NCBI GenBank assembly: GCA_034620365.1
Contig: JAQGEQ010000263.1
Coordinates: 1-64,000, forward strand
Length of the DNA stretch: 64,000 nucleotides
Origin: Pegea sp. RAD2-039
Taxonomy: Eukaryota > Chordata > Thaliacea > Salpida > Salpidae
Reading direction: 5' to 3'
Shown here: positions 1 to 64,000 of the stretch, piece by piece
Layout: each line of letters opens with the position of its first letter
Numbering within the stretch: position 1 is the stretch's first letter
Made by a program: the position numbers and the translations under genes
Notes under the pieces: generated by a model
What the model was told of the DNA's origin: nothing
What the model saw: the letters and a program-made list of their open reading frames with translations, nothing else
Databases searched by the model: none

Positions 1-63
1 AAATGTTTACAGTTTTATATGAGAAACTAATTTGTAAAAATTAAAACTTTTATGCTTGCTTAC

Positions 64-105
64 TTCTGTTACTTCGGTTTCTTTTATCTTTATTGTAAGA
101 TTCGT
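64..105 (-). CDS. Exon 2 remnant of a further DNMT1-like copy (copy 0) lying left of the window
   Basis: On the minus strand an acceptor (TTTATGCAG) is followed by 14 open codons starting TNLTIKIKE and a GTAAGC donor. The same exon occurs at 14,474-14,515 (copy 1), 28,673-28,714 (copy 2, diverged to TNPTVKMEEN) and 33,811-33,852 (copy 3), each time upstream of a DNMT1-like gene. Finding it at the left edge means another minus-strand copy should continue beyond base 1. As in copies 1 and 3 it has no ATG, so it may now be untranslated leader. The exon call rests on splice-site pattern and conservation between copies. Confidence 0.5.
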
Positions 106-1660
106 CTGCATAAAAAGTATTTTTAAATTTTATATCAAAAATTGATTTTTAATTTTTGATACCACAAAGAAGTTAAACGAAATTCAAATCAAAACATATT
201 TTTAGATATATATTTTTTACCATTGATTTTAAGAACCAATAGTCTAGCTTAAATTTGATAAAAATTAACTTTATTTAATTGTTTATTTCACACAATTTAC
301 GTTTTTCACATTTATCAAATACCAATCTCAAACCTTATAGTTAAGTTGCTTCAAATTGGATTTTTCAACTAAAAATCTTTATATAATCTTATATATTTGA
401 TAAAGTATCCTACAAAACGAATAAGATTATATTAATAAATAGTAAAAAACATTTGCTTCATAAGTATAAGTTATTATTCTGATATTAAATATATCATTTT
501 TCAAATATATTTCAAGAACATTATTTTGACTTAAATTATATCACTGCTGATTTTATGATGAGAATATTTTATAAAATCTTTTGCCTGCCTCTTAATATAA
601 GTCCTTTAAATTTGGACAAACTCGTAATATTTGAGAATAATTGAATAATTTAAACATAATTTGTTTATGTAACACCCTGATTTAACAAATAGTTATATAG
701 TAGACTTTGCTCTTTATATTCTTATAAAAAAAACTAACTTCCTTTTGTACCAAAACTGAATGTTTAAAGAATCTTTGCTTATGCTGAAATCTAACTTGAC
801 AAAATAATTTCTGTCACATAGAAACTGCTTAAATTTAATCTACTAAATAGATATACAACAATTTTACAAATATTTATAAAAAATATATAAACTTCTGGTG
901 GTGGTCTCAAACACTATATTAGTTTCTTTAATTCAAAACTGTAACTTTAGCTATAAAACTTATTTGGTACTAGCTACAAGGGTTTCTTATATTTTTTCAC
1001 TGAAACTACATTACTTATGAAATTACAAAGATATGATGAAAGCTCTGATAATAATTTATATTAAAATAAAACAATTTCAAAAAGACCTCTTTTAACAATA
1101 AAACAGATAGAAATAGTCAAAAAACTTTAATCTTTTATATTTTTGGTTAACAAATTAATTTATTTTTTAAAACATTTCCATAATTTCCAATTAATTCTGG
1201 ACTTACAAAATTTACAAAAACTTTGATACTTAAATTTTCTCACAGAAATTACCACTATATTTCAAAAAAGTGAAGAAAATATTCAAGATCGGTAAAACTT
1301 AATAAAATATAATATAATATATAAAGCAGACAGAGAAATAAGAGATCAGCAGAGAATATCTAGAACTCGAAACGACAATTTAGTGTTAACTATGTAAGAA
1401 ACAGACAGACATGAAATTGTCGTGCTAAATTGAGAGAATGGTTTAGATTTGAAAAAAGGACAATTTTTTCGGTCACGTGATCTTCAAGTTTGGTCATCCA
1501 GAAAAAAGCCACATTAGAAAAGAAATAATAGAAAAACTGCGATGACTACATAAAACTTTAAGTGTTTGTGTGCTACTCAGCGTTGAGAAAGGTTAGTTAT
1601 TATTGGTTTGATAAATATTACTGATTGATAAATACAAACTCATTACTGTATTTAGAAATT
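106..1660. other. 5' flank of copy 0, no gene seen
   Basis: AT-rich sequence repeated nearly base for base at 14,516-16,060 and, inverted, at 32,257-33,810. A more diverged direct version lies at 28,715-30,150. No supportable reading frame. It contains a perfect 10-bp inverted repeat (1,372-1,381 with 1,414-1,423, ACGACAATTT and its complement). It may hold promoter sequence for the DNMT1-like copies, but I recognise no promoter motif. Confidence 0.6.
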
Positions 1661-1661
1661 A

Positions 1662-2945
1662 AACAGTTTTATCTTAAGGTGGATTGAAGATTACTTATTA
1701 TGTAGAACCCAACAGACTCGTGTAAAAAGATCTTTATCTACTTCCAGTCAAATCACTAGAGGTGTTCCTCAGGGTTCTGTTCCAGGTCCGCTTCTCCTTT
1801 TAAGTTTTATTGAAGACTTCATCAGAAGACTAGTAGTAGATGATGTCAGTGTGTTTGTGTATGCTGATGATATCAAACTATTATCTTGTAATCCTCCAAA
1901 ACTTCAAACTGCACTACACACTGTACAAAACTGGTCTATGAATTGGTAGCTCAGAATCCAGCCCACAAAGTCTGAACTTATAACTTTTTCTTCTAAACCA
2001 ACTGTACATTCCTTGAACTATTTTCCATCAATGGATTTATGATTCAACGAGTATCTTCTGTCGTATACATCTGCATTATTCTGACTTTAAATGGCACAAT
2101 TATGTTTCCAATCTTTGCAAAATCAATCAAACTTGTCTACCTTAATATAAAGACCTTTAATTCTAAAGATCTATACTTTTTTATCAATCTTTTCAATTTG
2201 TAAGTCCAATTTTTGAATACAATCTTAGTACATGGATGCCGTATCAAGTTAGTGACATCAAAAAAATCGAATCTGTTCAGGCGACATTTACGAGATTAGT
2301 ATGCAGGAAACTTAATATAAAATACGATAGTTATAAACATCGTCTCAGTCTCTTCAATTTAGATACTTTGGAAATTTGACGGATTAAATACGACTTAATT
2401 CTTATTTTTAAAATTATCCACAATTTAATTGACCTTCAGTTTGATGACCTCTTTTCTATTAGTCCTTCCCTCAAGTTATATAACCTCAGGCAACACATAT
2501 TACATCTTAATAAGCCCATATAACCTGGTGCATTAATCAGAGCGATTTTTTTCTCATTCTACACAAATAGTACTAGGTTTCAGCTGCCATTAGACATTGT
2601 CATATCAGAATCACTTGGGTTGTTCAAGCAGAAGTTGAACCATAATAATATTGCCAACATTGTCATTTCTAAACTGTAAATTTGTTCCTTTCTTTAATAT
2701 TACTATAATTCTATTTAATAATAAAGCATTTGTCATTTTTAAACTGTGATTTTTCCCTTTTTTATATTATTAACATTCTATGTAATTGTTCACTACTGAA
2801 ATGCCATGTGTTACATCTTCTGCTTTCTGTATTTCTAACTTAATAGATTTTATTTGTGAGAATATGTGTTAGCGGGAGGTACTCTCTTCAGGCACCCTCC
2901 TTTGCATTTTTTTATTTGGATTTATTGTTAAAACAAATGAATAAA
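1662..2945 (+). mobile_element. Degraded CR1-type retrotransposon 3' fragment (unit 1)
   Basis: A 5'-truncated non-LTR element carrying the second half of ORF2. Frames encode RT motif GVPQGS, the catalytic box VYADDIKLL and the thumb/C-terminal stretch MPYQVSDIKKIESVQ, related to the intact elements at 5,126-6,367 but clearly an older lineage. It is broken by several stops and frameshifts; for example MNW is followed by TAG here, where unit 2 has CAG. The 3' end keeps the family hairpin (GGTACTC, loop, GGCACC) and an AT-rich tail. Copies sit at 16,062-17,345 (plus) and 31,045-32,256 (minus) in the other units. Confidence 0.85.
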
Positions 2946-3327
2946 ATTTCTGTTGTTTAAAGATATACTGCCAGCTATCTTCAAAAAACTTTGTATTTCA
3001 ACCAAGTTTTTCCGGTTGATATGACGCTCATGTGTCCGGATAACAGTTCCAGAGCATTACTTCAGGAAGTTTCTGATCTCACGTGGTAACTTTTTGGTTT
3101 AAACATTTGGAATCTATTTTGCTTCGAGTAATTACTGTTGGATGATTAGATTTTTGGTAGCGTGCATAGTTAGTCAAAAAGATAGTTAGCCCAAAATTAA
3201 ATAGATCTGTTTTCGTCTGAGGTCACCTTAGACTTGGAACTTGTACATCAGTAGCTATCAGTAAGTTCTGCCGCTTGTAGTTGTCTATCAAGATTGAAAC
3301 AGAAATTCGTTCCACATAAACGAACCA
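2946..3327. other. Unit interior between CR1 fragment and unknown locus
   Basis: No gene recognised. The stretch is repeated at 17,346-17,729. The inverted unit lacks most of it: its two ends map to about 2,920 and 3,210 in this unit, so the missing piece marks the permutation breakpoints. Confidence 0.5.
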
Positions 3328-4286
3328 ATGAGCTACATCAGTTTACAAGATGATAAAATCAAACCTCTAAAAGACAACCCCCAAATTGGGGAAGTAACAA
3401 ACGTCGTAAGTTTCAAATATTTTCAGCTAATTTCAAGCATATGTTTCAAATGTTGGAGGAAGACACGTGATAGTCGATCCTGTTATCTTCAGAAGAGGTC
3501 CTATCAAGATACAACCAGGAAGAAAAATAAATGAGAGATCTTCATGAGCTAAGAAGCTTCTGATGGTTTTAATCAGAAGCTGAAAAACGATGATTCTTAT
3601 TCTACTGACTCTAATCAAGAACTAAGAAGATTCAGACTTCAAAGAAGATGCAGTGCGATAGAAATGCTTTTCTGGTAACTAATGTGAATTCAGTTGTAAC
3701 AACCACACACATCCGATGCTATAAAATACAAAATGAGATCGACATAGCAGTGGCGTCGATACAACTGAGTACAACGACAACTGGATCAACCTAAAAACAA
3801 TCAGAATACTGCCACTTAAAATCAAGAATTTTTATGCTTGATGTTTCTTTCTATCTTTCAAACTCTCAATCCTCAAAGTTTCAATGCTTCAACATTTATA
3901 CTTTACTATTTCTTTCAAACTTTTATTTCAAATTCACTTTTCAAACTGTATCCCAAAATCCCTAATATTTTTCTTGTACATCTCGAGAACCCTAAAGTCC
4001 CTGAGCTAATCGTATATATAGAGATCTGTATTTACTAAAGGATCTATCCAGATGTCTAACTGCCGATGAAATGGACTTTGAGCTTATTTCCGTGTTGAGT
4101 TACAAACAGAATGGTCGTCAGCCTGTTTCAACAAGTGAAGTGAAAGTTGGTCTTGAGGACAATCTGGAGATAGAAGAAGAAGATGAAGAATCAGGCTGCT
4201 CTGAACTTTTATTGGTGCCGAGTACCAGGAGCTATGATGTCAATTCGACGAGTTGAAGAGCTGCGGCCTGGAAGTCCACCAGATTA
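3328..4286 (+). pseudogene. Degraded exon-like locus of unknown origin (unit 1)
   Basis: Two parts look exon-like. The first begins at ATG 3,328 (MSYISLQDDKIKPL...) and runs to a possible GTAAGT donor near 3,408. The second, about 4,042-4,286, follows an acceptor-like ACTAAAG and reads DLSRCLTADEMDFELISV..., then an acidic run (LEIEEEDEES), and would end ...RRVEELRPGSPPDY. In this unit a one-base insertion in GTGCCGAGTACC near 4,219 breaks the second part; units 2 and 3 keep the frame there (GTGCGAGTAC) but carry an in-frame TAG where this copy has TTG. I recognise no family. The open stretch MMFLSIF... at 3,838-4,038 is a low-complexity pyrimidine-rich run and probably not coding. A dead gene fragment carried as a passenger is the simplest reading. 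Confidence 0.35.
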
Positions 4287-4965
4287 TTAAGAGATTAACT
4301 TTCATAGCTACGGACTTGTTTGGTTTGTTGGTTTTGTGGCGTGGATTGTATTTCTGATGGAATTATAAGTAAGTGCAACCTTTCCGTTTACGATCCAATT
4401 ATTTGGTTGGGAAAATTTAGTAAAGTTTTGCTATATAACAGAAGATTGGCTCGACGCATACGTAAATGTCATTTAAAAGCTTGTCATGGTTGTTTTTGGC
4501 TTTTCTGTGTATTTTATAGTTGTTTTGAATACGATTGTTGTAGTGCGCGTTTTATGATAAATTATAGCATCTGTAGAGAATTAATATCATTAAGTTGATT
4601 GGAAATTTAATTAGAAATTATTATTAGATTTAAGTTGATTATGAATCATTCAGATACTATATTTAAATACTTTCAATATATTTGATTGTTTCTAAATTAT
4701 TCAGATTGTAATATTGGTAATATTCTATTTCTCTTCAAATAATCTGATAGATTGATCAGTTTAAACACTATCTTCTAGATTAAGTTTAACTTGAAATCTA
4801 AAATCAAATTTTATTGCGCTTACATATTTTTTGTTAATATCTCTTTGTAATTCAAAGCTATGTCATCTGTGTTGTTATTAGCAGCACTATATCAAGTGAT
4901 ACCAAGCTAACAGTGTTCAGCTATAGTTTGTATTTCCGTCTGTGTTTATCTTGGCTGTATTTTGA
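4287..4965. other. AT-rich spacer next to CR1 element 3' end
   Basis: No supportable gene. The part from about 4,550 to 4,965 is the reverse complement of a ~410-bp segment found twice in the inverted unit (39,741-40,158 and 44,577-44,995). Confidence 0.5.
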
Positions 4966-4989
4966 TTTTTATTTATTTATTACAATAAA

Positions 4990-5028
4990 TGTGAAGGAGG
5001 GTGCCTAAAGAGAGCACCTCTCGCTAAC
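4990..5028 (-). repeat. 3' terminal hairpin of CR1 element
   Basis: In the element sense the sequence reads GAGGTGC, TCTCTTTA, GGCACCCTC, a stem of 5-7 pairs with a short loop. The same structure is kept with compensating wobble in the older fragment family (2,870-2,910; 31,070-31,095). Conservation between subfamilies suggests it is the RNA feature recognised by the reverse transcriptase. Confidence 0.6.
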
Positions 5029-5125
5029 ACACATTCTCACAAATTTGATCTATTTGACGTGTAAACGAAAAAGCATATGACAGTGAAGAATTGCACAGAA
5101 TCTTAGTATTGTAAAAGAGAAAAAT

Positions 5126-6367
5126 TCACAGTTTAGAAATGGCAATGTTGGCGATATTATAACAATTCAGCTTTTTTTTGAACAACACAAGTGATTTTGA
5201 CATGACAATCTCTGATGGCAGATTGTTCCATGTACTGATTGTGCGGTATGAGAACAAACTTAATCTGGTTAACGTAGCTGGTGGAGTGGGCTTATTAAGA
5301 TGTAATTTATGCCTTCTAAGTTGATATAACTTGAGAGAGGGACTAATGGAGAAAAAGTCATCAAACTGAAGATCAATTAGGTTGTGAATAATTTTAAAAA
5401 TCAGAATAAGGTCGTATTTAATTCTTCGGATTTCCAAAGTATCTAGATTGAAGAAGCTGAGACGATGCTTATAACTCTCGTATTTGATATTAAGTTTCCT
5501 GCAAACCAATCTCGTAAATGTTGCCTGAACAGATTCGATTTTTCTGATATCACCAACTTGATATGGCATCCATGCACTGACATTGTATTCAAGAATAGGG
5601 CGTATGTACAGTTTGAAAAGGTTGACGAAAAACCATGGATCTTTAGAATTAAAAGTCTGTATGATGAGGTGGACAAGCTTGATAGATTTTCCAAAGATTC
5701 TGGAAACATAACTGTGCCATTTGAAGTCAGATGTCAGAGTAATGCCGAGGTCTATGACTGAGGATACTCGTTCAAGAATAGATTCATTGATGTAGTATTG
5801 GTTGCTGAAGTTGGCAGCTGGCTTACGGGAGAATGTTATAACTTCAGAATTTGTTGGCTGGATTTTAAGTTGCCAATTCGCAGACCAGTTTTCTACAATG
5901 TTTAGTGCAGTTTGGAGTTTTGGGTGAGAACCAGATAATAGCTTGATGTCATCTGCATACACAAACACACTGACATTGTCTACTGTTATTAGTCTTCTGA
6001 TGAGGTCTTCAATGAAAATCAAAAAGAGAAGTGGACCCAGAACGGAACCCTGAGGAACGCCGCTGGTGACTTTACTAGGAGTAGATAAAGATCTTTCTAC
6101 ACGGGTTGGTTGGGTTCTACCTGATAAGAAATCTTCAATCCATTTTAAGATAGAGTTGCTGATTTTTATGTTTTTCAATACTGTAATGAGCTTGTTGTGT
6201 GGAACAGAATCAAAAGGTTTAGCAAAATCAAGGTATATGATGTCACATGGAGTATTACTTTCGTAATGAGCTGTAAGCTCATTGAAAAAAGTGAGATGTT
6301 GAGTCAAAGAAGATCTTTGCTTAACAAAGCCATGCTGGGCATCAGATATTAGATGATGCTCCGTCAA
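5126..6367 (-). pseudogene. CR1 ORF2, 3' part: reverse transcriptase
   Basis: 413 codons continuing the ORF2 protein after a frameshift. Recognisable RT features in order: QHGFVKQRSSL, LDFAKPFDSVPHNKL (palm motif A), GVPQGSVLGPLL (motif B), VFVYADDIKLL (motif C with catalytic YADD), LGITLTSDFKW, and the C-terminal block SVQATFTRLVCRKL. Palm motifs are intact. The upstream part (6,423-8,123) is in another frame. The joining region encodes CRPVSLTSVICR in the frame of this part, so the break lies just upstream, close to 6,430. This unit also lacks one base near 6,390 (GTGATGATATG where unit 2 has GTGAATGATATG). Confidence 0.9.
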
Positions 6368-6422
6368 ATGGCTAGTTATATGGTTGTGATGATATGTTCT
6401 TGAGTTCTGCGAATAACCGAAG

Positions 6423-8123
6423 TCAGCGAAGCTGGTCTGTAGTTAAGTGCAGTGTTTGTGGAAGTCTTCCCCGCTTAAGAGTCATGTTAAAGAGTAGCGA
6501 TAAGGGTAGCGCTAAAGAAGAAGTACTTTTTCTTAAAAACAAAGCTGGGATTTGATCTGGGGTGTTGGAAACTGATGATTTTAGAGAAGAAATAGCCTTA
6601 GATACTATATCAACTGTTATGTCTAGATCCACCATCTCAGAGATATTTGAAAGGATATTGGAGTAGGAAATAGTAGGAGCATTGCCATCATCGGTTATAA
6701 AAACCTTTTCAAATTGTTTGTTTAGCAATTCAGCTTTATTCTTTGGTTCCATCACCAGCTGATTGGCGTTATCGAGCAAGGGAGGTAGATGAGATCTCGC
6801 CTTAAGCTTGTGATTAATGAAGCCAAAAAACGTTTTCTTGCTAGGTGAAGATAAGATTGCACTTTCTTTTCCTAAATAGAGGCTATAAACTGATTTCTTG
6901 TAGACTAGACAAAGATCTTTGTATAGAGGTTTGATGGAAGGATCTGCTTTAGTTTGTTTGTATAAGAGGTTTTTCAAATGCTGTAAATTCCTTAAATATC
7001 TTGGCAAGTGTGGTTTTTTGTTGACTCTATATAAAGGTATGAACTTTTTAATTGACTCATTAACAATGTTAGTAAACCTCGAGTAGATATCATTGATGGC
7101 TTCAGTAGAGTTAAAAACAGAAATCCAGTCAACACCTGATAAAAACTTGTTTATACTGTTATCATTTCCACGATAAAAGTTCCGTATGCTTGGAGTTTTA
7201 ACGTTCGTAGAAAAAGTTTGTTGGAGCTTGAATTCAATCATGTTGTGATCGCATGTCAGAGCAAAAGGTTCGTTTTGATCAACGTAGATAACGTTCTCAG
7301 GTTTTGATGTGATGAGAAGATCCAAAGTATTACCACTAACTTGGGTTGGAAAAGTAACCATCTGAGATCGATTATTGGCATCAAGGAAGTTTACACAGAC
7401 ATTACTCAGATTGGCTAAATTAGTTTTGTCTCCATTCAAATTAAACAATTTTCCATTGAATGCTAAATTTGGGTTATTCCAATCAATTCTACTAAAATTA
7501 AAATCCCCGAGAATATAAATCTCAGGACAAACAAGGCTTTTCAGAACCTTCAATAAGGCCTTAATAGTAACCTCATCGTTAACTTTAGACGGTGGTAGGG
7601 AGGTACATATAAAGCGGGAAAAATTAGACTTTAAGTAATGAAAATTGAAAGCAATAATCTCAAATCCTGGGCAATCAATGGTATTTATCTTAATTCTTGA
7701 AATCATGGGTGCCAGTGATGTTTTATAGATTACACAAACACCGCCGCCTCTATCAAACAGTCTGTCACAGCGCAAAGCACGAAAAAGATCACTGTCATCC
7801 AGAAAGGAGTCAGGATAAAAGGGTTTCAACCAAGTTTCGGTAATGAAAACAAATGTAAAATCTTGAGAAAGCAAAAGAGCTTTCAATTCGAAAATTTTGT
7901 TGATAATTGACCGTGCGTTGAAAAACATACCTAATATAAAAGAAAAATTGTCTTTTTGACACTTGTAAAATTTGGTGGTAGGCTTCTGTGTACTGTTATC
8001 TTGGGCTGGAAGCATAGTATTAATAATTTTGTGCGAAGAGAGGTTGAATAAGGATGATGTGGGTCCAGTGGTTATTTTGCACTTCCGTTTTTTGAAAAGA
8101 CCTTCACAATCTTTAAAGCCCAT
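6423..8123 (-). pseudogene. CR1 ORF2, 5' part: APE-type endonuclease and RT N-terminus
   Basis: 566 codons. The N-terminal half is an APE-like endonuclease that nicks target DNA for target-primed reverse transcription. FFNARSIINK, the catalytic-glutamate motif ITETWL, LGDFNFSRIDW and the C-terminal TCDHNMIEF (the usual SDH with S changed to C) can be seen. The second half starts the RT (KSSVSNTPDQIPALFLRK). It begins inside ORF1 with a 52-bp overlap in a different frame, which suggests reinitiation or frameshifting between the two ORFs. It ends prematurely (...HLTTDQLR, stop) because of the frameshift shared by all three units. Confidence 0.9.
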
Positions 8124-9067
8124 GGTGGACCTCGAACTTTGTATTTGAAATCAGTTGGTTGCTCTTTCTGATTTTGGCTGTACATCTCTTTTAGAAGACG
8201 CTTATTTTCTAAGCGATCATCTTCACACATATCATGTGCTACTCTGATGCCCTGGAATTTTTCGTCCTGCTTAAGTTTATACAACTTAGCAAGAAACTTA
8301 CGTTTGTCCCATCTTTCTTGAAAAGACACTTTTAACGGTCTTTTATGATTTGATCTTTTTGCCCCGAGTCTGGTCATTGAAACTTTCGGAGCGTCCACAG
8401 CACCAAGGCTTTGAGTGCACATTTGATTAAAAGTCTTGATGTCATCGTCCTTATCAGTCTCAGAGACACCAAAGATAGTGACATTGTTTTCTCTATCCTC
8501 CCGGTCCAGAGTAAGTTTTTTGTGTGTGTCAGTAACCTTCTTGGCAAGAAGTTGCACCACGCTAGTATTTTTTTCGGATCCAGAATTACCAACAACTGAG
8601 GCCCATATGAGAGGCTTCTTTGTGGAGGCATCCAGTTCAATCATAGATTTGGATAAGATAGAAATCTTTTCATTGATTTTGGCAACATTGTTGCCAATTT
8701 CGAATTTTAATTTGGCCAATTCAGTGGATATGGTGTTGCTGATGTCGGACAATAGGCTTGTATTAGTGTTGGACGAGGTAGTTGTTTTGTCCATAGATCT
8801 ACATTTAATGCAGGACCAACAAAATCCCACTTGCTGCATTTTATTATTTTCAAATATATCATAAATTTTTTTACTCACATCACTACAAGTGAGGTGAAAC
8901 CTATAGAGGCATTTAATGCAGTCTATTGCCAGATCTTTACCAGAGCAAGTTTTGTTACAAGCTTGGCAATTGCCATTGCAAGCTTGTTTTGAAGAACTTA
9001 GTTTGCTTGGGTTTTTTGGAGCTTTTGACCGCAAGGTCCTGTCATTTGTATCTACCATAGTTTCCAT
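8072..9067 (-). CDS. CR1 ORF1 protein with PHD-like zinc finger
   Basis: 331 codons, apparently intact. The N-terminus is basic. Residues ~30-90 hold a Cys/His cluster of the C4HC3 (PHD-like) order: CNGNC, CNKTC, DCIKC, FHLTC, then FCWSCIKC. Next comes a helical stretch with coiled-coil character (LAKLKFEIGNNVAKINEKI). From about residue 195 to 320 lies an RRM-like ORF1 core (NVTIFGVSE, KVSMTRLGAKRSNHKRPLKVSF, GIRVAHDMCEDD). Such ORF1 proteins bind element RNA and assemble the RNP. Its counterpart in unit 2 has a one-base deletion and that in unit 3 a TGA. Confidence 0.88.
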   Translation of the reverse strand: METMVDTNDRTLRSKAPKNPSKLSSSKQACNGNCQACNKTCSGKDLAIDCIKCLYRFHLTCSDVSKKIYDIFENNKMQQVGFCWSCIKCRSMDKTTTSSNTNTSLLSDISNTISTELAKLKFEIGNNVAKINEKISILSKSMIELDASTKKPLIWASVVGNSGSEKNTSVVQLLAKKVTDTHKKLTLDREDRENNVTIFGVSETDKDDDIKTFNQMCTQSLGAVDAPKVSMTRLGAKRSNHKRPLKVSFQERWDKRKFLAKLYKLKQDEKFQGIRVAHDMCEDDRLENKRLLKEMYSQNQKEQPTDFKYKVRGPPWALKIVKVFSKNGSAK

Positions 9068-9105
9068 GATAGATTTTTAGTAACTCCCACCAAAGTATAC
9101 CAAGT

Positions 9106-10127
9106 TAATAAAGTATACCAAATATACCAAGTTAATAATATATAATAAATAATAATAAGAAAAATATAAATGAATACATCACAAAAGTTAATCACAGCTT
9201 ATTAGCAGTTATTCCAAAATGTGTATCCACCAAAATTTTATAAAAGATTTTTACTGTCACCAACTACAATATATAATATTTATATAATAGACATTTCACT
9301 TCTTAGAAATAACTTTATCAGAACTTATAAGCACTTATTCAAATAGAAACCTATAACCTGAAACTTATTCAAATAGAATTATCTTTTGCTTATGTTGAAA
9401 TTCGGTAATTAAGACTTTCACTGTTCAGTTTTATGCACTCTTCTTGTTGACAGTTCGTTATAAGAGCTGTATGAATTTTTATCTAGCTATTCCTTTTTAG
9501 TAAAAATAGTTGAGAATAAAAAAATATTTAAATCTTTTTCAACAAAAGTACTTTTATGTCTTCCTCTATGAATAACTCCTAACTCAGAAAAACTAAGTTA
9601 AATGTAACTACTAGTTGCTTTCAAAAATGATATCAAATGTAGAACCGTTCAGTTTATTATCTTGATCTTACAAAAACTCAGTTATATTCGAAAAGAAAAA
9701 AATTGATATCTACTTTATAACACAACAAATCAACACTTGAAGTAATTATCATGAGAACACGTTATCAGAAAGTTAATTTATAAGCGCCTTGATATGAGCA
9801 AACTTCTTGATTAAGAAATGATAAATGTTGAAAGCAGTAATTGTAAAAGATACTCAAATCTTTAGTGATGAAAACTCGTTTGAATTTAGAAGACAGAATA
9901 AACAAACTTTTCAATCTTCTCATTTTAAACTCAAGAAAAAACATGATATGAAAGATTAGATGTAAACAATTGCTAACTTTGAAAATACTATTTGATTACA
10001 GAATGTTTTTTTTTTAATTTAATACATAAGACAGTTAGAAGATATTTTCGAAAGGAATATTTTCTAATAATTACTTTTGTGCTTAATATCATATAAACAA
10101 CTTCAAAAATTATTGAAAAATAAGTTG
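9106..10127. other. Spacer between CR1 5' end and DNMT1-like copy 1 3' end
   Basis: AT-rich with no gene. It holds the 3' UTR of copy 1 at its right end. The sequence recurs at 23,511-24,470 with a short internal deletion, and inverted at 38,192-40,430, where a SINE-containing insertion and a second ~410-bp insertion interrupt it. Confidence 0.6.
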
Positions 10128-13100
10128 TTACTCAATACAACGAAGTAATTCTAAACCGATTGCTTTTGCCATTGGAGGTGGAAATGATCTTTCAATTTGA
10201 GAATACTTCTCAACGACAGTTCCACAAAATCTATAATGATCAGGGAATCCTCGGAAACGCGCACACTCTCTTATAGACACTACACGAAGTTGATCAGGAT
10301 GTAAAAGTCTTCCTTCTATAGGAGAAAGTACTGTTGTGTCAGCGAGGCCATCCCAAGGTATTCGTACAAAATTGCCTGGCCCCATTGTAGGTTTATAAGC
10401 TTCAAAAAAAATCCATGAATTCAAGATGAGAGGTTTAAGAAACTCAAGGTTTTTATCATCTTTACTAAGATCTTTATATAGAACATGTTTAATAACTCTT
10501 TCCCCCTTTATTTTTTTGTAAATAAATGTACATTCGCGCTGAAGAGCATAGAAATCTCTTCCCTTCTTTAACACTATTTCTTTATATAATAAATCTAGCG
10601 ATACGAATGTTACCAAATGTTTCCAAGGAATATTATCGAGACCTATTTGATAGAAACATGAAATATTTTGACTGTAGTGATCAGTTAAAACATCAGAATG
10701 ACTTCTAATATTTTGCTGAAACGATGTCTGTGGTTTCATCGAATAATCCATCGCTTGATTACTTTCGTTGCTAGTCAAAATTAAGTCAGTAGTAATCTTA
10801 GGAAGATCACTAATCGTGTCTCTCACTGTTATCTTTCTAAATGGCGCGTTTTCCAACTTGTTAAAACTACTTCGATGATCTCTTTCATTTTCAATCGCAT
10901 ATTTCCGAATTTTAAGACTACTACCAAAAATGCTTTCGTCAATATCCACATCGAGGTTGTTGCTCGAAAAAGTATATAAAGGTTCGGGATAAGAAGGAAG
11001 CTTCTCTCCTGGAGCAGCAGCAAGAATGACCAGGCTGTAAAGTGATTCAGCTACACCATAGTGTCCACTTTCCAGTATTCCGTAGGAACACTGATACCCA
11101 AAACGCAGCAGAACAGCCATTATGATTTCTAGGTTAGATTTTTCTTCACAGTCCAACAGCCGAAGAGAACTTTGGAGAATTATGAAGCGAGGACGGTAGT
11201 AGTCACACAAAGATAGAAATGCTGCCACGAATAGGTCATCTAGTTTTGAATCTGCCTCAATGCGTGGAGCCATTGTAGGCAAGGAATATAAATAGAATTC
11301 CAAATTTGGTCTGCAATATTGATAAAAAAGACCCCCACAAAGCAACTCTACCTCTCCTTTACGAGGATATTGCTTCTTCCTTTCTTCTGAATCTGAGTAG
11401 AGATCCTTTAAAATGGCTGTACTACCTTGTGTAAAGACTTTGGCTTGTGGGTTGTTTGTTTTATAAGATTCAGTTGAACTTGATTCATTCTGAACAGCCC
11501 ACTTTAAATCTGCAACACCTGATTGCTTTAATCCCTCTGACAAACCACCACAGCCACCAAATACTTCCATTGTTGCCAACTTCTTGGAAGATGCCTTCTT
11601 TGGTCTTGCGGATGACGAACTTTTCTCATGTTCTAGTAAATCAGAAAACTCTTTGCTTTTTACATCAAACTTCTGTTTATAGTAAAAGCTGGGTTCCATC
11701 ATTTGCTCTCTCTCGTCGTATATCTCATCTTCCTTGCTGTATCTGACCGAACATTTCCTTATTATTTCTGTTTCTTTAACCTCTTCCAATTCATCACTCC
11801 AAAACACTTCATTAATTCCTCTTGTGACGTAATCTTTTGCTTGCAAAGATGTATCTTCTGGACGAAAGAACTTTCTAACCATAATTGTTGTTTCATCTTT
11901 ATTATCATTGACTCGGATAGATTCAATTCTTCCAATTTGAAACGGTTCAATGACACCACACTCTTTTCTTTTGACACAATCCTTGTGAAGTTTTGGAATT
12001 TTTCTTGCTTTAAACCAGTTAGGTTGATTGTGAGGACATTTTGGTTTTAAGAACACCGAATCATCAAGATAAATTTCCTCTCCACCGATTCGGATACCTT
12101 TACAAGAAAAGATCTTTCTTGGAAGAGATGGAAATCTAGTTCTAAAAACTTTTGTTCTTTTCTTCCATCTTTCATTAGACTTTTGCCTGCACAGAAAACA
12201 ATCGATACCTTCTTCATCTAGTGGTTCTTGAGTTAGATTAGGTAAGTCTTCAAACCTTCCACTTTTAATATTAAGAAATTTCTGAACGAAATATTTCTTA
12301 TTTCTTGAGAGCTGGTAAGGTAAGTCTATAGTATCATTCAAAGCTTGTGGTTCCAAAATTTCTACTGGAACTTTTTTCACCTTATCTGTTAAGATCACCT
12401 CAGAACATTCTTCGATGAAATAAAACTCTTTGGGGTCGCCCAAAACAGATAAGAATGTCTGTTGTGATGGAATCATCCGAATAATATGGGCATAGATTGG
12501 CTTGCTTTCATAATGATGATAATAAACATTATAAAATTTAATATCTGAATAAAATTCGTCAGCTTCATTTTCAAATGTTTGTGTAATATAAGCAAAGATT
12601 CCATTATTGCCATCTCTTGTTCTGGGAATGAAGATACAATCGCCTACTTTTAAAGATCGAGGATCCATTATATCATCTGCTGTTGATGAAATTCGAGAAA
12701 GTTCCAAGTTGTTTGCTGTGTCCTGTCTGCTCGTAAACAATGTAAGAAACTATTTAGTATCTTCATAAATATTAAACTATATTAAGGAAACAAATTTGTT
12801 AAAATTTGAAAAAGATGCTGTAATGTTCGATTATTTCTCTGATAAAGTTATATAAATATAATCTTAAAAATAAATTAGATTATTTCAAAAATAATGAAAG
12901 AGTTACCGATCAGTGAAATCTTTTACTGCAGAAGTACTTAAGTTCAAAGTTGAAACTAACTCCTTGATATCCGAACGGAATAATTTTGGAGCAATTTTCT
13001 GTGAAAATTAAACCCTTGTGGTGAGATCTTGTACTAAAGGTTGATGGCTGATATATGTCATTATGTTTTAGATATTAGATCTTATTACCTTCTGGTTTTT

Positions 13101-14267
13101 GAGATTTTTTTTCAATGCTTTAGCCGGGATACGTCTTCGATTTGTAGTTTTTGCTTCACTAAAATCGATCAAACTTTGGATGGAAAGATGCGCCAAAAAC
13201 TTCTTACTTTTTGTTTGGAGCTAAAATAGAATTTAAACAATTATTAATAGAGTTTCAACCTTACTATGTAAAGATTCCAGATATAAACTTTGGAAAGTTT
13301 CTATATATTTTTTGTCTAACAGAATCTATCATCAGTGTTAAAAATATTCAGCAAAATCTCAATTCTATTTTCTATATTTATAACTTTTTAAATATAAATT
13401 AGAATCAGAAAATAGTAAAATGAATAAAATGTTACCTGATCGACTACAAACTGAGCATGTTTGCGAAGATGCTCTTCACCTAGACTTTTTAGCGTCCAAG
13501 ATGCACTAACATCCTGAGATTCTAAACTTAAAAGAAGATCTTCATAGGTTGCTTCTCCACTTCCATCTTGCTTAAGAAACTCAATAATTTTATTTGCCAA
13601 ATAAAACTTTTCTTCCATAGTTCGAAATTGGTTCAGGTATTCATTTGAAGGCTTTTTAATTGTATACAAAGCATATTCAGTTGACAGCACAACACATAGT
13701 TGCTTCTGTTCATCACCAGAATCTATTAGAAAAATCATTTGTGATTGAAGTTCATTTACCAATAACAAAATTTGTAATTAGTTAAGTTTTAAAAGTATTA
13801 CTAATTTCAAATCAAAATGAAAATAGCTATTTAATATGATACAATTTTATTTTACAACTATTTTAAACTTTTATTTAAATAAATTTTATACCTTGACGTT
13901 CCCAACTTAAAATTGGACCAATTTTTACTGGACTTCCTTTCTTTGAAAAATCAGCATCCACAAGATTATACAATTCACCAGTTGCATAGATCGTAGCATC
14001 TCGTTCGAGTAAACCTTCAAGGGTGCAAACATGTTTGCTCTCACAAAATATAGTAAAATCTGAAAATAGTAGATGTTATCTTTATGTTGTTGGTAAAGAT
14101 TGAAAGTAGGTACCATTTATTATATATTGCAGTTCAACTTGTTCTCCACCTCTGTTCAGTTCTTCATCAGTAACTACTACAAACTCATCTTTATACTTCT
14201 TTGTAGGAGTATATCTTTCAACATTACGCAGTCTTTGATAGCAGACGTCGCATCTTTGTGCAAACAT
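10128..14267 (-). CDS. DNMT1-like pseudoenzyme, copy 1 (six exons)
   Basis: Spliced minus-strand gene. Exons: 14,276-14,114 (ATG at 14,267), 14,059-13,892, 13,722-13,436, 13,220-13,089, 12,998-12,907, 12,726-10,128. All introns are GT-AG and phases match, giving 1,143 aa. RFTS domain lies at ~1-250 (starts RCDVCYQRL; ends EHLRKHAQFVVDQ), then BAH1 ~300-410 (LKVGDCIFIP) with Cys pair CFLC after it, BAH2 ~490-620 (PFQIGRIESIRV, VRKFFRPEDTS) and the methyltransferase fold ~660-1,143. No CXXC finger lies between RFTS and BAH1. The scaffold is clear: MEVFGGCGGLSEGL, CDYYRPRF, LAAAPGEKLPS, LLHPDQLRVVSIRECA, PPPMAKAIGLE. Catalytic parts are gone: PPCQ became LFYQ, ENV became QSS, QTRRR became ESLYS, GNAV became ERSF, and the motif II glutamate became Q. 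DNA methylation activity is therefore not expected. The open frame despite this suggests a retained non-catalytic role. Copies 2 and 3 are paralogues. Confidence 0.9.
10893..10934 (-). other. Hypervariable segment 3 (after motif VIII), copy 1
   Basis: Fourteen codons. Nine differ from copy 3 (37,391-37,432) through ten substitutions, none synonymous: S/G, G/Y, S/I, L/F, I/N, R/L, K/E, Y/N, I/N. The flanks (NNLDVDIDE and ENERDHRSS) are unchanged. In copy 2 the segment is mostly deleted. Confidence 0.85.
11250..11318 (-). other. Hypervariable segment 1 (former catalytic loop), copy 1
   Basis: Twenty-three codons after motif IV. Against copy 3 (37,007-37,075), 11 codons differ through 13 substitutions, all amino-acid changing (for example Y/C, P/Q, N/D, S/D, P/R, A/D, R/C). 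Bases just outside on both sides are identical. In copy 2 this stretch is replaced altogether (HGYYGTDKTSDTEQD...). Confidence 0.85.
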
Positions 14268-14473
14268 TTTTGCTAGCTTTTGAAAATGAAAATCCAATTA
14301 TTATTTCATCAGTTAATAGAAAAACTAAGCAAGATACTTAATCAAATAAAAGTTAATGATGTTTTACAAACTAATAGTAGTTCAAATGAAACATCAATAT
14401 TTTGATCTATAAATGTTTACAGTTTTATATGAGAAACTAATTTGTAAAAATAAAAACTTTTATGCTTGCTTAC

Positions 14474-14515
14474 TTCTGTTACTTCGGTTTCTTTTATCTT
14501 TATTGTAAGATTCGT
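14474..14515 (-). other. Exon 2 remnant of DNMT1-like copy 1
   Basis: Fourteen open codons between an acceptor TGCAG and a GTAAGC donor, phase 0 into the first coding exon at 14,276. In copy 2 the matching exon joins an upstream ATG exon. In copy 1 that exon has been deleted and this one has no ATG, so it is probably 5' UTR. Confidence 0.5.
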
Positions 14516-16060
14516 CTGCATAAAAAGTATTTTTAAATTTTATATCAAAAATTGATTTTTAATTTTTGATACCACAAAGAAGTTAAACGAAATTCAAATC
14601 AAAACATATTTTTAGATATATATTTTTTACCATTGATTTTAAGAACCAATAGTCTAGCTTAAATTTGATAAAAATTAACTTTATTTAATTGTTTATTTCA
14701 CACAATTTACATTTATCAAATACCAATCTCAAACCTTATAGTTAAGTTGCTTCAAATTGGATTTTTCAACTAAAAATCTTTATATAATCTTATATATTTG
14801 ATAAAGTATCCTACAAAACGAATAAGATTATATTAATAAATAGTAAAAAACATTTGCTAATAATTTCATAAGTTATTATTCTGATATTAAATATATCATT
14901 TTTCAAATATATTTCAAGAACATTATTTTGACTTAAATTATATCACTGCTGATTTTATGATGAGAATATTTTATAAAATCTTTTGCCTGCCTCTTAATAT
15001 AAGTCCTTTAAATTTGGACAAACTCGTAATATTTGAGAATAATTAAATAATTTAAACATAATTTGTTTATGTAACACCCTGATTTAACAAATAGTTATAT
15101 AGTAGACTTTGCTCTTTATATTCTTATAAAAAAAACTAACTTCCTTTTGTACCAAAACTGAATGTTTAAAGAATCTTTGCTTATGCTGAAATCTAACTTG
15201 ACAAAATACTTTCTCTTACATAAAAACTGTTTAAATGTAATCTACTAAATAGATATACAACAATTTTACAGATATTTATAAAAAATATATAAACTTCTGG
15301 TGGTGGTCTCAAACACTATATTAGTTTCTTTAATTCAAAACTGTAACTTTAGCTATAAAACTTATTTGGTACTAGCTACAAGGGTTTCTTATATTTTTTC
15401 ACTGAAACTACATTACTTATGAAATTACAAAGATATGATGAAAGCTCTGATAATAATTTATATTAAAATAAAACAATTTCAAAAAGACCTCTTTTAACAA
15501 TAAAACAGATAGAAATAGTCAAAAAACTTTAATCTTTTATATTTTTGGTTAACAAATTAATTTATTTTTTAAAACATTTCCATAATTTCCAATTAATTCT
15601 GGACTTACAAAATTTACAAAAACTTTGATACTTAAATTTTCTCACAGAAATTACCACTAAATTTCAAAAAAGTGAAGAAAATATTCAAGATCGGTAAAAT
15701 TTAATAAAAAATAATATAATATATAAAGCAGACAGAGAAATAAGAGATCCGCAGAGAATATCTAGAACTCGAAACGACAATTTAGTGTTAACTATGTAAG
15801 AAACAGACAGACATGAAATTGTCGTGCTAAATTGAGAGAATGGTTTAGATTTGAAAAAAGGACAATTTTTTCGGTCACGTGATCTTCAAGTTTGGTCATC
15901 CAGAAAAAAGCCACATTAGAAAAGAAATAATAGAAAAACTGCGATGACTACATAAAACTTTAAGTGTTTGTGTGCTACTCAGCGTTGAGAAAGGTTAGTT
16001 ATTATTGGTTTGATAAATATTACTGATTGATAAATACAAACTCATTACTGTATTTAGAAA
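14516..16060. other. 5' flank of copy 1, no gene seen
   Basis: AT-rich, near identical to 106-1,660. No reading frame worth reporting. Confidence 0.6.
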
Positions 16061-16061
16061 T

Positions 16062-17345
16062 TAAACAGTTTTATCTTAAGGTGGACTGAAGATTACTTAT
16101 CATGTAGAACCCAACAGACTCGTGTAAAAAGATCTTTATCTACTTCCAGTCAAATCACTAGAGGTGTTCCTCAGGGTTCTGTTCTAGGTCCGCTTCTCCT
16201 TTTAAGTTTTATTGAAGACCTCATCAGAAGACTAGTAGTAGATGATGTCAGTGTGTTTGTGTATGCTGATGATATCAAACTATTATCTTGTAATCCTCCA
16301 AAACTTCAAACTGCACTACACACTGTACAAAACTGGTCTATGAATTGGCAGCTCAGAATCCAGCCCACAAAGTCTGAACTTATAACTTTTTCTTCTAAAC
16401 CAGCTGTACATTCCTTGAACTATTTTCCATCAATGGATTTATGATTCAACGAGTATCTTCTGTCGTATACATCTGCATTATTCTGACTTTAAATGGCACA
16501 ATTATGTTTCCAATCTTTGCAAAATCAATCAAACTTGTCTACCTTATCATAAAGACCTTTAATTCTAAAGATCTATACTTTTTTATTAATCTTTTCAATT
16601 TGTAGGTCCAATTTTTGAATACAATCTTAGTACATGGATGCCGTATCAAGTTAGTGACATCAAAAAAATCGAATCTGTTCAGGCGACATTTACGAGATTA
16701 GTATGCAGGAAACTTAATATAAAATACGATAGTTATAAACATCGTCTCAGTCTCTTCAATTTAGATACTTTGGAAATTCGACGGATTAAATACGACTTAA
16801 TTCTTATTTTTAAAATTATCCACAATTTAATTGACCTTCAGTTTGATGACCTCTTTTCTATTAGTCCTTCCCTCAAGTTATATAACCTCAGGCAACACAT
16901 ATTACATCTTAATAAGCCCATATAACCTGGTGCATTAATCAGAGCGATTTTTTTCTCATTCTACACAAATAGTACTAGGTTTCAGCTGCCATTAGACATT
17001 GTCATATCAGAATCACTTGGGTTGTTCAAGCAGAAGTTGAACCATAATAATATTGCCAACATTGTCATTTCTAAACTGTAAATTTGTTCCTTTCTTTAAT
17101 ATTACTATAATTCTATTTAATAATAAAGCATTTGTCATTTCTAAACTGTGATTTTTCCCTTTTTTATATTATTAACATTCTATGTAATTGTTCACTACTG
17201 AAATGCCATGTGTTACATCTTCTGCTTTCTGTATTTCTAACTTAATAGATTTTATTTGTGAGAATATGTGTTAGCGGGAGGTACTCTCTTCAGGCACCCT
17301 CCTTTGCATTTTTTTATTTGGATTTATTGTTAAAACAAATGAATA
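16062..17345 (+). mobile_element. Degraded CR1 3' fragment (unit 2)
   Basis: Direct copy of 1,662-2,945. It is slightly better preserved: VFVYADDIKLLSC to SSKPAVHS is open at 16,253-16,444, and the C-terminal block MPYQVSDIKKIES to LHLNKPI at 16,638-16,925. Frameshifts still separate the parts, so it is dead. Confidence 0.85.
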
Positions 17346-17729
17346 AAATTTCTGTTGTTTAAAGATATACTGCCAGCTATCTTCAAAAAACTTTGTATTT
17401 CAACCAAGTTTTTCCGGTTGATATGACGCTCATGTGTCCGGATAACAGTTCCAGAGCATTACTTCAGGAAGTTTCTGATCTCACGTGGTAACTTTTTGGT
17501 TTAAACATTTGGAATCTATTTTGCTTCGAGTAATTACTGTTGGATGATTAGATTTTTGGTAGCGCGCATAGTTAGTCAAAAAGATAGTTAGCCCAAAATT
17601 AAATAGATCTGTTTTCGTCTGAGGTCACCTTAGACTTGGAACTTGTACATCAGTAGCTATCAGTAAGTTCTGCCGCTTGTAGTTGTCTATCAAGATTGAA
17701 ACAGAAATTCGTTCCACATAAACGAACCA

Positions 17730-18691
17730 ATGAGCTACATCAGTTTACAAGATGATAAAATCGAACCTCTAAAAGACAACCCCCAAATTGGGGAAGTAAC
17801 AAACGTCGTAAGTTTCAAATATTTTCAGCTAATTTCAAGCATATGTTTCAAATGTTGGAGGAAGACACGTGATAGTCGATCCTGTCATCTTCAGAAGAGG
17901 TCCTATCAAGATACAACCAGGAAGAAAAATAAATGAGAGATCTTCATGAGCTAAGAAGCTTCTGATGGTTTTAATCAGAAGCTGAAAAACGATGATTCTT
18001 ATTCTACTGACTCTAATCAAGAACTAAGAAGATTCAGACTTCAAAGAAGATGCAGTGCGATAGAAATGCTTTTCTGGTAACTAATGTGAATTCAGTTGTA
18101 ACAACCACACACATCCGATGCTATAAAATACAAAATGAGATCGACATAGCAGTGGCGTCGATACAACTGAGTACAACGACAACTGGATCAACCTAAAAAC
18201 AATCAGAATACTGCCACTTAAAATCAAGAATTTTTATGCTTGATGTTTCTTTCTATCTTTCAAACTCTCAATCCTCAAAGTTTCAATGCTTCAACATTTA
18301 TACTTTACTATTTCTTTCAAACTTTTATTTCAAATTCACTTTTCAAACTGTATCCCAAAATCCCTAATATTTTTCTTGTACATCTCGAGAACCCTAAAGT
18401 CCCTGAGCTAATCGTATATATAGAGATCTGTATTTACTAAAGGATCTATCCAGATGTCTAACTGCCGATGAAATGGACTTTGAGCTTATTTCCGTGTAGA
18501 GCTACAAACAGAATGGTCGTCAGCCTGTTTCAACAAGTGAAGTGAAAGTTGGTCTTGAGGACAATCTGGAGATAGAAGAAGAAGATGAAGAATCAGGCTG
18601 CTCTGAACTTTTATTGGTGCGAGTACCAGGAGCTATGATGTCAATTCGACGAGTTGAAGAGCTGCGGCCTGGAAGTCCACCAGATTATTAA
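17730..18691 (+). pseudogene. Degraded exon-like locus of unknown origin (unit 2)
   Basis: Counterpart of 3,328-4,286. The first part opens MSYISLQDDKIEPL. The second is broken by TAG in GTGTAGAGCTAC near 18,496 but has the frame-preserving GTGCGAGTACC, so it can be read SYKQNGRQPVSTSEV to the terminal GSPPDY and stop. The TAG would also serve as a splice acceptor, in which case the second part would be a terminal exon. Family not recognised. Confidence 0.35.
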
Positions 18692-19366
18692 GAGATTAAC
18701 TTTCATAGCTACGGACTTGTTTGGTTTGTTGGTTTTGTGGCGTGGATTGTATTTCTGATGGAATTATAAGTAAGTGCAACCTTTCCGTTTACGATCCAAT
18801 TATTTGGTTGGGAAAATTTAGTAAAGTTTTGCTATATAACAGAAGATTGGCTCGACGCATACGTAAATGTCATTTAAAAGCTTGTCATGGTTGTTTTTGG
18901 CTTTTCTGTGTATTTTATAGTTGTTTTGAATACGATTGTTGTAGTGCGCGTTTTATGATAAATTATAGCATCTGTAGAGAATTAATATCATTAAGTTGAT
19001 TGGAAATTTAATTAGAAATTATTATTAGATTTAAGTTGATTATGAATCAGTCAGATACTATATTTAAATACTTTCAATATATTTGATTGTTTCTAAATTA
19101 TTCAGATTGTAATATTGGTAATATTCTATTTCTCTTCAAATAATCTGATAGATTGATCAGTTTAAACACTATCTTCTAGATTAAGTTTAACTTGAAATCT
19201 AAAACCAAATTTTATTGCGCTTACATATTTTTTGTTAATATCTCTTTGTAATTCAAAGCTATGTCATCTGTGTTGTTATTAGCAGCACTATATCAAGTGA
19301 TACCAAGCTAACAGTGTTCAGCTATAGTTTGTATTTCCGTCTGTGTTTATCTTGGCTGTATTTTGA
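18692..19366. other. AT-rich spacer next to CR1 element 3' end (unit 2)
   Basis: Copy of 4,287-4,965 with a few substitutions. No gene. Confidence 0.5.
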
Positions 19367-19526
19367 TTTTTATTTATTTATTACAATAAATGTGAAGGAG
19401 GGTGCCTAAAGAGAGCACCTCTCGCTAACACACATTCTCACAAATTTGATCTATTTGACGTGTAAACGAAAAAGCATATGACAGTGAAGAATTGCACAGA
19501 ATCTTAGTATTGTAAAAGAGAAAAAT

Positions 19527-20768
19527 TCACAGTTTAGAAATGGCAATGTTGGCGATATTATAACAATTCAGCTTTTTTTTGAACAACACAAGTGATTTTG
19601 ACATGACAATCTCTGATGGCAGATTGTTCCATGTACTGATTGTGCGGTATGAGAACAAACTTAATCTGGTTAACGTAGCTGGTGGAGTGGGCTTATTAAG
19701 ATGTAATTTATGTCTTCTAAGTTGATATAACTTGAGAGAGGGACTAATGGAGAAAAAGTCATCAAACTGAAGATCAATTAGGTTGTGAATAATTTTAAAA
19801 ATCAGAATAAGGTCGTATTTAATTCTTCGGATTTCCAAAGTATCTAGATTGAAGAAGCTGAGACGATGCTTATAACTCTCGTATTTGATATTAAGTTTCC
19901 TGCAAACCAATCTCGTAAATGTTGCCTGAACAGATTCGATTTTTCTGATATCACCAACTTGATATGGCATCCATGCACTGACATTGTATTCAAGAATAGG
20001 GCGTATGTACAGTTTGAAAATGTTGACGAAAAACCATGGATCTTTAGAATTAAAAGTCTGTATGATGAGGTGGACAAGCTTGATAGATTTTCCAAAGATT
20101 CTGGAAACATAACTGTGCCATTTGAAGTCAGATGTCAGAGTAATGCCGAGGTCTATGACTGAGGATACTCGTTCAAGAATAGATTCATTGATGTAGTATT
20201 GGTTGCTGAAGTTGGCAGCTGGCTTACGGGAGAATGTTATAACTTCAGAATTTGTTGGCTGGATTTTAAGTTGCCAATTCGCAGACCAGTTTTCTACAAT
20301 GTTTAGTGCAGTTTGGAGTTTTGGGTGAGAACCAGATAATAGCTTGATGTCATCTGCATACACAAACACACTGACATTGTCTACTGTTATTAGTCTTCTG
20401 ATGAGGTCTTCAATGAAAATCAAAAAGAGAAGTGGACCCAGAACGGAACCCTGAGGAACGCCGCTGGTGACTTTACTAGGAGTAGATAAAGATCTTTCTA
20501 CACGGGTTGGTTGGGTTCTACCTGATAAGAAATCTTCAATCCATTTTAAGATAGAGTTGCTGATTTTTATGTTTTTCAATACTGTAATGAGCTTGTTGTG
20601 TGGAACAGAATCAAAAGGTTTAGCAAAATCAAGGTATATGATGTCACATGGAGTATTACTTTCGTAATGAGCTGTAAGCTCATTGAAAAAAGTGAGATGT
20701 TGAGTCAAAGAAGATCTTTGCTTAACAAAGCCATGCTGGACATCAGATATTAGATGATGCTCCGTCAA
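19527..20768 (-). pseudogene. CR1 ORF2 3' part, reverse transcriptase (unit 2)
   Basis: 413 codons, only two residues different from the unit 1 copy in this part (A/V in ISDVQHG, L/I in FFVNIF). Motifs A, B and C (VYADDIKLL) are intact. It is separated from the endonuclease part by the shared frameshift. The joining stretch here keeps CRPVSLTSVICRTQEH without the extra base loss of unit 1. Confidence 0.9.
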
Positions 20769-20824
20769 ATGGCTAGTTATATGGTTGTGAATGATATGTT
20801 CTTGAGTTCTGCAGATAACCGAAG

Positions 20825-22525
20825 TCAGCGAAACTGGTCTGTAGTTAAGTGCAGTGTTTGTGGAAGTCTTCCCCGCTTAAGAGTCATGTTAAAGAGTAGC
20901 GATAAGGGTAGCGCTAAAGAAGAAGTACTTTTTCTTAAAAACAAAGCTGGGATTTGATCTGGGGTGTTGGAAACTGTTGATTTTAGAGAAGAAATAGCCT
21001 TAGATACTATATCAACTGTTATGTCTAGATCTACCATCTCAGAGATATTTGAAAGGATATTGGAGTAGGAAATAGTAGGAGCATTGCCATCATCGGTTAT
21101 AAAAACCTTTTCAAATTGTTTGTTTAGCAATTCAGCTTTATTCTTTGGTTCCATCACCAGCTGATTGGCGTTATCGAGCAAGGGAGGTAGATGAGATCTC
21201 GCCTTAAGCTTGTGATTAATGAAGCCAAAAAACGTTTTCTTGCTAGGTGAAGATAAGATTGCACTTTCTTTTCCTAAATAGAGGCTATAAACTGATTTCT
21301 TGTAGACTAGACAAAGATCTTTGTATAGAGGTTTGATGGAAGGATCTGCTTTAGTTTGTTTGTATAAGAGGTTTTTCAAATGCTGTAAATTCCTTAAATA
21401 TCTTGGCAAGTGTGGTTTTTTGTTGACTCTATATAAAGGTATGAACTTTTTAATTGACTCATTAACAATGTTAGTAAACCTCGAGTAGATATCATTGATG
21501 TCTTCGGTAGAGTTAAAAACAGAAATCCAGTCAACACCTGATAAAAACTTGTTTATACTGTTATAATTTCCACGATAAAAGTTCCGTATGCTTGGAGTTT
21601 TACTGTTCGTAGAAAAAGTTTGTTGGAGCTTGAATTCAATCATGTTGTGATCGCATGTCAGAGCAAAAGGTTCATTTTGATCAACGTAGATAACGTTCTC
21701 AGGTTTTGATGTGATGAGAAGATCCAAAGTATTACAACTAACTTGGGTTGGAAAAGTAACCATCTGAGATAGATTATTGGCATCAAGGAAGTTTACAAGG
21801 ACATGACTCAGATTGGCTAAATTAGTTTTGTCTCCATTCAAATTAAACAATTTTCCATTGAATGCTAAAGTTGGGTTATTCCAATCAATTCTACTAAAAT
21901 TAAAATCCCCGAGAATATAAATCTCAGGACAAACAAGGCTTTTCAGAACCTTCAATAAGGCCTTAATAGTAACATCATCGTTAACTTTAGACGGTGGTAG
22001 GGAGGTACATATAAAGCGGGAAAAATTAGACTTTGAGTAAAGAAAATTGAAAGCAATAATCTCAAATCCTGGGCAATCAATGGTATTTATCTTAATTCTT
22101 GAAATCATGGGTGCCAGTGATGTTTTATAGATTACACAAACACCGCCGCCTCTATCAAACAGTCTGTCACAGCGCAAAGCACGAAAAAGATCACTGTCAT
22201 CCAGAAAGGAGTCAGGATAAAAGGGTTTCAACCAAGTTTCGGTAATGAAAACAAATGTAAAATCTTGAGAAAGCAAAAGAGCTTTCAATTCGAAAATTTT
22301 GTTGATAATTGACCGTGCGTTGAAAAACATACCTAATATAAAAGAAAAATTGTCTTTTTGACACTTGTAAAATTTGGTGGTAGGCTTCTGTGTACTGTTA
22401 TCTTGGGCTGGAAGCATAGTATTAATAATTTTGTGCGAAGAGAGGTTGAATAAGGGTGATGTGGGTCCAGTGGTTATTTTGCACTTCAGTTTTTTGAAAA
22501 GACCTTCACAATCTTTAAAGCCCAT
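20825..22525 (-). pseudogene. CR1 ORF2 5' part, endonuclease (unit 2)
   Basis: 566 codons with the same endonuclease motifs as unit 1 (ITETWL, LGDFNFSRIDW, TCDHNMIEF) and the same premature end (...TTDQFR). It overlaps the upstream ORF1 frame by 40 bp. A few replacements differ from unit 1, for example SCNTLDLL for SGNTLDLL. Confidence 0.9.
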
Positions 22526-23468
22526 GGTGGACCTCGAACTTTGTATTTGAAATCAGTTGGTTGCTCTTTCTGATTTCGGCTGTACATCTCTTTTAGAAGA
22601 CGCTTATTTTCTAAGCGATCATCTTCACACATATCATGTGCTACTCTGATGCCCTGGAATTTTTCGTCCTGCATAAGCTTATACAGCTTAGCAAGAAACT
22701 TACGTTTGTCCCATCCTTCCTGAAAGGACACTTTTAACGGTCTTTTATGATTTGATCTTTTTGCCCCGAGTCTGGTCATTGAAACTTTTGGAGCGTCCAC
22801 AGCATCAAGGCTTTGAGTGCACATTTGATTAAAAGTCTTGATGTCATCGTCTTTATCAGTCTCAGAGACACCAAAGATGATGACATTGTTTTCTCTATCC
22901 TCCCGGTCCAGAGTAAGTTTTTTGTGTGTGTCAGTAACCTTCTTGGCAAGAAGTTGCACCACGCTAGTATTTTTTTCGGATCCAGAATTACCAACAACTG
23001 AGGCCCATGTGAGAGGCTTCTTTGTGGAGGCATCCAGTTCAATCATAGATTTGGATAAGATAGAAATCTTTTCATTGATTTTGGCAACATCGTTGCCAAT
23101 TTCGGATTTAAATTTGGCCAATTCAGTGGATATGGTGTTGCTGACGTCGGACAATAGGCTTGTATTAGTGTTGGACGAGGTAGTTGTTTTGTCCATAGAT
23201 CTACATTTAATGCAGGACCAACAAAATCCCACTTGCTGCATTTTATTAATTTCAAATATATCATAAATTTTTTACTCACATCACTACAAGTGAGGTGAAA
23301 CCTAGAGAGGCATTTGATGCAATCTATTGCCAGATCTTTACCAGAGCAAGTTTTGTTACAAGCTTGGCAATTGCCATTGCAAGCTTGTTTTGAAGAACTT
23401 AGTTTGCTTGGGTTTTTTGGAGCTTTTGACCGCAAGGTCCTGTCATTTGTATCTACCATAGTTTCCAT
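22486..23468 (-). pseudogene. CR1 ORF1, frameshifted (unit 2)
   Basis: It starts like unit 1 (METMVDTNDRTLRSK) with the Cys/His finger, but a run of T is one base shorter near 23,268, which shifts the frame inside the finger. The original frame resumes as an open stretch from 23,241 to 22,486 (MQQVGFCWSCIKC ... VKVFSKN). This is a recent single-base loss compared with unit 1. Confidence 0.88.
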
Positions 23469-23510
23469 GATAGATTTTTAGTAACTCCCACCAAAGTATA
23501 AAATTTATAA

Positions 23511-24470
23511 GTCAGATAAATGTATGTGATATGTATATAAATAAATATATAAATAAATATACCAAATTAATAATATATAATAAATAATAATAAGTAAAAA
23601 TATAAATAAATACACCACAAAAGTTAATCACAGCTTATTAGCAGCTTTTCAAAAATGTGTATCCACCAAAGTTTTATAAAAGATTTTTACTGTCACCAAC
23701 TACAATATATAATATTTATATAATAGACATTTCACTTCTTAGAAATAACTTTATCAGAACTTATAAGCACTTATTCAAATAGAACCTATAACCTGAAACT
23801 TATTCAAATAGAATTATCTTTTGCTTATGTTGAAATTCTGTAATTAAGACTTTCACTGTTCAGTTTTATGCACTCTTCTTGTTGACAGATCGTTATAAGA
23901 GCTGTATGAATTTTTATCTAGCTATTCCTTTTTAGTAAAAATAGTTGAGAATAAAAAAATATTTAAATCTTTTTCAACAAAAGTACTTTTATGTCTTCCT
24001 CTATGAATAACTCCTAACTCAGAAAAACTAAGTTAAATGTAACTACTAGTTGCTTTCAAAAATGATACCAAATGTAGAACCGTTCAGTTTATTATCTTGA
24101 TCTTACAAAAACTCAGTTATATTCGAAAAGAAAAAAATTGATATCTACTTTATAACACAACAAATCAACACTTGAAGTAATTATCATGAGAACACGTTAT
24201 CAGAAAGTTAATTTATAAGCGCCTTGATATGAGCAAACTTCTTGATTAAGAAATGATAAACGCTGATTTTAAACTCAAGAAAAAACATGATATGAAAGAT
24301 TAGATGTAAACAATTGCTAACTTTGAAAATACTATTTGATTACAGAATGATTTTTTTAAAATTAATACATAAGACAGTTAGAAGATATTTTCGAAAGGAA
24401 CATTTTTTAATAATTAATTTTGTGCTTAATATCATATACACAACTTCAAAAATTATTGAAAAATAAGTTG
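23511..24470. other. Spacer between CR1 5' end and copy 2 3' end
   Basis: AT-rich copy of 9,106-10,127 with a ~70-bp deletion near 24,260. No gene. Confidence 0.6.
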
Positions 24471-27400
24471 TTACTCAATACAACGAAGTAATTCTAAACC
24501 GATTGCTTTTGCCATTGGAGGTGGAAATGATCTTTCAATTTGAGAATATTTCTCAGCGACAGTTCCACAAAATCTATAATAATCAGGGAATCCTCGGAAA
24601 CGCGCACACTCTCTTATAGACACTACACGAGGTTGATCAGGATGTAAAAGTTTTCCTTCTATAGGAGAAGCTAATACAGTTTCATAGAGGCCGTCCAGAG
24701 GCATTCGTCCATAAAAGCCAGGTGAATCATCAAATAAACTAAAGGAACTCTTTGACAAAGGCCAGGGATAAATAAGATCAAGGCTTTTATAATCTTTGTC
24801 ACTATCTTGACCATCTTGGACACTTTTACTTCCTTTCCCTTTCTTCTTTTTTCTATTGTTCATAGATCTATATCGGTAGTCGAGCTCAAACAAACGGGAT
24901 CCTTTTTTTAATACTATTCGTTTGCGAGATAAATCTTTAGAGTGACTTTCAGTGGTCCGAGGAGTATTATCAGAACTTGATTGATCCAACAATGCAATAG
25001 TTCGACTGTAATGATCAGTTAAGACATCAGAATGACTTCTAATATTTTGCTGAAACGATGTCTGTGGTTTCATCGAATAATCCATCGCTTGATTACTTTC
25101 GTTGCTAGTCAAAGATAAGTCAGTAGTAATCTTAGGAAGATCACTAATCGTGTCTCTCACTGTTATCTGTCTAAATGGCGCGTTTTCCAACTTATTAAAA
25201 CTACTTTGATGAACTCTTTCATCGATATCAATTTCGTGGTTTTTTTTATGAAACGTATATAAGGGTGCAGGATAAGAAGGAAGCTTCTCTCCTGGAGCAG
25301 CAGCAAGAATGACCAGGCTGTAAAGTGATTCAGCTACACCATAGTGTCCAGCTTCCAGTAAACCGTAGGAACACTGATACCCAAAACGCAGCAGCACAGC
25401 CATTACGGCTTCCAGAACATTTCCATTACAGCAGCTCCTTATCCGATTAGAACTTTGGAGAATTATGAAGCGAGGACGGTAGTAGTCACAAAAAGATAGA
25501 AATCCTGAAATGAATCCCTCATCTCGTCTTACATCTTGCTCTGTGTCAGACGTTTTATCTGTTCCGTAGTAACCGTGATAAAACAGCACTCCACAAAGCA
25601 ACTCTACCTCTCCTTTACGAGGATATCGTTTCTTCCTTTTTTCTGAATCTGAATAGAGATCCTTTAAAATGGCTGTACTACCTTGTGTAAAGACTTTGGC
25701 TTGTGGGTTGTTTATTTTATAAGATTCAGTTGAACTTGATTTATTCTGAACAGCCCACTTTAAATCTGCAACACCTGATTGCTTTAATCCCTCTGACAAA
25801 CCACCACAGCCACCAAATACTTCCATTGTTGCCAACTTCCTGAAAGATGTCTTCTTTGGTCTTGCGGATGACGAACTTTTCTCATGCTTTTGTAAGTTGG
25901 CGAACCTTTTACTTTTGACATTAAACTTCTGTTTATAGTAAAAGCTGGGTTCCATCATTTGCTCTCTCTCGTCGTATATCTCATCTTCCTTGCTGTATCT
26001 GACCGAACATTTCCTTAGAATATCCGTTTCTTTAACCTCTTCCAATTCATCACTCCAAAACACTTCATTAATTCCTTTTGTGACGTAATCTTTTGCTTGC
26101 AAGGATGTATCTTCTGGACGAAAGAACTTTCTAACCATAATTGTTGTTTCATCTTTGTTATCATTGACTCGGATAGATTCAATTCTTCCAATTTGAAACG
26201 GTTCAATGACACCACAATCATTTTTGTCGACAAATTCTTTGTGAAGTTTCAGGTTTTGCAAAGAATTAGGTTGATTGGGCGAAGATTTTGGTTTTAAGAA
26301 CACCGAATCATTGAGAAAAATTTCCTCTCCACCGATTCGGATACCTTTACAAGAAAAGATCTTTCTTGGAAGAGATGGAAATCTAGTTCTAAAAAATTTT
26401 GTTCTTTTCTTCCATCTTTCATTAGACTTTTGCCTGCACAGAAAACAATCGATACCTTCTTCATCTAGTGGTTCTTGAGTTAGATTAGGTAAGTCTTCAA
26501 ACCTTCCACTTTTAATATTAAGAAATTTCTGAACGAAATATTTCTTATTTCTTGAGAGCTGGTAAGGTAAGTCTATAGTATCATTCAAAGCTTGTGGTTC
26601 CAAAATTTCTACTGTAACTTTTTTCACCTTATCTGTTAACATCACCTCAGAACATTTGTCAGTGAAATAAAACTCTCTTGGGTCGCCCAAAACAGATAAG
26701 AATGTCTGTTGGGATGGAACCATCCGAATAAAATGGGCATAGATTGGCTTTCTTTCATAAAGCTCATAAAAAAATTCATCCAATTCATCTTCAAACGTTT
26801 GTAGAATGTATCCAAATATTCCATTATTGCCATCTTTTGTTGTGGGAATGAAGATACAATCGCCTACTTTTAAAGATCGAGGATCCATTATATCATCTGC
26901 TGTTGATGAAATTCGAAAAAGTTCCAAATTGTTTGCTGTGTTTCGTCTGCTCGTAAACAATGTAAGAAACTATTTAGTATCTTGATAAATATTAAACTAT
27001 ATTAAGGAAACAAATTTGTTAAAATTTGAAAAAGATGCTGTAATGTTCGATTATTTCTCTGATAAAGTTATATAAATATAATCTTAAAAATAAATTAGAT
27101 TATTTCAAAAATAATGAAAGAGTTACCGATCAGCGAAATCTTCTACTGCAGAAGTATTTAAGTTCAAAGTTGAAACTAACTCCTTCATATCCGAAAAGAA
27201 TATTTGCTTAGCATATTTCTGTGAAAATTAAATAAAGGTTGATGGCTGATATATGTCATTATGTTTTAGATATTAGATCTTTTTACCTTCTTGTTTATGA
27301 GATTTTTTTTCAATGCTTTAGCCGGGATACGTCTTCGATTTGTAGTTTTTGCTTCACTAAAATCGATCAAACTTTGGATGGAAAGATGCGCCAAAAACTT

Positions 27401-29013
27401 CTTACTTTTTGTTTGGAGCTAAAATAGAATTTAAACAATTATTAATAGAGTTTCAACCTTACTATGTAAAGATTCCAGATATAAACTTTGAAAAGTTTCT
27501 ATATATTTTTGGTCTAACAGAATCTATCATCAAAGTTAAAATTATTCAGTTAAATCTCAATTCTAATTTCTATATTTATAACTTTTTAAATCTAAATTAG
27601 AATCAGAAAAAAAAGAAATAAAAAAGATGCTACCTGATCGACTACAAACTGAGCATGTTTGCGAAGATGCTTTTCACCTAGACTTTTGAGCGTCCAAGAT
27701 GCACTAACATCCTGAGATTCTAAGCTTAAAAGAAGATCCTCATAGGTTGCTTCTCCATTTCCATCTTCTTTAAGAAACTCAATAATTTTATTTGCCAAAT
27801 AAAACTTTTCTTCCATAGCTCGAAATTGGTCCAGGTATTCATTTGAAGGCTTTTTAATTGTATACAAAGCATATTCAGTTGACAGCACAACACATAGTTG
27901 CTTCTGTTCATCACCAGAATCTATTAGAAAAAATCATTTGTGATTGAAGTTCATTTACCAATAACAAAAATTGTAATTAGTTAAGTTTTAAAAGTATTAC
28001 TAATTTCAACTCAAAATGAATATAGCTATTTAATATGATACAATTTTATTTTACAACTTTTTTAAACTTTAATTTAAATAAATTTTATACCTTGACGTTC
28101 CCAACTTAAAATTGGACCAATTTTTACTGGACTTCCTTTCTTTGAAAAATCAGCATCCACAAGATTATACAATTCACCAGTTGCATAGATCATAGCATTT
28201 CTTTCCAGTAAACCTTCAATGGCGCAAGCATGTTTTTTCTCACAAAATATAGTAAAATCTGAAAATAGTAGATGTTATCTTTATGTTGTTGGTAAAGATT
28301 GAAAGTAGGTACCATTTATTATATATTGCAGTTCAACTTGTTCTCCACCTTTGTTCAGTTCTTCATCAGTAACTACTACAAACTCATCTTTATACTTCTT
28401 TGTAGGAGTATATCTTTCAAGATGACGCAGTTCTTGATTACAGACGTCGCATCTTTGTGCAAATATTTTTGCAAACTTTTGAAAATGAAAATCAAATTAT
28501 TATTTCATCAGTTAATAGAAAAACTAAGCAAGATACTTAATCAAATAAAAGTTAATGATGTCTTACAAACTAATAGTAGTTCAAATGAAACATCAATATT
28601 TTGATCTATAAATGTTTACAGTTTTATATGAGAAACTAATTTGTATAAATTAAAACTTTTATGCTTGCTTACTTCTGTTTCGTCGTTTTCTTCCATTTTC
28701 ACTGTAGGATTCGTCTGCATAAAAAGTATTTTAATTTTTATATTCAAATTCAAGAGTTACACTCTAGTGATTTTTCTTATATAATCGTCACATCATAGCA
28801 ATCTAATAGTTGGAGTTTATTTGGGTCAAATTAAGGTTTATCTACTCTCAAATTGGTTTTAAAAAATGGAGAGTTATTTTCTTATTTAAATATTTCAAGA
28901 CTTTAAAATATTAAAATCCTTTTTTTTTAAACTGATTTTCTTACATCATTAGGTGAGCTTGAGCTCGAAATTGATCCGCTTGAAGATGTTAGAACTTGAT
29001 TCTTTTTCTCCAT
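24471..29013 (-). CDS. DNMT1-like pseudoenzyme, copy 2 (eight exons, with original start)
   Basis: The most complete copy. Exons: 29,013-28,945 (ATG, MEKKNQVLTSSSGS, serine-rich), 28,714-28,673, 28,475-28,313, 28,258-28,091, 27,920-27,634, 27,418-27,287, 27,218-27,127, 26,946-24,471. Phases agree throughout, giving 1,142 aa. The third exon has ATA where copies 1 and 3 have ATG, so exon 1 supplies the start. RFTS ~38-290 begins with a canonical-looking RCDVCNQELRHLERY. BAH1 is shorter than in copies 1 and 3 (YILQTFEDELDEFFYELYE). The methyltransferase scaffold is retained (EVFGGCGG, CDYYRPRF, LAAAPGEKL, VVSIRECARFRGFPD). Motif IV is LFYH, VI is QSS, VIII is ESLYS and X is ERSF, so it is catalytically dead like the others. 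The target-recognition region is long and basic (NRKKKKGKGSK). No CXXC. It diverges from copies 1 and 3 much more than they do from each other. Confidence 0.9.
28945..29013 (-). CDS. Coding exon 1 of copy 2, missing from copies 0, 1 and 3
   Basis: Twenty-three codons, ATG to ...SSSSPND, then GTAAGA donor. The ~300 bases around it (about 28,745-29,040) are absent from the matching places at 118-160, 14,530-14,570 and 33,750-33,800, where the flanks join directly. The deletion is shared by three loci and so predates their duplication. Confidence 0.7.
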
Positions 29014-31044
29014 TCTCAGTCTTTAAAATAGTTTTTGATTAAAAATTGATTTTTAATTTTTAGTGCCATAGAGATATAGCCAAAGGAAAGTTAAATTAAA
29101 CCATATTTTTAAATATTTATTTTACCATTGATTTTAAGAACCAATAGTCTAGCTTAAATTTGATAAAAACCAACTTTATTTAATTGTTTATTTCATACAA
29201 TTTACGTTTTTCACATTTATCAAATACCAATCTCAAACCTTATAGTTAAGTTGCTTCCAATTGAATTTTTAAAACAAAACACTTGAAATAATCTTATCTA
29301 TTTGATAAAGTATCCTACAAATAGAATAAAATTAAATTAATAAATAGTAAAAAACATTTGCTTCATAAGTATAAGTTATTATTCTGATATTAAATATATC
29401 ATTTTTCAAATATATTTCAAGAATAACTTAAATTATATCATTGTTGATTTCATGATAATAAAATTTTAGAAAATCTTTTTTGCCTGCCTATTTAAATATA
29501 AGTCCTTTAAATTTTGGACAAATTAGTAATATTTGAGAATAATTAAATAATTTAAATATAAATATAATTCGCTTGTGTATACCCTAATTTAACAAATAGT
29601 TATATAGTATAATTTGCTTGTGTATATTCTTATAAAAAAAATAACTCCCTTTTGTAGCAAAACTGAATGTTTAAAGAATCTTTGCTTATGCTGAAATCTA
29701 ACTTGGCAAAATACTTTCTGTCACATAGAAACTGCTTAAATTTAATCTACTACAAAGATATACAACAATTCTACAGATATTTATAAAAAATATATTAATT
29801 TGTGGTGATGGTCTCAAACACTATATTAGTTTCTTTAATTCAAAACTGTAACTTGAGCTATAAAACTTATTTGGTACTAGCTACAAGGGTTTCTTATATT
29901 TTTTCACTAAAACTACATTTTTTATGAAATTGCAAAGACATAGTGAAAGTTCTGATAATATTTTATATTAAAAGAAAAACAATTTCAAAAAGACCTTCTT
30001 TAACAATAAAACAGATAGAGATAATGAAACAACTTTATTTTTTTTGTCAACAAAATAATTTATTTTTTAAAATATTTAATTAACTTCTTGACTTACAAAA
30101 ATTACAAAAACTTTGATACTTAAGTTTTCTTAAAAAATTTTTCACTAAATTTAAAAAGACAATACTAATATTTATAAACACTAAACAACATACTAAACAA
30201 ATGTTCAAAGTCAATAACTTTTACTCTAATCGTAAAATGAATTTGAAAAATACTAAAATTGTCCATGACTTTTAACGGGGATAGAAAATATTCAAAGTGA
30301 TTAAACAAAAAGATAAGAGCTGACACAGAAATGAAAAAAAGAGTTCTTTTTTTAAATTTTTTGTTGAAAACTATTTAGAAATCTCTTGTATACTTCATAA
30401 TATCAACTTTTCTAATTATTTTTTTTTAAATAAACAAACACTAAATGAAATAAACAAACTTAACCTTCTTAAGAATTTTTAAAGTCTAATAAAATAATTA
30501 CAGCTTTAATCTGATAAACTGAACCTCGAAACATCTAATTTTAAAATTGCCTTACATCTATAAAAGCAAGTGGATGTCTATATAGGGCAAGAAAACCTTT
30601 TTAAATAATTTCAGGGTCATTAGTTTAATCTTTAAGACAACTTGAAGCTAAAATAGATTTCTCGCTTTTTATCTACCAGCCACTAAACATTAAAAAACGT
30701 GCGAACGTCGGGGTAAAAACTAACCTGACATTTCGTTTGCCTTGAAACTTAATTAAAAGCTCATTTTATATAAACAAAATTAAGGACTCTATAAAAACCT
30801 TGAGTCTTAAGGCTCGCTCAATAACACTAAAACCAATGACCTTGTAAATACAAACAATCTAACCTAAGCGGGAAACAAGTGGGGTAATATGCCTAAGGTT
30901 AATTTAATTCTAATTACATTTACGCATGCGGTAAGATGATTATCTGGTACAAATTGAAATATGCCATATTCTCCGAAATTAAATAATAGGAAAGTAAACA
31001 ACCAGACCCAATATTGGGTCCTTATCGAAAATCGACGCATTATG
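29014..31044. other. Spacer between divergently oriented copies 2 and 3
   Basis: From 29,040 to about 30,150 this is a diverged direct relative of 120-1,280. From about 30,150 to 31,040 it is found nowhere else in the window. It is less AT-rich near 30,680-30,960 and contains GCGAACGTCGGGG and ACGCATGCGG (30,921-30,932). It lies upstream of copy 2, so it is the best place to look for the promoter. No gene seen. Confidence 0.5.
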
Positions 31045-32256
31045 TATTTATTTATTACAATAAATGTAAAGGAGGGTGCCTGAAGAGAGCACTGCTCGCT
31101 AACACAAATAACATCTATTAAGTTAGAAACCTAGAAAGCAAACGATGTAACACGTGGCATTTCGGTAGTCCTCAAAACAGAAAACATTGAACAATTTCAT
31201 ATAATAATAAAAAATAGAGAAAATAATCACAGTTTATAAATGGCAGTGTTGGCAATATTAAAACGGTTAAACTTTTGCTTGAACAACGCGAGTGATTCTG
31301 ATATGACAATGTCTGATGGCTGCTGGTTCCATGAACTATTTGTGCTGTATGAGAAAAAAATCAATCTGATTAATGTACCAGGTGATATGGGCTTATTAAG
31401 ATGTAATATGTATTGACTGAGTTGATATCAAATGAGGAAACGACTAGCGGAAAAGAAAGCATCGAATTTAAGGTCAATTAAATTGTGGATAATTTTAAAA
31501 ATAAGAATAAAGTCGAATTTAATCCGCTGAATTTCCAAAGTATTTAAATTGAAGAAGCTGAGACGATGTTTATAACTATCGTATTTAATATTAAGTTTCC
31601 TGCATACTAATCTCGTAAATGTTGCCTGCACCGATTCGATTTTTTTATATCACTAACTTGATATGGCATCCATGTACTAAGATTGTATTCAAGAATTAGA
31701 CGTACGTACAATTTGAAAAGATTGATAAAAAAGTATAGATCTTTAGAATTAAAGGTCTTTATATTAAGGTAGACAAGTTTGATTGATTTTGCAAAGATTG
31801 GAAACATAATTGTGCCATTTAAAGTCAGAATAATGCAGATGTATACAACAGAAGATATTCGTTGAATAATAAATCCATTGATGGAAAATAGTTCAAGGAA
31901 TTTGCAGCTGGTTTACAAGAAAAGTTATAAGTTCAGACTTTGTGGGCTGGATTCTGAGCTGCCAATTCATAGACCAGTTTTCTACAATGTTTAGTGCAGT
32001 TTGAAGTTTTGAAGGATTACAAGATAATAGCTTGATGTCATCTGCATACACAAACACTCTGACATCATCTACTGCTACTAATCTTCTGATGAGGTCTTCA
32101 ATGAAAATTAAAAAGAGAAGGGGACCCAGAACAGAACCTTGAGGAACACCACTAGTGATTTGACTAGAAGTAGATAAAGATCTTTTTACACGAGTCTGTT
32201 GGGTTCTACATGATAAGTAATCTTCAATCCACCTTAAGATAAAACTGTTTAATTTC
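31045..32256 (-). mobile_element. Degraded CR1 3' fragment (inverted unit)
   Basis: Reverse complement of the fragments at 1,662 and 16,062, with several independent frameshifts. MPYQVSDIK lies within 31,607-31,807 and the following block MQATFTRLVCRKLNIKY at 31,428-31,631. It marks the left edge of the inverted unit. Confidence 0.85.
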
Positions 32257-33810
32257 TAAATACAGTAATGAGTTTGTATTTATCAATCAGTAATATTTAT
32301 CAAACCAATAATAACTAACCTTTCTCAACGCTGAGTAGCACACAAACACTTAAAGTTTTATGTAGTCATCGCAGTTTTTCTATTATTTCTTTTCTAATGT
32401 GGCTTTTTTCTGGATGACCAAACTTGAAGATCACGTGACCGAAAAAATTGTCCTTTTTTCAAATCTAAACCAGTCTCTCAATTTAGCACGACAATTTCAT
32501 GTCTGTCTGTTTCTTACATAGTTAACACTAAATTGTCGTTTCGAGTTCTAGATATTCTTTGCTGATCTCTTATTTCTCTGTCTGCTTTATATATTATATT
32601 ATTTTTTATTAAATTTTACCGATCTTGAATATTTTCTTTACTTTTTTGAAATATAGTGGTAATTTCTGTGAGAAAATTTAAGTATCAAAGTTTTTGTAAT
32701 TTTTGTAAGTCAAGAATTAATTGGAAATTATGGAAATGTTTTAAAAAATAAATTAATTTGTTGACCAAAAATATAAAAGATTAAAGTTTTTTGACTATTT
32801 CTATCTGTTTTATTGTTAAAAGAGGTCTTTTTGAAATTGTTTTATTTTAATATAAATTATTATCAGAGCTTTCATCATATCTTTGCAATTTCATAAGTAA
32901 TGTAGTTTCAGTGAAAAAATATAAGAAACCCTTGTAGTTAGTACCAAATAAGTTTTATAGCTAAAGTTACAGTTTTGAATTAAAGAAACTAATATAGTGT
33001 TTGAGACCACCACCAGAAGTTTATACATTTTTTATAAATATCTGTAAAATTGTTGTATATCTATTTAGTAGATTACATTTAAACAACTTTCATTTTATGT
33101 AAGAGAAAGTATTTTGCCAAGTTAGATTTCAGCATAAGCAAAGATTCTTTAAACATTCAGTTTTGGTACAAAAGGAAGTTAGTTTTTTTATAAGAATATA
33201 CACAAGCAAAGTCTACTATATAACTATTTGTTAAATCAGGGTGTTACATAAACAAATTATGTTTAAATTATTTAATTATTCTCAAATATTACGAGTTTGT
33301 CCAAATTTAAAGGACTTATATTAAGAGGCAGGCAAAAGATTTTATAAAATATTCTCATCATAAAATCAGCAGTGATATAATTTAAGTCAAAATAATGTTC
33401 TTGAAATATATTTGAAAAATGATATATTTAATATCAGAATAATAACTTATGAAATTATTAGCAAATGTTTTTTACTATTTATTAATATAATCTTATTCGT
33501 TTTGTAGGATACTTTATCAAATATATAAGATTATATAAAGATTTTTGTTGAAAAATCCAATTTGAAGCAACTTAACTATAAGGTTTGAGATTGGTATTTG
33601 ATAAATGTGAAAAATGTAAATTGTGTGAAATAAACAATTAAATAAAGTTAATTTTTATCAAATTTAAGCTAGACTATTGGTTCTTAAAATCAATGGTAAA
33701 AAATATATATCTAAAAATATGTTTTGATTTGAATTTCGTTTAACTTCTTTGTGGTATCAAAAATTAAAAATCAATTTTTGATATAAAATTTAAAAATACT
33801 TTTTATGCAG
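32257..33810. other. 5' flank of copy 3, no gene seen
   Basis: Inverted copy of 106-1,660, close in sequence to units 1 and 2. No gene. Confidence 0.6.
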
Positions 33811-33852
33811 ACGAATCTTACAATAAAGATAAAAGAAACCGAAGTAACAGAA
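33811..33852 (+). other. Exon 2 remnant of DNMT1-like copy 3
   Basis: Fourteen open codons after TTTTTATGCAG and before GTAAGC, identical in reading to copies 0 and 1. No ATG; likely untranslated leader. Confidence 0.5.
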
Positions 33853-34058
33853 GTAAGCAAGCATAAAAGTTTTTATTTTCACAAATTAGTTTCTCATATA
33901 AAACTGTAAATATTTATAGATCAAAATATTGATGTTTCATTTGAACTACTATTAGTTTGTAAGACATCATTAACTTTTATTTGATTAAGTATCTTGCTTA
34001 GTTTTTCTATTAACTGATGAAATAATAATTGGATTTTCATTTTCAAAAGCTAGCAAAA

Positions 34059-37000
34059 ATGTTTGCACAAAGATGCGACCTCTGCTATCAAAGACTGCGT
34101 AATGTTGAAAGATATACTCCTACAAAGAAGTATAAAGATGAGTTTGTAGTAGTTACTGATGAAGAACTGAACAAAGGTGGAGAACAAGTTGAACTGCAAT
34201 ATATAATAAATGGTACCTACTTTCAATCTTTACCAACAACATAAAGATAACATCTACTATTTTCAGATTTTACTATATTTTGTGAGAGCAAACATGTTTG
34301 TACCCTTGAAGGTTTACTCGAACGAGATGCTACGATCTATGCAACTGGTGAATTGTATAATCTTGTGGATGCTGATTTTTCAAAGAAAGGAAGTCCAGTA
34401 AAAATTGGTCCAATTTTAAGTTGGGAACGTCAAGGTATAAAATTTATTTAAATAAAAGTTTAAAAAAGTTGTAAAATAAAATTGTATCATATTAAATAGC
34501 TATTTTCATTTTGATTTGAAATTAGTAATACTTTTAAAACTTAACTAATTACAAATTTTGTTATTGGTAAATGAACTTCAATCACAAATGATTTTCTAAT
34601 AGATTCTGGTGATGAACAGAAGCAACTATGTGTTGTGCTGTCAACTGAATATGCTTTGTATACAATTAAAAAGCCTTCAAATGAATACCTGGACCAATTT
34701 CGAGCTATGGAAGAAAAGTTTTATTTGGCAAATAAAATTATTGAGTTTCTTAAGCAAGATGGAAGTGGAGAAGCAACCTATGAAGATCTTCTTGTAAGTT
34801 TAGAATCTCAGGATGTTAGTGCATCTTGGACGCTCAAAAGTCTAGGTGAAGAGCATCTTCGCAAACATGCTCAGTTTGTAGTCGATCAGGTAACATTTTA
34901 TTCATTTTACTATTTTCTGATTCTAATTTATATTTAAAAAGTTATAAATATAGAAAATAGAACTGAGATTTTGCTGAATATTTTTAACACTGATGATAGA
35001 TTCTGTTAGACAAAAAATATATAGAAACTTTTCAAAGTTTATATCTGGAATCTTTACATAGTAAGGTTGAAACTCTATTAATAATTGTTTAAATTCTATT
35101 TTAGCTCCAAACAAAAAGTAAGAAGTTTTTGGCGCATCTTTCCATCCAAAGTTTGATCGATTTTAGTGAAGCAAAAACTACAAATCGAAGACGTATCCCG
35201 ACTAAAGCATTGAAAAAAAATCTCAAAAACCAGAAGGTAATAAGATCTAATATCTAAAACATAATGACATATATCAGCCATCAACCTTTATTACAAGATC
35301 TCACCACAAGGGTTTAATTTTCACAGAAAATTGCTCCAAAATTATTCCGTTCGGATATCAAGGAGTTAGTTTCAACTTTGAACTTAAGTACTTCTGCAGT
35401 AAAAGATTTCACTGATCGGTAACTCTTTCATTATTTTTGAAATAATCTAATTTATTTTTAAGATTATATTTATATAACTTTATCAGAGAAATAATCGAAC
35501 ATTACAGCATCTTTTTCAAATTTTAACAAATTTGTTTCCTTAATATAGTTTAATATTTATGAAGATACTAAATAGTTTCTTACATTGTTTACGAGCAGAC
35601 AGGACACAGCAAACAACTTGGAACTTTCTCGAATTTCATCAACAGCAGATGATATAATGGATCCTCGATCTTTAAAAGTAGGCGATTGTATCTTCATTCC
35701 CAGAACAAGAGATGGCAATAATGGAATCTTTGCTTATATTACACAAACATTTGAAAATGAAGCTGACGAATTTTATTCAGATATTAAATTTTATAATGTT
35801 TATTATCATCATTATGAAAGCAAGCCAATCTATGCCCATATTATTCGGATGATTCCATCACAACAGACATTCTTATCTGTTTTGGGCGACCCCAAAGAGT
35901 TTTATTTCATCGAAGAATGTTCTGTGGTGATCTTAACAGATAAGGTGAAAAAAGTTCCAGTAGAAATTTTGGAACCACAAGCTTTGAATGATACTATAGA
36001 CTTACCTTACCAGCTCTCAAGAAATAAGAAATATTTCGTTCAGAAATTTCTTAATATTAAAAGTGGAAGGTTTGAAGACTTACCTAATCTAACTCAAGAA
36101 CCACTAGATGAAGAAGGTATCGATTGTTTTCTGTGCAGGCAAAAGTCTAATGAAAGATGGAAGAAAAGAACAAAAGTTTTTAGAACTAGATTTCCATCTC
36201 TTCCAAGAAAGATCTTTTCTTGTAAAGGTATCCGAATCGGTGGAGAGGAAATTTATCTCAATGATTCGGTGTTCTTAAACTCAAAATGTCCTCACAATCA
36301 ACCTAACTGGTTTAAAGCAAGAAAAATTCCAAAACTTCACAAGGATTGTGTCAAAAAAAAAGAGTGTGGTGTCATTGAACCGTTTCAAATTGGAAGAATT
36401 GAATCTATCCGAGTCAATGATAACAAAGATGAAACAACAATTATGGTTAGAAAGTTCTTTCGTCCAGAAGATACATCTTTGCAAGCAAAAGATTACGTCA
36501 CAAGAGGAATTAATGAAGTGTTTTGGAGTGATGAATTGGAAGAGGTTAAAGAAACGGATATTCTAAGGAAATGTTCGGTCAGATACAGCAAGGAAGATGA
36601 GATATACGACGAGAGAGAGCAAATGATGGAACCCAGCTTTTACTATAAACAGAAGTTTGATGTAAAAAGCAAAGAGTTTTCTGATTTACTAGAACATGAG
36701 AAAAGTTCGTCATCCGCAAGACCAAGGAAGGCATCTTCCAAGAAGTTGGCAACAATGGAAGTATTTGATGGCTGTGGTGGTTTGTCAGAGGGATTAAAGC
36801 AATCAGGTGTTGCAGATTTAAAGTGGGCTGTTCAGAATAAATCAAGTTCAACTGAATCTTATAAAACAAACAACCCACAAGCCAAAGTCTTTACACAAGG
36901 TAGTACAGCCATTTTAAAGGATCTCTACTCAGATTCAGAAGAAAGGAAGAAGCAATATCCTCGTAAAGGAGAGGTAGAGTTGCTTTGTGGGGGTCTTTTT

Positions 37001-38191
37001 TATCAATGTTGCAGACAAGATTTGGAATTCTCCTTATATGACTTGCGTACAATGGATCCATGCATTGATACAAATTCAAAACTAGATGACCTATTCGTGG
37101 CAGCATTTCTATCTTTGTGTGACTACTACCGTCCTCGCTTCATAATTCTCCAAAGTTCTCGTCGGCTGTTGGACTGTGAAGACACATCTAATCTAGAAAT
37201 CATAATGGCTGTTCTGCTGCGTTTTGGTTATCAGTGTTCCTACGGAACACTGGAAAGTGGACACTATGGTGTAGCTGAATCACTTTACAGCCTGGTCATT
37301 CTTGCTGCTGCTCCAGGAGAGAAGCTTCCTTCTTATCCCGAACCTTTATATACTTTTTCGAGCAACAACCTCGATGTGGATATTGACGAAGGCATTTTTT
37401 ATAGTATTTTTAAAAATCTGGAAAATGCGAATGAAAATGAAAGAGATCATCGAAGTAGTTGTAACAAGTTGGAAAACGCGCCATTTAGACAGATAACAGT
37501 GAGAGACACGATTAGTGATCTTCCTAAGATTACTACTGACTTAATTTTGACTAGCAACGAAAGTAATCAAGCGATGGATTATTCGATGAAACCACAGACA
37601 TCGTTTCAGCAAAATATTAGAAGTCATTCTGATGTCTTAACTGATCACTACAGTCAAAATATTTCATGTTTCTATCAAATAGGTTTTGATAATATTCCTT
37701 GGAATCCTGACAGCGAAACTACAGATTTTTTATATAAAGAAATAGTGTTAAAGAATGCATGCTTTTTCTTTGGACTTCAGCGCGAATTTAAATTGGTTTT
37801 CGAAACAATAAACGGAGAAAGAGTTATTAAACGTGCTCTACGTAAAGATCGTAGTAAAGATGATAAAGACCTTGAGTTTCTTCGAGCTGACACCTTGGCA
37901 GATTATGCTTTTGAACATATAGAGAGTGTTTTTTTTCGGCCAGGCGATTTTGTACGAATACCTTGGGATGGCCTCGCTGACACAACATTACTTCCTCCTA
38001 TAGAAGGAAGACTTTTACATCCTGATCAACTTCGTGTAGTGTCTATAAGAGAGTGTGCGCGTTTCCGAGGATTCCCTGATCATTATAGATTTTGTGGAAC
38101 TGTCGTTGAGAAGTATTCTCAAATTGAAAGATCATTTCCACCTCCAATGGCAAAAGCAATCGGTTTAGAATTACTTCGTTGTATTGAGTAA
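34059..38191 (+). CDS. DNMT1-like pseudoenzyme, copy 3 (six exons)
   Basis: Exons: 34,050-34,212 (ATG 34,059), 34,267-34,434, 34,603-34,889, 35,105-35,236, 35,327-35,418, 35,599-38,191. GT-AG junctions and phases are consistent, giving 1,141 aa. The long open frame extends 14 bases upstream of 35,599 only because intron sequence happens to stay open; the acceptor is ACGAGCAG. Domains as in copy 1: RFTS, BAH1, a Cys/His-bearing loop in BAH2 (KCPHNQPNWFKARK), BAH2, methyltransferase fold. Motif I is EVFDGCGG, with an extra G-to-D change in the SAM loop. Motif IV is LFYQCC, VI QSS, VIII ESLYS, X ERSF. Dead as an enzyme, open as a gene. Framework sequence is almost identical to copy 1, but the segments at 37,007-37,075, 37,391-37,432 and ~37,684-37,975 differ heavily and almost only at amino-acid-changing positions. 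Confidence 0.9.
37684..37975 (+). other. Hypervariable segment 4 (target-recognition region), copy 3
   Basis: Lies between motifs VIII and IX, where C5-methyltransferases carry the DNA target-recognition domain. Compared with copy 1 (about 10,340-10,640) it has in-frame length changes (PWNPDSETTDFLY against PWKHLVTFVSLDLLY) among conserved blocks (YKEIVLK, GERVIK, FVRIPWDG). In the sub-stretch 37,832-37,870, 5 of 13 codons differ through 6 substitutions, all non-synonymous. Confidence 0.8.
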
Positions 38192-38740
38192 CAACTTATT
38201 TTTCAATAATTTTTGAAGTTGTTTATATGATATTAAGCACAAAAGTAATTATTAGAAAATATTCCTTTCGAAAATATCTTCTAACTGTCTTATGTATTAA
38301 ATTAAAAAAAAAACATTCTGTAATCAAATAGTATTTTCAAAGTTAGCAATTGTTTACATCTAATCTTTCATATCATGTTTTTTCTTGAGTTTAAAATGAG
38401 AAGATTGAAAAGTTTGTTTATTCTGTCTTCTAAATTCAAACGAGTTTTCATCACTAAAGATTTGAGTATCTTTTACAATTACTGCTTTCAACATTTATCA
38501 TTTCTTAATCAAGAAGTTTGCTCATATCAAGATGCTTATAAATTAACTTTCTATTAACGTGTTCTCATGATAATTACTTCAAGATTTGATTTATTGTGTT
38601 ATAAAGAAGATATCAATTTTTATTTTTTCGAATATAACTAAGTTTTTGTAAATTTAAGATAATAAACTGAACGGTTCTATATTTCGTATAATTTTTGAAA
38701 GCAACTAGTAGTTACATTTAACTTAGTTTTTCTGAGTTGG
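38192..38740. other. 3' flank of copy 3
   Basis: Matches 9,590-10,127 in reverse complement. Holds the 3' UTR. No further gene; the short open stretch at 38,375-38,557 is chance. Confidence 0.5.
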
Positions 38741-38744
38741 AGTT

Positions 38745-39565
38745 ATTGAAATAGGAAGATATGGTAATGTAAAATAGATTTAAAATCAGGGAGATATTTT
38801 ACGGAAGTGTATTCCTGGAATAAAATTCTAAATTCTAGAAACAATAAGCTCAACTGGTGTGAATATCATCTCAGTCTGTATCAACATCTAAAGAACAGTT
38901 GAACTTGCAATGATTTATTTTGTTTCAATTTTTTGAAATCACAATTTGATAAATTTTGTATCTCTAAAAAGTTATCAATAAAGTTTTCTTGCTGCAAAAT
39001 GAGACATTAAAAATATAAAAATTATTTTTGCAAAAATTCTTAATTTCTAAAGTTCTTGATTGGAGGTATATTTGAATTGTATAACAGAAAATTATTTTAC
39101 CGCATGCGTAAAGATATTTGCGCGCTTACTAGTCTTTCTCCGTATTATAGCGGTTATCGCACTCAACTAGCACGAGGAAGTTCCCGGTTTGAGCTCCTTC
39201 AAACACATTCTTGCAACAATAAAAAGTTTATAAAAAATCCGGGTAGAAGGGTTTTATTGAGTCTCTTTTGAGACAACATTTCTAGGAGATACAAAATTCC
39301 AAGTTTAAAGCCGGAGTTGGAACTTTGTAGGCAGTTTGTCGCTGTACTCAGTTTCGTTCTGACAGTTCCCGTGATGCCAGGTGGTTGATCTGCATCAGTC
39401 CTTCTGTTGCATACTTTGATGGCGTGGAGAGTGGAATCGGACTTCATGGAAAACAACTGGATCTCCATAACTTCTGCCCTGACTTACAACACGGCCTTTC
39501 CCGGCTGAAGCAGGCTGCATACCAATCAAGATCAAAGTTTCATCAAATGCAATTTTATTCAATTC
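38745..39565 (+). mobile_element. Insertion carrying a tRNA-headed SINE (inverted unit only)
   Basis: About 820 bases absent from the matching place in units 1 and 2 (near 9,540-9,590). The part 39,145-39,535 is a SINE: a tRNA-like head with A-box-like TAGCGGTTATCGCACTCAAC and B-box-like CGGTTTGAGCTCC, then a body shared with other copies (GTCGCTGTACTC, CTGCATCAGTCC, GGCGTGGAGAGTGGAATC, AACAACTGGATCTCCATAA, GAAGCAGGC). The rest is AT-rich and unrecognised. Confidence 0.7.
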
Positions 39566-39740
39566 ATAAAAGTACTTTTGTTGAAAAAGATTTAAATATT
39601 TTTTTATTCTCAACTATTTTTACTAAAAAGGAATAGCTAGATAAAAATTCATACAGCTCTTATAACGAACTCTCAACAAGAAGAGCAAAACTGAACAGTA
39701 AAAGTCTTAATTACCGAATTTCAACATAAGCAAAAGATAA

Positions 39741-40158
39741 AAATCAAAATACAGCCAAGATAAAACACAGACGGAAAAACAAACTATAGCTGAACACTGT
39801 TAGCTTGGTACCACTTGATATAGTGCTGCTAATAACAACACAGATGACATAGCTTTGAATTACAATGAGATATTAACAAAAAATATGTAAGCGCAATAAA
39901 ATTTGATTTTAGATTTCAAGTTAAACTTAATCTAGAAGATAGTGTTTAAACTGATCAATCTATCAGATTATTTGAAGAGAAATAGAATATTACCAATATT
40001 ACAATCTGAATAATTTAGAAACAATCAAATATATTGAAAGTATTTAAATATAGTATCTGACTGATTCATAATCAACTTAAATCTAATAATAATTTCTAAT
40101 TAAATTTCCAATCAACTTAATGATATTAATTCTCTACAGATGCTATGATTTATCATAA
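39741..40158. mobile_element. ~410-bp inserted repeat, copy A
   Basis: Starts AAAATCAAAATACAGCC and ends near TTTATCATA. It interrupts sequence that is continuous in units 1 and 2 (GCAAAAGATAATTCTATTTG near 9,390), with AGATA on both sides as a possible 5-bp target-site duplication. A near-identical copy lies at 44,577-44,995. No terminal inverted repeats or coding capacity seen. It could be a short non-autonomous element, or 3' flank moved together with a CR1 transcript. Confidence 0.5.
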
Positions 40159-40475
40159 GATATTCTATTTGAATAAGTTTCAGGTTATAGGTTTCTATTT
40201 GAATAAGTGCTTATAAGTTCTGATAAAGTTATTTCTAAGAAGTGAATTGTTTATTATATATATATTATATTTTGTGGTTGGTGACAGTAAAAATCTTTTA
40301 TAAAATTTTGGTGGATACACACATTTTGGAATAACTGCTAATAAGCTGTGATTAACTTTTGTGGTGTATTCATTTATATTTTTCTTATTATTACTTATTA
40401 TATATTATTAACTTGGTATATTTGGTATACTTTATTAACTTGGTATACTTTGGTGGGAGTTACTAAAAATCTATC

Positions 40476-41459
40476 ATGGAAACTATGGTAGATACAATTG
40501 ACAGGACCTTGCGGTCAAAAGCTCCAAAAAACCCGAGCAAACTAAGTTCTTCAAAACAAGCTTGCAATGGCAATTGCCAAGCTTGTAACAAAACTTGCTC
40601 TGGTAAAGATCTGGCAATAGATTGCATCAAATGCCTCTCTAGGTTTCACCTCACTTGTAGTGATGTGAGTAAAAAATATTATGATATATTTGAAAATATT
40701 AAAATGCAGCAAGTGGGATTTTGTTGGTCCTGCATTAAATGTAGATCTATGAACAAAACAACTACCTCGTCCAACACTAATACAAGCCTATTGTCCGACA
40801 TCAGCAACACCATATCCACTGAATTGGCCAAATTAAAATCCGAAATTGGCAACGATGTTGCCAAAATCAATGAAAAGATTTCTATCTTATCCAAATCTAT
40901 GGATGAACTGGATGCCTCCACAAAGAAGCCTCTCACATGGGCCTCAGTTGTTGGTAATTCTGGATCCGAAAAAAATACTAGCGTGGTGCAACTTCTTGCC
41001 AAGAAGGTTACTGACACGCACAAAAAACTTACTCTGGACCGGGAGGATAGAGAAAACAATGTCATCATCTTTGGTGTCTCTGAGACTGATAAAGACGATG
41101 ACATCAAGACTTTTAATCAAATGTGCACTCAAAGCCTTGGTGCTGTGGACGCTCCAAAAGTTTCAATGACCAGACTCGGGGCAAAATGATTAAATCATAA
41201 AAGACCGTTAAAAGTGTCCTTTCAGGAAAGATGGGAGAAACGTAAGTTTCTTGCTAAGTTGTATAAACTTAAGCAGGACGAAAAATTACAGGGCATCAGA
41301 GTAGCACATGATATGTGTGAAGATGATCGCTTAGAAAATAAGCGTCTTCTAAAAGAGGCGTACAGCCGAAATCAGAAAGAGCAACCAACTGATTTCAAAT
41401 ATAAAGTTCGAGGTCCAACATGGGCTTTAAAGATTGTGAAGGTCTTTTCAAAAAACTGA
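40476..41459 (+). pseudogene. CR1 ORF1 with internal stop (inverted unit)
   Basis: Open to codon 237, then TGA at 41,187 where units 1 and 2 have AGA in GAKRSNHKR. The same frame continues to 41,459. The PHD-like finger (CNGNC, CNKTC, DCIKC, FHLTC, CWSCIKC) is intact. Confidence 0.88.
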
Positions 41460-43120
41460 AGTGCAAAATAACCACTGGACCCACATCATCCTTATTCAAC
41501 CTCTCTTCGCACAAAATTATTAATACTATGCTTCCAGCCCAAGATAACAGTACACAGAAGCCTACCACCAAATCTTACAAGTGTCAAAAAGACAATTTTT
41601 CTTTTATATTAGGTATGTTTTTCAACGCACGGTCAATTATCAACAAAATTTTCGAATTGAAAGCTCTTTTGCTTTCTCAAGATTTTACATTTGTTTTCAT
41701 TACCGAAACTTGGTTGAAACCCTTTTATCCTGACTCCTTTCTGGATGACAGTGATCTTTTTCGTGCTTTGCGCTGTGACAGACTGTTTGATAGAGGCGGC
41801 GGTGTTTGTGTAATCTATAAAACATCACTGGCACCTATGATTTCAAGAATTAAGATAAATACCATTGATTGCCCAGGATTTGAGATTATTGCTTTCAATT
41901 TTCATTACTCAAAGTCTAAGTTTTCCCGCTCTATATGTACCTCCCTACCACCGTCTAAAGTTAACGATGAGGTTACTATTAAGGCCTTATTGAAGGTTCT
42001 GAAAAGCCTTGTTTGTCCTGAGATTTATATTCTCGGGGATTTTAATTTTAGTAGAATTGATTGGAATAACCCAAATTTAGCATTCAATGGAAAATTGTTT
42101 AATTTGAATGGAGACAAAACTAATTTAGCCAATCTGAGTCATGTCCTTGTAAACTTCCTTGATGCCAATAATCGATCTCAGATGGTTACTTTTCCAACCC
42201 AAGTTAGTGGTAATACTTTGGATCTTCTCATCACATCAAAACCTGAGAACTTTATCTACGTTGATCAAAATGAACCTTTTGCTCTGACATGCGATCACAA
42301 CATGATTGAATTCAAGCTCCAACAAACTTTTTCTACGAACAGTGAAACTCCAAGCATACGGAACTTTTATCGTGGAAATTATAACAGTATAAACAAGTTT
42401 TTATCAGGTGTTGACTGAATTTCTGTTTTTAACTCTACCGAAGACATCAATGATATCTACTCGAGGTTTACTAACATTGTTAATGAGTCAATTAAAAAGT
42501 TCATACCTTTATATAGAGTCAACAAAAAACCACACTTGCCAAGATATTTAAGGAATTTACAGCATTTGAAAAACCTCTTATACAAACAAACTAAAGCAGA
42601 TCCTTCCATCAAACCTCTATACAAAGATCTTTGTCTAGTCTACAAGAAATCAGTTTATAGCCTCTATTTAGGAAAAGAAAGTGCAATCTTATCTTCAACT
42701 AGCAAGAAAACGTTTTTTGGCTTCATTAATCACAAGCTTAAGGCGAGATCTCATCTACCTCCCTTGCTCGATAACGCCAATCAGCTGGTGATGAAACCAA
42801 ATAATAAAGCTGAATTGCTAAACAAACAATTTGAAAAGGTTTTTATAACCGATGATGGCAATGCTCCTACTATTTCCTACTCCAATATCCTTTCAAATAT
42901 CTCTGAGATGGTAGATCTAGACATAACAGTTGATATAGTATCTAAGGCTATTTCTTCTCTAAAATCAACAGTTTCCAACACCCCAGATCAAATCCCAGCT
43001 TTGTTTTTAAGAAAAAGTACTTCTTCTTTAGTGCTACCCTTATCGCTACTCTTTAACATGACTCTTAAGCGGGGAAGACTTCCACAAACACTGCACTTAA
43101 CTGCAGACCAGTTTCGCTGA
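41420..43120 (+). pseudogene. CR1 ORF2 5' part with internal stop (inverted unit)
   Basis: Endonuclease motifs ITETWL, LGDFNFSRIDW and TCDHNMIEF are present. A TGA at 42,416 replaces the TGG of GVDWISVF; the frame then runs on to 43,120 and ends at the shared frameshift (...TADQFR). It overlaps ORF1 by 40 bp. Confidence 0.88.
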
Positions 43121-43176
43121 CTTCGGTTATCTGCAGAACTCAAGAACATATCATTCACAACCATATAACTAGCCAT

Positions 43177-44418
43177 TTGACGGAGCATCATCTAATATCT
43201 GATGTCCAGCATGGCTTTGTTAAGCAAAGATCTTCTTTGACTCAACATCTCACTTTTTTCAATGAGCTTACAGCTCATTACGAAAGTAATACTCCATGTG
43301 ACATCATATACCTTGATTTTGCTAAACCTTTTGATTTTGTTCCATACAACAAGCTCATTACAGTATTGAAAAACATAAAAATCAGCAACTCTATCTTAAA
43401 ATGGATTGAAGATTTCTTATCAGGTAGAACCCAACCAACCCGTGTAGAAAGATCTTTATCTACTCCTAGTAAAGTCACCAGCGGCGTTCCTCAGTGTTCC
43501 GTTCTGGGTCCACTTCTCTTTTTGATTTTTATTGAAGACCTCATCAGAAGACTAATAACAGTAGACAATGTCAGTGTGTTTGTGTATGCAAATGACATCA
43601 AGCTATTATCTGGTTCTCACCCAAAACTCCAAACTGCACTAAACATTGTAGAAAACTGGTCTGCGAATTGGCAACTTAAAATCCAGCCAACAAATTCTGA
43701 AGTTATAACATTCTCCCGTAAGCCAGCTGCCAACTTCAGCAACCAATACTACATCAATGAATCTATTCTTGAACGAGTATCCTCAGTCATAGACCTCGGC
43801 ATTACTCTGACATCTGACTTCAAATGGCACAGTTATGTTTCCAGAATCTTTGGAAAATCTATCAAGCTTGTCCACCTCATCATACAGACTTTTAATTCTA
43901 AAGATCCATGGTTTTTCGTCAACATTTTCAAACTGTACATACGCCCTACTCTTGAATACAATGTCAGTGCATGGATGCCATATCAAGTTGGTGATATCAG
44001 AAAAATCGAATCTGTTCAGGCAACATTTACGAGATTGGTTTGCAGGAAACTTAATATCAAATACGAGAGTTATAAGCATCGTCTCAGCTTCTTCAATCTA
44101 GATACTTTGGAAATCCGAAGAATTAAATACGACCTTATTCTGATTTTTAAAATTATTCACAACCTAATTGGTCTTCAATTTGATGACTTTTTCTCCATTA
44201 GTCCCTCCCTCAAGTTATATCAACTTAGAAGATATAAATTACATCTTAATAAGCCCACTCCACCAGCTACGTTAACCAGATTAAGTTTGTTCTCATACCG
44301 CACAATCAGTACATGGAACAATCTGCCATCAGAGATTGTCATGTCAAAATCATTTGTGTTGTTCAAAAAAAGCTGAATTGTTATAATATCGCCAACATTG
44401 CCATTTCTAAACTGTGAA
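43177..44418 (+). pseudogene. CR1 ORF2 3' part, RT with mutated catalytic box (inverted unit)
   Basis: The catalytic YADD reads YAND (VFVYANDIKLL), which removes an aspartate that binds metal in reverse transcriptases, and motif B is GVPQCS instead of GVPQGS. A one-base deletion in the A run near 44,370 ends the frame early at 44,376. Inactive. Confidence 0.9.
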
Positions 44419-44576
44419 TTTTTCTCTTTTACAATACTAAGATTCTGTGCAATTCTTCAATCTCATATGCTTTTTCGTTTACACGTCAAATAGATCAAAT
44501 TTGTGAGATTGTGTGTTAGCGAGAGGTGCTCTCTTTAGGCACCCTCCTTCACATTTATTGTAATAAATAAATAAAA

Positions 44577-44995
44577 ATAAAAATACAGCCAAGATAAACA
44601 CAGACGGAAATACAAACTATAGCTGAACACTGTTAGCTTGGTATCACTTGATATAGTGCTGCTAATAACAACACACATGACATAGCTTTGAATTACAATG
44701 AGATATTAACAAAAAATATGTAAGTGCAATAAAATTTGATTTTAGATTTCAAGTTAAACTTAATCTAGAAGATAGTGTTTAAACTGATCAATCTATCAGA
44801 TTATTTGAAGAGAAATAGAATATTACCAATATTATAATCTGAATAATTTAGAAACAATCAAATATATTGAAAGTATTTAAATATAGTATCTGACTGATTC
44901 ATAATCAACTTAAATCTAATAATAATTTCTAATTAAATTTCCAATCAATTTAATGATATTAATTCTCTACAGATGCTATAATTTATCATAAAACG
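44577..44995. repeat. ~410-bp repeat, copy B, next to CR1 3' tail
   Basis: Near-identical to 39,741-40,158 in the same orientation. It matches 4,550-4,965 and 18,950-19,366 (reverse complement) in the other units, so this is the resident copy. Confidence 0.6.
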
Positions 44996-45239
44996 CGCAC
45001 TACAACAATCGTATTCAAAACAACTATAAAATACACAGAAAAGCTAAAAACAACCATGACAAGCTTTTAAGTGACATTTACGTATGCGTCGAGCCAATCT
45101 TCTGTTATATAGCAAAACTTTACTAAATTTTCCCAACCAAATAATTGGATCGTAAACGGAAAGGTTGCACTTACTTATAATTCCATCAGTAATACAATCC
45201 ACGCCACAAAACCAACAAACCAAACAAGTCCGTAGCTAT

Positions 45240-46215
45240 GAAAGTTGATCTCTTAATAATCTGGTGGACTTCCAGGCCGCAGCTCTTCAGCTCGTCGAAT
45301 TGACATCATAGCTCCTAGTACTCGCACCAATAAAGGTTCAGAGCCTCCTGATTCTTCATCTTCTATCTCCAGATTGTCCTCAAGACCAACATTCACTTCA
45401 CTTGTTGAAACAGGCTGACGACCATTCTGTTTGTAGCTCTACACGGAAATAAGCTCAAAGTCCATTTCATCGGCAGTTAGACATCTGGATAGATCCTTTA
45501 GTAAATACAGATCTCTATATATACGATTAGCTCAGGGACTTTAGGGTTCTCGAGATGTACAAGAAAAATATTAGGGATTTTGGGATACAGTTTGAAAAGT
45601 GAATTTGAAATAAAAGTTTGAAAGAAATAGTAAAGTATAAATGTTGAAGCATTGAAACTTTGAGGATTGAGAGTTTGAAAGATAGAAAGAAACATCAAGC
45701 ATAAAAAATCTTGATTTTAAGTGGCAGTATTCTGATTGTTTTTAGGTTGATCCAGTTGTCGTTGTACTCAGTTGTATCGACGCCACTGCTATGTCGATCT
45801 CATTTTGTATTTTATAGCATCGGATGTGTGTGGTTGTTACAACTGAATTCACATTAGTTACCAGAAAAGCATTTCTATCGCACTGCATCTTCTTTGAAGT
45901 CGGAATCTTCTTAGTTCTTGATTAGAGTCAGTAGAATAAGAATCATCGTTTTTCAGCTTCTGATTAAAACAATCAGAAACTTCTTAGCTTCTTAGCTCAT
46001 GAAGATCTCTCATATCTTTGCCTTCCTGATTGTATCTTAGTAGGACCACTTCTGAAGATGACAGGATCAACTATCGCGTGTCTTCCGCCAACATTTGAAA
46101 CATATGCTTGAAATTAGCTGAAAATATTTGAAACTTACGACGTTTGTTACTTCCCCAATTTGGGGGTTGTCTATTAGAGGTTCGATTTTATCATCTTGTA
46201 AACTGATGTAGCTCA
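45240..46215 (-). pseudogene. Degraded exon-like locus of unknown origin (inverted unit)
   Basis: Counterpart of 3,328-4,286 and 17,730-18,691. It has the TAG of unit 2 and a 6-base deletion in the acidic run (EDEES is shortened). Its middle part reads AYVSNVGGRHAIVDPVIF in one frame, better preserved than in the other units. No family recognised. Confidence 0.35.
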
Positions 46216-46342
46216 TTGGTTCGTTTATGTGGAACGAATTTCTGTTTCAATCTTGATAGAGAACTACAAGCGGCAGAACTTACTGATAGCTACTGATGTA
46301 CAAGTTCCAAGCCTAAGGTGACCTCAGACGAAAACTTCGTTT

Positions 46343-46600
46343 AGACCTCCGGATAGCTCCTTGCAGTTCTCTTATTTCTTCGTCTTCCTGATTGTATCTT
46401 GGTAGGACCTCTTCTTATAATAGTGAGTGATTAATGATGATAAACGAACAGTAGGACCTCAAACTTGTATTTTTTAAATTATCACTCAAAGTACATACCA
46501 CATGGCCGTTGTCAGCCGAAGCAGACACCTTTTATTATTAATGAATTCTTATAACTATTAAGATGAAGACCTAAAGATCAAGTTTTAAAATGTTAGAGCT
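46343..46600. other. Right boundary of the amplified unit
   Basis: Similarity to the units stops at about 46,342 (GACCTCAGACGAAAAC, which matches 3,214). Unique sequence follows, with one echo of unit sequence at 46,375-46,415 (CTTCCTGATTGTATCTTGG). Confidence 0.5.
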
Positions 46601-46765
46601 GATGAAGTCACAAATGATGACACGCGGAACGTCCAGGGTTCAAGCTTATTGTATATTCTGTTGGCGTGGAGAGTGGGCTGCTGAATGGGCAGCAACTGGA
46701 CCTCCATAATTTCTGTCCTGGCTTACAGCATGACCCCTCTTGTCCGAAACAGACCATTTCTTATC
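46600..46765 (+). mobile_element. SINE fragment (tRNA-headed family)
   Basis: B-box-like AGGGTTCAAGCTT followed by the family signature GGCGTGGAGAGTGG, CAGCAACTGGACCTCCATAA and GAAACAGACCATTTC. The middle of the body is missing. Confidence 0.65.
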
Positions 46766-47888
46766 CGATTCAAGATTACTTCTAGCGGTTAGTAGATCAA
46801 ATATAGAAAAATATCTTGAGTTTTCTGAAAAGAACTTTTAGAATTTAAAGAAACAACAAAAATTTGAATAATGAATCCAATAGATAATTTTAGATAATCA
46901 AAAAAGAAACAAACTAAGAACTTTCTAAAGATGAAAAAGAAATTACAAAATAATATCTTCAACAAAGTACTGAGCAAATGTTTAGAGGAAAATAACTTTA
47001 TAACTAAATCGTAAAAAGAACAAAGCAAGTCGGTGTTACGTTTGACCCACACTTATAGACGTCACTGCATTACTCAAGATAGAAAGAGAAAGACCACTTG
47101 CAGCAGCATAAGATCTGTCGTTATCTACAAAAAGCTTCGAATATTAGAAACAACTGAAGAAGACAAATTCAGAATTTGTTAAATAATAATAGCAGAATAC
47201 TTTCAACTTCATAACAAAGTAACCAAACACCTTCATTCGCACCAAAGAATGGAAAATATAAATTACAAATAAGACCTCTGCATCTTTACAAACCTAGAAT
47301 TCAGTTACAACAGATCAGATACTTTACTAAAAGAATACTTCGAAAAAAATGTTACTTCAAGATAGTTTTAATTATAATAAATATTTTATAAATATTTTCA
47401 ACAAACTTGTATAAGCTTTCAAGAAGTAAATAAAGTTACATCAACGTGTTTTGTTTGGAGTAGTCGAGCAAAAATTGATTCAAGCAACTCCCTAGTTGTT
47501 CATCTTTATTTTACATCAAGATCACTCCTGTAGAAGATTACAAAGGAACAGTTAGAAGATTTGTAAGATGCAAACGTAAGATCATCAGAAACGGATCTAT
47601 TGTCTCCCTTCACTACTTCAGCTTGTCTCGTTTGCAAAGTCAAAATTCCTTAGAACATTTCCTTGTAGCAGAATATCTTTCTATCTTCATTCAAATTACA
47701 CAAAGTTGTTGGGATTGGTTTTTGTTGTTCATTTACATTTGTATTTCGAAGTGAAAATAAAAAACTAAAACATGTAAACTGCAAATAAACACCCCATGCA
47801 CATTCCGTAGAAAACTGAAGAAGTTTCATCTTCAATTAATTAGTTAACCTCATCAAAGACCACTACTGGATCTTTGACTTGATCTAAA
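46766..47888. other. No gene recognised
   Basis: AT-rich unique sequence. The open stretches at 46,789-47,052 and 47,650-47,835 have biased, low-complexity translations and no support. Confidence 0.5.
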
Positions 47889-48170
47889 ATGAAGATTACG
47901 ATATACAATAGCGCGCTAAAAGAAGACATCGACGCGTTACTTCCGCTCGCTTACCGGAAGCGACAAGCGCATGTAAAGAAGCAACATGAAACCAGTCAAG
48001 TCACTCTGAAGCACGAAGCAAGAAACACAATTTGTAGAATTGATCAAATGTTTTCTAAATTAATTTTGCTTTTGCAAAACTTTAAAGACTCAAACTTGAG
48101 CAGCAAGAAGCGACGCCAAAAACTGTTTAAGAAGATGATAGATTTGCAATCAGATCCACAAAACCTCTGA
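47889..48170 (+). pseudogene. Short open frame next to RT remnant, unknown
   Basis: 93 codons, MKITIYNSALKEDIDALLP ... DLQSDPQNL, rich in Lys and Arg, with no family I recognise. It ends 45 bases before the RT-like stretch at 48,215 and may be another part of the same decayed element; the region has a higher GC content and CpG-containing stretches (GACATCGACGCG) unlike the surroundings. Low confidence that it is expressed. Confidence 0.3.
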
Positions 48171-48214
48171 CCACTCTTTGTAATCATCTGCAAAAGTGAT
48201 CTTGTACAGAAGAG

Positions 48215-48454
48215 ATGGATCTTTCTTGCTTTACTCCCAACAAAAAGCTCGAAGTCGAGATTGAATACTCCAACATCCAACTAATATCAACAGCTGCGTT
48301 GTTGAAGGGAATAATTAATTTTGTTTATCTCGGTTCAAAAGTAACCTCATCAGCATCCATAGAAGCCGAGATCAACAGTTGCATCGGTAAATCCTCAGAT
48401 AAATTTGCACGGTTCATCTTCAGGGTCTTCAGAATCCAAGGATCTGTTGGATGA
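48215..48454 (+). mobile_element. Remnant of a non-LTR reverse transcriptase of a different family
   Basis: The reading NFVYLGSKVTSSASIEAEI followed by NSCIGKSSDKFARF matches the post-palm block common in animal LINE proteins (F-x-YLGS-x-(I/V)-(S/T)S...SI-x-x-EI-x-x-RI-x-KA). It is unlike the CR1 elements of this window. The catalytic palm is not present. A dead fragment. Confidence 0.6.
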
Positions 48455-48920
48455 AGAGTTACCAAAAAACAAACGTAGCATCGACAGTCCTTGTCTTCGG
48501 TTTAAAGATACTTGTAAGCGCGATATGAAATCACTCCACATCAACATCAAGTAATTGGGAAGATATCGCAGCAGATCGCTCCGAATAGCGCTCTCTACTC
48601 TCCAAACAAATAAAGAATAGAGAAGAATTCCAGCTTCAAAGAAAAGGAAGAAATTCTAAAAGCTTTTTCTTCTTTATTTCACTGTATCTTGTATTTTTCA
48701 CATCATCACTTGTACTATCTGTATCTTCTATTTGTCGTAGGATCTGATCTGAAGATGACAGAAGTTATAATATTAAGATTTTCAGATCAAGAAGTAAAAA
48801 TCAAAATGTTATGATTAAATTGATAAATATTTTGTGATCAGTTACAGCTGAGGTGATTCCCCAAACAAAAGAAGTATTTTGGAAAGCGCCATTTTGGTTT
48901 ATGTAATATCTGGAATGGAA
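48455..48920. other. No gene recognised
   Basis: Unique sequence. 48,700-48,775 echoes the unit phrase around GAAGATGACAG, suggesting an old shared repeat. Confidence 0.4.
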
Positions 48921-48924
48921 ATTT

Positions 48925-49165
48925 AATTTGAAATAATTGGTTAATATAGTGAGAAGAATAAAATAAAGATGGACTATCAACTACTTTCTAAAACAGTGAG
49001 CTTCTATCTCTGTAATCTAGCGGCTATCACGTCCGCCTGAAGTAAGTTCCTGGCTTCAAGTCTGTTGTACTCCTTGTTGGCGTGGAAAGTGAAATCCTTC
49101 TCCATGGGCAACAACTAGATATCCAGAAGTTCTTTCCTGGCTTGCAGTATGGTCTTTCTCAGTCG
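48925..49165 (+). repeat. ~240-bp dispersed duplication containing a SINE, copy A
   Basis: Includes AT-rich leader (AATAATTGGTTAATATA) and a SINE with A-box-like CTAGCGGCTATCACGTCCGC and B-box-like TGGCTTCAAGTCTG, then GGCGTGGAAAGTGAAATC. It is almost identical to 52,133-52,350 including the leader, so the leader moved with it. Confidence 0.7.
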
Positions 49166-49169
49166 AAGC

Positions 49170-51835
49170 AGACCATTTCGCTTTTTTTCTTCAAGTTTAC
49201 AAAATTTGTGAAACTGGAGAAAATTTCTTGAGTTTTCTGAAAAGAACTTTTATGTTGAATAGAAACAATAAAATATAAATCTCATAAAACCTGTATCTTG
49301 TCAAAATGTTTTTAAATTGTTGGTAAATTATACATTAAAAAAAGAATTTGAAATTTGAATATCGTTCTTCAAAACCTTGACAACTTCTGGTAGATATAAT
49401 TGCTGATTAGATTTCAAACTAGTAGAAGAAGCAGCTCGTTACCCTCGTATGTACTTTTTGGTTCTCCAGTTTCTCCAAATATTTCATTAAATATTAAAAC
49501 AAACAACCGCCAGATGTCGCTGTCGATCAATTAAATCATTTCTTGTTTCGAAAACCTTAGAAAAATTCCAAGAAAATAAAAAGTGAAAAGTTTTTTAACT
49601 TCTTCCCTGAAAATATTTTGAAGATCCTTTTAGAGATTTCAACAATAAAAATTATGTTGCAAAATTGTAGTTATTTAAAAAGTTTCTTACATTCTGCCGA
49701 TTAAAGTTAAAACTTTTTCTTTTTCTTGTAATGAGTCAATTATGTTTCACGTCACAGTCGCTGAGTAATTGCGAATTATCTTCAGAGAAACTTTTGAAAC
49801 TACAAATGTTGAGTTTTAAACAAGATTTCAGAGTTAAAAGAATTTCTGAAGCTGATGCAGCCGTGTCAGAAGACACAAACGGACTTCGAGTGTAGGATCT
49901 TTCACTTGTAAAAGTATTACAGAAGAAAATACCATGAAGAGGTTTCGAAAGAGTAGATGGAACATCAAACTAAAGATCTCTTCAAAAATGCTATATAAGA
50001 GGATATTTTGAAGGATCAAAGTAAGATGTAAGATCATTTTGAGATCTTGAAACAACATTAAAAGGTGTCTGTTTAAAAGTTGAAATATCTGATTAAGTCT
50101 GTGTTTTTCTTCAAAGATTTACTACCCGAAGTTGTGTCTTTATCTTCTTCATCTTTCATCAGCATCCCTTTCTTTAAAGATTAATCATCTTTCTTTATCC
50201 TGCTGTCTATTCAGAATCACTTCAGCTACTTCAAAAGTATTAATATAAGAAGTAAGTGATTAATATGACATTCATCATTTTCAACTCATTGAAATTTGAG
50301 AAGTAAACGGCGACTTCAAAAGGCATCTAATTCATAGTGGTCACTGGAGCGTATCAGCGCGAATACGCGAAGAGATAAGTGAAAACTGGTGACTATTGAT
50401 ATCTGTAAAAGGCGGGAATGATTATTGAAACTATTGTGATGAAGAGCAGGAAACCAAAAAGATTTCTAATCAAGATATCGAATATCAGAATAAGTTTTGT
50501 GATGACGTAGATAATACTACTCGAAGATTTTAATTGATCTTATCAAGGTTTCTGTTGACCAATCAGCAAGAAGCTAGATGAAGTGAATCAAAATAAGTCT
50601 TTAGAAGTCGATTTTCAAAACTTGTAGCCAAAAATTAGAAGTTTTCTTCACTGTAATCGACTCTGAGAAGAGAATGAAACAGAAATTTTATACATAATTG
50701 ATCATCTGACCGTTACAGGACTACTTGTGTCTCACCAGGGAAGATGAAAAAATATTGGAGGTTTTGAAACAACGAAATTGCTTCTCATTGATGATATAGA
50801 GGAATTTTTATCTGTTTTGTAGAGAGGAGGAACAAATTCAAGAAGATTGGGAAATGAAGAAAGAAACTGGAGAAAGTAATTCGGTTTTAGTGATTGTTGT
50901 TAATGAGGTGAAAAAGAAAAAGTTTCAGGTTTTCAAGTAGGTAGACAGCGAGGCAGTTTGTTGGAATGACTCACCAGGAATCACTGAAATTTACAAGATG
51001 CAAGTGTTGAGATGCAAGACTCTTTTTATATTTGCAGAAGAACCTTTCCAACAAATTCAAATTAAAATTTAGAAATGATTCGGGAATTGTATTTGTTTAT
51101 TTGATTGACAAACTGAAACGTCATGAAGTTGAGATGAAATATTTCTAGTTGTTTATGGAGTTGTTTGTTTATTCCTACAGTTGTATTGAGTAAAGAAATC
51201 CGTTGGATTATTAGAGACTAATTTGTGAGTAAGTATTTCAATTTGAATAATCAGGAAAATACTTCCGTATTTCATCACCTAAATGTTTTAAACAAATTTT
51301 AAAACTGCGGTTGGAAACCACTTTAAGATTTTCCGTTTGGTTTTTTCTACTTAAAAAAGATGATTTCGTGTTAGACAACTGATGTGGTACGATTCAAATT
51401 AGACGAATAAGTAGCTTGTAACTCCATTTACTCATCAGTGTGTTTGGTCAACCGCACAGCTTTATGCGCGGCAAACGTTTTAGTCCTCAAAAAGCTTGGA
51501 ATATTCTCGCGTTTTTAATTAAATCGAATTTCGTGTTGCTGTGTAAAAATTGAAGAAATAAATAATAAAATTGAAGAGGTGGCGACAGAAGAAGATGGAC
51601 TCGAAATTTCAAGCATCAAATCTACTTCCTATACTATGTAGGCAGTTTTTATTTGAATAATGAAATAGAAAATGTTTACATTAGACAGGAAGTAGATTAC
51701 AACATCAAAACCAGAAAATAAAACCAAAACACCAACCTAGAACCACTTCTGTTAATCTTCTTGTCTTTGATTCTTCTATTTTCTCAATATTTATGCCAAG
51801 TATTTTGAAAAAATGTTTACACAATTCTGTTCATC
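49170..51835. other. No gene recognised
   Basis: AT-rich unique sequence of 2.7 kb with no open frame I can support, no motif and no RNA gene seen. Confidence 0.45.
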
Positions 51836-51837
51836 TC

Positions 51838-52125
51838 TATGTTGTAACAGTTACCGCACCACCTACTAAACGAGAGGTCCTGGGTTCGAGCCTAGGTGGA
51901 CACGTATTTGTGACAAGGAAAAGTCCATCTAAAGCCCGGGTGAAGGGTCCTGTAAGTGTGGTTCATGACAACATTTCTATAAGACACAAAATTTCGAGTT
52001 TAAACCCGTAGTTGGAGCCTCGTAGGCAGCTTGTCGCTGTACTCTGTGTCGTTCTGGTACCTCCTGCGACGCCATCTGTACGCAGCTGCATCAGTTTGTC
52101 TGTTCCGCTGCAATACTCTAAATAA
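51838..52125 (+). mobile_element. SINE, tRNA-headed, with intact B box
   Basis: Head GTTACCGCACCACCTACTAA then GGGTTCGAGCC, a perfect B box (GGTTCGANNCC). The body shares AAGACACAAAATT, GTCGCTGTACTC, CTGCATCAGTTTGTCTGTTC with other copies. It ends at CGCTGCAATACTC, before the terminal signature. Confidence 0.75.
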
Positions 52126-52132
52126 AAAAATA

Positions 52133-52350
52133 ATAATTTGAAATAATTGGTTAATATAATGAGAAGAATAAAATAAAGATGGACTATCAACTATTTTCTA
52201 AAACAGTGAGCTTCTATCTCTGTAATCTAGCGGCTATCACGTCCGCCTGAAGTAAGTTCCTGGCTTCAAGTCTGTTGTACTCCTTGTTGGCGTGGAAAGT
52301 GAAATCTTGCTCCATGGGCAACAACTAGATATCCAGAAGTTCTTTCCTGG
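52133..52350 (+). repeat. ~240-bp dispersed duplication containing a SINE, copy B
   Basis: Near-identical to 48,925-49,165, placed directly after the SINE at 51,838-52,125. Confidence 0.7.
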
Positions 52351-52436
52351 TTTACAGCTCGGCCGAAACACGCAAAAAATATTTTCAAATATTTATAACT
52401 TACTTGTCAGATAATTAATCAACTTTTCGTGGGTTG

Positions 52437-52536
52437 TTTGTTGCTAGTCATTCTGCTTGTTGCTAGACATTCTGTTTGTTGCTAGACATTCTACTTGTTA
52501 CTAGTCATTCTGTTTGTTGTTAGCTTGTTGTTAGCT
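52437..52536 (+). repeat. Short tandem repeat, ~19-bp unit
   Basis: About four or five copies of TTGCTAGACATTCTGTTTG with variants (TTGCTAGTCATTCTGC, TTACTAGTCATTCTG), decaying to TTGTTAGC at the right end. Confidence 0.75.
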
Positions 52537-52784
52537 ACTTCGGAATCTGTACGTTTGATAATTTTCAGTTATTTAATGTTGCGCAGTACAAGTTGCCACT
52601 TTTGGCGCTTTTATCAAAATTGTCGAGGAATCATCACCATTTTAATTTTATTTTTAAATTCGTCATCTTCACTTACAAATCTTACACTCCAAAGTCCTTC
52701 AACCATATCTCTGGTATAAAAGAGCTACCATTTCTTTTAGATACTACAACTTCTAGCTTCAAATATTTCTACCACTAGTAGGTA

Positions 52785-52955
52785 TATAACCTACTTCGAC
52801 TGTGAACCAGGGAAGAAATTATGGAGACCCAGTTGTTGCCCATGCAGCAGGGTTCCACTCTCCACGCCAACAAGGTATGGAACAGGTTTGAACCCGGGAC
52901 TTCTGTGTGTCAAGCGCGCGTAATAACCGCCACAATGCCGAGACAGACAACTAGT
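52785..52955 (-). mobile_element. SINE, tRNA-headed, minus strand
   Basis: On the minus strand: GTGGCGGTTATTACGCGCGC (A-box region), CGGGTTCAAACC (B box), then CTTGTTGGCGTGGAGAGTGG and AACAACTGGGTCTCCATAAT. A short form in which the head joins directly to the terminal signature. Confidence 0.75.
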
Positions 52956-55100
52956 AATAGCTACATTCCAGTGTGTGGTGTAACAGTAAAGTATTTTGCC
53001 GCTAACGTAAGTGGATAAACTAGTTGTGGGTAGCGCGTATCATTAGTATAATTATCGTTGTTGTTAATCACCTTAAGAATTTGAATAAAACTCGATATAT
53101 TTATTAAATTTATTTTTTTGGCGAAATGTTGTTTTTCGTGTAAATTTTTCGGCAAGTTTCTGTTTGTATCGCGCAAACTCACCAAAGCATTTTCAAACAT
53201 CAACTCGTCGCTCATATGAATCCACAGATCTTCAATAGTGTCCTCATATCTTTATCGACTGGATAATCGTGTAACGTTCTTGATACAAAAGCCACCGCAA
53301 GCTTGGTTGCTACAGTAACAAGAGGACTTAAAAATTGGTGATGATCAAATTGAAAGCTGCGAACACTAGCGCGCGGTTTACAAGTTTCAACTTAGATCTA
53401 ATCTTCAAAGATATTATCAATCGGTTCATTCGTAGTCCAAAATTCACGAAAGTTTATGACTTTGATCGAGATAAAGATATATTCATCAGATTTGAGAGAT
53501 CCAAACTTAATAGATGATAATCTTCAACAAAATTGAATCTGCTGGAGCAGAAAACTGTTTTACTGGATGAATGATTCAAAAAATTATTCCAAATAACTGA
53601 GTTATAAAAAGAAATTCTAATTTCACAAACTTCAAAACGTTTTTAGAACTTTTCAGTTTAATAAACAAAATCTAAATATTATTAAAATAAGAGTTAGTGG
53701 TTGTTAGTAAATTGAAATGATCAAGTTTTTGATTTTTTTTCAAATATTATTTAAACTATTAAATTTCATTTTTCAGATAAATCAGTTATCAACTTCTGTT
53801 TATAAATGAATAATTATCAAATAATTCACCTAAAAAAGTAATAAAAACAGTTTTAAATAAACCAATAAGGACATAACTTCAATTCTCATTGATATTAGCA
53901 TCACAAAACTTTCAGAAAATGAAATCCTCTGCTTTAAAAGAGTGACTCATCTATTCGTCTGCTACTGAATTTGTGTTTTAAAGAAGTTAATAGTTTCAAG
54001 AACTGATCCGTTGTTGGTTGGAACTTTTTTATAAACTTTTTTTCTATCTTTTTATAGTTTTTCAATAAAATTATTTGATTATTTCTATTATAAACACCAA
54101 AAACGCTTCACTTGGTGGCGGGTAGAATTAAGTTAACATAACAATGTCTTCATCTATTTGAAAGTTTGTAGAAAGAATGGGATCTTTGTTGAGAAAACTT
54201 TTCAAAAATTTCAAAAAGAGAAGATGATTTGATTTTGTTTACGATTTTTAAGATTTAGAGATTTGTTCTTAAGATGAATGAAGACGTTTTGGAGATTTAT
54301 ATTTTGATTTAATCGAAAATATTAGATGGGAAGAAATTAAATTTTCTTTTATTCTTTAAATCATTTAAATATTTGATGAATAAAATAATAAAAATTTGGA
54401 ATCTTTATCAGAAGTTAAAGAAGAATTATTTAGATAAAAAATTTTTGATAATTATTTGAAAAAATAGTTTTTATTTGCGCAAAAAAATCATTTATTAAAA
54501 AATCATTAAAATTTGATGAAATAAACTAAAAAATCATCAACTTTATTTCAAGAGAAAAAATGTAATTAATCTTACATCTTGTAATACAAGAAGCTTGCTA
54601 AACTGCTTAAAAAAAGTCATATTTATCAGTAGATAGTAAAAAGCGTTTACTAAATCGATAAGATCGCCTGACACAGATGTTTCCTTCAATATGAAGTTCC
54701 TTATTTTAAACATTTTAATGATGTAAGACTTATTTACTAAAAGGGACTTTAAATTGTCGCTGTAATTATACGTCATTAGCATTTTATAAATAGGAAACAC
54801 TGCATAAAACTGAAATATTAAACTAATCATCCAACATTTCGCTGTTTGAATGAGCTAAACAAGAATAAAGCTGTCATCATAAGGAGTTTTAAAGTTGACC
54901 AGACTCTTCGCGCTTATTTAGATTGTGGAGGAAAGAAAGTAATAGAGAAAGCTAAAGATGTGAAGTATCTGCGTTGTCTAAAGAAGTGAAAAGAAATTAA
55001 GTTTGTGAATAAAAATATACGAATTATTGTATCTAAACACCAGCCCTAATAAAGAAAGTTATTCAAGAAGGCAACTCAAATGTATTTCATACCTGTTAGT
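52956..55100. other. No gene recognised
   Basis: Unique sequence, strongly AT-rich from 53,640. Short open frames (53,335-53,517; 54,543-54,830) have no support. Confidence 0.45.
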
Positions 55101-55109
55101 GTCTTCAAG

Positions 55110-55400
55110 CTGTGATCATTGTAATCTATGATGTAGTCTGTCTCGGATCAAGTTCAGGAAGACATATATTTGCGACAAGGAAAAACTCGGGTAGAAGAGG
55201 CCTGTAAGACAGGTTAATGAAATCATTTCTAAAAGACACAATACTTTGAATTAACAAGGGTTGAAACCTCGCAGGCAGTATATACTTAGTGTCGTTATGG
55301 TAACTTCTGCGACGCCAGCTGGGCGCAGCGGCATCAGTCCTTTTGTTCCGTTGTATACCTTGTTGGCGTGGAGAATGGATAATGGTATTTATGTATGGCC
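55110..55400 (+). mobile_element. SINE copy bordering the minisatellite
   Basis: Contains AACTCGGGTAGAAGAGGCC, AAAGACACAATACTTTG, TGCGACGCCAGCTGGGCGC, CATCAGTCC and CTTGTTGGCGTGGAGAATGG in family order. Its CTCGGGTAGAAGAGG body piece recurs inside the larger repeats at 57,675 and 58,145. Confidence 0.7.
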
Positions 55401-55494
55401 GGAGTTAGTATTTCTTCTGGATTGTATGATTTACTGAAAAATGAGAAATGATTTAAAACCTGGCACACGAAAACTCCATGAGAAGAAACTTCTG

Positions 55495-57560
55495 GAAGAT
55501 TAGAAGATGAGAGGAAGATTAGAAGAAGATCAGAAGAAGATCAGAAGAAGATGAGAAGGAGATGAGAAAAAGATCAGAAGAAGATTAGAAGAAGATGATA
55601 TGAAGATCAAAAAAAGATTAGAAGAAAATGAGAAGAAGATTAGAGGAAGAAGATGAGAAGAAGATCAGAAGGAGATGAGAAGAAGATTAGAAGAAGATTA
55701 GAAGAAGATTAGAAGAAAATTAGAAGAAGATCAGAAGAAGATTAGAAGAAGATTAGAAGAAGATTAGAAGAAGATTAGAAGAAGATTGGAAGAAGATTAG
55801 AAGAAGATTAGAAGAAGATTAGAAGAAGATTAGAAGAAGATTAGAAGAAAATTAGAAGAAGATCAGAAGAAGATTAGAAGAAGATTAGAAGAAGATTAGA
55901 AGAAGATTAGAAGAAGATTAGAAGAAGATTAGAAGAAGATCAGAAGAAGATCAGAAGAAGATCAGAAGATAATTAGAAGAAGATTAGAAGAAGATTAGAA
56001 GAAGATTAGAAGAAGATTAAAAGAAGATTAGAAGAAAATTAGAAGAAAATTAGAAGAAGATTAGAAGAAGATTAGAAGAAGATTAGAAGAAGATTAGAAG
56101 AAGATTAGAAGAAGATTAGAAGAAGATTAGAAGAAGATTAGAAGAAGATTAGAAGAAGATTAGAAGAAGATTAGAAGAAGATTAGAAGAAGATTAGAAGA
56201 AGATTAGAAGAAGATTAGAAGAAGATTAGAAGAAGATTAGAAGAAGATTAGAAGAAGATTAGAAGAAGATTAGAAGAAGATTAGAAGAAGATCAGAAGAA
56301 GATTAGAAGAAGATCAGAAGAAGATCAGAAGAAGATTAGAAGAAGATTAGAAGAAGATTAGAAGAAGATTAGAAGAAGATTAGAAGAAGATTAGAAGAAG
56401 ATTAGAAGAAGATTAGAAGAAGATTAGAAGAAGATTAGAAGAAGATTAGAAGAAGATTAGAAGAAGATTAGAAGAAGATTAGAAGAAGATTAGAAGAAGA
56501 TTAGAAGAAGATTAGAAGAAGATTAGAAGAAGATTAGAAGAAGATTAGAAGAAGATTAGAAGAAGATTAGAAGAAGATTAGAAGAAGATTAGAAGAAGAT
56601 TAGAAGAAGATTAGAAGAAGATTAGAAGAAGATTAGAAGAAGATTACAAGAAGATTACAAGAAGATGAGAAGAAGATTAGAAGAAGATTAGAAGAAGATT
56701 AGAAGAAGATTAGAAGAAGATTAGAAGAAGATTAGAAGAAGATTAGAAGAAGATTAGAAGAAGATTAGAAGAAGATTAGAAGAAGATTAGAAGAAGATTA
56801 GAAGAAGATTAGAAGAAGATTAGAAGAAGATTAGAAGAAGATTAGAAGAAGATTAGAAGAAGATTAGAAGAAGATTAGAAGAAGATTAAAAGAAGATTAG
56901 AAGAAAATTAGAAGAAAATTAGAAGAAGATTAGAAGAAGATTAGAAGAAGATTAGAAGAAGATTAGAAGAAGATTAGAAGAAGATTACAAGAAGATTACA
57001 AGAAGATGAGAAGAAGATTAGAAGAAGATTAGAAGAAGATTAGAAGAAGATTAGAAGAAGATTAGAAGAAGATTAGAAGAAGATTAGAAGAAGATTAGAA
57101 GAAGATTAGAAGAAGATTAGAAGAAGATTAAGAAGAAGATTAGAAGAAGATTAGAAGAAGATTAGAAGAAGATTAGAAGAAGATTAGAAGAAGATTAGAA
57201 GAAGATCAGAAGAAGATTAGAAGAAGATTAGAAGAAGATTACAAGAAGATGAGAAGAAGATGAGAAGAAGATTAGAAGAAGATTAGAAGAAGATTAGAAG
57301 AAGATTAGAAGAAGATTAGAAGAAGATTAGAAGAAGATTAGAAGAAGATTAGAAGAAGATTAGAAGAAGATTAGAAGAAGATTAGAAGAAGATTAGAAGA
57401 AGATTAGAAGAAGATTAGAAGAAGATTAGAAGAAGATTGGAAGAAGATTAGAAGAAGATGAGAAGAAGATCACAAGAAGATCAGAAGAAGAAGATTAGAA
57501 GAAGATGAGAAGGAGATGAGAAGAAGAAGAAGATTAGAAAGAGATTAAAAGATGAGAAGA
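55495..57560 (+). repeat. 11-bp minisatellite array (ATTAGAAGAAG)n
   Basis: About 2.07 kb and close to 190 copies of an 11-base unit, ATTAGAAGAAG, strongly purine-biased on the plus strand. Variants GATCAG, GATGAG, GATTAC and AAATTAG cluster in repeated blocks (for example 56,640-56,665 and 56,985-57,010), the mark of internal block duplication. The period is not a multiple of three and frequent TAG codons rule out coding. Confidence 0.95.
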
Positions 57561-58530
57561 AGATGAAGAGTTCAAATGTGTCAGAAGCGTTTCTAGAGCA
57601 AAAGGCAGTTCTTTCAAGAAATTTCAAACTTTATAAAAAACAATAAATAACTTTTGCTTACCTGACAGTCTATAAAAACTCGGGTAGAAGAGGCTTGTAA
57701 GATAGGTTAATGACATCTTTTCTAGAAGACACAATTCTTTGGTTTCACACTTTATAAAACTTTATTTCAAACTTTATAAAACTTTATTGCAAACTTTATA
57801 AAAGACAAGATATAACAGTCTATAAAAATCTGTCTATAAATATGATTTAAAACCTGGCATCTGGAAACCCACAGATTATTAGAAGATGAGAAGAACAAGA
57901 TGAGAAGAAAAAGAAGATTAGAAGATGAGAAGAAGATTAGAAGAAGATTAGAAAAAGAAGAAGAAGAAGAAGATAAGAAGAAGATTAGAAAGAGATTAGA
58001 AGAAGATCAGAGGAAGATGAGAAGAAGATGAAGAGTTCAAATGTGTCAGAAGCGTTTCAAGAGGAAGAGGCAATATCTTTCAAGAAATTTCAAACTTTAT
58101 AAAAAACAAGATATAACTTTTGCTTACCTGACAGTCTATAAAAACTCGGGTAGAAGAGGCTTGTAAGATAGGTTAATGACATCTTTTCTAGAAGACACAA
58201 TTCTTTGGTTTCACACTTTATAAAACTTTATTTCAAACTTTATAAAAAACAAGATATAACAGTCTATAAAAATCTGTCTATAAAAATGATTTAAAAACCT
58301 GGCATTTGTAAACCCACAGATTATAAGAAGGTGAGAAGAAGATCAGAAGAAGATCAGAAGAAGATAAGAAGAAGATAAGAAGAAGATTAGAAGGAGATTA
58401 GAAGATGAGAAGAAAAAAAGAATTCAAATGTGTCAGAAGTGTTTCTCGAGCAAAAGGCAATTCTTTCAAGAAACTTTATTAAAAACAAGATATAACTTTT
58501 GCTTACCTGACAGTCTATACTCAAAAGACT
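57561..58530 (+). repeat. Higher-order repeat of ~300-450 bp containing minisatellite and SINE pieces
   Basis: The order AAAACCTGGCA... CCCACAGATTAT, purine-rich minisatellite, AGTTCAAATGTGTCAGAAG, CAAACTTTATAAAA, CTTTTGCTTACCTGACAGTC, ACTCGGGTAGAAGAGGC repeats. Occurrences of the TTCAAATGTGTCAGAAG block are at about 57,571, 58,036 and 58,422. The big array at 55,495 sits in the first unit (AAAACCTGGCA at 55,455); the later units hold only short versions of it. Confidence 0.85.
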
Positions 58531-60025
58531 TTGATGATGAGCATAAACAACAAATATCTACAATCATTAATTGATAATTTTATTAAGTGATTCAATCAGA
58601 TAATTTTGAACAAAAACTTATTTGTTCTTTAAGCAAATTTTTCTTTTGGTAATTGAAAAAATAATAATTATAATAAACATACACTTTGCTGCATATAATG
58701 AATCTATAAAAATAAATTTAATGAATTAACCAGAAAAAGTAATGTAATTTTTAATTATATGAATATTAAGTTAACTTTTTATACATAAAGAAAACAAAAA
58801 TAAAAAAAAAAGTTATAAAATTTGATAAAGAGAAAAATTTGGTTAAAACTTAAGCAAAAAAATATGTTTCTTTTCTAAAAGAGGTATTTACTAAAAGAGT
58901 AACAAACAGAACTTTCCCACCAGTTAAAGAATGGAATTTCTAAAAGTATTTTTAAGTAAAACTGTGTACTAAAGTGGTTACAAAACTTTTTGGCTTGAAA
59001 CATTTCCTTGTTACAAAAGATATATAAAAGTTATCATTTTATAGTTAATGATAATTATTACTATAAAAATTAATCATCTATACTAAGCTAAAAACTATTT
59101 TTTTTTCTAAATCCTGATAAAAAAACAATAAAATCAAACAGATGTTGGTCGTATGCTCAACTTGGTTAATTCAGAGCTTTCTATTCATCGTAACTTCAAA
59201 CTTTATACTTTTCATGTTTACAACTAACTTATAGAAAATCAACTCTAGAATTGAAAGCTTAATAACACAATATTAAAATTAAATTGAAGATAATTGGAAA
59301 TTTTATTTAAAAATTTGTTTCCATTTCAATAAAATAAGATTATTTTATACATTAAAAAGACTATCAATAAAGAAGTTTTATTACTTATGATCTAGTTACC
59401 TCTGTATCACCGAACTAATTTGTTCGCCAAGGTTTTCTTAAAACATGAAATGTTGAATTGTTAGAACTTGAAATAACTTTAATAGCTTTAATAAATTTGA
59501 AATTTAAATTAATCAACAAACTTCTAGTGAATAGGACAAATAGAAACTAAATCATGGAAGGTAAAGCTTTACAAACATGACTTAAACAATTTGGTTAAAT
59601 TTGAAATGTGAAGCAAGGCAAACAATGAATTATTACTTTAAAATCATCTCATTAATTGATTTTTTTTTACTTTTCTATTTATAGAAAAATTATTAAATCT
59701 TTTAGTGAAATGGGCACTTTCCAGAAAACTGAATAAAAGCAATTTAAATTTGTAAAGATTAATTGAAGCATTAAAATGAGGTATTTGTTTTGTGAAAAGA
59801 ATAAAATTAAAGAAATTAGATAACTTTTAATCACAAAGAAATGTTATTCAGATGACAGTAACATGGCTTACCCAAAAAAATAGTATTTAAATTAAAAGAA
59901 AAAAGCAGGAAGTTGGACATAAAATTAAATTAAAATGTTGCAACTTGTCAAAAGAGAGAAGTACAACAAACTTTAATTTTTTTAACTGATAACTTATGAG
60001 CCTTAAACTTTAATTGCTTTTTTTT
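58531..60025. other. No gene recognised
   Basis: Very AT-rich unique sequence, no supported feature. Confidence 0.5.
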
Positions 60026-60029
60026 ATCA

Positions 60030-60168
60030 AGGCTAGCTGGGCGTAGCTGCATCAGTTTGTCTGTTCCGCTGTATGCCTTATTGGCGTGAATAGTTGAAAC
60101 CTACTGCATGGACAACAACTGGATCTTCATAATTGTTTATCGGCCGAAGCAGCTCATTTCTCTTTATC
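60030..60168 (+). mobile_element. SINE fragment, 3' half
   Basis: GCTGGGCGTAGCTGCATCAG, TTTGTCTGTTCCGCTGTATG, CTTATTGGCGTG, AACAACTGGATCTTCATAA and CGGCCGAAGCAGCTCATTTC in family order. No tRNA head. Confidence 0.7.
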
Positions 60169-63100
60169 TTCTTCAAGTAGATAGATAAAGCAAAATTACG
60201 ATCTTTCAAAAATTGAAGTTTTCAAGCATATTTACACATTAATTGAGTGGGTAACATTATTTTTAACAAAACATTCATAGTGATCAAATTTAGAGCATTT
60301 TGAAAGATTAGTAATTATCAAGACTCTTTGCATGGTAGCCATTTTTATTGCTAAGGTCGTCAGAGTCACAACCTGAACTTCTATAAGTTTCAATAAAGTA
60401 ATTTTAGTGGTATTAGAAAAGGCACCACATATAGTCTCTACTTTCTTACATACTATATATTTGTAAATATAAAGTGTTATGTTATATTTCCATAGTAAAT
60501 AATACCTAATAATAATAAATAATAATAGTTTGATCACAAAATGATTGTTAAAATATAATAAATTCGAGATTCTAATATTTTAAATTTAAAGCTTTCGAAT
60601 CTAAGTATTTTTAGAAATTTGTTTGCATCACTGCCATTTATATTCAGATAATAATCTAAGATTCATTGATTTAAATTAAAATCATTTTTTGCAATCGGCA
60701 ATTTTGTTAATAATACTCAAATAATCAGTAATTTTCATCTACAAAAGTTTATTAATGATTTATGGCAGTAAATATTTAAGTTTTAAAGATTTAAACCAAT
60801 TGCTTAATTATTAAAAACAGAAGTTTCTAGAAGGGAATGAAGAATTTAATAAAAACAAACTTGTAAAGTACATCGAACATATTTCTAAATTATTTGATTA
60901 CTTCAAAAAGACCTCTTACACTCAATTACTTACATTTATAATCATTATAAATTAAAAAGATTGCTTAAATGCATTGAAAATACAAAAGGTGCTCTTCTGT
61001 TTCAGTTCAAAGATTTAAAGAAATATTCCAATTGTTATATTTGTGAAAAGGACCTTCTGTTTGACCCGGTTTCTAGCGCTAACCGATTGTGAAAATTATT
61101 TTGAATTTAATTAAGGTTATATGCAAATTATGCATCAATTAAACTGAATCTTTCAAGGTTATCTTAATAGTTTAAGTATATAAGAAGCGAAAAAATTTCT
61201 TTAAATAGAATAAAAAAAAATTATTTCTAAACAGTCTTTAAAAGAAATTTTAAACTGTTAACAAAGCTTCTTTTAGTTTTCAGTAGAAATCAAATAATTT
61301 TTGTTTCAAACACAAGTGTTGCATTAAAACTAAAATTTGTTATTTTGATGATTAGAAAGATAGACATTTCTATTAGTATTAGTTTATTTACAATTGAGTT
61401 TTAGTTACAATATATATGTTTACATTTGCGGTTTTATCAAAGTAAATGCTGTGTAGCCACCGAAGCGATATATGAAAAGTAGAAGTTAGGACCCATCCGT
61501 ACTTGTTAAATCTATTTTTCTTGTGTTTGATAGATGGCAGTATACGACATGTTCAACAAGAGTTTATAAGAACCCTAAATGTATTCGAATACTTTGAGAG
61601 ACTTTCTAACTATTCTGACGCCGAACAGCGGTTAAACCACCAAGCGTAAAGAAACTGACGTCATTTCGCGCGACTTCTATTTAGAATTTAAACGTAAAGG
61701 TCAAAATAAACATTAGAAAACGTTCGGTGTACCTAGGTACCTTCAAAACTGTAAATTTATAAATGTCATGAATCTTATTGACTTTTAAAATATGTAACTT
61801 TTCAAAGAGGTTTTTGGAGGTTTTTAATCTACCAAGTCATTAACGTTTAATCCATAAAAAGTTTTCAGTTAATCATTTTTTAAAGTAAATAATAATTATG
61901 ATTCAATTGTTTCTCTTTTTCAGCGTGAATGATACTTATTTTAGAAAATATTGTGAGAAAGGCCTCCAGCTATTTCTACTTTTCTTTACTTTCTTACTTT
62001 TGAAATAATGGTAAATGCCTAGTTATTTAATTAATTAAAACATTTATTTTAATGATAAATATTTAAAATTATTCATTTTAAAGTTTATTTGAGTTAAAAT
62101 AATCAAAAAAAATTTTGAAATATCAGAATAAGTATATATTAATTAAGTTTTTTAGAGTATATAAATTACATTTTTATTGCTTATCAGTCAAGCAATCCAA
62201 CAATATAATAACAAAAAAAAAGTGATGTAATCAAATAAAGTAAATATTACTCCTTGTTCAATCACTGCTTATCAAGATGAATCAAAGAAATAATCTAACT
62301 TGTTCTCTTATTTATTTATGTAGGATTAATAACTATAAACATTTAATTACTGATGTGGTGTCTTTCGTTATCATTTTTGGTTTCATTTTTACAAAGTAAA
62401 AAATGTTGACAATTAACTCTATTGATATTTTCTATTTACAAGTTCATTTAAGAATGTACTTTACTGAAAGTTAAAATAAATATTTGATGATTCTAATTAT
62501 ATAAACATTATTAAGCTGTGGAAAGATATTTAAAATATTTCTAATTTCATAAAGCAAAGAACTTGGTATGCTTTATTTCTAAGTGAGAAATATTTCAAAA
62601 TATCTTTAAATAAACTTTGTTGATACTGATTATAAATCCAAAAATAAAAATCATTTTTATGCTTTTACCAGCTGTATAAATTTTTTATAAAATTAAAGTA
62701 ACCATTAAATCTTTTTTAGTTGAAAACACTATTGTATTTCAGCTATTAGTTTAATGAGTTAATTAAACAGTTTTATCTATCAGTATTATTATTTGCAGAT
62801 AATAGTTTTGCTAATATAAACATTTTATGAATTGTTTTAATATTTTTGTTAGTAAATTATAAAATTTGATAATATAAAAGTATAGGATTAATTGTTTGTT
62901 TAATGGTTTGTTTAATAATTCATAAAATTGTTTTGATTTGTTTTCTCTTATTATCATTTTAATCTATTTTTTATCACAAAATAGATATATATATATTAAA
63001 AGTTGAAATTTATAGTGAGATATATAAGTAACTTTTAAACAAAGATGATATTTTCACTTTTAACACTTATATTTCAATTTAGGTTTTTTTTTCTCTTATA

Positions 63101-63175
63101 TTCTAATTTATAAATCAACTTAATAAAAAACTTCTCATTTTGAACCAACACTTTAAGAATTTGCTAAAACAAGAT
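60169..63175. other. AT-rich intergenic sequence, no gene recognised
   Basis: Over most of its length it is extremely AT-rich. A short stretch at 61,610-61,740 is richer in CpG (GACGCCGAACAGCGG, ATTTCGCGCGAC) and contains the CRE-like palindrome at 61,656. This may be a promoter for the gene at 63,176 or for one outside the window. Confidence 0.45.
61656..61663. promoter_or_regulatory. CRE-like palindrome TGACGTCA
   Basis: Perfect consensus for CREB/ATF factors, within the only CpG-containing stretch of a 4-kb AT-rich region. Its distance of about 1.5 kb from the nearest gene start leaves function open. Confidence 0.3.
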
Positions 63176-63817
63176 ATGGGGGAGGTGAGAATTTAGAAAA
63201 TTATTTAATTTAAAAAGAAATTGTTGGTTTCAACGATTTTACAATTTTTAGTGACTTACATTTAACAAAGAATTTTCAATTTTTTAGAACGATATCACTC
63301 TACATATGGACCTTTCTTCTTTCTTAGAACAAAATATAGATCAACTGGATAAGGATCTAGAAAGCAGTTTGGATAAAGATATAGAAAAGTTGATGTCTTC
63401 AAACCCTGTTCAAAAAAACAGTCCCACTTTGAGCCGTGAGTTTGTTTCTACTCGTAATCTTCCAGTGAAACGAAGAAAGAATCGACTTGACCGAGCAAAA
63501 TGTGGTCCTTCACATAACAGTTATCTGAGCAGAAGAACGTTTTTGACCCATCACGAAAAGTGTACAGGTTATCTTCGTCTCTTTTTTGTTGTGTCACATT
63601 CAGAATTGACTTTATTTCTTTAGACTCCGTTCAACATTTTAAGGTTCATGAGAACTCTCAAATCTGGTGTTCTGATTGCAAACAATGGTATCAGCGTCCA
63701 CTCAAGGTAGTGTCTTTCATGCTTGTCAAGAAAGACGCCAATGCAACACCAGCAGAAGAGATGCAAGAGCAGGGAACTTCAACTGCTAGCAGCTCTAGAT
63801 ACACTTCTACTCAATAG
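63176..63817 (+). CDS. Small three-exon gene of unknown function
   Basis: Proposed exons: 63,176-63,184 (ATG GGG GAG then GTGAGA), 63,288-63,567 and 63,624-63,817, with a 103-bp and a 56-bp GT-AG intron and matching phases, giving 160 aa. Without the first mini-exon, ATG 63,306 gives 151 aa. The N-terminus is acidic and helical with a heptad look (FLEQNIDQLDKDLESSLDKD). A basic patch VKRRKNRLDRAK resembles a nuclear localisation signal. Then come Cys/His pairs (CGPSH, HHEKC, IWCSDCKQWY) that could bind zinc but fit no family I know. The C-terminus is Ser/Thr-rich (GTSTASSSRYTSTQ). Joining across the 56-bp intron gives KCTDSVQHFKVHENS; reading through it hits a stop. The gene may have further 5' exons. 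Confidence 0.55.
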
Positions 63818-64000
63818 CCTCACCTTATAAACACTTTTTATGAACTATAATAGTTTAAAATCATAAAGACAATCTTGTGTTTGATTTATTTGTATTTGGT
63901 TTGATTTTTTTCGTTTTATTAGCTGTATGAAAGTATTATGAAGTTCATTTCTATGTCTTTTTCATCACTTAAAACTTGAAATAGTCATCATATTATTATT
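63818..64000. other. 3' flank, no gene seen
   Basis: AT-rich sequence after the stop codon; no clear AATAAA in the first 100 bases. Confidence 0.4.

Follow-up and report, generated by a model that had tools for sequence, protein, structure and literature searches.

Probable Diversifying Selection on the Former DNA Face of Apparently Inactive DNMT1 Paralogs in the Salp Pegea sp.

Introduction

Why would close copies of a DNMT1 gene differ most in the parts with which DNMT1 touches DNA? The question is raised by the first 64,000 nucleotides (hereafter the window) of contig JAQGEQ010000263.1 from Pegea sp. RAD2-039 (assembly GCA_034620365.1), where the original prediction, made from the nucleotide sequence alone, placed a catalytic-loop segment under extreme diversifying selection between two gene copies. 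In DNMT1, a core chromatin enzyme, the contact loops are the better-conserved part, scoring 0.86 versus 0.74 for the rest in 14 homologs (13 proteins from a homolog search plus mouse DNMT1). The DNA-contact elements given for mouse DNMT1 include the catalytic loop (1227-1243), R1278-R1279, target recognition domain (TRD) loop I (1501-1516), and TRD loop II (1530-1537) (PMC6316889). Among the matches listed from the open-licence literature, no report of diversifying dead DNMT1 copies was found.

Gene Copies and Gene Models

Three DNMT1 copies were identified in the window, copies 1 and 2 on the reverse and copy 3 on the forward strand, inside duplicated units also bearing LINEs (Table 1). The contig (C32) starts with the window, and a search of the genome (105.7 Mb, 387 contigs) using copy 3 recovered seven DNMT1-type big exons, all seven candidates being scored. 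Four of the seven were dead by motif, i.e., copies 1-3 and copy 4 on contig C52, such that the dataset comprises four dead copies from one assembly; c1-c4 denote these copies, c5, c6, and c7 the active DNMT1 paralogs, and 2dlnL values are given against an omega of 1. Copies 1 and 4 were 99% alike across 11.2 kb. The first 6.4 kb of C52 matched window positions 1-6375 at 99%, which makes copy 4 a probable continuation of the array with its 5' flank at the contig start.

A six-exon model fitted all four dead copies with no internal stops and five introns that were all GT-AG. Copy 2 was more diverged (73.7% protein identity with the copy 3 big exon) and carried ATA at the site of the copy 3 ATG, and its true start may sit upstream since the match to P0001, an active relative 88% identical to c5, starts at P0001 residue 29. 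When the methyltransferase portions of copies 1-3 were used as protein queries, 59 proteins were returned (best 242 bits, 33% identity), among them no further close dead copy. The nearest DNMT1 and LINE homologs were environmental proteins, with named animals ranking lower.

Table 1. Positions of gene copies, variable segments, and repeat units in the window.
Feature	Position	Strand	Remarks
Copy 3, dead DNMT1 gene	34059..38191	+	GT-AG at five introns, 0 internal stops
Copy 3 exons	34059-34212, 34267-34434, 34603-34889, 35105-35236, 35327-35418, 35599-38191	+	Six-exon model
Copy 1, dead DNMT1 gene	10128..14267; big exon 10128-12726	-	Open frame, GT-AG introns; start placed from the copy 3 alignment
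Copy 2, the more diverged dead DNMT1 gene	24471..28466	-	Open frame, GT-AG introns
Flagged 23-codon segment (former catalytic loop, copy 3)	37007..37075	+	Counterpart in copy 1 at 11250-11318
Variable segment A of copy 3 (motif IV plus catalytic loop)	36998..37093	+	c1-c3: 12 nonsynonymous, 1 synonymous
Variable segment A of copy 1, matching 36998-37093	11232..11327	-	Codon alignment
Variable segment B of copy 3 (helix adjoining loop, past motif VI)	37154..37213	+	c1-c3: 3 nonsynonymous, 1 synonymous
Variable segment C of copy 3 (TRD start, insertion missing in copy 2)	37388..37495	+	c1-c3: 12 nonsynonymous, 0 synonymous
Variable segment D of copy 3 (TRD with zinc cluster places and TRD loops I and II)	37679..38002	+	c1-c3: 69.8 nonsynonymous, 8.2 synonymous
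Variable segment D of copy 1 (TRD), matching 37679-38002	10317..10646	-	Codon alignment
5' flank belonging to another gene copy beyond the contig start	1..515	-	98% identical to 33401-33915
Direct repeat units (intergenic DNA and LINEs between gene copies)	1-9831 and 14411-24266 (span 1..24266)	.	98.4% identical over 9.87 kb

The LINE copies at 5126-9076, 19527-23477, and 40467-44376 were approximately 97-99% alike, lay in the units bearing the DNMT1 copies, and contained PHD-like, endonuclease, and reverse-transcriptase frames (all but the reverse transcriptase named by eye), the reverse transcriptase being 92% identical to an environmental protein. A satellite built from the 11-bp unit AGAAGATTAGA (187.6 copies) occupied 55502-57564, with related arrays up to 58414. 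In the window, no tRNA was found and no Rfam family reached its gathering score, and a viral-contig scan found no relative.

Retained Domains and Lost Motifs

The RFTS domain (DNMT1-RFD, PF12047) was identified in copy 3 (6.2e-12, exon 34605-34889) and by alignment in the other copies, while BAH (PF01426) and DNA_methylase (PF00145) both passed their cut-offs in copies 1-3, with one BAH stretch scored per copy. CXXC (PF02008) was not found in the sequences scanned for it, namely the three big exons, copy 3 exon 3, and P0001. Within the methyltransferase domain, PCQ of motif IV was replaced by FYQ (c1, c3, and c4) or FYH (c2), and all four dead copies had QSS in place of ENV (motif VI), ESLYS in place of QxRxR (motif VIII), and ERSF in place of GNAV (motif X). 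For comparison, PPCQ, ENV, and QTRRR or QTRCR were present in 14/14 homologs and GNAVPPP in 13/14. Motif I was retained (FxGxGG as FGGCGG or FDGCGG), as was motif IX (RVVSIRECARFRG). The TRD Cys-x-Cys, which we take to supply zinc ligands, was gone from the dead copies together with the lysine of TRD loop II, a loop four residues shorter than in DNMT1. Judged by these motifs, the four copies are likely without catalytic activity.

The flagged segment aligned with the mouse catalytic loop (1227-1243) plus a nine-residue insertion, which agrees with its proposed identity, although it is a working loop no longer given the change of PCQ to FYQ or FYH and the loss of motifs VI, VIII, and X.

The AlphaFold2 model of copy 3 (mean pLDDT 70.6) was mostly confident in BAH and the methyltransferase core, and matched DNMT1 crystal and cryo-EM structures at TM-scores (by model length) of 0.70-0.75. 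Confidence fell to pLDDT ~36-41 over most of residues 712-790 in the TRD. Results of the fold control were mixed: active P0001 likewise had low confidence at its catalytic loop (824-833) and at TRD loop II (1118-1125), but not in the TRD bulk, so that confidence in the loops counts as no evidence and the copy 3 TRD block (712-790) as weak evidence. The scaffold outside the interface was under constraint (omega 0.59 over four copies, 2dlnL 6.11), and a product would presumably be made and fold as a DNMT1 scaffold. The missing motifs IV, VI, VIII, and X and the absence from copy 2 of the ATG of the copy 3 model are features that pseudogenes decaying after the loss of catalysis would share; such decay is nevertheless highly improbable, as four copies held 0 internal stops and 0 broken GT-AG splice sites and scaffold omega lay below 1.

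Differences Concentrate in the Former DNA Contacts

Between copies 1 and 3, the 13 base differences in 11/23 codons reported for the flagged segment were recovered, as were the 2/215 differences in the intron 34890-35104 (4/707 over all five introns) and the single difference (codon 35924) in the first ~420 bases of the big exon. That all changes were replacing held for 11/11 changed codons, but a silent step is possible among the 13 because codon 37031 reads TAT (Tyr) versus TCC (Ser), giving 12 replacement and 1 silent change by Nei-Gojobori counting. The flagged segment was part of the first of four variable segments that also covered the helix adjoining the loop and much of the TRD (Table 1); copy 2 pairs had 20-21 nonsynonymous changes in segment B.

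Columns aligned to the DNA-contact loops differed far more often than the rest of the methyltransferase domain, with 28/53 versus 48/429 in c1-c3 (Fisher p = 1.4e-11), 28/41 versus 102/412 in c1-c2, and 31/41 versus 105/412 in c2-c3 (p from 3.7e-8 to 1.4e-11 for the three window pairs), counts that leave out gapped columns (12 per copy 2 pair, 0 in c1-c3) and take in the insertion common to copies 1 and 3. Without the insertion columns, the figures were 20/39 versus 39/405 in c1-c3 (p = 1.4e-9), 28/39 versus 101/405 in c1-c2, and 30/39 versus 104/405 in c2-c3 (8.1e-9 to 3.4e-10 for the three pairs). By element, c1-c3 differed at 6/17 columns of the catalytic loop, 12/16 of TRD loop I, and 1/4 of TRD loop II, again without the insertion.

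Tests of Selection

The interface used for codon tests consisted of the loop, the helix, and the whole TRD, its limits being taken from the mouse structure but set after the copies were seen. Replaced codons were in excess over silent ones in the interface of c1-c3, c4-c3, and c1-c2 compared with the rest, a shift that was not significant in the active pairs (p = 0.79 and 0.60) and that for c1-c4 lacks contrast given 3:0 in the rest (Table 2).

Table 2. Codons replaced, silent, and total in the interface and the rest; pairs c2-c3, c2-c4, and c6-c7 are omitted.
Pair	Interface (replaced, silent, total)	Rest (replaced, silent, total)	Result
c1-c4	25, 2, 258	3, 0, 589	p = 1, too few changes in rest
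c1-c3	73, 2, 256	11, 6, 589	p = 0.0004
c4-c3	72, 3, 256	12, 6, 589	p = 0.0014
c1-c2	108, 17, 227	70, 26, 577	p = 0.016
Active c5-c6	12, 7, 229	60, 28, 585	n.s.
Active c5-c7	76, 51, 229	180, 138, 581	n.s.

The flagged segment by itself was rejected as proof of selection, since neutral simulations gave as few silent steps in 54/400 (kappa 1) and 28/400 (kappa 2) runs and the codon model for the catalytic loop returned an omega of 2.74 with 2dlnL of only 1.12. The claim that drift is excluded was thus upheld in part: the contrast with introns and scaffold is real and drift at one age could not produce it, but the 69 bases alone fit neutrality, and the signal comes from the pooled former DNA interface, above all the TRD. 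Pooling the four variable segments of c1-c3 gave 107 differences, 10.2 of them silent, a ratio reached in 0/400 neutral runs at kappa 1 or 2; for the whole exon, runs as extreme numbered 2/200 (kappa 1) and 0/200 (kappa 2). The same segments had an omega of 2.88 (2dlnL 8.56), or 2.45 (4.93) without the hard-to-align TRD end, and the whole interface of copies 1, 4, and 3 had 2.26 (6.56), or 2.00 (3.91) with the TRD end dropped. Interface omega among the close copies therefore ranged over 2.0-2.9, and positive selection on their pooled interface is supported by these codon comparisons at p ~0.003 to 0.05, without significance for the catalytic loop alone or with the near-saturated copy 2 added (all four copies, omega 1.28, 2dlnL 1.79, no difference from 1). 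In the control, active c5-c7 had omega of 0.24 in the interface and 0.20 in the rest, and c5-c6 0.41 and 0.47.

The cleanest pair was c1-c4, though its far 3' flank differs too (18/259). Intergenic DNA differed at 36/5856 positions, introns at 2/708, the big exon before the loop at 0/1400, and from the loop onward at 32/1194, while the interface held 26 nonsynonymous changes versus 3.8 expected at the intergenic rate and 3 synonymous versus 1.0 (p = 0.07). The genome holds more copies than the window, and these show the pattern again, with 25 interface codons replaced and 2 silent in c1-c4. The usual silent substitutions, which it had named as counter-evidence if seen in more copies, occurred in the active paralogs and partly in copy 2 pairs and were absent in copies 1, 3, and 4.

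Differences this strikingly local, in a window that begins at a contig end inside a repeat, might also come from local hypermutation or from assembly error in the repeated units. Neither predicts the shortage of silent change or the clustering in DNA-contact loops, and frames were open in four copies on two contigs, which leaves this explanation the least credible of those considered. Pseudogene decay, hypermutation, and assembly error were set aside on the open frames, the splice sites, the shortage of silent change, and the contact-loop clustering.

Segment Age and Exchange Among Copies

A further reading combines relaxed constraint with gene conversion and has no positive selection: once catalysis was gone the DNA face drifted freely, conversion homogenized introns and scaffold, and old differences were left in the segments by chance or mechanism. 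In its favor, amino-acid-identical codons carried silent differences more often in the variable segments than in the background for c1-c2 (14/64 versus 30/564, p = 3.4e-5) and c2-c3 (12/58 versus 26/564, p = 5.7e-5), the segments thus being older than the scaffold in copy 2 pairs, where interface omega was ~1; gene conversion is therefore likely part of the story. Exchange among copies was evident in a run of 16 sites at which copies 1 and 2 agreed against copy 3 (0/5000 shuffles as long), 21 such sites falling in 38501-38762, a 3' flank switch that demonstrates conversion or crossover, and the active c5 and c6 also form a patchwork, with ordinary silent changes. Against it, replacement in copies 1, 3, and 4 exceeded the neutral level (0/400 runs; 2dlnL 6.56), strict silent differences were not raised in c1-c3 (2/119 versus 6/643, p = 0.36), the same loops were variable in all three window pairs, and runs with copies 2 and 3 alike against 1 were not clearly long (4 sites; 106/5000 shuffles). 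Relaxed constraint with conversion is accordingly rather unlikely as the whole account.

The switch region at 38501-38762 lies in the 3' flank outside the genes, where copies 1 and 2 differed at 1/263 positions, 1 and 3 at 22/262, and 3 and 4 at 4/259; the far 3' flank thus varies as well (18/259 for 1 versus 4, 22/262 for 1 versus 3).

Path-counted silent steps in the c1-c3 interface numbered 10.2 against 0.9 expected at the intron rate, ~8 of them within multi-change codons, so that part of the excess reflects age or mutability. Giving the variable segments of c1-c3 their own, free neutral rate yielded a better fit (-2737.58 and -1150.81 summed) than sharing one rate (-3891.97). Purely recent selection was ruled out by this fit together with the extra interface silent change in copy 2 pairs. 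The word "extreme" in the original prediction has accordingly been softened: the replacement excess among close copies is present, but the variable segments also predate the scaffold.

Active Paralogs and Methylation Context

The catalytic motifs (PPCQ, ENV, QTRxR, and GNAVP) were kept in c5 and c6, which lie in opposite orientation on C57, and in c7 on C249. Phylogenetic analysis placed the dead copies as one clade (100/100) inside the group of c5, c6, c7, and P0001, with c5/c6/P0001 as its neighbors and c7 branching outside (support 83/93). The stem of the clade is long, at 0.69 changes per column. Sequences near dead copy 4 (C52:12295-14388) and near active c5/c6 (C57:833406-835843) were ~70% identical, a possible old segmental duplication that fits a dead array derived from the C57 locus. 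At C57:818609-827433, differences between c5 and c6 fell in a BAH block and near TRD loop II and included ordinary silent changes, and their catalytic loops read SGINR (c5) and SLINR (c6).

A DNMT3-like frame was found on C262 (named by eye from motifs) along with four SRA-domain matches on C74 and C76, one on C76 having three in-frame stop codons. UHRF1-like genes may thus be duplicated too, as far as the matches suggest, and the methylation toolkit is likely present; CpG observed/expected in the window was 0.66. Such a setting would suit dead copies acting as DNMT3L-like regulators that bind or tune active DNMT1s, UHRF1, or DNMT3, each tuned once by sub-functionalization with no continuing race, and the three catalytic-motif DNMT1s, the DNMT3-like frame, the SRA matches, and the retained RFTS and BAH are consistent with this role. 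Partners within the same genome are, however, no obvious driver of the change in c1-c4, where copies 99% alike over 11.2 kb still hold 26 nonsynonymous interface differences, and a regulatory role of this kind appears improbable.

Interpretation

The dead genes are open and share one exon model, all four lack motifs IV, VI, VIII, and X, and they differ in the catalytic loop, the helix, and the TRD. Replacement went beyond neutral expectation among copies 1, 3, and 4 in segments that are constrained in the active paralogs. These results are best explained by diversifying selection that likely re-shapes the former DNA face of dead DNMT1 paralogs while recombination homogenizes their scaffold, a reading given a probability of roughly 0.6. 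In this mechanism, recombination would likely keep the scaffold and introns of the copies alike while selection favors new versions of the former DNA-binding face. RFTS and BAH would still bring the product to replicating chromatin, and the variable face would bind something that is itself changing, such as selfish or satellite DNA, a protein encoded by such DNA, or a rival partner, in arms-race fashion. The step from a face that diversifies to one that recognizes a changing target is our inference, and the face may bind protein rather than DNA because the ancestor's DNA-contact motifs were lost. It is tentatively conceivable, though on balance doubtful, that a maintenance methyltransferase was remade as a hypervariable recognition family, in which a dead scaffold sits at replicating chromatin and its face, re-shaped copy by copy, tracks fast-changing selfish DNA or its proteins. 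Such a family would be the DNMT1-derived equivalent of PRDM9 or KRAB zinc-finger diversification.

If diversifying selection on the former DNA face is correct, the DNMT1 scaffold would be reusable as a diversifying recognizer, with three catalytic-motif DNMT1s beside a dead array whose face outpaces its introns. Its ready-made copies lend themselves to a search for the target, and the array could serve to study how conversion and selection act together in one gene.

Comparison With Known Systems

The dead copies resemble DNMT1 in their RFTS, BAH, and C5-methyltransferase domains and predicted fold (TM 0.70-0.75), and differ from it by the absence of motifs IV, VI, VIII, and X and the TRD Cys-x-Cys and by the shorter TRD loop II. 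DNMT3L is a catalytically dead regulator of DNMT3A/B and, like the copies described here, a dead C5-methyltransferase paralog kept as a gene; the Pegea copies are instead of the DNMT1 lineage, several, near-identical, and variable at the former DNA face. In PRDM9 and the KRAB zinc-finger families, the scaffold stays alike and DNA-contacting positions diversify under positive selection, a pattern that the dead copies may share (replacement excess in copies 1, 4, and 3, not significant with copy 2 or for the catalytic loop alone); the dead copies are not zinc-finger arrays, however, and with the ancestral DNA-contact motifs gone any DNA binding by them is putative. In toxin gene families such as venom phospholipase A2, exons outpace introns through mostly replacement changes. 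The exons of the dead copies likewise diverge faster than their introns, mainly by replacement, but on a chromatin-protein scaffold with change focused on one face.
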